Shown here: one piece after another, positions 1 to 48,437 of the stretch
Layout of the letters: each line of letters begins with the position of its first letter
Position numbering within the stretch: the first letter of the stretch is position 1
DNA from: Betaproteobacteria bacterium
GTDB lineage: Bacteria; Pseudomonadota; Gammaproteobacteria; Burkholderiales; Rhodocyclaceae
Assembly: GCA_012026675.1 (NCBI GenBank)
Contig: VEPA01000146.1
Span: 1 to 48,437 of the forward strand
DNA length: 48,437 nt
Direction of reading: 5' to 3'
Translations under genes and position numbers: made by a program
Notes under the pieces: generated by a model
The model's database searches: none
The model's input: the letters and a program-made list of their open reading frames with translations, nothing else
Told to the model about the DNA's origin: nothing

Positions 1-1
1 C

Positions 2-730
2 AGCCGGCGCAAGCTGAAACAGGTCTACCACCTCTACCAGATCATCGAGCCGCTGCTGACCGAGGTCATGGCGCAACGCGGCGACCTGACGCAGGTCGAT
101 CATGGCGCCGGCAAGTCCTACCTCGGCTTCATCCTCTACGACCTGTTCCTCAAGGCCCGCGACGTGGGTCAGGTATTCGGCATCGAGACGCGCAGCGAAC
201 TGGTCGAGAAATCCCGCCAACTCGCGCAGCGATTGGGTTTCGCACGGATGTCGCTGCTCAACCTGACTGTCGAGGAATCCGTCGCGTCGCCGGAACTCCC
301 GGCGCAGGGCGACATCGTCACCGCGCTGCACGCCTGCGACACGGCCACCGACGACGCCATTCGCTTCGCCCTGCACAGGCAGGCGCAATTCATCATCCTT
401 GTGCCCTGCTGCCAGGCCGAAGTGGCGGCCGTGCTGCGCCGGCACAAAAGCGAATCGCTGGCGCAGACGGCGCTGGCGGAAATCTGGCGCCACCCCATCC
501 ACACCCGTGAATTCGGTAGCCAGATCACCAACGTCCTGCGCTGCCTGCTGCTCGAATCGCATGGCTACCAGCTGACGGTCACCGAGCTGGTGGGCTGGGA
601 ACATTCGATGAAGAACGAACTCATCATCGCCCGCCGCGGCGATGCTCCTCGCGGCAATGCCCGCGAGCGGCTAACGCGGATACTTCAGGAGTTGAATCTC
701 GATGACCTGCGCGAGCGCTTCGATTACTAA
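2..730 (+). CDS. SAM-dependent methyltransferase, 5'-truncated by window edge
   Basis: The frame is open from base 2, so the start lies outside the window; an ATG at 68 is internal. The visible 242 residues begin with a basic helix (RRKLKQVYHLYQIIEPLL) and then the SAM-binding loop VDHGAGKSYLGFILYD, the signature of the Methyltransf_32 type of class I methyltransferase. An acidic strand end (FGIETR) and a second motif (VTALHACDTATDDAI) follow, where the ribose- and adenine-contacting residues are expected. The downstream segment FIILVPCCQAEV fits motif IV of this family. The substrate is unknown; relatives are annotated only as methyltransferases. No partner gene is visible upstream. I am confident of the fold, not of the substrate. 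Confidence 0.8.
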   Translation, partial: SRRKLKQVYHLYQIIEPLLTEVMAQRGDLTQVDHGAGKSYLGFILYDLFLKARDVGQVFGIETRSELVEKSRQLAQRLGFARMSLLNLTVEESVASPELPAQGDIVTALHACDTATDDAIRFALHRQAQFIILVPCCQAEVAAVLRRHKSESLAQTALAEIWRHPIHTREFGSQITNVLRCLLLESHGYQLTVTELVGWEHSMKNELIIARRGDAPRGNARERLTRILQELNLDDLRERFDY

Positions 731-736
731 GGTGAA

Positions 737-758
737 AAGTCGGCGCTGGCGGGACGGC
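737..758 (+). repeat. 22-bp dispersed repeat, copy 1 (intergenic)
   Basis: This copy matches the consensus at 22 of 22 positions (20-base core GTCGGCGCYGGCGRGACGGC preceded by AA). It lies 6 bases after the methyltransferase stop codon, in the gap before the next gene. It is one of nine copies found in this window. Confidence 0.75.
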
Positions 759-814
759 GAGCGATTGCATATGGCATGGCAAGAATGTGCGAACGATCAA
801 TGGAGCGTTGCGGC

Positions 815-1405
815 ATGTTTCTGATTGCCTATGCCGGAGCTTCATTGATAGTAGTCTTGGTCGTGATGTGGCTGGCTTCCAGCATTGCCAAGGCGCGCGG
901 CAAGAGCCCGATCAAGTGGGCGCTACTTGCTGTGTTTGCGCTCTTTGTCCTTGTGGTCTGGGACTACTACCCGACCATATGGGCCCATCGGTATTACTGC
1001 GAGAAGGACGCGGGATTCTGGGTTTATACGTCCGCCGACCAGTGGAAGAAGGAGAACCCGGAAGTGATGGAGACGCTGGTTGCGAACAAGGGCGAGCCAT
1101 CTGAAAGGAATGGCGACATGGTGAATTACACAGACACATATTTTTTAAATCAAAGATTCAATCTGGTCGTGAAGCATAGCGGCCAACACCTACTTAACAG
1201 ATGGCGACACGAACGGGAACTTGTGGATACAAAGACCAATGGTGTATTGGGACGCTATGTCGATTTTTCCACTTCACAGGAACAACCACAAGCGGGATGG
1301 TCAGGCTGGAAATTCTGGTTGGACAGCAGAAGTTGTGAAACTGGGCGAGATCGGCTAATCAGCTTTGGAAGGTTCTATCTTCAGTTCAAGGGGGCGGAAA
1401 AATGA
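815..1405 (+). CDS. Hypothetical membrane protein
   Basis: I do not recognise this 196-residue protein. I chose the ATG at 815 because it places a hydrophobic helix (about residues 2-22, with IVVLVVMWLASS) at the N-terminus; the frame is open from 776 with other ATGs. A second membrane helix follows at about residues 30-48 (WALLAVFALFVLVVWDYY). The rest is a polar domain of about 145 residues with many aromatic residues and three cysteines, predicted to lie outside the membrane. From about 1120 the DNA is clearly richer in A and T than its neighbours (for example a run of six T at 1141). Together with the repeat debris downstream, this hints at recent acquisition. No function can be assigned. 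Confidence 0.6.
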   Translation: MFLIAYAGASLIVVLVVMWLASSIAKARGKSPIKWALLAVFALFVLVVWDYYPTIWAHRYYCEKDAGFWVYTSADQWKKENPEVMETLVANKGEPSERNGDMVNYTDTYFLNQRFNLVVKHSGQHLLNRWRHERELVDTKTNGVLGRYVDFSTSQEQPQAGWSGWKFWLDSRSCETGRDRLISFGRFYLQFKGAEK

Positions 1406-1456
1406 GTTCAGTTCAAGAAATGTTTCAGCAAGCAAAAGGATCAAAGAGGAGCCAAA

Positions 1457-1480
1457 GGGGTCAGAGTCATTTGACTTTCC
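1457..1480. repeat. Small palindrome resembling a mobile-repeat end
   Basis: GGGGTCAG is followed by a perfect AGTCA-TT-TGACT dyad (1465-1476) and TTTCC. Similar GGGGTCAGAGTCA ends are familiar to me from REP/RAYT-type debris in betaproteobacteria, but that is memory, not a search. No transposase remains next to it. Confidence 0.35.
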
Positions 1481-1551
1481 GAACAGCTGACATAGCACGT
1501 CGCCCGCCGGGGCGAGTCCCGGCATGTCACATCAATTCTAGATTCGCGCCT

Positions 1552-1629
1552 TCGCGGGAATAGCCTGCCCCGGACTGGATCCGGGGACGGACAATCAATA
1601 GTCGGCGGCGGCGAGACGGCAATTCCCGC
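1552..1629. repeat. Intergenic inverted repeats (REP/MITE-like debris)
   Basis: GCGGGAAT (1554-1561) and ATTCCCGC (1622-1629) are perfect inverted copies about 60 bases apart. Between them is a perfect hairpin, CCCCGGA-CTGGA-TCCGGGG (1568-1586). The arrangement resembles a degenerate REP or MITE-like element. Repeat copy 2 is embedded in it. The gap 1406-1628 holds no gene that I can support. Confidence 0.45.
1599..1620 (+). repeat. 22-bp dispersed repeat, copy 2 (intergenic)
   Basis: This copy matches the 22-bp consensus at 20 of 22 positions. It ends 8 bases before the 3' end of the Bcr/CflA gene and lies inside the inverted-repeat debris. Confidence 0.7.
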
Positions 1630-2810
1630 TACGTCGCCTTGCCGTAGCGCGCCAGGATCCGGGCCGAAGCGAAAAGGATGACGCCGACCGTGGCGCTGAT
1701 CGAGGCCAGCGGCAAGAGCGTGCCGTCGTGGCTGCCGCCGACCCAGGTGCCGGCCGCCAGCGCGGCGTACATGACGAGGCAGCCGAACAGGCCGGCGGCG
1801 GCGCCGGCCTTTTCCGGGAAGGGCGCCAGCGAGCCCGACTGGGTGCAGGGGAAGTTGATGCCGTGTGCCGTCATCACCACGAATTGCGCCGCCACCACCA
1901 GCGTCCAGTGGCTGATGCCGGCCAGTACCAGCAGCAGGAAGCCCAGGCCGCCAAGCACGCCTACGGTAGTGCCCAACGCCAGTACGCGCGCCACGCCGAT
2001 GCGGCCCAGCAGGCGCCGGCAGATCAGCGTTCCGCCCAGGTAGCCGCAGACACCGAAGGCGAACAAGTAGCCGTAGTACTGGGTCGGCACGCCGAGCACC
2101 TTGATCAGGACGAAGGGCGTGCCGGAAATGAAGACGAAGATCGAGGCATAGGAAATCGAACCGGGCAGGGCGTAGGCCCAGAAAGCCGGGGTGCGCAGCA
2201 CATCGCGATAGGTGGCGGCAAGATTGGCCAGACGCATGGCCTCCAGGTTCGGCTGGCGGTTGGACTCTTTCATGTGGCGGATGGCGGCGAACCAGACCGC
2301 GAGGCCGGCCAGCACCAGCGCGACGAAGGCGGCGCGCCAGCCGAATGCCACCTGCAGGTAGCCGCCGAGTATCGGCCCGATAATCGGCGCCAGCGACAGC
2401 AGGGAACTGGCCTTGGCCAGCACCCGGGCGCCTTCGGCCGGCGAGTAGGCGTCACGGATGACGGCGCGCACCACGACCACCGCCGTACAGCAGCCGATGG
2501 CCTGGACAAAACGCGCCACGACCAGCCAGTCGAGGGCCGGCGCAAGCGCGCAGGCCAGGCCTGAGACCAGATAAAGCGCGAGACCGGCAATCAGCACCGG
2601 TCGCCGGCCATAGCGATCCGATAGCGGGCCGCTGATCAGCTGCGCGGTGCCGAAGCCGAAGACGAACAGGGACAGGGTCTGTTGCACCGCTGCCGGGCTG
2701 ACCGCAAAGTCACTGGCCATGCCGGGCAGCGAAGCGAGATAGAGGTCTGTCGACAAAGGCTGCAGCATCAGGCAGCCGGTCACCAGCCAGAGCAGTGTCG
2801 TGGGAGTCAT
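1629..2810 (-). CDS. Bcr/CflA family multidrug efflux MFS transporter
   Basis: This 393-residue inner-membrane protein has about 12 hydrophobic helices and the size of the DHA1 drug:H+ antiporters of the Bcr/CflA subfamily. The N-terminus (LQPLSTDLYLASLPGMA) carries the helix-1 pattern with the conserved D-LY-A-LP. The loop 2-3 motif A is DRYGRRPVL. Helix 5 carries the antiporter motif-C-like stretch APIIGPILGGYL. It probably exports small toxic molecules by proton exchange. The gene stands alone, tail to tail with the intergenic repeats at its 3' side, with its start 20 bases from the smpB stop. The specific drug cannot be read from the sequence. Confidence 0.88.
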   Translation of the reverse strand: MTPTTLLWLVTGCLMLQPLSTDLYLASLPGMASDFAVSPAAVQQTLSLFVFGFGTAQLISGPLSDRYGRRPVLIAGLALYLVSGLACALAPALDWLVVARFVQAIGCCTAVVVVRAVIRDAYSPAEGARVLAKASSLLSLAPIIGPILGGYLQVAFGWRAAFVALVLAGLAVWFAAIRHMKESNRQPNLEAMRLANLAATYRDVLRTPAFWAYALPGSISYASIFVFISGTPFVLIKVLGVPTQYYGYLFAFGVCGYLGGTLICRRLLGRIGVARVLALGTTVGVLGGLGFLLLVLAGISHWTLVVAAQFVVMTAHGINFPCTQSGSLAPFPEKAGAAAGLFGCLVMYAALAAGTWVGGSHDGTLLPLASISATVGVILFASARILARYGKAT

Positions 2811-2829
2811 CGCAGCTTGTCGCGGCGGA

Positions 2830-3279
2830 TCAGCCGCGCTTGTCGCGCATCACGCGCGCCTTCTCGCGTACCCAGTCGCGATCCTTCTCGGCGTCGCGCT
2901 TGTCGTGCTGCTTCTTGCCCTTGGCCAGCCCGACCGACAGCTTGACGCGGCCCTTGCTGTAGTGAAGGTCGAGCGGCACCAGGGTATACCCCGCGCGCTC
3001 CACCTTGCCGATCAGCTTGCTGATTTCAGCCTGGTGCAGCAGCAGCTTGCGCGTGCGCACCGGATCGGGGTGTACGTGGGTCGAGGCCGAGAGAAGCGGC
3101 GTGATGTGGGCGCCGATGAGGAAGACTTCGCCGCGTTTCAACACCACGTAGGCTTCCTTGATCTGCGCCCGCCCGGCGCGGATCGCCTTCACTTCCCAGC
3201 CCTCGAGCACCAGGCCGGCCTCATAGCGCTCTTCGATGAAGTAATCGTGGAATGCCTTTTTGTTGTCGGCGATGCTCAT
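2830..3279 (-). CDS. smpB: SsrA-binding protein SmpB
   Basis: SmpB binds tmRNA and delivers it to stalled ribosomes for trans-translation. I set the start at the ATG at 3279 ([14 protein letters not shown]), giving 149 residues, the usual family length; the open frame extends to 3372 but those extra residues are not SmpB-like. Family landmarks are [37 protein letters not shown] and [13 protein letters not shown], and the basic C-terminal tail ([16 protein letters not shown]) that reaches into the mRNA channel. It is divergent from ratA across a short gap (3280-3334). That neighbourhood, smpB opposite ratA-rnfH, is conserved in many proteobacteria. Confidence 0.97.
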
Positions 3280-3334
3280 GGGGTGGCGCGATAAAATGCG
3301 GCATTCTACTGCACCCCGTCTAGGCGACTTTGCC

Positions 3335-3766
3335 ATGGCTCTGGTCGAAAAATCGGTACTGATCGAACGCACGCCGGCGCAGATGTTCGCCCTCGTCGAC
3401 CGGATCGAGGACTATCCGCAATTCCTGCCCTGGTGCGGCGGCACCGAGTTGCACGAGCGGACTCCGACGCACACCGCGGCGACGGTCCGCATCAATTACC
3501 ACGGGCTCAAGTCGCACTTCTCGACCGAGAACATCAAGGTCGAGCCAACGCTGATGGACATCCGCCTGACCGACGGCCCCTTTGCCCACATGGACGGACA
3601 CTGGCGCTTCACGCCGCTGGGCGAGACCGCCTGCAAGGTAGAATTCCGCCTGCACTACGAGTTTTCCAGTCATCTGCTGGAAAAGGTGCTCGGTCCGGTG
3701 TTCAACCACATCGCCAACACCTTTGTCGATTCCTTCGTCAAAAGGGCGCAAAAAGTTTATGGCTGA
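3335..3766 (+). CDS. ratA: RatA/COQ10-like START-domain protein
   Basis: This 143-residue member of the polyketide cyclase/START superfamily is the bacterial relative of yeast Coq10. E. coli RatA is reported to hinder 70S ribosome assembly, while Coq10 relatives bind ubiquinone; which role applies here is not visible. Start at 3335 ([21 protein letters not shown]) fits the family N-terminus; the frame is open further upstream but the residues are unrelated. Landmarks are [14 protein letters not shown], the [12 protein letters not shown] strand region and the C-terminal helix [17 protein letters not shown]. It overlaps rnfH by 8 bases, so the two are co-translated. Confidence 0.93.
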
Positions 3767-4079
3767 AACCATTCACGTCGAGCTTGTGTATGCCCTGCCT
3801 GCGACTCAGGACGTCATCGACCTGGACCTTCCCGCAGGCAGCACCGTCGGTCAGGCCATCGAAGCCTCGGGCCTGCTGGCGAAACATCCGGAAATCAATC
3901 TGACGAAGAACAAGTTCGGCATCTACGCCAAGCTTGCCAAGCTGGACACCGTCTTGCGTGACCGCGACCGCGTGGAAATCTATCGGCCGCTGATCGCCGA
4001 CCCCAAGGAAGTACGCAAACAGCGCGCCGCGGATGGGAAAGCGATGAAAAAGGGCGGCGGCGAGGTCGGCGACGCCTGA
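3759..4079 (+). CDS. rnfH: RnfH family ubiquitin-like protein
   Basis: This small beta-grasp protein of 106 residues belongs to the RnfH (formerly RatB/UPF0125) family. Start at 3759 ([14 protein letters not shown]) lies inside the end of ratA. Typical elements are [21 protein letters not shown], the [25 protein letters not shown] core and the conserved [10 protein letters not shown] tail. The family is linked by name to the Rnf electron-transport complex, but no rnf genes are nearby. Its constant neighbour is ratA, and no biochemical role is firmly settled. The tail is Lys/Gly-rich ([13 protein letters not shown]). Confidence 0.93.
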
Positions 4080-4103
4080 GTAGTCGGCGGGTTTTTGTTC
4101 CAG

Positions 4104-4125
4104 TAGTCGGCGCTGGCGGAACGGC
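4104..4125 (+). repeat. 22-bp dispersed repeat, copy 3 (upstream of guaB)
   Basis: This copy matches the consensus at 20 of 22 positions. It lies in the rnfH-guaB gap, just upstream of the putative guaB -10 box. A shorter partial copy (TAGTCGGCGG) starts at 4081, immediately before it. Confidence 0.75.
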
Positions 4126-4157
4126 GGGGAGCCAAATAGGCACCCCGCGCTCTCGCG

Positions 4158-5650
<1,493 letters not shown>

Positions 5651-5665
5651 TTTTGTTTCCGACGG

Positions 5666-5689
5666 CAAAGGCGGCTGCGGCCGCCTTTG
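5666..5689 (+). terminator. Hairpin between guaB and guaA
   Basis: CAAAGGCGGC and GCCGCCTTTG form a perfect 10-bp stem with a TGCG loop, starting 15 bases after the guaB stop. The 3' side is followed by TCATTTCAT rather than a clean T run. It may be a leaky terminator or a processing or attenuation site that sets the guaB:guaA ratio. Confidence 0.6.
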
Positions 5690-5709
5690 TCATTTCATAG
5701 GCGCCTGCC

Positions 5710-7275
<1,566 letters not shown>

Positions 7276-7284
7276 AGGTCTGAG

Positions 7285-8418
7285 TCAGGTGTCCGGCAGC
7301 AACTCCCTGATTTCGGTCGCGCTGAGGCCCGCCTGGCGCAGGATCTCGGCACCGTGTTGGCCGCGCTGCGGTACAGCGCCGGGTTCGCCGGCCGGAGTGG
7401 CCGAGAAGCGCGGCGCTGGCGCGGCCTGCAGCACGCCATCGCGCTTGGCATAGACGCCGCGCGCGGCCATGTGCGGATGCGCCATCGCCTCCACTGGCGT
7501 CAGCACCGGTGCGAAGCAGGCGTCGCTGCCTTCGAGCAGATCGACCCAGTACTGGCGCGGTCGGGTGGCGAACAGCTGGACCAAGCGTTCGCGCAGACGG
7601 GCGTAGCAGCGCGGATCGTAAGGATGGCTGAACTCGGGATCATCGACAACGCCCAACTTGCTGAAGAGCAGGGCGTTGAACTGTGGTTCCAGTGCCTGAA
7701 TGCTGACGAAATGGCCATCGGCGCAGGCATAGGTGCCGCACCAGTGCGGGCCGTCGAGGATGCCGCGGCCGCGTTCGATCGGCATCTGACCTGCGGCATG
7801 CAGCGACAGCAGCAGGTTCATCAGGCTGGCACTGCCGTCCACTACGGCGGCGTCGATCACCTGTCCGGGACCGCCGCGCTGCACATTGAGAATGCCGGCG
7901 AGCAGACCCATCGCCAGGTAGAGGGCGCCACCACCGAGATCGCCCACCAGCGTCGGCGGCGCCAGCGGCGGCGTCCCCGCTTCGCCGGAGTACCACAGGG
8001 CGCCGGACAACGCGATGTAGTTCAGGTCGTGGCCGGCGGTGTGCGCCAGCGGCCCGCTTTGGCCCCAGCCCGTCATGCGCCCGTAGACCAGTTTCGGATT
8101 GCGCGCCAGACAGTTATCCGGCCCCAGGCCGAGCCGTTCCATGACGCCGGGCCGCATGCCTTCAATCAGCGCATCGGCGCGCTCGACCAGTTTCAGCACG
8201 GCATCGATCGCCCGCGCGTCCTTCAGATCCAGCGCCAGCGACCGCTTGCCGCGATTGAGAATGGCATTCTTGCCCATCTCGAGCGGATCACCGGCCCTGC
8301 CGCTGGTCCGTTCGACCAATATGACTTCGGCGCCCATGTCAGCCAGTAACATGCCGCAGAAGGGCCCCGGCCCGATGCCGGCGATTTCGACGATGCGAAT
8401 TCCGTCGAGAACTCCCAT
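7285..8418 (-). CDS. CaiB/BaiF family, alpha-methylacyl-CoA racemase-like
   Basis: This is a class III CoA-transferase-fold protein of 377 residues. I chose the ATG at 8418 (MGVLDGIRIVEIAGIGPGPF) because an AGGAG lies just before it and the family begins this way; the frame is open to 8472. The stretches GPFCGMLLADMGAEVI, GHDLNYIALSGAL (conserved His), GDLGGGALYLAMGLLAG (conserved Asp) and EGMRPGVMERLGLGP look like racemases that epimerise 2-methyl-branched acyl-CoAs rather than formyl- or succinyl-CoA transferases. Such enzymes serve breakdown of branched fatty acids, isoprenoids and sterol side chains, which would fit the hydrophobic-substrate genes at 19-28 kb. It is divergent from the redox operon. 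The substrate is inferred, not shown. Confidence 0.88.
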   Translation of the reverse strand: MGVLDGIRIVEIAGIGPGPFCGMLLADMGAEVILVERTSGRAGDPLEMGKNAILNRGKRSLALDLKDARAIDAVLKLVERADALIEGMRPGVMERLGLGPDNCLARNPKLVYGRMTGWGQSGPLAHTAGHDLNYIALSGALWYSGEAGTPPLAPPTLVGDLGGGALYLAMGLLAGILNVQRGGPGQVIDAAVVDGSASLMNLLLSLHAAGQMPIERGRGILDGPHWCGTYACADGHFVSIQALEPQFNALLFSKLGVVDDPEFSHPYDPRCYARLRERLVQLFATRPRQYWVDLLEGSDACFAPVLTPVEAMAHPHMAARGVYAKRDGVLQAAPAPRFSATPAGEPGAVPQRGQHGAEILRQAGLSATEIRELLPDT

Positions 8419-8484
8419 TTTCCTTACTCCTTTTCCTGCGCCGCAAGAATCAGGACGCGACGAGCATGACATTTTTCAGTTGCG

Positions 8485-8527
8485 TTGCCGATTTCGGCTA
8501 ATTGCGCTGCCAGGGTCCGCCTAGAAT
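8485..8527 (+). promoter_or_regulatory. Shared activator site and -10 upstream of Idr-like operon
   Basis: TTGCCGATTTCGGCTA (8485-8500) contains the perfect dyad GCCGA-TT-TCGGC. A -10-like TAGAAT starts exactly 21 bases later (8522-8527). The same layout recurs at 15474-15516 before the amine dehydrogenase operon, with 15 of 16 bases identical in the dyad and the same 21-base gap. The dyad would touch the -35 position, as expected for an AraC-type class II activator. It lies 109 bases before the cytochrome start codon. Confidence 0.65.
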
Positions 8528-8608
8528 TCGGCCGGGTTGCCAGTGATCGGCCGCCCGCCCGGGATTTCGGGATCGCGTCGCGATCACTCAATTGACGGAC
8601 CGACCACC

Positions 8609-8953
8609 ATGCGGAACTTATCAGGAATGAAGGTGCTTATGGCAGCGACGCTGCTGGCCGCGCCGCTGAGTTCGCTCATGGCTGCCGGCCAGTCGGCGGC
8701 CACAATGTATGCCCTCAATTGCCTGGGCTGCCATTTCCCGCCCGACGAGATGACCCGCGAAGCCCCGGCCATGATCGGCCAGTTTGCCCAGACCGAAGGT
8801 GGCCGCATCTTTTTCATCCGGATCCCGACCGGCGGCGAGCCCATCGACAGGGAACAGGACGCGCGCCTGCTGCGCGAGATACTCAACTGGAAAAAGAGTT
8901 GTTCGGTGATTCTGCAGAATGCCCCGCTGCTCAAATATACGGGCGCTCGATGA
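8609..8953 (+). CDS. Small monoheme c-type cytochrome
   Basis: This is a predicted periplasmic electron carrier of 114 residues. A signal peptide (MKVLMAATLLAAPLSSLMAAG) is followed by one haem motif, CLGCH, about 40 residues in. The start could be 8609 or the internal ATG at 8627; neither has a strong ribosome site. The stop overlaps the start of the next gene (ATGA at 8950-8953), so translation is coupled and the frame is real. It resembles the cytochrome at 18934: both share a CxGCH-P start, a short F...GR.F...P block and a LNW block. The C-terminal 20 residues diverge from that paralogue. No methionine haem ligand is obvious. Confidence 0.75.
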   Translation: MRNLSGMKVLMAATLLAAPLSSLMAAGQSAATMYALNCLGCHFPPDEMTREAPAMIGQFAQTEGGRIFFIRIPTGGEPIDREQDARLLREILNWKKSCSVILQNAPLLKYTGAR

Positions 8954-10044
8954 CTTGCTGGCGGCGGACACTTTGCGTGCTGCTGAGCGGATTCACTTTC
9001 GCCTTTATGGTATCGACGGCCGCCGCGCAATCCGCGAGCCTGCAAGCCCTGCCGCCGCCGGCGACGGTCAAGCCGGCGCTGGCCAAGCTGGGCTGGCATT
9101 TGTTTTTCGAGCCGCGCCTGTCGGGCGACGGCAGCCGCAGTTGTGCGAGCTGTCACCTGCCGTCACGGGGCTTTGCCGACGGCGAACCGCTGTCACGCGG
9201 CTACAACGGCACGGAGTATTTTCGCAATGCGCCCGGCCTGATGTCGGTGCGGCTCAAAAGTCGGCTCATGTGGGACGGCCGGCTCGACGGCGCGGACCTG
9301 CCGCCGGCAGTTCGCGACATGGTGACCGACGCCCACTTCATGAATGCCGACGGGCGCCTGATCCAGGAGCGCATCCGCCAGATTCCCGAACTGCTCGCCC
9401 TGTGGCGCGAGGCTTTCGGGGCGCAGAGCCAGCCCTACGGCCCGCAACTCTTCGCCGCCATTGCCGAATTCCTCAAGACGCTGGATGGCGGCGACACGCT
9501 GGTGGACCGCGTCCTGCGCGGCGACAAGGTGGCACTGCCGGCTGCGGTGCGCGAGGGGATGGCCTTGTTCAGCGGCAAGGGCCAGTGCATACGCTGTCAC
9601 AACGGAGTGCTGGGCACGGACGGCAAGGCCTATCGCCTCGGCGTGTCCGAGAACCCGGCGATCGCCCAGGAACCGCTGCGCATGATTACCCTGCTGCGCC
9701 ATCACGCCACGATGGGTGTGCCGAACTACATGGCCGAACGCAAGGACCTCGGCAGCTATGCCGTGAGCAAGCAGCCGGACGATCGCGGGCGCTTCGTCAC
9801 GCCCGCCTTGCGCGGACTGCCCCACACGGGACCCTACATGCACAACGGGATGTTCGCCACGCTGGATGAAGTGGTGGCGTTTCACGATCAGGGCGGTGGT
9901 CCCGGCAGCGAGTTGCAGCCGCTGGGTCTGAGCGCGCGCGAACGCAAAGCGCTGGTCGCCTTCCTGCGTGCCTGGTCGGCGCCCATGCCGCCTATGGCCG
10001 AGCCGCCGGCCTACGACTACTGGCTGGCGGGAGCCGCGCGATGA
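8950..10044 (+). CDS. Diheme cytochrome c peroxidase/MauG family (IdrP-like), first copy
   Basis: This 364-residue periplasmic protein starts at the ATG at 8950 with a signal peptide (CVLLSGFTFAFMVSTAAAQ). Two haem motifs, CASCH and CIRCH, sit in the two cytochrome c domains of bacterial diheme peroxidases. The family block GPYMHNGMFATLDEVVAFHDQGG closes domain two. Known relatives reduce H2O2, mature TTQ (MauG), or accompany iodate reductase (IdrP1/IdrP2). Lying in a pair directly before a Rieske protein and an Aio-family subunit, the Idr role is the best match. A MauG role cannot be excluded because a TTQ enzyme is encoded 5 kb downstream. Start and stop overlap both neighbours by 4 bases. 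Confidence 0.88.
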   Translation: MTCWRRTLCVLLSGFTFAFMVSTAAAQSASLQALPPPATVKPALAKLGWHLFFEPRLSGDGSRSCASCHLPSRGFADGEPLSRGYNGTEYFRNAPGLMSVRLKSRLMWDGRLDGADLPPAVRDMVTDAHFMNADGRLIQERIRQIPELLALWREAFGAQSQPYGPQLFAAIAEFLKTLDGGDTLVDRVLRGDKVALPAAVREGMALFSGKGQCIRCHNGVLGTDGKAYRLGVSENPAIAQEPLRMITLLRHHATMGVPNYMAERKDLGSYAVSKQPDDRGRFVTPALRGLPHTGPYMHNGMFATLDEVVAFHDQGGGPGSELQPLGLSARERKALVAFLRAWSAPMPPMAEPPAYDYWLAGAAR

Positions 10045-11198
10045 GACGGGGTTTGGGAACAATATCGGCAACCGGATGGGTGGCGCTGATCCTGGCGGCC
10101 GCGGCTTCGCTCGCGGCTGCGGCCGAGCCGGTGCCGGGGGGTCTCGGCCCCTTGCCGGCAGTCAGAATTCCCGCCGACAACCCGATGAGCGCGGCAAAGG
10201 TGGAACTGGGGCGCCTGTTGTTCTGGGACACACGCCTCTCGGGCAATGCCTCGACTTCCTGCGCCTCGTGCCATGCGCCGCAAACCGGGTGGGGCGAACC
10301 GGAAGCCCTGTCGCGTGGTTATCCCGGCACGCGTCATTGGCGCAATGCGCAGACCATTCTCAACGCGGCCTACTATTCGCGCCTGTTCTGGGACGGCGCC
10401 GCCGACAGCCTGGAACAACAGGCGCAGTCGGCCGCAGAAGGGGCGATCGCCGGCAACGGCGAGGGGGCCATGATGGAAATGCGCTTGCGCCTGGTACCCG
10501 AGTATGTCACCCGTTTCCGCGAGGTCTTCGGCACCGAATGGCCGCGCATCCAGCATGCCTGGCAGGCCATCGCCGCCTTCCAGCGAACGTTGGTTTCGGA
10601 TGCGAAAAAAGTCCCGTTCGATCGCTGGCTGGCGGGTGATGCCACCGCGCTGAGCGCCTCAGCGCAGCGCGGTTATGCCCTGTTCGTCGGCAAGGCCGGT
10701 TGCGTGCAATGCCACGGTGGCCCGCTGCTTTCCGACCAGGCCTTTCACGCCTTGGGCGTGCCGCGCCATCGACAATCGGACAGCAATCCGCTGGTGCAGA
10801 TCACGGCGCGCTGGCAGAACCTGCAGCGCGGCGTTTCCGAAGCGCAATACAAGGGCAGCGACGACGACTTCGGGCTGGCCTACCTGACCCGCAATCCGGC
10901 GGATGCGGGCCGTTTCCGCACGCCGTCGCTGCGCGAGTTGCGTTATACGGCGCCCTACATGCATAACGGCGTATTCGCCACCTTGGGCGAAGTCGTCGAG
11001 TTTTTCGATCAGGGCGGCGGTGAGGGCCCGAACAAGCCGCCGCAGTTGCGACCGCTGGGACTCAGCGCGACAGAAAAGCAGGATCTCGTCGCATTTCTCG
11101 AATCGCTCAGCATGGACCAGCCGCTGCTGCTGGCGCCGCCTCGGGTGCCCGAGGCAAAACCGCTGGCAGACGGAGGAATGAATGCACGCCCACGATGA
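10041..11198 (+). CDS. Diheme cytochrome c peroxidase/MauG family (IdrP-like), second copy
   Basis: This 385-residue paralogue of the preceding gene starts within its stop codon (ATGA). A hydrophobic signal sequence (VALILAAAASLAAAAEP) targets it to the periplasm. The haem motifs are CASCH and CVQCH. GRLLFWDTRLSGNASTSC before the first haem and APYMHNGVFATLGEVVEFF near the end are typical of the peroxidase/MauG superfamily. It carries a longer N-terminal lead-in (PADNPMSAAKVELG) than the first copy. A pair of diheme peroxidases next to IdrAB is the recognised companion set of iodate reductase, where it is proposed to remove H2O2. Its 3' end overlaps the Rieske gene by 17 bases. Confidence 0.88.
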   Translation: MRRGLGTISATGWVALILAAAASLAAAAEPVPGGLGPLPAVRIPADNPMSAAKVELGRLLFWDTRLSGNASTSCASCHAPQTGWGEPEALSRGYPGTRHWRNAQTILNAAYYSRLFWDGAADSLEQQAQSAAEGAIAGNGEGAMMEMRLRLVPEYVTRFREVFGTEWPRIQHAWQAIAAFQRTLVSDAKKVPFDRWLAGDATALSASAQRGYALFVGKAGCVQCHGGPLLSDQAFHALGVPRHRQSDSNPLVQITARWQNLQRGVSEAQYKGSDDDFGLAYLTRNPADAGRFRTPSLRELRYTAPYMHNGVFATLGEVVEFFDQGGGEGPNKPPQLRPLGLSATEKQDLVAFLESLSMDQPLLLAPPRVPEAKPLADGGMNARPR

Positions 11199-11694
11199 AC
11201 CGGCCTGCCAGTCGCGCCGGGATTTTCTGCTGAACGGCGGCAAGCTGGTGATGCTCGCCGCGGCTTCGGCAGTCACGGAAGCCGTGTGGGCGCAACGCGC
11301 CGGACATGCGCCGCTGGCAATAGCCCGACTGTCCGCGCTCAAAGCCGGCGAACCCTACTATTTTGAATATCCGCAGGCGGGCGATCTCAACATGCTGGTC
11401 AAGCTCGGTGTCCCTGCTGGCGGCGGCATTGGTCCGCAGGCGGACGTGGTGGCCTTCAGCACGCGCTGCACCCATCTCGGCGGCAAGCTGCAGGATACGC
11501 TGCAGGCAGGGTTGCAGGTACTTGGCCCCTGTCCGCGCCATCTAACCACCTTCGACCTGAGCCGCCATGGCGTAGTGATTACCGGGCATGCCACGGCCAG
11601 CCTGCCGCAAGTGGTGCTGGAACTGGACGGCGACCAGATCCGCGCCATCGGCATGCAGGGACTGGTGTATCCCGACAGGAGCCGGCATGCCTGA
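11182..11694 (+). CDS. idrB: Tat-exported Rieske 2Fe-2S subunit (AioB/IdrB family)
   Basis: This small subunit of 170 residues passes electrons to or from the molybdenum subunit. The N-terminus carries a twin-arginine signal, SRRDFLLNGG then a hydrophobic stretch. Cluster ligands are Cys96 and His98 (CTHLGG) and Cys117 and His120 (CPRH). The extra disulphide cysteine pair found in some AioB proteins is absent from CTHLGG. ITGHATASLPQVVLELDGDQI matches the AioB C-terminal half. GGAGGA precedes the ATG at 11182. It overlaps the next gene by 8 bases, and it would carry the signal-less large subunit through the Tat pore. The AioB/IdrB family is clear; the choice of IdrB rests on the neighbouring peroxidases. 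Confidence 0.85.
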   Translation: MHAHDEPACQSRRDFLLNGGKLVMLAAASAVTEAVWAQRAGHAPLAIARLSALKAGEPYYFEYPQAGDLNMLVKLGVPAGGGIGPQADVVAFSTRCTHLGGKLQDTLQAGLQVLGPCPRHLTTFDLSRHGVVITGHATASLPQVVLELDGDQIRAIGMQGLVYPDRSRHA

Positions 11695-14299
11695 AATTCA
11701 GCCCGTACCCTTGCCGCCGCTCGGCGCCGAAGAAATATCGACCGCCTGCGACTACTGTGTCGTGGGCTGCAGCTATCGTGTCTGGCGCTGGAAAGTTGGC
11801 GCTGGCGGAACGGCCAATACGGCCGTGCCGTGGGCCAATCCGTCCCAGCACAACATCGTGCAATGGCAGGGGCAGCCCCACCATGTGCTGGTGCTGCCGG
11901 ATCCGCACGCCAGGGCCGTCAATCCAAAGGGCAACCATTCGATGCGCGGCGGCACCCTGGCGCAGAAGTGCTACAACCCGACAAACAAGACGCGCGAGCG
12001 GCTGACCACGCCGCTGCTGCGGGTCAAGGGCGAGCTGCAGCCGGTTTCCTGGGACACGGCGCTGGACATCATGGCGGCGGTGTCAACGCATGTGCTGAAA
12101 CGCCACGGCGAACACGCCTGGGGCGTCAAGGCCTACTCCTACCAGTATTTCGAAAACACCTACGCCATCACCAAACTGGCGCTCGATGCCATCGGCACGC
12201 CGGCCTTCGCCCCGCACGACAAATGCGCCAACAGCAACGATGCGGCGGGACTGGACGATGCCGGTCTCGAAGCCTTTGCGCCGGCCTATGAGGACTGGGG
12301 TGCGTGCGACGTGCTTTTCCTGTCGGGCACCGATCCCTTCGAAACCAAGAGCACGCTATTTACCAGCTGGATCATGCGTGGCGAAGTGCCGGGCAAGACG
12401 CTGATCTTTGCCACGCCGCACCGGAGCATGGGCGTGGCCTGGGCCGAGAAGCGCGGCGGCCTGTGGCTGCCGGTGATCCCGGGTACGGATACCCTGTTGC
12501 ACAACGCGATTGCCCGCGTGATTGTCGAGCGCGGCTGGCAGGATCAGGCCTTCATCGAGCGCTGGGTGGCGAAGCGCTGGGAGGTCGACCAGGGTTATGG
12601 CCGCGGCACTCGCAATACGCCTTCGCAATGGCGCACCACCTGGGGCACCTGGCAAAGCGACTGGGATGATTTTCGCCAGTTCCTGCTGTCGCGGGACGAA
12701 CACAGGCTGGAGCATGCGGCACGTATCACCGGAGTGCCCGCCGCGCTGATCGAACGGGCCGCCGTACTCCTGGCCAGACCCCGCGCCGACGGCACGCGAC
12801 CGAAGGCATCCTTCATGCTGGAGAAGGGCAACTACTGGTCCAACAACTACATGAACAGCGCCTCCTTCGCCGCGCTGGGACTGATCTGCGGCGCGGGCAA
12901 TCGCAAGGGGCAGGTGATCGGGCGCGGTGGCGGCCACCAGCGCGGCATGATTTCGTCGCCCGGCAATCCCGACTGGCTGTCGCCCGAGAAACATCCGGGC
13001 CGACGCAAGAAGCCGCTGAATCTGGATCGCTGGCTGATGGACGGCCAACTGCGCTTCGCCTGGGTTTTCGGCACGACATGGATAGGCGCGATGGCCGCCT
13101 CGGACGAACTGGAGCGCCACATCGACCGCCTGACCCGCGGCAGCCCGCAGCAGCCGCAACAGGCAACTGTCGCTGCAGCGGTGACGGCACTGATCGCCCG
13201 CGCCGATGCCGGCGGCATGGTGCTGGTCGATTCCGACATCTATCCCGTGGAGCCGCTGGGCACGCGCTACGCCGATATCATTTTGCCGGCCGCCACCTGG
13301 GGCGAGGCCGACTTCACGCGCTGCAACGGCGAGCGCCGTCTGCGCCTCTACAACCGGTTTTGCGATGCGCCAGGCCAGGCGCAGCCGGACTGGTGGGCGG
13401 TGCAAGGGTTTGTCCGGCGGATGGGATTTGGCGACAAGTTCGCCTGGAAGAACAGCAGCGATGTCTTCGAGGAAGCCGCACGCCACAGCCGGGGAACGCC
13501 TTACGATTATTTCGAACTGGTGGAACAGGCGCGACGGGAGAGGGTGACGGGACACGAGTATCTGCGCCGCCTGGGTGGCGACGGCATCCAGACGCCGGTC
13601 TGGCGGCAGGGAAATTCGATTGCCGGCACCGTCCGCCTGCACGATCCGCTGACCCGGCAGGGCGAACCCGGCGCCTTCCGCAACAAGCTGCTGAGTGCCT
13701 TCAATACCCACAGCGGCAAGGCGATGCTGCTCAAGACGCCATGGAACTTTCCCGGCTGGAGCGAGTTTTACGCCGCCGTGCAACCGCGCAGCGAGAAACA
13801 GGAACTATGGATCACCAACGGCCGCATCAACGAAGTCTGGCAAAGCGGCTTCGATGACATCCGCAAACCCTATACCGCGACGCGCGGACTGCCGCAGATG
13901 CTGTTCATGAATCCCGAGGATGCGCGAATGCGCGGCATCGAAACCGGCGACCGGGTGCGGGTGAGCAACGACATGGTGTATGTGCAGACCGGCATGCCGT
14001 TCGGCGTGACTGAAAGCGAGATGAATTTCAACAGCCTTTTGGCCGCCGGGCATATCCGGATCACGCAGGGAAGTTTCGAGGCGGTGGCGGTGCTCGATCC
14101 CGGTATGCGCCCGGGTGTCGCCAAGGCCGGTTTCAACGGACGCGGCAGCCATGCCAACGCGGTCTGCCATGCCGTTCCCGACCCGATGACCAATAACTAT
14201 CGCTACAAACTGGGACGGGGGCGCATAGAGCGCTTGGCCGCTGCCGCGGAAAAATTCGACCTCAAGGGGTCGAGCCTGAAGCCGCGCGGTCTAGCCTGA
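11687..14299 (+). CDS. idrA: Aio/Idr-family molybdopterin oxidoreductase, probable iodate reductase catalytic subunit
   Basis: This 870-residue DMSO-reductase-superfamily enzyme starts at 11687 (MPEIQPVPL), preceded by AGGAG. C21-x2-C24-x3-C28 with Ser85 in place of the fourth ligand predicts a 3Fe-4S cluster, as in arsenite oxidase AioA. Aio-like blocks are FENTYA, IPGTDTLLHNAI, GRGGGHQRGM (Arg413, His417), NGERRLRLYNRF and ITNGRINEVWQSGF. No export signal is present. The region matching the arsenite-binding His195 of AioA reads DAAGL, with no histidine. The protein is also longer than usual AioA (about 825). With IdrB and two diheme peroxidases in the same operon, iodate reductase is the best call. 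A different oxyanion substrate remains possible. Confidence 0.8.
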   Translation: MPEIQPVPLPPLGAEEISTACDYCVVGCSYRVWRWKVGAGGTANTAVPWANPSQHNIVQWQGQPHHVLVLPDPHARAVNPKGNHSMRGGTLAQKCYNPTNKTRERLTTPLLRVKGELQPVSWDTALDIMAAVSTHVLKRHGEHAWGVKAYSYQYFENTYAITKLALDAIGTPAFAPHDKCANSNDAAGLDDAGLEAFAPAYEDWGACDVLFLSGTDPFETKSTLFTSWIMRGEVPGKTLIFATPHRSMGVAWAEKRGGLWLPVIPGTDTLLHNAIARVIVERGWQDQAFIERWVAKRWEVDQGYGRGTRNTPSQWRTTWGTWQSDWDDFRQFLLSRDEHRLEHAARITGVPAALIERAAVLLARPRADGTRPKASFMLEKGNYWSNNYMNSASFAALGLICGAGNRKGQVIGRGGGHQRGMISSPGNPDWLSPEKHPGRRKKPLNLDRWLMDGQLRFAWVFGTTWIGAMAASDELERHIDRLTRGSPQQPQQATVAAAVTALIARADAGGMVLVDSDIYPVEPLGTRYADIILPAATWGEADFTRCNGERRLRLYNRFCDAPGQAQPDWWAVQGFVRRMGFGDKFAWKNSSDVFEEAARHSRGTPYDYFELVEQARRERVTGHEYLRRLGGDGIQTPVWRQGNSIAGTVRLHDPLTRQGEPGAFRNKLLSAFNTHSGKAMLLKTPWNFPGWSEFYAAVQPRSEKQELWITNGRINEVWQSGFDDIRKPYTATRGLPQMLFMNPEDARMRGIETGDRVRVSNDMVYVQTGMPFGVTESEMNFNSLLAAGHIRITQGSFEAVAVLDPGMRPGVAKAGFNGRGSHANAVCHAVPDPMTNNYRYKLGRGRIERLAAAAEKFDLKGSSLKPRGLA
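11793..11814 (+). repeat. 22-bp dispersed repeat, copy 4 (inside idrA-like gene)
   Basis: This copy matches the consensus at 20 of 22 positions and is read in frame as KVGAGGTA (residues 36-43), just after the iron-sulphur motif. AioA also has glycine-rich sequence here, so part of the match could be protein-driven. Confidence 0.55.
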
Positions 14300-14332
14300 C
14301 CGGGTCGCGACGCGCCGGATGCACGCCGGCAC

Positions 14333-15355
14333 TCAAGTTCTGCGCAATGTGTCAGATGGCAGTTCGCCGAACATGGCGCGGTAATCGTTGGCGAAATGCG
14401 ATAAATGCCAGAAGCCCCAGCGCGCGGCAACGTCCTGTACCTGCGTGTTTGCCGGATTGGCGCGGCGCAGTTCGCGGCGCACGCTGTTCAGCCTGATCGC
14501 TCGCAGATACTGCACCGGGTTGGTTTTGAGGACTTCCTGGAAACAATACTGGATAGTGCGTCGACTGGTATTCAGCGCTTCACAAAGGTCCGCGATGGTC
14601 ACCGTGTCGTGAAGATTGGTCAGGACGTAGCTTCTGGCATTTTCCACGATGGCCTTGCGGGCCTGATAGGTCGCCAGCGGAGCCGGCATGTCGTTGGCAG
14701 TCTGGATCGAGTCGCAGAGGTGACCCATCAGGGCCGAATGGACGGTTCTCTGGACCGTCGGATGGGACAGCATCGCCGGGTTCTCGTCGAGCACTTCGAA
14801 CAGCGAATCCAGGAATACGCGCAACTCGGCCAGACCGGACGGACACCGCATCATTGCCGGATCGTCTGACATCAAACGCTTCGACCCGGCACCGGCCAAC
14901 GATGCAACCACCTGCTGATAGTCTTCTTCGCGGATGGCGATGCCGACGACGTCGAATTCCTTAGGGCTTTGCAGGGAGAACTCGCTGCCCGGGCCAAAAG
15001 AAAACATGCTGTCCGCGTGCAAAGGGCGATCACAGAACGACCCGCTGCCATTCATCGTCATCGGCACTCCGAACAGTCGCGCACCGGCCCATGCCTGTCC
15101 CCGCTCGACGACCGCTTGCGTGGTGACCTCGCGAAATATCTGCATGTCCCCGATCCATACCTCGGACAGGGTTCCCCGAAAACTGCCGGAACTGATTTGG
15201 TCATAGTTCTGGTCCCATTTGCCGAGATTGGCGGCATGCTCATCGACGTCGAGGGCAGTCAATTTCCGATAGGAATGCTGCGTGTCAAAGTCCTCGACCG
15301 AGTGAATCGGAGTCTTGGGCAGCGGCAGTCGGCTCAGGGTTTCGGAATACGGCAT
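14333..15355 (-). CDS. AraC family (EutR-type) transcriptional regulator
   Basis: This is a 340-residue regulator. The N-terminal sensing region of about 200 residues has the GKWDQNYDQISSGSFRGTLSEV block and the FGVPM and SFGPG segments seen in EutR-like proteins, which often control periplasmic quinoprotein or ethanolamine genes. The C-terminal AraC helix-turn-helix pair spans about residues 230-335: TIADLCEALNTSRRTIQYCFQ, then VQDVAARWGFWHLSHFANDYRAMFGELPS. It lies on the opposite strand between the Idr-like and TTQ dehydrogenase operons, divergent from the latter. It is the obvious candidate to bind the two matching dyads at 8485 and 15474. The inducer is unknown, perhaps an amine. Confidence 0.88.
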   Translation of the reverse strand: MPYSETLSRLPLPKTPIHSVEDFDTQHSYRKLTALDVDEHAANLGKWDQNYDQISSGSFRGTLSEVWIGDMQIFREVTTQAVVERGQAWAGARLFGVPMTMNGSGSFCDRPLHADSMFSFGPGSEFSLQSPKEFDVVGIAIREEDYQQVVASLAGAGSKRLMSDDPAMMRCPSGLAELRVFLDSLFEVLDENPAMLSHPTVQRTVHSALMGHLCDSIQTANDMPAPLATYQARKAIVENARSYVLTNLHDTVTIADLCEALNTSRRTIQYCFQEVLKTNPVQYLRAIRLNSVRRELRRANPANTQVQDVAARWGFWHLSHFANDYRAMFGELPSDTLRRT

Positions 15356-15473
15356 CTGGTGAAGGTAAAGGATGGAAGCACTGCTAGTTTAACCGTAATG
15401 GAAGTCGGCATTCCGGCGGCCAAGGTATGCGGCAGTGCAACAAAAGAGACATTCTTGAATGGATCGGCCGGTT

Positions 15474-15516
15474 TTGCCGATTTTGGCTACCGGTAACGCA
15501 GTAGGTCACTTAGACT
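15474..15516 (+). promoter_or_regulatory. Shared activator site and -10 upstream of amine dehydrogenase operon
   Basis: TTGCCGATTTTGGCTA (15474-15489) differs from the site at 8485 at one of 16 bases. A TAGACT hexamer follows after exactly 21 bases (15511-15516). It lies 114 bases before the heavy-chain start and 119 bases before the divergent regulator start, so it could also serve autoregulation. The rest of the gap 15356-15602 holds no gene. Confidence 0.65.
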
Positions 15517-15602
15517 TCAAACTCTTCAGGATGTCTTCGCGCCCGGTTCCACATGCGCGCCGAACTTCATTCACGATAGGCTTTGTTCGAGAAAGGGCCG
15601 AA

Positions 15603-16751
15603 ATGCTTGCTGGCAATATCAGGAAATTATGCGCGGGCGCGATCATCGTCGCGGCTTCACATGCGCATGCCGAGGTTCCGATTGACAAGATTACGGTTGC
15701 CAACCTGCCGCCGGCGACTCCTTACCGGCTTTATCTTTCCGACATGGCGATTTCCCATTTTGTTGACAGCAAACTGATGATCATCGACGGCGAGACTTTG
15801 GGTGTTCTCGGCCACGTGGCGCTTGGCATGCCCGGGCACGCCACATTGACTCCGGATCGGTCGGAATTGCTGGTGTCGACGGCCTATATGACCAAGCTCA
15901 ATCGCGGCGAGCGCATCGGGCAGATGGATGTATATGACGCAACCACGCTCAAGCTGAAGGCTGAAATCAGCGTGCCACCCAAGCATGCCCAATCGATGCC
16001 CTACCGGGGAAGCATTCGTACCTCGGCCGACGGTCGCTTCGTCATGATGCAGAACGCGACGCCGGCTTCATCGGTGACCGTGGTCGATCGCATTGCCGGC
16101 AAGTTTGTGGCCGAGGTCGCCACACCGGGATGCTGGATGATCTATGTCCCTCAATCGGTATCCGACCGCTTCTCGACCCTGTGCGGCGACGGCACCATGC
16201 TCACGGTCAAGCTCGATGCCGAAGGCAAGCCGCTGGAGCGGAAGAAGAGCGCCAAGTTTTTCGATGCAGATGATGATGCCCTGTTCACTTCGGGCGCACA
16301 ACTGGACGACAGCTACACCTTCGTTTCATTCAAGGGCAATGTGCAGACCGTCAATGTCGCCGGCGACTCCGCGGTTGCCGACGCACCCTGGCCATTGGTG
16401 ACGGCGGCGGAAGCCAAGGCTGGGTGGCGGCCAGGCGGTTATCAGCCACTCGCACTGCACGACAAGAGCGGGCGCATCTACGTCGGCATGCACCCCAAGG
16501 GCAAGGAGGGCAGCCACAAGAGTCCCGCCAAGGAGATATGGGCCTTCGATCTGGCGAGCAAGAAGCGCGTTGCACGCGCTCCCGGTCATCATGCCACGGT
16601 GATCGCGGCAAGCCGCGGTGATGCGCCGAGGGTGTTTGCCTACTCGACCGACAAATCGACCCTGGCTGTATTTGATGGTGGCGGAAAACTCAAGCACCTG
16701 AAAACAGCAGGTCCCTTCGCGGAATTTGCCACCCAGATGGACGTCCAGTAA
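15603..16751 (+). CDS. aauB: Amine dehydrogenase heavy (large) subunit, AauB/MauB family
   Basis: This 382-residue periplasmic beta-propeller subunit belongs to a TTQ-dependent amine dehydrogenase. I set the start at 15603 (MLAGNIRKLCAG) because it begins a signal peptide ending SHAHA; the frame is open to 15459 but that part is not signal-like. Family landmarks are RLYLSDMAISHFVDSKLMIIDGE, GHATLTPDRSELLV, CWMIYVPQSVSDRFSTLCGDG and the C-terminal block IWAFDLASKKRVAR. The heavy chain scaffolds the small TTQ subunit and shapes the substrate channel. It is the first gene of a BEDA-order operon, and its stop overlaps the next start (TAATG). Confidence 0.9.
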   Translation: MLAGNIRKLCAGAIIVAASHAHAEVPIDKITVANLPPATPYRLYLSDMAISHFVDSKLMIIDGETLGVLGHVALGMPGHATLTPDRSELLVSTAYMTKLNRGERIGQMDVYDATTLKLKAEISVPPKHAQSMPYRGSIRTSADGRFVMMQNATPASSVTVVDRIAGKFVAEVATPGCWMIYVPQSVSDRFSTLCGDGTMLTVKLDAEGKPLERKKSAKFFDADDDALFTSGAQLDDSYTFVSFKGNVQTVNVAGDSAVADAPWPLVTAAEAKAGWRPGGYQPLALHDKSGRIYVGMHPKGKEGSHKSPAKEIWAFDLASKKRVARAPGHHATVIAASRGDAPRVFAYSTDKSTLAVFDGGGKLKHLKTAGPFAEFATQMDVQ

Positions 16752-17311
16752 TGGGAAGCCTGCCCTTGCTCGATCCGGTCGCCGCCAGCGCCATGTGTGC
16801 CTTTCTGGCGGTGATATTCCTGACCGGCGCCTGGCAAAAGTTACGCGATCTTTCCCTGTTCCAGGCCAACATCGACAACTATCGGTTGCTGCCGGATGGC
16901 CTGGCCTGGCCGGTCGCCATCGTGCTGCCCATGTGGGAACTTGCGGCCGGCGTCCTGGTTCTCTTCGACTCGACGCGGACGGCCGGCGCGGCGCTGGCGA
17001 TCGGACTGCTGTTGGTCGTGACGGCGGCGGTCGTCACCAACCTGATGCGCGGGCGGACCGAAATCGACTGCGGCTGCGGCAGTCTCGGCGGACACGTCGG
17101 CGACCAGACGCTGAACTGGGGGCTAACGGTGCGCAACGCCTTGCTGGCACTTGCCGCCTTGCTCGCCTTGCGCGAGGATGCGGCTCGTGCCCTGGTCTGG
17201 ATCGACTACCTGAGCGTTGCCGGCGGAACCCTGGGCCTGCTCGGGCTTTACGTCACGGCAAATCAGCTGATGGCCAATCATCCGCGTCTGCATACCTTGA
17301 GGAATCACTAG
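16751..17311 (+). CDS. aauE: MauE/AauE family membrane protein
   Basis: This 186-residue inner-membrane protein of the MauE (DoxX-like) family is needed for assembly of the disulphide-rich TTQ subunit. Four hydrophobic helices are visible: near MCAFLAVIFLTGAW, WPVAIVLPMWELAAGVLVLF, AAGLA-type AIGLLLVVTAAVVTNLM and NALLALAALLAL. A CGCGSLGG motif (DCGCGSLGG) sits in the third loop, a conserved redox-like Cys pair of this family. Start and the heavy-chain stop share a base. MauE is proposed to work with MauD, which follows after 2 bases. Confidence 0.9.
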   Translation: MGSLPLLDPVAASAMCAFLAVIFLTGAWQKLRDLSLFQANIDNYRLLPDGLAWPVAIVLPMWELAAGVLVLFDSTRTAGAALAIGLLLVVTAAVVTNLMRGRTEIDCGCGSLGGHVGDQTLNWGLTVRNALLALAALLALREDAARALVWIDYLSVAGGTLGLLGLYVTANQLMANHPRLHTLRNH

Positions 17312-17313
17312 CA

Positions 17314-17907
17314 ATGACTGAAGCCCTGGTTGTCTCCAATATCATTCTCTGGATCGTGGTGCTGGCCTTGCTGCTGGCCGTGCTGGCATTGGCACGTCAG
17401 GTCGGCATTCTCTACGAGCGGGTAGCGCCGATGGGCGCGCTGATGCTCGATCACGGTCCCAAGGTCGGCGACATGGCGCCGGCGTTCAAGATCGACGCGC
17501 TGGATGGGCGCAACGTGGCGGTGGGCTTCTCCGGCAGCAAGAAGAGCCAGTTGCTGTTCTTCCTGTCGCCGACCTGCCCAGTCTGCAAGAAGCTGCTGCC
17601 GGTCCTGAAATCCATCAGGAGTGTGGAGGCCAAATGGCTGGATGTGGTTCTTGCCAGCGACGGCGACCGTCCGGAGCATGCAGAGTTCTATCGCAAGGCG
17701 GCCTTGACCGAATTTCCCTATATTCTGTCGACCGATCTCGGCATGGCCTTTCAGGTAGGGAAACTCCCTTATGCCATATTGATCGGCGATGACGGCAGGA
17801 TTCGCGCCAAGGGCCTGGTCAATTCCAGGGAACAGCTCGAAAGCCTATTCGCCGCCAAGGAACTGGGCGTCGCTTCGGTGCAGGAATACATTGATCAGCA
17901 AGCCTGA
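17314..17907 (+). CDS. aauD: MauD/AauD thioredoxin-like disulphide protein
   Basis: This 197-residue membrane-anchored thioredoxin-fold protein has one N-terminal helix (IILWIVVLALLLAVLALA) and then a periplasmic TlpA-like domain with the redox motif CPVC in FFLSPTCPVCKKLLP. The cis-proline region is GKLPYAILI. MauD is required for correct disulphide pairing in the cysteine-rich small subunit. Start at 17314 follows a GAGGAA. It sits between MauE and the small subunit, exactly as in mauED-A and aauED-A clusters. Confidence 0.93.
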   Translation: MTEALVVSNIILWIVVLALLLAVLALARQVGILYERVAPMGALMLDHGPKVGDMAPAFKIDALDGRNVAVGFSGSKKSQLLFFLSPTCPVCKKLLPVLKSIRSVEAKWLDVVLASDGDRPEHAEFYRKAALTEFPYILSTDLGMAFQVGKLPYAILIGDDGRIRAKGLVNSREQLESLFAAKELGVASVQEYIDQQA

Positions 17908-17933
17908 TTCGTCGGTATCGCAAGGAGACGGAA

Positions 17934-18464
17934 ATGCAATGGTTTGACAACTTTTTCGAGGCCCGCAGCCGCCGTGCGGCACAGTCGATTTCGCGGCGCA
18001 GCGCGGTTGCGCGGCTCGGCAAGCTGCTGGTGGGAACGGCCATCCTGCTGCCGGTGCTGCCCTTCGACCGGATCGGCAAGGCGATTGCGGCAGACAAGGC
18101 CAAGGACAAGCGGAATGACGACACGGCCTGCGAATACTGGCGTTATTGCGCGCTCGACGGCTTTCTGTGCACCTGCTGCGGCGGCTCGATTTCCGCCTGC
18201 CCGCCGGGTACCGAAGTCTCGAAGGTCACCTGGGTCGGCACCTGCCACAATCCCAACGACGGCAAGGACTATCTGATCAGCTACAACGACTGCTGCGGCG
18301 GCGTTACCTGCAATCGCTGCGGCTGCAACTCCAACGAAGGTGAGCGCCCCGGCTACCGCATGGGCGTGCATAACGACATCAACTGGTGCATGGCCAACAG
18401 CTCGAACGCGTATCACTGCACCGTGGCCGCGGTCGTCGGCACCGCAGAGAAAAGCCAGGGCTGA
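17934..18464 (+). CDS. aauA: TTQ-bearing amine dehydrogenase small (catalytic) subunit
   Basis: This 176-residue precursor has a Tat-like signal (SRRSAVARLGKLLVG, then a hydrophobic stretch). The mature part has 14 cysteines in the AauA/MauA pattern (CEYWRYCALDGFLC, CCGG, DCCGG). Trp100 (TWVGTC) and Trp151 (NWCMAN) are 51 residues apart, the spacing of the TTQ pair in both methylamine and aromatic amine dehydrogenases. Asp119 lies 19 residues after Trp100, where the catalytic base is known. Thr163 follows Trp151 by 12, as in aromatic amine dehydrogenase (Trp160/Thr172), not 14 as in methylamine dehydrogenase (Trp108/Thr122). An aromatic or larger amine is therefore more likely than methylamine. 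Confidence 0.93.
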   Translation: MQWFDNFFEARSRRAAQSISRRSAVARLGKLLVGTAILLPVLPFDRIGKAIAADKAKDKRNDDTACEYWRYCALDGFLCTCCGGSISACPPGTEVSKVTWVGTCHNPNDGKDYLISYNDCCGGVTCNRCGCNSNEGERPGYRMGVHNDINWCMANSSNAYHCTVAAVVGTAEKSQG

Positions 18465-18465
18465 G

Positions 18466-18930
18466 ATGCATGGACGCAGGCTCATTGCGGCGGGCAGCTT
18501 CGCTTTGCTGACGCTTGCCGCCAGCGGATCGTTGCGGGCTGCCGATGGGGCAGCTCTCTATGCGGCCAATTGCGTGGCCTGTCATCAACCGGACGGCAAC
18601 GGCAGCGAGGGCTTGGCGCCGCCTCTGGCCGGTGTGCTTGGCAAGCGGGCGCAGTCGGCTAACGGACGCGAGTATCTGGCCCAGGTGCTGGTTTCCGGCA
18701 TGGTCGGCAACATCACCTCGCGCGGCGTCAAGTACAACGGCAACATGCCGGCGGCGACCCTGTCCGATGAAGAACTATCTGCAGTGATGGGCTATGTGCT
18801 CACGACCTTCAATAACTTATCGCAGCCTATGCCTGCGGAGCTTTTCAGCGCGGCCCGGGGCAAGGCGCTGACGCCCTCCGCGGTGCGCCAGCAGCGCGAA
18901 CGCGTGCTTGCGGAAGTCGGGGGGGAGTAG
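18466..18930 (+). CDS. Monoheme c-type cytochrome, amine dehydrogenase partner
   Basis: This 154-residue periplasmic cytochrome starts at 18466, one base after the small-subunit stop. The signal peptide (AAGSFALLTLAASGSLRAA) precedes a single CVACH motif in ANCVACHQPDGNGSEG. The sixth haem ligand is probably Met in YNGNMPA. Its position directly after the small subunit suggests it takes electrons from TTQ in place of amicyanin or azurin, neither of which is encoded here. Known aau clusters also carry a monoheme cytochrome downstream. The C-terminal 35 residues are a charged tail of no known role. Confidence 0.88.
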   Translation: MHGRRLIAAGSFALLTLAASGSLRAADGAALYAANCVACHQPDGNGSEGLAPPLAGVLGKRAQSANGREYLAQVLVSGMVGNITSRGVKYNGNMPAATLSDEELSAVMGYVLTTFNNLSQPMPAELFSAARGKALTPSAVRQQRERVLAEVGGE

Positions 18931-18933
18931 GGC

Positions 18934-19374
18934 GTGGCAAGAGGCTTCTACCCCTCACTCATTGCGATCGGCCTGACGGCATTGCTTGCCTCGCCGGTTG
19001 TGGCGGGCGAGCGGCAGCGCATCAACTATCTGCTGCATTGCTCCGGCTGCCATCAACCCGATGGCAGCGGCAGCCCCGCCAGCGGCATCCCCGATATGCG
19101 CGGCAGCATCGGCTATTTCCTGCGCGTGCCGGAAGGGCGCGCTTTTCTGGTCCAGGTACCGGGCACCTCACAATCCTCGCTGAACGATGCCGACACGGCC
19201 GAGTTGCTGAACTGGATGGTGCGGGCGATGGCCAAGAACGAAGTTCCGGCGGATTTTTCGCCATACACGCGCGACGAGGTGACCCGCCTGCGCGGGCATC
19301 CGCTCGATGACGTGACCGCAGTACGGACGTCCGTTGTCGGACGTTTGCAGCAAATGGGCTATAGAATTGAATGA
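18934..19374 (+). CDS. Small monoheme c-type cytochrome (GTG start)
   Basis: This 146-residue predicted periplasmic protein begins at the GTG at 18934, after a strong GGGGGGAG and 3 bases past the previous stop. A signal peptide (LIAIGLTALLASPVVAG) precedes one haem motif, CSGCH, at about residue 36. The haem motif, the FLRVPEGRAF block and the ELLNW block resemble the cytochrome at 8609 that opens the Idr-like operon, so the two modules carry related electron carriers. No clear methionine ligand is seen. The role is inferred as electron transfer or assembly for the dehydrogenase. Confidence 0.82.
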   Translation: MARGFYPSLIAIGLTALLASPVVAGERQRINYLLHCSGCHQPDGSGSPASGIPDMRGSIGYFLRVPEGRAFLVQVPGTSQSSLNDADTAELLNWMVRAMAKNEVPADFSPYTRDEVTRLRGHPLDDVTAVRTSVVGRLQQMGYRIE

Positions 19375-19399
19375 TTTACCAATAACGAGGGGGAGTGAG

Positions 19400-20770
19400 A
19401 TGAAGTCGAACCGCAAGATGTTGCAGTCAACCGTGTCGGCCGCAGTACTGGTCTTCTTTGCCGGTGGCGCCCAAGCGGCAGTGTCCGAAGCCGAAGCAGC
19501 GAAGCTCGGCAAGGACCTGACGCCGGTCGGCGCCGAGCGCGCCGCCAACAAGGACAGCAGCATTCCGGAGTTCAAGGGCGGCACGCCCAAGGGCAAGCTC
19601 AAGCTCGGCGACCCGCGGGTCAACCCCTACGCCGCTGAAAAGCCCCTGTTCTCGATCGACGCGTCGAACGTCGACAAATACAAGGACAAGCTGACCGCCG
19701 GCCAGATCGAACTGATCAAGACACGCAAGGGCTACCGCATGGATGTCTATCCGACCCACCGCTCCTGCGGTTATCCGGACATCATCAACGAGCGAACGAA
19801 AAAGAACGCGACGCTGGCAAAGCTCACCACCGACGGCAAGGACAACCTCGCGACAGCGCTCGGTGGCGCCTTCCCCTTCCCGATTCCGAAGAACGGCGCC
19901 GAGGCGGTCTGGAACCACAAGCTGCGCTGGCAGGGTGAGGGCCGTTTCGAGTACTACCAGACCAATTTCATAAACCCGGACGGAAGCTTCTACGGTCTTG
20001 CCCAGGATCAGGTTACCCTGATGCCGTTTGCCTCGACCAAGGCCAATTCGCCGCAGGACGTCGGCGACGTGCAGATGAAGATCCTCAATACCGCCACCGC
20101 ACCCGCTTCACGCACCGGCGAGGTGATACTTGCGCACTACTTCATGACCAAGGGCAACGACGCCTGGATGTACTTCCCCGGCCAGCGCCGCGTCCGCCGC
20201 CTGCCGGCGTTCGACTATGACAATCCGATTCCAGGCTACGAAAATCTGGAGACCGCCGACCAGTACCCGATGTTCGCCGGCCAGCTGGACCGCTATGACT
20301 GGAAACTGGTCGGCAAGCAGGAACTCTATGTGCCGTACAACAACTTCAAGTTCGTCGCCAAGCGCCCGGTCAAGGATGTCTATGGCGGCCTGTACCCGAA
20401 TCGCGACCTGATGCGCTACGAACTGCACCGCGTCTGGAAGGTCGAGGCGACAGTCAAGGCCGGCATGCGCCACATGTTCGCCAAGCGCGAGTTCTACCTC
20501 GACGAGGATACCTGGATGCTGCTCAACGCCGACCAGTACGATGCCCAGGGCAAACTCTGGCGCGTGATGGAAGCCTCGATCTATCCGGCGGTCGAACTTG
20601 GCGCCTGCGTCAGTCAGGAATTCATGTCCTGGGATCTGAACGTCAATCGCTACATGGCCGAGAACTCGACTCAGGAAGCCAAGCCAACCGACTGGCTGGC
20701 CGGTGACGAGGGACGCATCGATCCCAAGCGTTTCAATTCCGACGAACTGCGCCGCGCCGGCGAGCGCTGA
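19400..20770 (+). CDS. DUF1329 family outer-membrane/periplasmic protein
   Basis: This 456-residue protein starts at 19400 after GAGGGGGAG. The signal peptide (VSAAVLVFFAGGAQA) is followed by the family opening AKLGKDLTPVGAERA. The body has typical DUF1329 blocks: GYRMDVYPTHRSCGYPD, MYFPGQRRVRRLPAFDYDNPI, YVPYNNFKFV and LMRYELHRVWKVEAT. The fold is related to LolA/LolB lipid carriers. These proteins almost always lie beside DUF1302, an RND pump and a Ycf48-like protein in clusters for hydrophobic substrates, and that is the case here. The exact cargo is unknown. Confidence 0.92.
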   Translation: MKSNRKMLQSTVSAAVLVFFAGGAQAAVSEAEAAKLGKDLTPVGAERAANKDSSIPEFKGGTPKGKLKLGDPRVNPYAAEKPLFSIDASNVDKYKDKLTAGQIELIKTRKGYRMDVYPTHRSCGYPDIINERTKKNATLAKLTTDGKDNLATALGGAFPFPIPKNGAEAVWNHKLRWQGEGRFEYYQTNFINPDGSFYGLAQDQVTLMPFASTKANSPQDVGDVQMKILNTATAPASRTGEVILAHYFMTKGNDAWMYFPGQRRVRRLPAFDYDNPIPGYENLETADQYPMFAGQLDRYDWKLVGKQELYVPYNNFKFVAKRPVKDVYGGLYPNRDLMRYELHRVWKVEATVKAGMRHMFAKREFYLDEDTWMLLNADQYDAQGKLWRVMEASIYPAVELGACVSQEFMSWDLNVNRYMAENSTQEAKPTDWLAGDEGRIDPKRFNSDELRRAGER

Positions 20771-20802
20771 TCCGCGCTCACCTATAAGAGGAGGATGACA
20801 GC

Positions 20803-22638
20803 ATGAAAAATACATACCTGCAGATCACGCCGCTGGCGCTGGCCATCGCGGCACTGGGCGCCGCGTTTGCCAACCCGGCAGCGGCCTTCAAGTTCGAGAC
20901 GGCAAACGGGCTAACCGGCAGTTTTGACTCGACGATTTCCGTCGGCATGCAGATGCGCATGCAGGGGCGGGACACGTCGATCATCGGCAACGATAATGGC
21001 GGCAATGTACCGACGGTCGGCAATCTGGGCGAGAGGGTGAATGGCCCCGGCTTTGGATTTACCTCCAACCCGGATTTCAATTATCTCAACACCGACGACG
21101 GCGACCTGAATTACAAGAAGCACGACGTAGTCTCAGCCGTCGTCAAGGGAACCCACGAGCTGTTTCTGACGCAGAAAGGCAACTGGTCCGCACTCGCGCG
21201 CGTGACCTGGTCGTCCGACCAGAAGGCCGATGACACCCAGCGCACTCCGCTACGCCACGATGCCGAGGATGCGGTCAAGCAGAACGTGGCCCTGCTCGAC
21301 CTCTGGGTCGCCAAAGAGTTCTCGATCGGCGAGCAGAATGCCAAACTCAAACTCGGCAATCAGGTCATCAGCTGGGGCGAGGACATTTTCATCATCGGCG
21401 GCGTCAACTCGATCAACGCGCTCGATCTGCGCAAGTTCCACATTCCAGGCGTCCAGCTGAAGGAGGTCTTCATCCCGGCGCCGATGCTCTCATTCAGTTC
21501 CGGTCTCGGCAACGGCTTTTCGACCGAGGCCTATTACCAGTTCAAATGGAACAGTTTCAATTTCGATCCGTCGGGCACCTACTGGTCATCTGCCGACTTC
21601 ATCGGCAAGGGCGGCAAGCGCGGCGCATTCATTCCCTCATCCCTGCTTGGATTGCCCCCGGGTACGGTTGGCGACTGGAATCCGAAGCTGGCCGGCCGGG
21701 ACATGACTACCCTAAGCGTTTTCCCCGGAATCGTCCCGATCAAGAACACCGAGCCTAAAGACAGCGGGCAGTACGGCATCAACCTGCGCTTCAAACCGGC
21801 GGAGGGCGATACCGAGTACGCTGCCTACTACCTGCATTATCACGACAAGATTCCCTTCGTCGGCTTCCAGCAGGACCTGAACGTGGCGGGCTCCTGTGCT
21901 GCTGGGTGCCCTCCTACCGGCGCTCCCGGCGCAAACGTCGGCGGCTACAAGGCAATTATTCAATACGGCGAGGACAAGGAGTTGTTCGGCCTGTCCTTGA
22001 ATACCAAGCTGGGCGATTGGGCCGTCGGCGCGGAACTGTCTTACCGGCCGCGCGATAGCGTGGCGATCGATCCGACGGTACCCATTCCGGGCGGGAATTC
22101 AAAATACAAATACAACCTGCTGCAACAGGCGATAGATTCGCCCACCGGGGTCGCCACCGTCAAAGGCTATACCAATGAGGAAAAGTACCAGGCGCACGTC
22201 ACCGGCTTCTACTTGCTGCCGCAAGCATTTACTGCTCCCCTCGGTGCGGCGGATGGTTCCTTTCTCGCCGAAGTCGCAGTTGCCCACTATCCTGGCCTCG
22301 ACCTCTCGGGTGCCGTTCCCTATCTGCTCAACAACTACACGCTGCCCGACAAGACCTCGTGGGGGTATGTGCTCGAGGTCGGCCTGACCTACGCCAACAT
22401 CTTCCAGTCGGGCTGGACCATGTCGCCGCTGATCGATTTCTACCATGACGTCCATGGCACCAGTCCGACGGCCTTGCCCTTTGTCGAAGGCAGGAAGGCG
22501 CTGGCGCTAAACCTCAACTTCGACTATCACAACGAATGGAAGGGCAACATCGGCTACAGCGCCTTCTGGGGCGGCGGCAACATGAACATGATGCGTGACC
22601 GCGACGTGCTCTCGATGTCGATTTCCCGCACCTTCTGA
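20803..22638 (+). CDS. DUF1302 family predicted outer-membrane beta-barrel
   Basis: This 611-residue protein has a clear signal peptide (ALAIAALGAAFANPAAAF) after a GAGGAGGATG ribosome site. The mature protein shows alternating aromatic/polar strands and ends in ISRTF, a C-terminal phenylalanine typical of barrels inserted by BAM. Family landmarks are NQVISWGEDIFIIGGVNSINALDLR and TEYAAYYLHYHDKIPF. DUF1302 proteins are thought to pass hydrophobic compounds across the outer membrane, paired with DUF1329. A strong terminator follows at 22652, so this is probably the last gene of the transcript. Confidence 0.92.
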   Translation: MKNTYLQITPLALAIAALGAAFANPAAAFKFETANGLTGSFDSTISVGMQMRMQGRDTSIIGNDNGGNVPTVGNLGERVNGPGFGFTSNPDFNYLNTDDGDLNYKKHDVVSAVVKGTHELFLTQKGNWSALARVTWSSDQKADDTQRTPLRHDAEDAVKQNVALLDLWVAKEFSIGEQNAKLKLGNQVISWGEDIFIIGGVNSINALDLRKFHIPGVQLKEVFIPAPMLSFSSGLGNGFSTEAYYQFKWNSFNFDPSGTYWSSADFIGKGGKRGAFIPSSLLGLPPGTVGDWNPKLAGRDMTTLSVFPGIVPIKNTEPKDSGQYGINLRFKPAEGDTEYAAYYLHYHDKIPFVGFQQDLNVAGSCAAGCPPTGAPGANVGGYKAIIQYGEDKELFGLSLNTKLGDWAVGAELSYRPRDSVAIDPTVPIPGGNSKYKYNLLQQAIDSPTGVATVKGYTNEEKYQAHVTGFYLLPQAFTAPLGAADGSFLAEVAVAHYPGLDLSGAVPYLLNNYTLPDKTSWGYVLEVGLTYANIFQSGWTMSPLIDFYHDVHGTSPTALPFVEGRKALALNLNFDYHNEWKGNIGYSAFWGGGNMNMMRDRDVLSMSISRTF

Positions 22639-22651
22639 TCTTCCTTCGGTA

Positions 22652-22692
22652 GGCGGGGAAGCCGGCCGCAGCGCCGGTTTTCCCGCCATTTT
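22652..22692 (+). terminator. Intrinsic terminator after DUF1302 gene
   Basis: A 15-bp stem (22652-22666 with 22673-22687, two G-T wobbles, CGCAGC loop) is followed by ATTTTT. It starts 13 bases after the stop codon. It separates the DUF1302 gene from the RND gene, which therefore needs readthrough or its own promoter. Confidence 0.8.
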
Positions 22693-22736
22693 TCCGTCCC
22701 GATTCGCCGCGCACCTGAACCCGAGGATTCCGCTCG

Positions 22737-25109
22737 ATGCCCAGCATTGTCAGCTTCGTCAAGTCGCTCGAGAACTTCTTTTTCCGCTTTCGCGTGCCGA
22801 CGCTTGCGGCGCTGCTGGTCTTCACCGTGGCGATGGGCTGGCTGGCGACCAAGCTGCACATGACGGCCGGCTTCGACAAGCAGTTGCCGCTCGGCCATGA
22901 ATACATCGATACCTTCTTCAAGTACCGCACCCAGTTGTTCGGCTCGAACCGCATCACGGTGGTGATGCGCGCCAAGAAGGGCGATATCTGGACCAAGGCT
23001 TCGCTGAAGAAGCTGCACGAAGTGACCGAGGCAGTGCTGTTCCTGCCGGGCGTCGACCGCCGCTCGGTACAATCCTTGTGGACCCCCAACACGCGCGTCT
23101 ATGAACTGACCGAGGAGGGCTTCAGCGCGGAGGACGTGATCGGCGGCAACATCACGGCGGATGCGCTCGATGCCGAAAGAATTTCCCGTATTCGCGATCG
23201 CGTGATTCGCGGCGGTTATACCGGCAGTCTGGTGGCGAATGACGGCACCGCGGCCATGGTGGTGGCCGATTTGCTGGAAGAAGATCCACAAACGCATCAG
23301 CAGCTCGATTACCTCGCCCTGGCGGAAAGACTGGAATCCGAGATCCGCGGCAAGATGGAAACACCGGATCATGCCATCGAGATCATAGGTTTTGCCAAAC
23401 AGATCGGCGATATCGCCGCGGGCGCCAAGGGGGTGACGGAATTTTTCATGCTGGCGATACTGCTGACCGTGGCGGCTGTGTACTGGTATTGCCGTTCGGT
23501 GCTGCTGACGCTGCTGCCCATCCTGTGTTCGATGACCTCCGTGGTCTGGCAATTCGGCACTCTGACACTTCTGGGATACGGTCTCGACCCCTTGGCAATC
23601 CTGGTGCCTTTCCTTGTCTTTGCCATCGGCGTTTCGCATGGCGTGCAGCAGATCAACGCCATCACCAAGGCCGTCGCCGAAGGACAGGATTCGATGGGAG
23701 CGGCGCGCGAGAGCTTTTCCAGCCTGTTCATTCCCGGAACGCTGGCGCTGGTCACGGCTTTCGTCGGCTTCATCACGCTGGTGATCATCCCGATTCCGAT
23801 GATTCGCGAACTGGGCATCACGGCCTCGATCGGCGTCGGCTTCAAGATCGTCACCAACCTGATCATGCTGCCTGTCGTCGCTTCATTTTTCCGCTTCTCG
23901 CGCAGCTATGCCCTGCACCTGGAAAAGGTGCAGGAAAAACGCGGGCTGATCATCCAGAAGCTGGGTTTCATCGCCGACATCAACCACGCACGAATGGTTT
24001 TGGCTTTGACCGCGGTGCTGTTTGGCATCGCCGTGTGGCAAAGCCATGGCCGGCACATTGGCGCATTGCAGCCAGGAGCACCCGAACTGCGCGCCGATTC
24101 ACGCTACAACCAGGACGTGCAGAACATCGTCAGCCGCTTCGATCTGGGCATGGATGTGCTCACCGTGGTGTTCGAAACGCCGAACGATTCCTGCAGTAGT
24201 TTCCCGGTAATGAATTACATCGACCAATTTACGCTGCATATGGCCCAGGTGCCTGGAGTGCTGTCGGTATCCTCCCTTTCGGCGCTAACCAAGTTCGCCA
24301 ATGCCGGATTGAACGAGGGCAATCCGAAGCTGGCGGCGCTGCCGCGCGACAGCAAGGCCTTGCAGGGCGCCGCGGCCTATCTGCCTGAAGCGGGAGGCCT
24401 GTTCAACCGTGCTTGCACCATGATGGCGGCCAACGTCTATTTGGCAGACCACAAGGCCGCCAACATCAAGGTGGCCATCGATGCCGTCAAGGAGTTTCGA
24501 AAGGCGTATCCGGCGGACAGTCTGGGGATGAAAGTCCTTCTGGCCTCGGGCAATGTCGGGGTGCTGGCGGCGACCAACGAAGAGGTCGAGGCACGCGAAC
24601 TGCCGATGATGCTCTATGTGTACGCGGCCATTCTGATCCTGGTGCTGCTGGCCTACCGCGACTGGCGCGCCATGCTGGCCTGCTGCGTGCCGCTGACGGT
24701 GGCGACCTTCCTCGGCTACTGGTTCATGAAGACGCTCGATATCGGACTGACTGTGGCCACCCTGCCGGTGATGGTACTGGCGACCGGAATCGGCGTCGAT
24801 TATGCGTTCTACATCTACAACCGGCTACTGATCCATCTCTCTCGCAACGAGTCGATGAAAGTCGCGCTGGAGGGAGCGTTGCGTGAAGTCGGGATTGCCA
24901 CCATCTTCACCGCCATCACGCTGTCGGTCGGTGTCGCGACCTGGTCGTTTTCCGACCTCAAGTTCCAGGCGGACATGGGCATCCTGCTCACCTTCATGTT
25001 CATGGTCAACATGGTGATGGCAATTACCGTGCTGCCGGCGTTTGCGGTCAAGCTCGATTCCCTGTTTCCGCGCAAGGGACCGGTCAAGGCGCCGGCCTTC
25101 GGCCATTGA
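22737..25109 (+). CDS. RND superfamily (MMPL-type) transporter
   Basis: This 790-residue inner-membrane pump has the 12-helix RND layout: helix 1 near residues 20-38 (LAALLVFTVAMGWLATKL), a large periplasmic domain, helices 2-6 at about 238-390, helix 7 (MVLALTAVLFGIAVW), a second periplasmic domain, then helices 8-12. The repeated helix-4 signatures FLVFAIGVSHGVQQINAI and VMVLATGIGVDYAFYIYNRL carry the family D/H/Y polar residues. It is of the class found with DUF1302/DUF1329 and Ycf48-like genes. It probably moves lipids or other hydrophobic molecules; direction and substrate are unknown. Confidence 0.9.
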   Translation: MPSIVSFVKSLENFFFRFRVPTLAALLVFTVAMGWLATKLHMTAGFDKQLPLGHEYIDTFFKYRTQLFGSNRITVVMRAKKGDIWTKASLKKLHEVTEAVLFLPGVDRRSVQSLWTPNTRVYELTEEGFSAEDVIGGNITADALDAERISRIRDRVIRGGYTGSLVANDGTAAMVVADLLEEDPQTHQQLDYLALAERLESEIRGKMETPDHAIEIIGFAKQIGDIAAGAKGVTEFFMLAILLTVAAVYWYCRSVLLTLLPILCSMTSVVWQFGTLTLLGYGLDPLAILVPFLVFAIGVSHGVQQINAITKAVAEGQDSMGAARESFSSLFIPGTLALVTAFVGFITLVIIPIPMIRELGITASIGVGFKIVTNLIMLPVVASFFRFSRSYALHLEKVQEKRGLIIQKLGFIADINHARMVLALTAVLFGIAVWQSHGRHIGALQPGAPELRADSRYNQDVQNIVSRFDLGMDVLTVVFETPNDSCSSFPVMNYIDQFTLHMAQVPGVLSVSSLSALTKFANAGLNEGNPKLAALPRDSKALQGAAAYLPEAGGLFNRACTMMAANVYLADHKAANIKVAIDAVKEFRKAYPADSLGMKVLLASGNVGVLAATNEEVEARELPMMLYVYAAILILVLLAYRDWRAMLACCVPLTVATFLGYWFMKTLDIGLTVATLPVMVLATGIGVDYAFYIYNRLLIHLSRNESMKVALEGALREVGIATIFTAITLSVGVATWSFSDLKFQADMGILLTFMFMVNMVMAITVLPAFAVKLDSLFPRKGPVKAPAFGH

Positions 25110-25122
25110 TGAGGAAACGGTC

Positions 25123-26097
25123 ATGACCATACGACGGATTCGTTTTATTGCCTGCGTGCTCCTGAGTCTGCCACTGTTCGGCAGCGTAAAAGTCGGCGCC
25201 GGCGAGACCGCAAAGGCGATCGGGGCGTTCAGCCAGGCGCCTGTCATCGCGCATCCCGAAAAGGCCCCCATTATTGCGGCGACGCTGGCCGGCCAGCGCA
25301 TCGTGGCCGTCGGCGACTATGGCGTCGTGGTGCTTTCCGATGACGGCAAGAATTTTCGTCAGGCCAAGAATGTGCCGACGCGCACCGTGCTGACCAGCGT
25401 GTATTTTCTCAATGACAAGCAGGGCTGGGCGGCGGGACATGACGGCACGATATTGACGACCTCGGACGGCGGCGAAAACTGGCAAATCCAGCGCGCGGAA
25501 CCGGGCAAGGATCGCGTGCTGATGTCGATATGGTTTGAAAATGCACAGCACGGACTGGCGGTGGGGCAGTTCGGTCTGGCGATGGAAACCTATGATGGTG
25601 GCAAGACCTGGCAGGAACGGAAGCTGGTCGAGGGCGCGGCCGGGGACCGTCACCTGTTTCAGATCTTCGCCGGGCGCGACGGACTGGCGTTCATCGCGGC
25701 CGAAGCGGGAGGGCTGCTGCGGACCACTGATGGTGGGCGCAACTGGAAGGCTATCCAGACCGACAACAAGGGCTCGTTCTGGACCGGCCTGGTGCAAAAG
25801 GACGGCCAGGTGATTGTTGCCGGCATGCGCGGGCATGTGTATCGCAGCGCCGACAACGGCCTCACCTGGACCGAGATTCCCAGCGGAACCCAGCAATCCA
25901 TTACCGGCATCCTGAGCCACGAGGATGGCGACATACACCTGTTCGGCAACTCGGGTGTGCTGCTGCTCAGCAGTCAGGACCATGTCATGAGCCTCAAGCT
26001 CATGCCGCGCGTCGATCGCAGCAACATCACGGCGGCAGTTCATGTCAAGCAGGGCGATCGCCTGTTTTCGCTGAACGGCCTGCTGCCGGAAAAATGA
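25123..26097 (+). CDS. Ycf48/BNR-repeat beta-propeller, secreted
   Basis: This 324-residue protein has a signal peptide ([15 protein letters not shown]) and repeated BNR/Ycf48 blades ending in motifs such as [30 protein letters not shown] and [10 protein letters not shown]. Start at 25123 follows GAGGAAACG. It begins 13 bases after the RND gene, so the two are one transcript. Ycf48-like proteins are assembly or scaffolding factors; in these clusters they probably support the RND/outer-membrane pair. Dispersed repeat copy 5 lies in frame at the signal-peptide boundary (KVGAGETA), an unusual place for an invariant sequence. Confidence 0.88.
25190..25211 (+). repeat. 22-bp dispersed repeat, copy 5 (inside Ycf48-like gene)
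   Basis: This copy matches the consensus at 21 of 22 positions and is read in frame as KVGAGETA, just at the predicted end of the signal peptide. Confidence 0.72.
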
Positions 26098-26128
26098 ACC
26101 CGTAGTTTCCGACGGAGGAGGACGGCAG

Positions 26129-27820
26129 ATGACTGAAGCATTGAGCTACGTCCATGGCGCCAGCGCCCACGCCCTGATCGGCCAGACCATAGGCAGCTAC
26201 TTCGATGAAGTCTGCGCCCGGCATGCGCCCCGGGAGGCGCTGGTGGTCGCTCACCAGAAGGCGAGATTCACCTACGACCAACTCCATGACCAGGTGAATC
26301 GGCTGGCTTGCGGGCTGATGCGCCTTGGCCTGAAGCGCGGCGAGCGCATCGGCATCTGGTCGCAGAACAACCTGGAGTGGGTGTTGACCCAGTTCGCCAC
26401 GGCCAAGGCCGGACTGGTCATGGTGAACATCAATCCTGCCTATCGGCGGGCCGAACTCGAGTATGCCCTGAACAAGGTCGATTGCCGGGCGCTGATTCTT
26501 GCGCCGGCATTCAAGTCCAGCAACTATCTGGACATGCTCGGCGACCTGGCTCCGGAACTCGCTACCCAGGCCCCTGGTCCGCTACGCGCCGAGCGGCTGC
26601 CCGCGCTGCAGTATGTGATCCGCATGGGCAGCGAAAAGACGCCGGGCATGCTCAATTTTGATTCCATGCTGACGGCACCGACGACGGAAGAACTCGCAGC
26701 ACTCGATGAGATTGGCAAGGAGCTGCAGTTTGACGATCCGATCAACATCCAGTTCACCTCGGGCACCACCGGAACGCCAAAGGGCGCGACCCTGACCCAC
26801 CACAACATCCTCAACAACGGTTTCTTCATCGGCGAAGCGATGCGCCTGACGCCTGATGACCGGCTGTGCATTCCCGTGCCGCTCTATCACTGCTTCGGCA
26901 TGGTGCTGGGCAACCTCGCTGCCGTCACCCATGGCTCGACCATGGTGCATCCGGCCGAAGGCTTCGATCCGCTGGCGACCTTGCAAGTGGTGGCTACCGA
27001 GCGATGCACTGCCCTGCACGGCGTGCCGACCATGTTCATCGCCATGCTCGATCACCCGCAGTTTTCGAATTTTGACCTGTCGACCCTGCGTACCGGCATC
27101 ATGGCCGGCTCGCCCTGTCCGGTGGAAGTCATGAAGCGCGTGGTCGACCGGATGAACATGCACGAAGTCACGATCGCCTATGGCATGACGGAAACATCGC
27201 CGGTCAGCTTCCAGAGCTCCACCGATGATCCACTTGACCGCCGCGTGTCAACCGTCGGACGCATCCAGCCGCATGTCGAGGTCAAGGTCGTCGATGCCGA
27301 AGGCCGCATCGTGGCTCGAGGTATCCCCGGCGAATTGCTGACGCGCGGCTATTCCGTCATGCTCGGCTACTGGAACGATCCCGAGCGCACTGCCGAGGCC
27401 ATCGACACCGCCGGCTGGATGCATACCGGCGACATGGCAACCATCGACGCCGAGGGCTATTGCAATATTGTCGGCCGCATCAAGGACATGATCATCCGCG
27501 GAGGCGAAAACATCTATCCGCGCGAAGTCGAGGAATACCTCTTCCGTCACCCCAAGGTGCAGGACGTTCAGGTGGTTGGCCTGCCGGACAAGAAATATGG
27601 CGAGGAATTGTGCGCCTGGATCGTTCTGCGCGAAGGGCAAAAGGCGACGGAAGCTGACATCCGCGCCTTCTGCGACGGACAGATCGCCCATTACAAGATT
27701 CCAAAGTACATCCGCTTTGTTGAAGGTTTCCCGATGACCGTCACCGGAAAAGTGCAGAAGTACCTGATCCGCCAGAAGATGAAGGACGAACTGGCGCTTG
27801 TGGAAGACAAGACAGCCTGA
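26129..27820 (+). CDS. AMP-forming acyl-CoA synthetase (AMP-binding)
   Basis: This 563-residue ligase of the ANL superfamily activates a carboxylic acid to its CoA thioester through an acyl-AMP. The P-loop is [14 protein letters not shown], the A5 motif is [10 protein letters not shown], the hinge region is [20 protein letters not shown], and the catalytic lysine lies in [14 protein letters not shown]. It resembles medium/long-chain or ACSF2-like synthetases. An AGGAGG precedes the ATG at 26129. It follows the RND and Ycf48-like genes, so it probably activates what they import, or an acid formed from the aldehyde made by the amine dehydrogenase. The acid cannot be named. Confidence 0.9.
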
Positions 27821-27905
27821 GAGCCTTGCTCAATGCGCGCCGAGTGCGACACGGCACCACCGGCAAAACCGGCAGACGGGTGAATCCGGTGGGTGAGAAA
27901 CATGA

Positions 27906-28616
27906 TTAGGCAACCGATTCGGAACCGGTCTGCCCTTGAGTTGCGGCGCGTTTCGCGGCCTCGGTTTGCTGCACTTCCTCGACTTTTTTCAGGAACTCGG
28001 CAATGGCCGGAAAATTGTTCTGTAATGCCACGTCTGAGGCCCGACCGGCCGGCCCGCTCACCAACGGCGATGCGCCGCATTTGATGAACATCTGAACCAC
28101 CTTGAAATTTCCACGCTGGGCAGCACGCATCAAAGGCGTCATGCCTTCGTCATCAACGGTATCGAGGTCGAATTGCATGGACAGCAGCGTCTTGATGTAG
28201 GGAAGGTTGTCGCGGGCGACGGCATCGAGCAGCACCTGGGTGGCTTCCGAATTCTGTTTGCGCGGTTTCGGCTCCAGTCCCGACGGCAGCATTTTGGCGC
28301 CGTAATTGAGCAAAGACAGCGCAACCATGGCAGTCAATGCCACCAGCATCGGGGTCTGGCTGATGCCCAGGCTGTTGGCCCACTGATCCGGCAGGTTGGC
28401 GCCGACCGCCAGCAATGCGTACAGCAAAAAGAAGAAAAAGCGCACATAAAGAAACAGGGCGATCACGACCATCAGGCCCAGTATCGCCATCAGGAAACCC
28501 GGATCGAGTCCGAATCGATCGACCAAATGGCTGGGTAGATTGGCAATCAGGGCCATCGTTCCGACCAGCCCCAGCAAGGTCCACTCCCTGATTTGCTTTT
28601 TTCTGACGATGTCCAT
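27906..28616 (-). CDS. Membrane protein with ankyrin-type C-terminus
   Basis: This 236-residue hypothetical protein starts at 28616 (MDIVRKKQIREWTLLG); the frame is open further but without membrane-protein character. Three or four hydrophobic helices cover about residues 12-110 (LLGLVGTMALIANL, MAILGLMVVIALFLYV, FFFFLLYALLAVGA, LVALTAMVALSLLNYG). After a basic linker (EPKPRKQ) come ankyrin-like units: LPYIKTLLSMQFDLDTVDDEGMTPL and AAQRGNFKVVQMFIKCGASP. It may anchor protein contacts at the inner membrane. It is convergent with the acyl-CoA synthetase and divergent from ppdK; the 258-base gap before ppdK shows no further gene. Confidence 0.75.
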   Translation of the reverse strand: MDIVRKKQIREWTLLGLVGTMALIANLPSHLVDRFGLDPGFLMAILGLMVVIALFLYVRFFFFLLYALLAVGANLPDQWANSLGISQTPMLVALTAMVALSLLNYGAKMLPSGLEPKPRKQNSEATQVLLDAVARDNLPYIKTLLSMQFDLDTVDDEGMTPLMRAAQRGNFKVVQMFIKCGASPLVSGPAGRASDVALQNNFPAIAEFLKKVEEVQQTEAAKRAATQGQTGSESVA

Positions 28617-28874
28617 GGTCAATCCGTTTCGAGTACTCCGGGTACGGGAAGGCAGGGACTTTCGCACTGTTTGCGAAGGACATTCCCAATCGCCGATGCA
28701 GTCCAGATGGATGTCTTGCATGTAATTTAGCGCATCTTGAGTCTTGATGGAATTTTCTAATGGCGAAGACTGAAGTAAATGCTTTCCCTCATGGAATTAC
28801 CCCTGAAGCAATAATAGAATGCCTGTTTTGTGCATAGCGACAATCCACTGGCAGGATAACAAGGAGAAGCGTAA

Positions 28875-32172
<3,298 letters not shown>

Positions 32173-32183
32173 TCCATACGTCC

Positions 32184-33080
32184 ATGCGGATCCGCATCAG
32201 CCTGCCGCAGCAAACCCTGGAACTGCATGACGAGCGCGGCAACTTGCTGCGCCGTTACCTGGTCTCCACGGCGAAGAACGGCGCCGGCGAACGGAAGGGC
32301 AGCTTTTGCACGCCGCGCGGGCGGCATGTCGTACGCGCAAAAGTCGGCGCCGGTGCGACGGCGAACACTGTGTTCGTGCGTCGCCGTCCGACCGGCGAAG
32401 TCTGGAGTCCGCAACTGGCGGAACAATTTCCCAATCGCGACTGGATCCTCACGCGGATCCTGTGGCTGTCTGGCAAGGAGCCGGGGCGCAACCGGCTGGG
32501 CGAAGTCGACACCATGCGCCGCTACATCTACGTGCACGGATCGCCCGATAGCGTGGCCATGGGCACGCCCGGTTCGATCGGCTGCGTGCGCATGAGGAAC
32601 TGCGACATCATCGAATTGTTCGACCTGATTCCACTGCAAACGCCGGTCGAGATCGTCGAGTTCGGCGTCGAGGCCGGGTCATGGCAGGAACTCGCGGAGC
32701 CGGCGCGCCAGGTGCGCGATGCGGTCTTTGTCGCCGAGCAGAAGGTGCCGCGCGAGATGGAATGGGACGAACATGACGCCGTTAGCCGGCATGTCATTGC
32801 GCGCGATGGCGACGGCGGCGCGATCGGCACGGGGCGCCTGCTGGCCCATGGTGAATCGGGCCACATCGGACGCATGGCAGTGCTGGCCGACCGGCGCGGC
32901 AAGGGCGTCGGCCGCGCCCTGCTGGAACGCCTGCTGGAGGAAGCGGGCGGCCAGAACATGCGGCATCTGGCCTTGCACGCGCAGACGCAGGCCGCCGGCT
33001 TCTACCGCCGTTTCGGGTTTGTCGAGGAAGGGCCCGAATTCATGGAAGCCGGCATACCGCACCGGATCATGGTGCGCTAA
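32184..33080 (+). CDS. L,D-transpeptidase (YkuD) domain fused to GNAT acetyltransferase
   Basis: This is a 298-residue two-domain protein. Residues 1-160 are a YkuD fold with the active-site block YVHGSPDSVAMGTPGSIGCVRM (His118, Cys134, Arg136 intact). Residues 165-298 are a GNAT domain with VFVAEQKVPREMEWDEHD and the acetyl-CoA loop RRGKGVGRALL. No signal peptide or membrane helix precedes the YkuD part (MRIRISLPQQTLEL), which is odd because L,D-transpeptidases act on periplasmic peptidoglycan. Either export is non-standard or the domain works in the cytoplasm. It overlaps the convergent NRDE gene by 14 bases. The pairing may be a known fusion in this group; I cannot check. Confidence 0.85.
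   Translation: MRIRISLPQQTLELHDERGNLLRRYLVSTAKNGAGERKGSFCTPRGRHVVRAKVGAGATANTVFVRRRPTGEVWSPQLAEQFPNRDWILTRILWLSGKEPGRNRLGEVDTMRRYIYVHGSPDSVAMGTPGSIGCVRMRNCDIIELFDLIPLQTPVEIVEFGVEAGSWQELAEPARQVRDAVFVAEQKVPREMEWDEHDAVSRHVIARDGDGGAIGTGRLLAHGESGHIGRMAVLADRRGKGVGRALLERLLEEAGGQNMRHLALHAQTQAAGFYRRFGFVEEGPEFMEAGIPHRIMVR
32341..32362 (+). repeat. 22-bp dispersed repeat, copy 6 (inside transpeptidase gene)
   Basis: This copy matches the consensus at 20 of 22 positions and reads KVGAGATA in frame (residues 53-60). YkuD proteins of this type naturally have a KIGAGAP-like sequence here, so this copy may be partly convergent. Confidence 0.5.
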
Positions 33081-33834
33081 GGCTAAACCTGTAGCGCAGC
33101 CGCACACCGGGCTTCGCACCGGGCAGCCAGGTCTGTTCATCGAAACTGGTCCATCCGTCCTTGCCGACACATAACACGGTGGAACCGCGCGTACCGTAAT
33201 CCGGCGACTTGACGAAGGCCGAGGATAGCAGGCGTTCCCAGTCCAGCGGAATTCCGGTTTGCGGCAGGAACTCGTCCGCATGAACTCCGTCATCCCGCAG
33301 CAGCGCAAATAAGGACCGGTCGTCGGGCAGGCGGTCTAGCGCCTGCGCCAGCGCCGTCTTGCCGGCACCGACTTTCGGCCACGGCGTATCGAGCAGATGG
33401 TTTGAAATGCCATAGACGCCCGGTTCCAGCTGCCGTGGCGAACCACCCATGTTCGACGACCACCAAAGGGTGTCGCCGTCGCCTACGAGCAGGTTGTATC
33501 CGTTGTATGCGCGGCCGCTGGCGGCAATGCGTTCAAGATAGTCTTGCGGCGTTTCACTGCCCGTCAGGAATTCCGCCACCAGGGCGCCGCGCGAGGGCAC
33601 GCCGCTGCGATTCTGCGCCGGATCGCGAAAATTGGTCAACGCGGCGAAGCGGCCGCTGCGGGTGAACCCCATCCAGGTGCCGCCGGCTTCGATATCGAGC
33701 CCGGCCAGCACTTGCGGCGCGTGCTTCCAGAAGGCGGCAGGGGCGGTCGGCCGGGCAAAGAACTCGTCACGATTGGCCGCCACCACGAGGGGATAGTTCG
33801 AATGCACCCGCCAGGCGACGAGGATGAGGCACAT
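33067..33834 (-). CDS. NRDE (TANGO2-like) family protein
   Basis: This 255-residue protein begins MCLILVAWRVHSNYPLVVAANRDEFF, with the Cys2 and the NRDE motif that name the family. Other conserved parts are GGTWMGFTRSGRFAALTNFRD, RGALVAEFL, YNGYNLLVGD and YGISNHLLDTPWPKV. Family members resemble N-terminal nucleophile hydrolases, and eukaryotic TANGO2 is linked to haem or acyl-CoA handling; the bacterial reaction is not established. It lies 8 bases downstream of ygfZ on the same strand, so the two are probably co-transcribed. Repeat copy 9 is inside (KVGAGKTA). Confidence 0.9.
   Translation of the reverse strand: MCLILVAWRVHSNYPLVVAANRDEFFARPTAPAAFWKHAPQVLAGLDIEAGGTWMGFTRSGRFAALTNFRDPAQNRSGVPSRGALVAEFLTGSETPQDYLERIAASGRAYNGYNLLVGDGDTLWWSSNMGGSPRQLEPGVYGISNHLLDTPWPKVGAGKTALAQALDRLPDDRSLFALLRDDGVHADEFLPQTGIPLDWERLLSSAFVKSPDYGTRGSTVLCVGKDGWTSFDEQTWLPGAKPGVRLRYRFSLSAP
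33353..33374 (-). repeat. 22-bp dispersed repeat, copy 9 (inside NRDE gene)
   Basis: This copy matches the consensus at 20 of 22 positions and is the only copy on the minus strand. It is read in frame in the sense direction of its gene as KVGAGKTA. Confidence 0.55.
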
Positions 33835-33842
33835 CTTTCGCG

Positions 33843-34868
33843 TCAGGCTATCTCATACGGCAGCGGCAGAAACTCCAAGCGCTCGCCGGACACCGACCCG
33901 ACATGAACCTCGCCGGCTTCCACGGCAACGCTTTGCACGCAGCCCAGGCATTCGAAGCCGCCGGCCGGGGAGGGCGCCGCGCTGACAATCGCGCCGCAAT
34001 GCTGGTCTCCGGTTTCCGGCGCGTAGACGTGGGTGCCGGGGGAGGGCGCCGCACCAAGCCGGGCGCGGTAGGTACGCCGCTTGACCTTGCCCAGATACTG
34101 GGTGCGGGCGACGATTTCCTGACCCGGATAGCAGCCCTTGCTGAAACTCACCCCCGCCACGGCCGGCAGTTCCATGTTCAGCATCTGCGGCACGAACGCC
34201 TCTTGGGTCGCCGCAAGCACCCGCGGTTGCCCCGCGGCGATCTCCAGCCATTGCCAGGCGACCAGACCCACCGGCTTGGCCGCCGCCAACAATTTCGGCC
34301 ACCGTGAAACCGCAGCGGCGGGGTCAAGGGCCAGCAGCCAGCGCGTGTCATCGAGCCTGATCGCCAGCCCTTCTTCTGTCGCAGCTACGCCAAAGCGCGG
34401 CAGTTTAGCGGCCGCATCGCCAAGAGTCGGCGCCGGCGAGACGGCGCCCGCGGTCGAATAGCCGATGAGGGCGCGCTCCGCCGTGGCATCGCTGAGCTTG
34501 ACCTTGGAGCGCAACACGTACATCGACAGTTTTTTCAGGATCGGCGAAAGGATTTCGCGCGGCAGCATGAGCAGAAAATCATCGCCGTCGCGCCAGATCA
34601 ACAGCAGCGCCAGCAGGCGTCCCTTGGCCGTGCATAACCCGGCAAAGCGTGCGTCAGCCGGTGTGATGCCGTTGATATCGTTGGTCACCAGGTTGTGCAG
34701 AAAAGTGGTCGAATCAACGCCACTGACACGGATCAGACCCATATCGGTCAAGGGCGCAGCAACCGCATGGTCGCGTGCCGCGAGGAGTTCTTCAGAGGTG
34801 CCATCGAAGCGGCTGCCATCGGCCGCCAGTCCTTGGGCGGCAAGGAAGGAGTTCCAATCTTGGGTCAT
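33843..34868 (-). CDS. ygfZ: YgfZ/GcvT-like folate-binding protein
   Basis: This 341-residue protein of the YgfZ/Iba57 family uses tetrahydrofolate to help assembly or repair of Fe-S clusters and, in E. coli, affects tRNA modification. Start at 34868 (MTQDWNSFLAAQG); the frame is open to 34964 but the extra residues are unrelated. The signature KGCYPGQEIVARTQYLGKVKRR carries the essential cysteine. MGLIRVSGVDSTTFLHNLVTNDI is the conserved N-terminal block. Repeat copy 7 falls in a linker (TAGAVSPAPTLGDAA). It is divergent from mltG across 86 bases, a common ygfZ/mltG arrangement. Confidence 0.93.
   Translation of the reverse strand: MTQDWNSFLAAQGLAADGSRFDGTSEELLAARDHAVAAPLTDMGLIRVSGVDSTTFLHNLVTNDINGITPADARFAGLCTAKGRLLALLLIWRDGDDFLLMLPREILSPILKKLSMYVLRSKVKLSDATAERALIGYSTAGAVSPAPTLGDAAAKLPRFGVAATEEGLAIRLDDTRWLLALDPAAAVSRWPKLLAAAKPVGLVAWQWLEIAAGQPRVLAATQEAFVPQMLNMELPAVAGVSFSKGCYPGQEIVARTQYLGKVKRRTYRARLGAAPSPGTHVYAPETGDQHCGAIVSAAPSPAGGFECLGCVQSVAVEAGEVHVGSVSGERLEFLPLPYEIA
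34424..34445 (+). repeat. 22-bp dispersed repeat, copy 7 (inside ygfZ, antisense)
   Basis: This copy matches the consensus at 21 of 22 positions and lies antisense to its gene, where it encodes AVSPAPT in a poorly conserved linker. Confidence 0.72.
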
Positions 34869-34954
34869 GAGGTGCGTCCGGGTCGAGGGTGTGGTAATGC
34901 TATTATCGCGGTCAGGTTGCAGATTGCGCCGGCCCCAAATATTTTCAAGACATT

Positions 34955-35947
34955 GTGCGTACATTCAAATTTGTCCTGCTGCTGGTCATTCTCGCATTTG
35001 TCGCTGGAATCATGGGTGTCAGCTGGTTTACGACCCGTCAATTGCCCATGCGCAGCGACCCGACCATGTTCTCGATACCGGCAGGCGCCAGCCTGCGCAC
35101 GGCGGCACAGGTAATCGAGTCCGCGGGCATCGATCTCCCGGCGTGGCAACTGGAATTGCTGGGGCGCGTCATGGGTCGCTCGTCGAAGATCAAGGCCGGA
35201 AGTTATGAAGTGGAAGATGGGCTCACTGCCTTGACCCTGCTCGACAAATTGACGCGTGGCGACGTCACCCAAGGGGAACTGGTTCTGGTGGAAGGCAAGA
35301 CATTTCGCCAGTTCCGCGCAATGATCAACGAACATCCTGATCTCGCCCATGACTCGCAGAAATTCAGCGATGCCAAGATTCTTGCCCATTTGGGCATCAA
35401 GGAAACCCATCCGGAAGGCTTGTTCTTTCCCGATACCTATCTGTTCAACAAAGGCAGCAGCGATTTCGACGTACTGCGCAGGGCCTACAAGGCGATGCAG
35501 CCGAAACTGGCGGCTGCCTGGGAGAAACGTGAAACTACCCTGCCGGTCAAGACACCCTACGAGTTGTTGATCCTGGCTTCGATCGTGGAAAAGGAAACCG
35601 GCTTAGCGGCGGATCGGCCGCAAATCGCAGCCGTCTTCGTCAATCGGCTGCGCCGCGGAATGTTGCTGCAGACTGATCCGACCGTGATTTATGGACTTGG
35701 CGAGCGCTTTGACGGCAATCTGCGCAAGGCGGACTTGCTGGCCGATACGCCGTGGAATACCTACACGCGACCCGGTTTGCCGCCGACGCCAATTGCCATG
35801 CCGAGCCTGGCTTCGCTCCAGGCAGCGGCGAAACCGCCGCCAAGCGACATGTTGTACTTCGTCGCTCGGGGCGATGGATCGAGCGAGTTTTCGGCCACGC
35901 TGGATGAACACAACAGCGCGGTCGCAAAATACCAGAAGAAGCAGTAG
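34955..35947 (+). CDS. mltG: Endolytic murein transglycosylase MltG
   Basis: MltG cleaves nascent glycan strands and so acts as a peptidoglycan terminase. The 330-residue protein starts at a GTG (34955). It has one N-terminal membrane anchor ([20 protein letters not shown]), a LysM-like segment, then the YceG fold with the catalytic Glu in [25 protein letters not shown] and [19 protein letters not shown] are invariant family blocks. It is followed after 4 bases by tmk, the usual order. Confidence 0.96.
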
Positions 35948-35951
35948 GCGC

Positions 35952-36563
35952 ATGGCGCGCGGCCGTTTCATCAGTTTCGAAGGCATCGATGGTGCCGGAA
36001 AAAGCACCCAGCACGCATGGATGGTGCACCATCTGCGCCAGCAGGGGCGTACCGTAGTCGCCACCCGCGAACCCGGCGGAACGCCTTTGGGCGAGAAGCT
36101 TCGCACCCTCTTGCTGATGGAACCCATGCATCTGGAAACCGAGGCATTGCTGATGTTTGCCGCCCGGCGTGAACACATCGCACAAGTGATAGCACCGGCA
36201 CTGGCACGCGGCGAATGGGTTGTCTGCGACCGTTTCGTCGATGCTTCGTTTGCCTATCAGGGAGGAGGGCGGGGACTCGCCTGGAACAAGCTCGAAGACT
36301 TGGCCCGTTGGGTGCTGGGCGATCTGCAACCGGATCTGACCCTGATCTTCGATGCCCCGGTGGAAATTGCCCAGCAGCGCCTGCATGCGGCAACGGCCAA
36401 CCCGGACCGCTTCGAGCAGGAACAATCGGTTTTTTTTGAAAGAGTGCGCTCCGCCTATTTGCGCATAGCACGGGAAAATCCCGATCGAGTGCGCCTGATC
36501 GACGCCACGCAGACCCCGGAAACTATTAACAAGTTACTTGAGATTATAATTGCAACACTCTGA
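35952..36563 (+). CDS. tmk: Thymidylate kinase
   Basis: Tmk phosphorylates dTMP to dTDP. The 203-residue protein has the P-loop [12 protein letters not shown], the DR(Y/F) motif [33 protein letters not shown] for dTMP binding and the lid region [11 protein letters not shown]. Its C-terminus ([11 protein letters not shown]) runs into an AT-rich patch shared with the start of holB, which overlaps it by 14 bases. Confidence 0.97.
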
Positions 36564-37605
36564 TAATAAATATATTAATTGGAATGATGGAATAAAGCGG
36601 CAATTGCTCGGCCAAGGGCTTGCCCGTCTTCCTCACGCCATGCTGCTGGTTGGTCCGGTCGGCGTCGGCAAAACTGCATTCGCCGAGGATCTTGCTGCGC
36701 TTCTTCTTTGCGAAGCGACGGGACCCGACTTGCTGGCTTGTGACGAATGCCATGCCTGTCGTTGGTTGCATGCCGGGAATCATCCCGATTTTCGACGCGT
36801 TGCGCCGGACGACGAGAACGAAGCCGAGTCAGGCAGTGCTGAAAAGGCCGCCGAAAAGAACAAGAAGCGCGCCTCGAACAGTATCCGTATTGACCAAATC
36901 CGCGAACTTGAAGGCTTCGTATTCGTCGGCAGTCACCGCAACGGAAATCGCGTGGTGCTGATCACCGAAGCGGACGCAATGAATCCGCCGGCCGCCAATG
37001 CACTTCTTAAAATACTTGAAGAACCGCCTGCAACTGTATATTTTATATTGATTACTATAAGATCGAAGGCACTCTTACCGACCCTGCGGAGTCGCTGCCG
37101 GGTCATATCATTTGGCCCCCCGGATGGCGCTGCTGCCGCGAACTGGCTGCTGGGCGCCGGGCTTGAAATGCAGGCCAAGCGCTATCTCGATCTGGCTGGC
37201 GGAGCTCCGATGCGCGTGGCGCAGTGGAAAGATCAGGGGCAATTGGCGCCGATCGACGCATTGGTCGATTCGCTAATCTCGCCGCCGTCCGATCCGATGG
37301 TACTCGCCGCCAGATGGGATGGCCTGCTCAAGGGCGACGGCATGTTTCGAATGGAAAACCTGGTCGAAGGGGTCCAGCGCTGGCTGTTCGATCTGACCCA
37401 GGAACGCATGGCCGGCGAGGTTCGCTACCACGCCGCCTGGCCTCGCCCAAAGGGCGTGCAAAACCTCAACCCGCAGGGATTGCTGGCCGCCTGGCGCGAG
37501 ATCGGCCAGTTTCGTCGCAGCGCCCGTCACCCATTGAATCAATTGCTGTTTCTAGAAAATATGGCGGCCCATTTTCTGCGCGCACTGCGTCCAATGCCGT
37601 CATGA
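36550..37605 (+). CDS. holB: DNA polymerase III delta' subunit
   Basis: This clamp-loader subunit of 351 residues starts at a TTG (36550) inside the end of tmk; no in-frame ATG fits before the P-loop, and [25 protein letters not shown] is the expected opening. It has the P-loop [12 protein letters not shown], a four-Cys zinc module ([21 protein letters not shown]), the LLKILEEPP block and the SRC-like LRSRCRV. An acidic/basic insert (residues 92-110, [17 protein letters not shown]) is longer than in E. coli. The PilZ gene often found between holB and tatD is missing here; the tatD start overlaps the stop (ATGA). Confidence 0.93.
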
Positions 37606-38384
37606 ACACGCTGCTGGTCGATTCGCACTGCCACCTCGACTTCCCCGACTTTCAAGGACGGGAAGATGAACTTCTGGCTGCCATGAAGGCCAACAAGGTG
37701 GGTTGGGCGCTGATCGCGGGAGTTACCCTGGAGCGCTTGCCGGTTGCGCTGGCCCTGACCGAGCGTTTCCCCAACTTGTTCGCGGCGGTCGGTGTTCATC
37801 CCGACACGCAGGAGGGCCAGGAAGCTGATGAAGAGACCTTGATTCGCCTTGCCGACCACCCGAAAATAATCGCGATCGGCGAAACAGGGCTGGATTACTA
37901 CCGCCTTGAAGGCGATCTGGAATGGCAGCGAAAACGTTTTCGCACCCATATTCGCGCCGCGCGAAAGACCAGCAAGCCTTTGATTATTCACACTAGAGAA
38001 GCTGCTGCCGACACATTGCGGATTCTTCAGGAAGAAGGCGCTGAAGAAGTCGGGGGAGTCTTCCATTGCTTTACCGAGACTCTTGCCGTGGCCGAGGCAG
38101 CTCTTGCCCTCGGTTTCCACATTTCCATATCCGGCATCGTCACGTTCAAGAATGCTCTTCAGATCAAGGAAGTAGCAAGTTCTGTCCCGCTTGACCGGTT
38201 ACTCGTCGAGACCGATGCCCCTTACCTTGCCCCCGTCCCGCATCGCGGCAAACTGAATCATCCCGCATTGGTACGCCATGTCGCCGAAGAAGTGGCACAC
38301 TTGCACGGGGTCAGCCTCGAAGCCCTGGCGGAAGCGACCACACGCAACTTTTTCCGCCTCTTCAGGATTGATGATAATGCGTAA
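37602..38384 (+). CDS. tatD: TatD family metal-dependent hydrolase
   Basis: This 260-residue TIM-barrel nuclease/hydrolase has the metal ligands in DSHCHLDFPDF, the Glu of IGETGLDYYR, PLIIHTREA, GGVFHCFTE and the final Asp of LLVETDAPYLAP. Relatives degrade DNA in repair or remove D-residues from DNA. The order mltG-tmk-holB-tatD is the standard proteobacterial neighbourhood (YcfH type). Start at 37602 is coupled to holB by a 4-base overlap. Confidence 0.95.
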   Translation: MNTLLVDSHCHLDFPDFQGREDELLAAMKANKVGWALIAGVTLERLPVALALTERFPNLFAAVGVHPDTQEGQEADEETLIRLADHPKIIAIGETGLDYYRLEGDLEWQRKRFRTHIRAARKTSKPLIIHTREAAADTLRILQEEGAEEVGGVFHCFTETLAVAEAALALGFHISISGIVTFKNALQIKEVASSVPLDRLLVETDAPYLAPVPHRGKLNHPALVRHVAEEVAHLHGVSLEALAEATTRNFFRLFRIDDNA

Positions 38385-39006
38385 CTTATTGATTGGAAGT
38401 GTTTGTTACGTAGTTGCAATGTTCGCGCACGCCGGAGCCTACGAGGATATTCTCACCGCCGCGAACAATGATGACACGGCAACGGTGGTCGGCCTGCTAC
38501 AGCGCGGAATGGACGTAAATACGGCGGATCGAACCGGAACAACCCTGGTGATGATTGCTGCCCGCAATGGCAACATGCAATTGCTGCAAACGCTTCTTGC
38601 CCGCCGGGCCAACGTCAATCGTCGCAACCAGCATGGCGACACAGCCTTGCTTATGGCGGCAATCAAGCCTGCGCCTGATGCGGCGAAGGCGTTGATTGAA
38701 AATGGCGCGGAGCTCAATCCAGACGGCTGGACGCCATTGCACTATGCCGTGTTTAGCGGCAGCACGGAAGTCGCGGCAATGCTGATCGCCAAGGGCGCAA
38801 AACTGGACGCCCGTGCGCCCAATGGACAAACCGCTCTCATGCTGGCGGTCAAACAGGGAAAGCTTGAGCTAGTGCAGTTGTTGGTCAATGCCCGTGCGGA
38901 TTTAAGGCTGACGGATAGCGATGGCCTCACGGCACTAGGCCTGGCGAAGAAACTGGATCATTCGGGCATGGTCACGTATCTGCGCAGGTCCGGGGCGGTC
39001 GATTAG
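38377..39006 (+). CDS. Secreted/periplasmic ankyrin-repeat protein
   Basis: This 209-residue protein has a probable signal peptide (LLIGSVCYVVAMFAHAG) and at least four ankyrin repeats with the TALxxA and ADVNxRD-like pattern: GTTLVMIAARNGNMQLLQTLLARRANVN, HGDTALLMAAI, GWTPLHYAVFSGSTEVAAML, and NGQTALMLAVKQGKLELVQLLV. I prefer the ATG at 38377 because AGGA lies 9 bases before it; 38371 is the alternative. It overlaps tatD by 8 bases. Periplasmic ankyrin proteins can protect or regulate redox enzymes, but nothing ties this one to a partner. The candidate dif site lies just after its stop. Confidence 0.8.
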   Translation: MRNLLIGSVCYVVAMFAHAGAYEDILTAANNDDTATVVGLLQRGMDVNTADRTGTTLVMIAARNGNMQLLQTLLARRANVNRRNQHGDTALLMAAIKPAPDAAKALIENGAELNPDGWTPLHYAVFSGSTEVAAMLIAKGAKLDARAPNGQTALMLAVKQGKLELVQLLVNARADLRLTDSDGLTALGLAKKLDHSGMVTYLRRSGAVD

Positions 39007-39037
39007 CTGTAGAACGGCCCCCACCTAAACGAGACGT

Positions 39038-39065
39038 ACTTCGCATAATTGGCATTATGTAAAAT
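39038..39065 (+). other. Candidate chromosome dimer resolution site (dif)
   Basis: The 28-base site has an 11-base XerC-type arm ACTTCGCATAA, a 6-base spacer TTGGCA and an 11-base XerD-type arm TTATGTAAAAT. The E. coli XerD arm is TTATGTTAAAT (one mismatch), and CGCATAA matches the inner XerC arm exactly. It lies in a gap between convergent genes (39007-39106), the usual home of dif. Gene strands switch here: to its left most genes are on plus, to its right all nine are on minus, as expected at the replication terminus. Confidence 0.8.
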
Positions 39066-39106
39066 AGCTTTGGTGGCATCAGGAGCTGAAGAACCACCAG
39101 GCGCAC

Positions 39107-40909
39107 TCAAAGATCGAGCTGCAACGCCGCGAGACGGGCATACAAGCCACCCTGACTACGCAAATCCTCCGGGCTGCCGATCTCGACGATACGTCCGTGT
39201 GCCATCACCACGATCCGGTCGACCTTCTGCACCGTGGCAAGTCGATGGGCGATGATCAGAGTGGTGCGGCCCTCCATTGCAGCGCTGAGACCTTTTTGCA
39301 CCAGAATTTCGGATTCTGCATCGAGCGCGCTTGTGGCTTCGTCAAGCAGCAGCAAGGGAGCGCCTTTCAGAATCGCTCGCGCGATGGCGATGCGCTGGCG
39401 CTGGCCGCCTGACAGTCGCGTGCCGCGTTCGCCGAGGAAGGTCTGGTAGCCGTCAGGCAAACGTTCGATGAACTCATCCACCCGCGCTGCCCGCGCCGCC
39501 TCAAGAACTTCACCATCGCTGGCCGAAGCCCGTCCGTAGCGGATGTTTTCCATGGCATCGGCGGAAAAGATCACCGGATCCTGCGGCACGATGGCTATTC
39601 CGCCGCGCAGATCGTGCAAACTCAAGCGCCGGATATCCTGACCGTTGAGGCGGATGTTGCCGGCCGAGACCTCGTAATAGCGCAGCAATAGTTGAAAAAG
39701 GCTGGTCTTTCCGGCACCTGAAGGTCCGACCAGGGCAACGCTCTCACCGGGGGCGATTTCGAGGTTGATGCCGTCCAAAGCAAGGATCTGCGGACGTGCA
39801 GGATAGCTGAAGACGACATGCTCGAAACTGATTCGTGCGCGGGCCGGGTGGATCGGCGTCTCGGGCCGCCCTGCTTCGCGAATCGCCGGTTCGGCGTGTA
39901 GAAGTTCCAGCAGCCTTCCCGTGGCGCCAGCGGCGCGCATTACGTCGCCCCATACCTCCGCCATGGTACCCACGCCACCGGCCACCAGAGCTGCATAGAG
40001 TACGAAGGACGCCAATTGTCCACCCGTCAGGATGCCGTCATGGACCTGGCGTGCGCCTACCCACAGCACGAAAATGATCGTACCCATCACCGCCGTAATG
40101 ATCAGCACGGTCAGCGCCGAACGCACCCGGGTACGTCGGATGGCGGTGACGAAGCTGCTTTCCGTTCGCTGCGCAAAGCGCCCTGCTTCCTGTTTTTCCT
40201 GTGTAAATGCCTGAACTGTCGGCATCGCGTTGAGGATTTCTCCGGCCAGCGCAGACGCATCGGCGATTCGGTCCTGCGACTCGCGCGACAGCTTCTTGAC
40301 CCGGCGGCCGATGGCAATGATGGGCAGAGTCAGCAGGGCCATCAGGCCGAGGTTCAGTGAGAACAGGTAAAAACTGGTGACGGCCAGCATCACCATGCCG
40401 CCGATGAACTGGAACAGGCTGCGCAGTCCCATGGAAATGGAACTGCCGACCACGGTCTGGATCAATGTCGTGTCGCCGGTCAGGCGCGACAGCACCTCTC
40501 CGGTCTGCAGGGTCTCGAAGAATTGCGGTGACTGTCCCAGCACACGTTGATAGACGGCGTTGCGCAAGTCGGCCGTGACACGCTCACCGATCCACGAAAC
40601 GACGTAGAAACGCGACGCCACAGTCACTGCCCAGAAACTCGCGAGGCCGAACAGGGCGAGGAAATGTCCATTGAGGCTCAAGGCGCCGAGCAAGCCCCCG
40701 CTCGCTCGTTCCCTGTCGCCGAAGCCGAAATCGATCAGGTCGCGAAATGCCAGCGGCACCAGCAGGATGGTCGCCGATCCGACGCAGAGAAGCACAAAAG
40801 CCAGCGCAATGCGGGCCCGATAGGGCTTGAGGAAAGGCAGCAAACCGCGCAAAGACGACAGGCGACGGGGATTTGCCGGGGCAACCGGGAGGCTTTGGGG
40901 CATGCGCAA
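39107..40909 (-). CDS. ABC exporter (MsbA-like, fused TM and ATPase domains)
   Basis: This is a 600-residue half-transporter. Six membrane helices lie in the first 330 residues (ARIALAFVLLCVGSATILLV, FLALFGLASFWAVTVASRF and others). The ATPase domain has Walker A GPSGAGKTS, Q-loop IAIVPQDPVIF, signature LSGGQRQRIAIARA, Walker B LLLLDEATSALD and the switch His in IIAHRLAT. It resembles the MsbA-related subgroup of proteobacteria that is distinct from true MsbA. It may export lipids, peptides or drugs; no partner gene points to the cargo. Start could be 40909 or 40903. Confidence 0.92.
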   Translation of the reverse strand: MRMPQSLPVAPANPRRLSSLRGLLPFLKPYRARIALAFVLLCVGSATILLVPLAFRDLIDFGFGDRERASGGLLGALSLNGHFLALFGLASFWAVTVASRFYVVSWIGERVTADLRNAVYQRVLGQSPQFFETLQTGEVLSRLTGDTTLIQTVVGSSISMGLRSLFQFIGGMVMLAVTSFYLFSLNLGLMALLTLPIIAIGRRVKKLSRESQDRIADASALAGEILNAMPTVQAFTQEKQEAGRFAQRTESSFVTAIRRTRVRSALTVLIITAVMGTIIFVLWVGARQVHDGILTGGQLASFVLYAALVAGGVGTMAEVWGDVMRAAGATGRLLELLHAEPAIREAGRPETPIHPARARISFEHVVFSYPARPQILALDGINLEIAPGESVALVGPSGAGKTSLFQLLLRYYEVSAGNIRLNGQDIRRLSLHDLRGGIAIVPQDPVIFSADAMENIRYGRASASDGEVLEAARAARVDEFIERLPDGYQTFLGERGTRLSGGQRQRIAIARAILKGAPLLLLDEATSALDAESEILVQKGLSAAMEGRTTLIIAHRLATVQKVDRIVVMAHGRIVEIGSPEDLRSQGGLYARLAALQLDL

Positions 40910-40995
40910 TTATCGTTTGTCCCGGGTCGCTCTGCTACAAGCCCGCATCAGTTTGCGTCGCCGACCAAAGGGGCGCGGCAAAAAATCAATCGTAT

Positions 40996-41541
40996 TCAGG
41001 GCGCAGGATCGGGCCGGAAGCCGAAGCGCAGCGCTACATCGCACCGCCTGCTCGGCTGCACGGGCAAACCGCGCCACATCACGCCCGCAGCGCCGCCCAT
41101 GATTGCCTGCAGTTCCCCTTCATCCGCCGCTACGCCGCAGGCATTTCGGCAGTCCGCAACAAAACGCCCGAGGTCGCGGTCGTCGAGCAGTCCTATGCCG
41201 ATCGTGGTATCAAGCAGCACATTGCCCTCATCGTCCAGGTATGCCGCTGTCACAGACCCGGCGGCGGCACCGGTGTGTGCCGTCAGTCCGCCTTCGTCTT
41301 GCAGGCGGAGCACCAGCGGTGTGTAGTCGAGTGCGACGTAAACTGCTTGCGGGCCGTTGCTGAAAGTCCAGTTGCCCGAGTTATCCGGGCCGTAGTGCCT
41401 GTTGATGAATGCGACCAGACCGCCATGGCTGACGACCTCGCCCTTCAGGCGCCAGCGGCCGCGCCGGTCGAGGGAAAGCCAGCCGTAGCAGGCCGGGACA
41501 TTCGGCCACTTCACCATGGCGGCCGGATCGGAGAAGCTCAT
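40996..41541 (-). CDS. Conserved hypothetical DUF protein
   Basis: This 181-residue soluble protein has no obvious signal peptide. It opens PACYGWLSLDRRGRWRLKGEVV and contains FINRHYGPDNSGNWTFSNGPQAVYVALDYTP in adjoining blocks; I recall this pattern from DUF2946-numbered or nearby betaproteobacterial families, but I am not sure of the number. The C-terminal part is acidic then basic (DVALRFGFRPDPAP). It sits between the ABC exporter and slyD on the same strand. Function unknown. Confidence 0.7.
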   Translation of the reverse strand: MSFSDPAAMVKWPNVPACYGWLSLDRRGRWRLKGEVVSHGGLVAFINRHYGPDNSGNWTFSNGPQAVYVALDYTPLVLRLQDEGGLTAHTGAAAGSVTAAYLDDEGNVLLDTTIGIGLLDDRDLGRFVADCRNACGVAADEGELQAIMGGAAGVMWRGLPVQPSRRCDVALRFGFRPDPAP

Positions 41542-41604
41542 GCCGCGCAGACCGAAAACGCCAAGGTATTCACACCCCTTCCGGCGTCGGCAGGTCAGGA
41601 AGGC

Positions 41605-42087
41605 TCAGTGGTGATGTCCATGCTCGCCATGGACGTGGCCGTGCGTGATCTCTTCGGCGGTCGCCGCGCGGACTCCGGTTACGCTGCAGGAGAACAAGAG
41701 CGAGATTCCTGCAAGGGGGTGATTGCCGTCCACCACGACCTTGTCGTCAGCGATATCGGTAATCGTGAACAAGCCATCCTCGCTCTCGCCGTCCTCGGCG
41801 CCACGCTCGAATTGCATGCCGACTTCGATGTTTTCAGGAAACAGCTGGCGCGATTCGATGGCAACCAGATCGGCATCGTATTCGCCAAACGCGTCTTCCG
41901 GCTCCAGTCTTACTTCAAGCGTGTCGCCTTCGGCCTTGCCTTGAAGTTCTTCTTCGATGCGATCGAAGATGCCACCGTAGCCGCCGTGCAGATAAACCAG
42001 TGGAGCCGCGCCTTCATCTATTGAGGTACCGTCCGTATCGCGGACGCTGTACTTGAGGGTGACGACCGTGTTCCTAGCGATGAGCAT
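41605..42087 (-). CDS. slyD: FKBP-type peptidyl-prolyl isomerase, SlyD-like
   Basis: This 160-residue cis-trans prolyl isomerase and chaperone starts at 42087 (MLIARNTVVTLKYSVRD), preceded by AAGGAAGG; the frame is open to 42105. The FKBP core has YLHGGYGGIFDRIEEELQGK, the insert-in-flap domain lies at about residues 65-125 (EDAFGEYDADLVAIESRQLF), and then VDGNHPLAGISLLF. The His-rich tail HGHVHGEHGHHH is a metal-binding, probably nickel-binding, feature of SlyD. It overlaps the peroxiredoxin gene by 14 bases, so the two form one transcript. Confidence 0.92.
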   Translation of the reverse strand: MLIARNTVVTLKYSVRDTDGTSIDEGAAPLVYLHGGYGGIFDRIEEELQGKAEGDTLEVRLEPEDAFGEYDADLVAIESRQLFPENIEVGMQFERGAEDGESEDGLFTITDIADDKVVVDGNHPLAGISLLFSCSVTGVRAATAEEITHGHVHGEHGHHH

Positions 42088-42568
42088 GCTGCCTTCCTTT
42101 GCCATTGAGGTTTTTTACGAGTTGATAGACCTCGGCGGCATGCCCTTTCGGATGCACATCGTAGAGGGCGTGACGAACTATGCCTTCCTTGTCGACGATG
42201 AAAGTCGAACGTATTACACAGAGCTTCTTGTGGCCGTCCCGTTCGCGAAACTGGGACACGCCGAACTTGCGACAGACTTCGCCCTCCTCGTCCGACAGAA
42301 GTCGCACGGACAGGCCATGCTTGTCGCGAAAATCCGCATGCGAAAGGCAATCGTCGCGCGAGACGCCAAGGATGACGCAGTCAAAACGGGCGAATTCGTT
42401 TTCATGATCCGAGAACTCGGCCGCCTCGAGGGTGCAATAGGGCGTGCCGTCGCGCGGATAGAAAAACAGCACGGCATTTTGGCGGCCCCGCAGCGAAGCA
42501 AAATCGAACAACTCCATGTCGGCGTCGGGCAGTGAAAACTCCGGCGCTCTTTCTCCTTGATGCAGCAT
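42074..42568 (-). CDS. bcp: Peroxiredoxin, Bcp/PrxQ type, lacking the usual resolving Cys
   Basis: This 164-residue thioredoxin-fold peroxidase reduces H2O2 and alkyl hydroperoxides. The opening APEFSLPDADM and the peroxidatic Cys in DGTPYCTLEAAEF are present. Typical Bcp has a second Cys five residues later (TPGCTxxxC); here that position is not Cys. A 1-Cys mechanism or a distant Cys (DDCLSH, VCRKFG or KLCVI) would have to resolve the sulphenic acid. The SVRLLSDEEGEV and YDVHPKGHAAEV blocks are normal. It is co-directional with and overlaps slyD. Confidence 0.88.
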   Translation of the reverse strand: MLHQGERAPEFSLPDADMELFDFASLRGRQNAVLFFYPRDGTPYCTLEAAEFSDHENEFARFDCVILGVSRDDCLSHADFRDKHGLSVRLLSDEEGEVCRKFGVSQFRERDGHKKLCVIRSTFIVDKEGIVRHALYDVHPKGHAAEVYQLVKNLNGKGRQHAHR

Positions 42569-42625
42569 TCGCTTCTCCTTCTTCGGCGAACTCGATTCAT
42601 TCTAACCGAGTCTGCGGGGAAGGAA

Positions 42626-43786
42626 TCAAGTCCCGCCGCTGTCCTGCTGTCGCTCGCCTTCAATCGCCAGGACATCCTCGTGCCGGTGTTTGCTGGCAAG
42701 GTATTCGAGCGAGCGCATTTCGATCAGGCGGCTCACGGTGCGCGTGAACTCGCCTGCTTGAACTCCCTGCGTATAGAGGTCTTCGGCCGGACAGGCGGCA
42801 CCGATAATAAGTTTGACCCGATGATCGTAGAGCACGTCCACCAGCCAGGTGAAACGCCGCGCTTCGCTGGCCCTGTCGGTGCCAAGTTTCGGCACTCCCG
42901 TAAGAAACAAGGTGTGGGTGCAGTTGGCCAGCCAGAGGTAGTCGTTTTGCGAACGTGGTCCGCCGCACAGCGTGGCGAAATCGAACCAGATCACGCCCGG
43001 TGCTTGGTGCACCACCGGCAGCAGGCGACCGAGTACTTCGATCGGCTGGGTGTGGCCGGCTCCGCCAGCGATCGCGTTGAAGGTTCGCTGAATGGCGGCG
43101 TGCGCCTCGGCGTTGTCGGGCGCCAAGAATACCCCGGCTTGCGCGAGGGTACGCAGCCGATAGTCGATCCCGGCATCGATTTCGATGACGTCGAGTTTCT
43201 GCTGCAGCAGATCTATGGTCGGCAGGAACAGTTCCCTCTGCAATCCGTTCGGGTAAAGGCCGTCGGGCGGATAGTTCGAGGTGATGCAGAACACCACGCC
43301 GGCATCGAACAGGGCCTGCATCAGACGGCCGAGGATCATCGCGTCGGCAATGTCGGAAACGTGAAACTCGTCGAAACACATCAGACGGGTTTCCCGTGCG
43401 ATACGTGCCGCGACCTTCGCCAGCGGATCGGATTCATTGCGATGCACTCGCAGCGATTGGTGAATCTCGTGCATGAAGGCGTGGAAATGCACGCGGCGTT
43501 TGCGTTTGTAAGGTACGGCGGCAAAAAAGCAATCCATCAGGAAGCTCTTGCCGCGCCCTACCCCGCCCCAGAACCAGACACCGCGCGGCAATTCCGGGCG
43601 CACCAGCAGTTTTCTGAGCCTGCTGCGCCGCGCCGCCTTGAGTGCCAGCAGATCGTCATAGAACTTCTGCAGGCGTCGTGCCGCAACCAGTTGTGCCGGG
43701 TCGGCCTCGATGCCGCGCAAGGCCAGCGCGGCATTGAAGCCTTCGATCATGCCGTCCTTGGCAACTTTCAGGATTTTGTGGGGCAT
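42626..43786 (-). CDS. zapE: Cell division protein ZapE (AFG1-like ATPase)
   Basis: ZapE is a P-loop ATPase that modulates the Z ring under low oxygen or stress; its eukaryotic relative is AFG1/LACE1. The 386-residue protein starts at 43786 (MPHKILKVAKDGMIEGF), with 43750 as the alternative. Landmarks are Walker A FWGGVGRGKSFLMDCFF, the HFHAFMHEIHQSL block, Walker B LMCFDEFHVSDIADAMIL, SNYPPDGLYPNGLQRELFLP and the C-terminal FDVLYDHR-like segment WLVDVLYDHRVKL. It lies downstream of lpdA, separated by a terminator. Confidence 0.95.
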   Translation of the reverse strand: MPHKILKVAKDGMIEGFNAALALRGIEADPAQLVAARRLQKFYDDLLALKAARRSRLRKLLVRPELPRGVWFWGGVGRGKSFLMDCFFAAVPYKRKRRVHFHAFMHEIHQSLRVHRNESDPLAKVAARIARETRLMCFDEFHVSDIADAMILGRLMQALFDAGVVFCITSNYPPDGLYPNGLQRELFLPTIDLLQQKLDVIEIDAGIDYRLRTLAQAGVFLAPDNAEAHAAIQRTFNAIAGGAGHTQPIEVLGRLLPVVHQAPGVIWFDFATLCGGPRSQNDYLWLANCTHTLFLTGVPKLGTDRASEARRFTWLVDVLYDHRVKLIIGAACPAEDLYTQGVQAGEFTRTVSRLIEMRSLEYLASKHRHEDVLAIEGERQQDSGGT

Positions 43787-43787
43787 C

Positions 43788-43822
43788 AATAAGAAGGGCG
43801 GTCGGGTCTCCCCGGCCGCCCT
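43788..43822 (-). terminator. Intrinsic terminator after lpdA
   Basis: On the minus strand AGGGCGGCCGGG (43822-43811) and CCCGACCGCCCT (43806-43795) form a 12-bp stem with one non-standard (wobble) pair and a GAGA loop, followed by TCTTATT. It lies 19 bases beyond the lpdA stop and just before zapE, marking the end of the sucAB-lpdA operon. Confidence 0.78.
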
Positions 43823-43841
43823 GCCGCGCTGACCGATAGGA

Positions 43842-45269
43842 TCAGAAGTGTAGCGCGCGTTTATCGACCGCGAGCGAAGCTTCGTGCATCGCCTCCGACA
43901 GTGTCGGATGAGCGTGGCAGATGCGCGCAATGTCTTCCGACGACGCATTGAACTCCATCGCCACCACGGCTTCGGCAATCAGCTCCGAGGCGGTGTTGCC
44001 GATGACATGCACACCGAGAATGCGGTCGGTTTTGGCACAGGCGATCATCTTGACGAAACCGGTGGTATCACCCTGCCCCAGCGCACGGCCGTTGGCGGCA
44101 AACGGAATCTGCCCCGTCCGGTATTCGACGCCTTCGTTTTTCAGCTGCTGCTCGGTCTTGCCGACCCAAGCGATTTCGGGATGGGTGTAGATGACCCAGG
44201 GCACGGTATCCAGATTGACATGACCCTTCTGGCCGGCGATGCATTCGGCCACCATGACGCCCTCTTCCATGCCCTTGTGCGCCAGCATCGGGCCAGGCAC
44301 GACGTCGCCCCCGGCCCAGCCATTGGGCAGGTTGGTGCGGCAGTTGTGATCGACGTTGATGTAGCCGCTGGGACGCAGTTCGAGGCCGACGTTTTCCGCG
44401 CCGAGACCCTGCGTGTTCGGCACGCGGCCAACCGAAACGATCAGGCGATCGCATTGCAGGGTCTTGGTCTCATCCCCGAGTTCATAGTCGACGCTGACCC
44501 CTTTCTTGCCCGTTTCGACCTTGGTGATCTTGACGCCAAGCTGGATGTTCAGTCCCTGTTTCTGCGTGAATACCTTCCAGGCTTCCTTGGCCACGGCCTG
44601 ATCGGCCGATGCAAGGAAATCAGGCAGGGCTTCGAGGATGGTCACTTCGGAACCCAGGCGCTTCCATACCGAACCCAGTTCCAGGCCGATCACGCCGGCG
44701 CCGATCACGCCGAGGCGTTTCGGTGTCGAATCGAAATCCAGGGCGCCGACGTTGTCACAAATGATCTTGTTGTCGACTGGAATGCCCGGCAGGTGTCGCG
44801 CCTTGGACCCCGTAGCAACGACGACATGCGTGGCCTCCACGACATCGCCATTGACGTCGATGCGCCAGCGGTCATCCTCCCGGTTTACGAATTTTCCGTG
44901 ACCCGGCAGCAGCGTGACCTTGTTCTTCTTGAACAGGCCCTTGATGCCGCCGGTGAGCTGACCGACGATATTGTCCTTGCGCTTCATCATCGTGGCGACG
45001 TCCATCTTCACGCCGGTGGTCGAAATGCCGTGCATCTGGAAGCCGTGCTGGGCTTCGTCGTACAGTTCGGACGAGCGCAACAGCGCCTTGGAAGGGATGC
45101 AGCCGACGTTGAGGCAAGTGCCGCCGAGGCGAACTTCACCCTTGGGATCGGCATACGACTCGGACTCGATGCAGGCCGTGGACAGACCCAGTTGTGCGGC
45201 ACGAATCGCCGCAACATAACCGCCGGGGCCGCCACCGATGACGACGACGTCGAATTGCTTGTTTGCCAT
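43842..45269 (-). CDS. lpdA: Dihydrolipoyl dehydrogenase (E3)
   Basis: This 475-residue flavoprotein reoxidises the lipoyl arms of 2-oxoglutarate dehydrogenase with NAD+. The FAD motif is [21 protein letters not shown]; the redox pair lies in [16 protein letters not shown]; the NAD motif is [20 protein letters not shown]; the C-terminal catalytic His-Glu pair is in [14 protein letters not shown]. It sits 10 bases after sucB, completing odhA-odhB-lpd. A terminator follows. Confidence 0.97.
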
Positions 45270-45279
45270 GTTGGTATCC

Positions 45280-46518
45280 TTAAACGTCGAGCAGGAGACG
45301 CGCCGGATCTTCCAGCGCCTCCTTCATGGTGACCAGACCCAGGACCGCCTCACGCCCGTCGATGATGCGATGGTCGTAGGACATGGCGAGGTAGTTGATC
45401 GGGCGGATCACGATCTGCCCGTTCTCGACCACCGCGCGGTCCTTGGTCGCATGCACGCCAAGGATGGCGGACTGCGGCGGGTTGATGATCGGAGTCGACA
45501 GCATCGAGCCGAACACGCCGCCGTTGGAAATCGAGAAGGTGCCGCCGGTCAGGTCTTCGAGCGAGAGCTTGCCGTCCTTGGCCTTGACGCCGAATTCGGC
45601 GATCTTCTTTTCGATCTGCGCCAGGCTCATCTGATCGGCATCGCGCAGGATGGGTACGACAAGGCCGCGTGGGCTGCCGACGGCAATGCCAATATCGAAG
45701 TAGCCGTGATAGACGATGTCGTTGCCGTCGACCGAGGCGTTGATCACCGGATATTTCTTCAGTGCCGCCACTGCCGCCTTGACGAAGAAGGACATGAAGC
45801 CCAGCTTGACCCCATGCTCCTTTTCGAACTTGTCCTGATATTTCTTGCGCATTTCCATCACCGGCGCCATGTTCACTTCATTGAAGGTGGTGAGGATGGC
45901 GTTGGTCGATTGCGATTGGACCAGGCGCTCGGCAACGCGGGCACGCAGGCGCGACATCGGCACGCGCTGCTCGGGACGATCCGCAATGATCGCATCGGCG
46001 CTGACGACATTGGGCTGTGGCAGGGAAGGCTTGGCCGCCGCAGAAGTCGGCGCTGGTGAGACGGCGGCCGGAGCCGCCGGCGCGGCCTTGGCGCCGCCGC
46101 TGACGTCTTCCTTGAGGATGCGGCCACCGCGGCCGCTGCCTTGCACGTCGCCGGCGGCAATGCCCTTCTCTTCCATGATCTTGCGCGCGGCAGGCATTGC
46201 CGTCGCGCTTGGCGCCGGTGTCGGAGCCGCAGCAGGGGCGGCGGACTTGGCTGGCGCCGGAGCGGCAACAGCCCCCTTGGCCTCGGTGTCGATCTGGGCG
46301 ATGACTTCGCCCGACGTCACGCTCTCCCCATTGTTCTTGACGATCTTGACAATGACGCCGCTATCTGGCGCCGGTAGTTCGAGAACCACTTTGTCGGTTT
46401 CGATGTCGATCAGGTTCTGGTCGCGGGTGACGGCGTCGCCCTCCTTGACGTGCCAGGCGGAAAGCGTGGCCTCGGCCACCGACTCGGACAACTGCGGTAC
46501 TTTGACTTCGATGATCAT
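45280..46518 (-). CDS. sucB: 2-Oxoglutarate dehydrogenase E2 (dihydrolipoyl succinyltransferase)
   Basis: This 412-residue protein starts at 46518 ([14 protein letters not shown]). The lipoyl domain has [14 protein letters not shown] with the modified Lys. An Ala/Pro linker precedes the E3-binding segment ([29 protein letters not shown]), a second linker follows, and the catalytic domain ends with the active-site His-Asp of [14 protein letters not shown]. It forms the core of the 2-oxoglutarate dehydrogenase complex with sucA and lpdA, 10 bases either side. Repeat copy 8 falls in the second linker. Confidence 0.97.
46044..46065 (+). repeat. 22-bp dispersed repeat, copy 8 (inside sucB, antisense)
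   Basis: This copy matches the consensus at 21 of 22 positions, antisense to sucB. It encodes AVSPAPT in the flexible linker before the catalytic domain, where sequence is free to vary. Confidence 0.72.
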
Positions 46519-46528
46519 GATTTCTCCG

Positions 46529-48437
46529 TTATTCCTTGATGCCGAGAGCAGCGTTGACGACAGCCTTCTGCTGCTGAACGTGTTTTGAGGCATAACCGAC
46601 GGCCGGGGATGGCGACGAGGGACGAGCTACGGCGTCGAGTGTCTGCCCCTTCTTGATCAGCCGCTCCAGGCGATGATGCTTGGCATACCAGGCGCCCTGG
46701 TTCATCGGCTCTTCCTGGCACCAGATCAGTTCCTTGAGGTTGGGATACTTCTCCATCTCCTCAAACAGGCGGCGGTCGTCGAAGGGGTACAGCTGCTCGA
46801 CGCGCACCAGCGCAACATTGCCGATCTTCTTTTCGCGCCTTGCGGCGAGCAGGTCGAAGTAGATTTTGCCGGCGCAGGCCACCAGGCGCGTAACCTTCTT
46901 CGCCTCGAGCTTGTCGACTTCGCCGATGATCGTCTGGAAGGTGCCGTTGGCCAGTTCCTCGAGTGAACTCGTGGCGTCCTTGTGTCGCAGCAGCGACTTC
47001 GGTGTCATCACCACCAGGGGCTTCCTTTGCTTCCTCAGCATCTGGCGGCGCAGCATGTGGTAGACCTGCGCCGCGTTGGATGGCACGCAGACTTCCCAGT
47101 TGAATTCGGCGGAGAGCTGCATGTAGCGCTCGAGGCGGGCCGATGAATGCTCCGGCCCTTGTCCTTCGTAGCCGTGCGGCAGCAGCATCACCAGGCCGCA
47201 ACCACGACCCCACTTGGCTTCGCCGGACGACAGGAACTGGTCGATCACCACCTGCGCGCCATTGGCAAAATCGCCGAACTGCGCTTCCCATACCACCAGT
47301 TCGTTCGGCGCCGCGGTGGCGAAGCCGTATTCGAAGGCGAGCACGGCTTCTTCGGACAAGACCGAGTCGAAGCACATGAAGCGGCCCTGGTTCTCCTGTA
47401 TGTTCTGCAGCGGCCAGTAGGTACCCTCGTCCCACTTTTCGCGATTCTGATCATGCAAGGCGGCATGGCGATGGAAGAAGGTGCCACGTCCGACGTCTTC
47501 GCCGGATACGCGAATGTTGAAGCCGGCGGCAACCAAAGATGCATAAGCCAGGTTTTCGGCCATGCCCCAGTCCACCGGCAGCTTGCCTTCGCCCATCAGG
47601 CGGCGGTCGTCGATGATTTTCTGCACCCGCGAATGCAGAGTGAAATTGGCCGGTACGGTGGTGAGACGCTTCGCCAGGCGCTGCATTTCGGTCATCGACA
47701 CCGTCGTGTCGCACTTCTCGGTGTAGGGCACGCCAATATAAGGCGTCCAGTCGATCGAGAACTTGCTGTGGTAGTCGCTGATCACGGGATCGATCAAATG
47801 TCGGCCTTCGTCCAGCGCGGCGCGGTAATCCTTGATCATCTGCTCTGCATCGCCGTCGCCTATCACGCCCTGCGCCTGCAATTTGTCCGCGTACAGCTTG
47901 CGTGTGCCGGGATGCTGGGCGATCTTCTTGTACATCAGGGGCTGCGTCACCATCGGCTCGTCCTGCTCGTTGTGGCCGAGCTTGCGGAAGCAGACGATGT
48001 CGATGACAACGTCCTTCTTGAATTCCTGGCGATACTCCATGGCGATCTGGGTCACCAGCGCCACGGCCTCCGGATCGTCGCCGTTGACGTGGAAGATTGG
48101 CGCCTCGATCATCTTGAAAATGTCAGTGCAGTAAAGCGAGGAGCGGTAATCGCGCAGGTCGGAGGTGGTGAAACCGATCTGGTTGTTCACCACGATATGC
48201 ACCGTGCCACCCGTACCATAGCCGCGGGTGTTGGAGAAGTTGAGCATCTCCTGGTTGACGCCCTGCCCCGCCACGGCCGCGTCGCCGTGGATCAGCACCG
48301 GCAGTGCCTGCATCTTGCCTTCGGCGCCGCGTCGCACCTGGCGGGCATAGACCGAACCGGCCACCACGGGATTGACGATTTCGAGGTGCGATGGGTTGAA
48401 GGCCAGCGTCAGGTGCACGGGGCCACCAGGCGTACCG
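46529..48437 (-). CDS. sucA: 2-Oxoglutarate dehydrogenase E1, N-terminus outside window
   Basis: This is the thiamine-diphosphate E1 component that decarboxylates 2-oxoglutarate. The frame stays open through the window end (codons before 48418 read GTPGGP, then [19 protein letters not shown]), so only the C-terminal 630 or so of about 950 residues are present. ThDP and active-site blocks include [13 protein letters not shown]-type [50 protein letters not shown] and [34 protein letters not shown] in adjoining parts. It is the first gene of the sucA-sucB-lpdA operon on the minus strand. Confidence 0.96.

Follow-up and report, generated by a model that had tools for sequence, protein, structure and literature searches.

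The analysed window, a stretch of 48,437 nucleotides from contig VEPA01000146.1 of a member of the Rhodocyclaceae, carries two gene modules side by side (Table 1). The first (8609-14299) encodes a small c-type cytochrome followed by orthologs of the iodate reductase proteins IdrP1, IdrP2, IdrB, and IdrA, and all four of its junctions overlap, by 4-17 bases. An AraC-type regulator gene separates it from an aauBEDA cluster for a TTQ amine dehydrogenase, with two further cytochrome genes behind aauA. Every gene that the earlier note had listed for 8609-19374 was found, open and in the claimed order. The aau portion does extend to 19374, as that note had it, but does not end there: the block continues to about 27820, with genes for DUF1329, DUF1302, MMPL, and YCF48-like proteins and for an acyl-CoA ligase. 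A PEP-utilising protein (28875-31670) was considered as a member of an aromatic pathway and rejected, as it is pyruvate phosphate dikinase.

Table 1. Genes and putative regulatory sites of the idr-like and aau modules (window coordinates)
Feature	Position	Strand	Remarks
Putative AraC-type operator TTGCCGATTTCGGCTA	8485..8500	+	before idr-like module; exact copy of 16-mer pattern
Small c-type cytochrome (cytC_up)	8609..8953	+	CLGCH read directly; homologous to cytochrome after aauA in aau loci
IdrP1-type di-heme protein (P_a)	8950..10044	+	CCP_MauG, two CXXCH; searches from 8953 on
IdrP2-type di-heme protein (P_b)	10041..11198	+	CCP_MauG, two CXXCH
IdrB-type Rieske subunit	11182..11694	+	twin-arginine motif SRRDFL, read directly
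IdrA-type molybdenum catalytic subunit	11687..14299	+	TIGR02693 370.5 bits (cut-off 359.05)
AraC family, EutR-like regulator	14333..15355	-	score under EutR cut-off
Putative AraC-type operator TTGCCGATTTTGGCTA	15474..15489	+	before aauB; exact copy of 16-mer pattern
AauB, aralkylamine dehydrogenase heavy chain	15603..16751	+	start inferred; ORF open from 15459; searches from 15540 on
MauE/AauE membrane maturation protein	16751..17311	+	
MauD/AauD thioredoxin-like maturation protein	17314..17907	+	TIGR02661 above cut-off
AauA, TTQ light chain	17934..18464	+	matches solved AADH light chain
c-type cytochrome (cyt2)	18466..18930	+	
c-type cytochrome (cyt3)	18934..19374	+	homologue of cytC_up
DUF1329 periplasmic LolA-like protein, aau block	19400..20770	+	start inferred
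DUF1302 protein, aau block	20803..22638	+	outer-membrane type predicted by analogy with passages of PMC6394551
MMPL/RND transporter, aau block	22737..25109	+	
YCF48-like protein, aau block	25123..26097	+	start inferred
Acyl-CoA ligase	26129..27820	+	NF009233 887.5 bits (cut-off 832)

In a quick tree of 84 IdrA-type rows, computed without bootstrap, the window large subunit falls inside a clade of 10 (SH-aLRT 100) nested within IdrA. On either side of this clade stand Denitromonas iodatirespirans (L050) and Roseovarius azorensis (L065), two organisms reported as iodate reducers in PMC8692401 and PMC11445184. Partial IdrA rows were left out of the counts, L019 was dropped as a duplicate of L027, and the tree carries warnings for long Aio branches and for the letter make-up of L027, L028, L033, and L072. 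All nine relatives in the clade are metagenome assemblies, betaproteobacterial by title, and groundwater appears in the titles of three of them.

An alternative reading takes the molybdoenzyme as an oxidase in the arsenite oxidase (Aio) sense, passing electrons from arsenite or another donor to the same cytochromes. The molybdoenzyme family and the Rieske partner are alike in AioAB and the window, the large subunit scores above the cut-off of the Aio large-subunit model (Table 1), and its best-matching solved structures are AioA. However, the four Aio rows used, all plasmid-borne examples, lie outside IdrA in the tree, and the window protein does not join an AioA clade. It keeps the three-Cys N-terminal motif CDYCVVGC (3Fe-4S) together with segments (HDKC..ND and RGGGHQRG) that are of the IdrA rather than the Aio type, and it is accompanied by IdrP1 and IdrP2, which Aio loci lack according to passages of PMC8692401. 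Aio membership was rejected on tree position and active-site segments, leaving this reading scarcely probable.

The dissimilatory iodate reductase cluster idrABP1P2 of Pseudomonas sp. SCT, Denitromonas iodatirespirans IR-12, Aromatoleum TC-10, Azoarcus DN11, and Roseovarius azorensis comprises the same four orthologous proteins in the order P1-P2-B-A, with the same active-site segments and a large-subunit identity of 58-62% to the canonical rows compared (46% for Vibrio). The clade departs from it in its Aau-type leading cytochrome, the linkage to aau, the operator-like site (in the window), and the lack of a close copy of the two-component system of the iodate island, as well as in sequence. 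Residue 734 is Gly in 10/10 clade members, whereas 72 of the 74 canonical rows have Trp there (W734G). A core of seven members has a long stem (0.33 in the IdrA tree), most core rows show a loop deletion, haem-ligand columns are altered, and in three basal members P1 and P2 run in one frame. The aau-linked clade is a diverged branch of Idr.

The di-heme proteins P_a and P_b are orthologous to IdrP1 and IdrP2, respectively, and have the CCP_MauG family in common with MauG, BthA, and MbnH. Since the TTQ of methylamine dehydrogenase requires MauG, the pair could be read as the MauG of this dehydrogenase, making its TTQ, with the molybdoenzyme incidental. Both proteins do register against TIGR03791, at 162.4 and 218.5 bits, although these scores are far under the 443.85-bit cut-off. 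At the column of the MauG axial Tyr, which was located visually by comparison with MauG-like proteins rather than with a solved MauG, the window has His in P_a and Phe in P_b; with matches aligned over <250 residues omitted, the column holds Phe in 6/6 core P_b and His in 4/6 core P_a, as opposed to Tyr in 55/55 canonical P_a. Furthermore, none of the 15 fetched aau loci that lie apart from idr showed an IdrP homologue nearby (E 1e-3), and five other CCP_MauG genes occur in the genome outside the window. The MauG Y294H and BthA Y463H variants give no near-infrared feature of the bis-Fe(IV) state, according to passages of PMC6405878. Assignment of the pair as MauG was rejected on its absence near idr-free aau loci, the non-Tyr column, and the IdrP1/P2 orthology; this explanation is very improbable.

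Both chains of the amine dehydrogenase are closer to AADH than to MADH (light chain, 176 versus 161.5 bits; heavy chain, 245.5 versus 110.7 bits), and methylamine was therefore dropped as a substrate. When aligned with aromatic amine dehydrogenase, the light chain retains two tryptophans and an aspartate, which we take to be the two TTQ tryptophans and the catalytic Asp. An apparent in-frame TGA in several aauA matches proved to be an ordinary terminal stop in the two loci checked. Alcaligenes faecalis has an aauBEDA cluster, and the window resembles this type of system in its B-E-D-A order, in chains that best match solved AADH (e.g., 2AGY), and in the small cytochromes that follow; it differs in its link to an Idr-type reductase and in the larger DUF1329/DUF1302/MMPL/YCF48 block with ligase. 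Some components of that block are also seen in aau loci that have no idr in the vicinity. DUF1302, DUF1329, and an RND transporter are likewise combined, and tied to the breakdown of hydrophobic compounds, in the AmeABCD monoterpene system of Castellaniella defragrans described in passages of PMC6394551, whereas the window block stands behind an amine dehydrogenase. An aldehyde dehydrogenase gene lies within the cluster in L027, L028, L031, and G399.

The association between the two modules was evaluated across genomes. Genes of the aau cluster occur on the idr contig in 9 of 10 clade members versus 0 of 71 other idr loci (Fisher 3.8e-11; 9.1e-9 when the comparison is confined to the 36 full-length loci). 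Anywhere in the genome, aauA is present in 9/10 clade members versus 4/23 distinct genomes with canonical idr only (Fisher 1.6e-4), the latter from a sample of 30 picked by hand rather than at random, six of them identical to others in the list. Order-wide, 2 of 399 genomes have both idr and aauA, with 6 carrying idr (omitting G065, a 36%, Aio-like match) and 22 carrying aauA (hypergeometric p 0.038), an overlap that is weak when taken alone. No aauA was found in clade genome G132, whose assembly is 94% complete; its idr module (L083) lies near a contig end and adjoins the YCF48 gene with which the aau block closes.

Three placements of the idr module occur within the clade: it precedes aauB, comes immediately after aauA, or follows the complete aau block. 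In G399, an opposite-strand aldehyde dehydrogenase gene separates the two blocks. The aau tree rejects both a single origin of the link (AU p 0.0056) and the grouping seen for IdrA (p 4.7e-11). Neither aau tree includes L030, whose contig breaks off within aauB, and six distant loci were dropped from the second tree, which gave these p values. The link is seen in several betaproteobacterial lineages, and a single-genome accident was rejected on its recurrence in the clade. Neutral hitch-hiking, or plain common descent of one functionally unlinked pair, would be in keeping with a single IdrA clade whose nine other members are all betaproteobacterial by title, but it is improbable in view of the three placements, the two rejections by the aau tree, and an operator-like site common to both modules. 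Among the open-licence papers listed (20 of 21), none joined iodate reductase with amine dehydrogenase or tryptophylquinone.

The leading cytochrome provides a further connection. The protein cytC_up has no Pfam or NCBIfam match at E 0.01. It is homologous to cyt3 of the aau block, and a cyt3 homologue follows aauA in 15/15 fetched aau loci away from idr (15 of the 29 aauA places outside G000 and G083 were retrieved together with their flanking sequence). The cytC_up gene precedes idrP1 in all nine clade members whose contig spans that place, while none of the 71 other idr loci gave a match to it at E 1e-5.

Exact copies of the 16-mer pattern lie before both modules and are the only two in the 3.58-Mb assembly; a TAGAAT -10-like box, seen by eye, lies downstream of the first. 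Both the operator and the -10 boxes were initially spotted by eye as pattern matches. Since the degenerate 16-mer was noticed in this way after the exact-word test described below, counting it within the window provides no independent evidence, and its occurrence across the genome, in the relatives, and at canonical loci serves as the test instead. With 0-1 mismatches, the 16-mer precedes aauB in 8 of 9 linked clade members, and it is found in 0/71 canonical idr loci. It was not found in G399 before either aauB (6 mismatches) or the idr module (5 mismatches); in L031, the site preceding the idr genes has 3 mismatches and is thus weak, and the fetched stretch shows no AraC gene. The AraC gene is divergent from aauB in the window and several related loci. 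The longest exact word common to both upstream regions has p 0.0525, and a consensus promoter scan returned one match, near neither module, fewer than the mean of 1.9 in shuffles. A one-mismatch copy elsewhere in the genome (C54) was rejected as an operator and treated as a chance match because it overlaps with long reading frames and its translation, judged by eye, resembles part of an ABC transporter. The AraC/EutR-like protein is presumed to activate both units, and expression of the idr-like genes in the window is apparently under the amine regulator.

No match to the two-component system, c551, or moaA of the iodate island was found in the window (E 1e-5); these genes accompany 20, 10, and 2, respectively, of 36 full-length canonical idr loci, and passages of PMC8801600 describe the island accessory genes as facultative in the idr family. 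In the clade, the two-component system has weak distant matches only, in L027 and L028. Two clade genomes also contain a canonical idr (L031/L055 and L083/L035), and the aau-linked copy may therefore do something else.

The substrate of the aau-linked Idr may have changed, because the branch is diverged, canonical idr coexists with it, the island two-component system has no close copy, and conserved positions differ. Such an enzyme would still receive electrons from the amine dehydrogenase cytochromes and deliver them to an acceptor other than iodate (another oxyanion, or an organic N-oxide or hydroxylamine encountered in amine catabolism). The loop deletion, the long core stem, the apparent amine control in the window, and the groundwater titles point the same way, while the compared IdrA-type active-site segments are kept, the clade lies between two reported iodate reducers, and an independent hint of another substrate is absent; this alternative is possible, falling short of an even chance. 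Somewhat more speculative is an elaboration in which an Idr subfamily was recruited and re-recruited to the amine regulon as the dedicated outlet of the TTQ dehydrogenase. Electrons would pass in the periplasm from the amine through AADH and a copy of the dehydrogenase's cytochrome to IdrBA, bypassing the quinone pool, to an amine-breakdown compound rather than iodate, with the peroxidases retuned by loss of the Tyr ligand.

The favored reading, to which we give about an even chance, is an amine-induced periplasmic chain from the amine dehydrogenase to the Idr-type reductase, with iodate as the most likely acceptor. The two modules would form one amine-induced, mainly periplasmic redox unit, switched on by the AraC/EutR-like protein upon sensing an amine or its product. 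The TTQ dehydrogenase AauA/AauB, matured by AauE and AauD, would oxidize a primary amine. This substrate is probably an alkyl or aralkyl compound of hydrophobic character, handled by the DUF1329/DUF1302/MMPL/YCF48 block, and the aldehyde would be converted to the acid, presumably by an aldehyde dehydrogenase such as those in the relatives' clusters, and activated by the acyl-CoA ligase. Small c-type cytochromes would carry electrons away from the dehydrogenase, and cytC_up would pass them first to the Rieske protein IdrB and then to IdrA, the 3Fe-4S/Mo subunit, for reduction of an oxidized acceptor of the oxyanion type. Iodate is the likeliest such acceptor, and it would be used when oxygen is short. 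The di-heme pair would remove peroxide or other oxidants arising on the way.

Co-induction and a common electron chain of the two modules are well supported by sequence as predictions, because the link recurs across lineages and, in the window, the same putative operator stands at both. The earlier note had proposed a periplasmic chain from an amine to iodate or a similar oxyanion and had called for a search for the gene pair in other genomes and a phylogeny of the 11687 protein. The adjacency proved not to be confined to one genome, and the protein was placed within IdrA rather than branching away from it. The amine-to-reductase link of that proposal is supported by the recurrent linkage and the common putative operator, and iodate is a plausible candidate for the acceptor.

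The idrA gene serves as a marker of iodate respiration, and passages of PMC8692401 regard all idrABP1P2 carriers as likely iodate respirers. The aau-linked clade would be counted as such in idrA surveys, which may misread it because its genes look amine-controlled, lack a close two-component copy, and differ at conserved positions. Here, a quinone-cofactor amine dehydrogenase appears to be endowed with its own terminal reductase, and the genomes with two copies offer a direct comparison of canonical and rewired Idr.

The arrangement described in the earlier note was recovered in full: an operon for a cytochrome, two di-heme proteins, a Rieske protein and a molybdoenzyme lies beside a regulator and the aau genes for an aralkylamine dehydrogenase (AADH), all in the order it described. 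Housekeeping genes lie on both sides of these modules (guaB and guaA ahead of them, pyruvate phosphate dikinase behind), and neither a tRNA search nor an Rfam search at gathering score found anything within the window. The source assembly comprises 3.58 Mb in 267 contigs and is 86% complete. Two ankyrin-repeat-type proteins are encoded downstream, with no tie to the module seen. Oriented away from the idr module is a gene for a family III CoA-transferase, which adjoins the module in locus L030 as well (89% identity) and may belong to the same pathway.

Features of the window
Feature	Position	Strand	Remark
Family III CoA-transferase	7285-8472	minus	
16-mer, copy 1	8485-8500		before cytochrome of idr module
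Cytochrome c, idrP1, idrP2, idrB, idrA	8609-14299		overlapping operon
AraC/EutR-like gene	14333-15355	minus	
16-mer, copy 2	15474-15489		before aauB
aauB-E-D-A and two cytochromes	about 15603-19374		
DUF1329, DUF1302, MMPL, YCF48-like, acyl-CoA ligase	up to 27820	plus	ligase, 26129-27820
Ankyrin-repeat-type protein	27906-28721	minus	
Ankyrin-repeat-type protein	38278-39006	plus	

By sequence, the large subunit is an IdrA, despite its score against the arsenite-oxidase model (370.5 bits; cut-off, 359.05) and the fact that its closest solved structures are AioA. Relatives were drawn from a scan of named genomes that retained the best 80 of 501 (533 stretches). In the resulting 88-row tree, the protein encoded at 11687, likened to iodate reductase in the earlier note, branches inside IdrA, in a clade of ten (the window and nine other loci; SH-aLRT, 100) within Pseudomonadota IdrA and apart from the four AioA rows; this was a quick tree without bootstrap, with warnings for long Aio branches and, for four clade members, unusual residue composition. 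On either side of the clade branch Denitromonas iodatirespirans (L050) and Roseovarius azorensis (L065), both reported to reduce iodate (PMC8692401 and PMC11445184). IdrA-like segments (CDYC..GC, HDKC..ND, and RGGGHQRG) are retained. The clade departs from the 74 canonical IdrA rows, i.e., those outside it, in a small number of consistent ways: position 734 carries Gly in all ten members and Trp in 72 of the 74, and a loop of ~18 residues is absent from most IdrA of the seven-member core of the clade.

The adjacency of the two modules, described in the earlier note for this one stretch, recurs in other genomes. The aau genes share a contig with idr in nine of ten clade members (the window, L027, L028, L029, L030, L031, L032, L033, and L072, i.e., all but L083) versus none of the 71 other idr loci (Fisher, 3.8e-11), the latter negative being partly limited by contig ends, since just 36 of these loci are full length. 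The exception, L083, comes from a genome (G132) with no aauA at E 1e-10; its idr module lies near a contig end, adjoining the YCF48 gene that closes the aau block. Among 30 idr genomes searched for aauA, one has both idr kinds and six are repeats, leaving 23 distinct canonical-only genomes, four of which (G450, G488, G627, and G696) carry aauA, on contigs other than idr; in G450 both lie at contig ends and may be linked. Presence of aauA in the genome thus differs between clade and canonical-only sets (9/10 versus 4/23; Fisher, 1.6e-4). Two genomes hold two idr clusters, one of the aau-linked type and one canonical: L031 with L055 (Sulfuritalea bin.273) and L083 with L035 (JACPEG assembly, G132).

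Gene order varies among the linked members. The idr module precedes aauB in the window, L029, L030, and L031, and stands directly after aauA in L033 and L072, and after the whole aau block in G083 (L027), G400 (L028), and G399 (L032); a same-strand aldehyde dehydrogenase gene separates block and module in G083 and G400, whereas the gap in G399 is ~7 kb and holds an aldehyde dehydrogenase gene on the opposite strand. The Idr-linked rows of a 17-row aau tree do not group together: their monophyly was rejected (AU test, p 0.0056), as was the grouping taken from the IdrA tree (p 4.7e-11), suggesting at least one event in which the link was re-formed or a module was swapped. Two aauA copies, in clearly different aau-tree clades, occur in eight of the nine genomes of genus g36 with aauA (e.g., G254, G118, and G075). 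In AauA of L129 (G058 C1), some usual cysteines are replaced (CNTAGGS, MANSTAC), suggesting fewer disulphides.

The cytochromes offer a further connection. Each of the 15 aau loci that were fetched from places away from idr, in 13 genomes, has a homologue of the second cytochrome of the block (cyt3) following aauA directly or behind the first (cyt2), and none of the 15 has an IdrP homologue nearby at E 1e-3. The leading cytochrome of the idr module is homologous to cyt3 but shorter; it is present in all nine clade members whose contig spans its place and was found at none of the 71 other idr loci at E 1e-5, a pattern suggesting that the module gained a copy of the electron carrier that belongs to the dehydrogenase. 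The two-component system of the iodate island occurs in 20 of 36 full-length canonical loci, and in the clade gave weak, distant matches in L027 and L028 only, three clade loci being short with incomplete flanks.

The two di-heme proteins are orthologous to IdrP1 and IdrP2. The MauG-type tyrosine column, set by eye against MauG-like proteins rather than solved MauG, holds Tyr in 55/55 canonical IdrP1-type and 64/66 IdrP2-type proteins (the other two misaligned or gapped); core-clade IdrP2-type proteins have Phe (6/6), and IdrP1-type proteins have His (4/6) or Tyr (2/6). As reported in PMC6405878, BthA Y463H and MauG Y294H both fail to show the near-infrared feature, while BthA Y463H retains peroxide reduction. 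The pair is therefore unlikely to be what makes TTQ; the source genome has five more CCP_MauG genes elsewhere. In the three basal clade members, IdrP1 and IdrP2 share a single reading frame with four CXXCH motifs (L031, 6730-9432; L032, 7177-9447; L083, 2048-4369), a predicted tetrahaem fusion in which Tyr is kept in both halves (by eye).

A putative AraC-type operator is shared by both modules. The assembly holds two exact copies of the 16-mer TTGCCGATTTYGGMTA, both in the window; one more place has one mismatch, and at ≤2 mismatches the genome holds 16 sites versus 3 for the reversed pattern. Its form, TGCN-N6-GGNTA, resembles a XylS-type half site, and a -10-like box lies ~20 bases downstream of most sites (by eye). 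Across 29 loci scanned before aauB, 0-1 mismatches were found in the window, L025, L029, L030, L031, L033, L072, L137, L139, L192, L193, and L195, 2-3 in L143, L151, L196, L197, and L198, and 4-6 in the other 12, including L191, the aau locus of clade member G399. The idr module has its own promoter region in the window, L030, and L031; the preceding 16-mer is exact in the first two, and L031 has a weak site (3 mismatches). No such site precedes idr in L027, L028, L033, L072, L083, and L190 (G399), where the best match has 5-6 mismatches; in the first four, idr may be read from preceding same-strand aau-block genes, an explanation that does not extend to L083 and L190. At ≤1 mismatch, the 16-mer occurs in none of the 71 canonical idr loci (1.25 Mb). 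A variant, TTGCCGATTTGGGATA, lies ~5 kb before aauB in two genomes (L025, ~6144; L192, ~2944), adjoining an aldehyde dehydrogenase paralogue, so the amine regulon may be larger.

The predicted route would run from amine through aldehyde and acid to acyl-CoA, via the acyl-CoA ligase and the aldehyde dehydrogenase that relatives carry in the cluster (L027, L028, L031, and G399); no close homologue of the latter was seen in the window. DUF1302, DUF1329, and RND genes are linked to monoterpene breakdown in PMC6394551, which by analogy hints at a hydrophobic substrate. Taken together, a functional tie between amine oxidation and an Idr-type module is well supported by these genomic comparisons, from which we also infer the electron flow, the inducer, and the acceptor. 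Iodate would be the default acceptor by descent, with a real chance of a different one, because two genomes have a second idr copy, residues have changed, and control looks amine-type.
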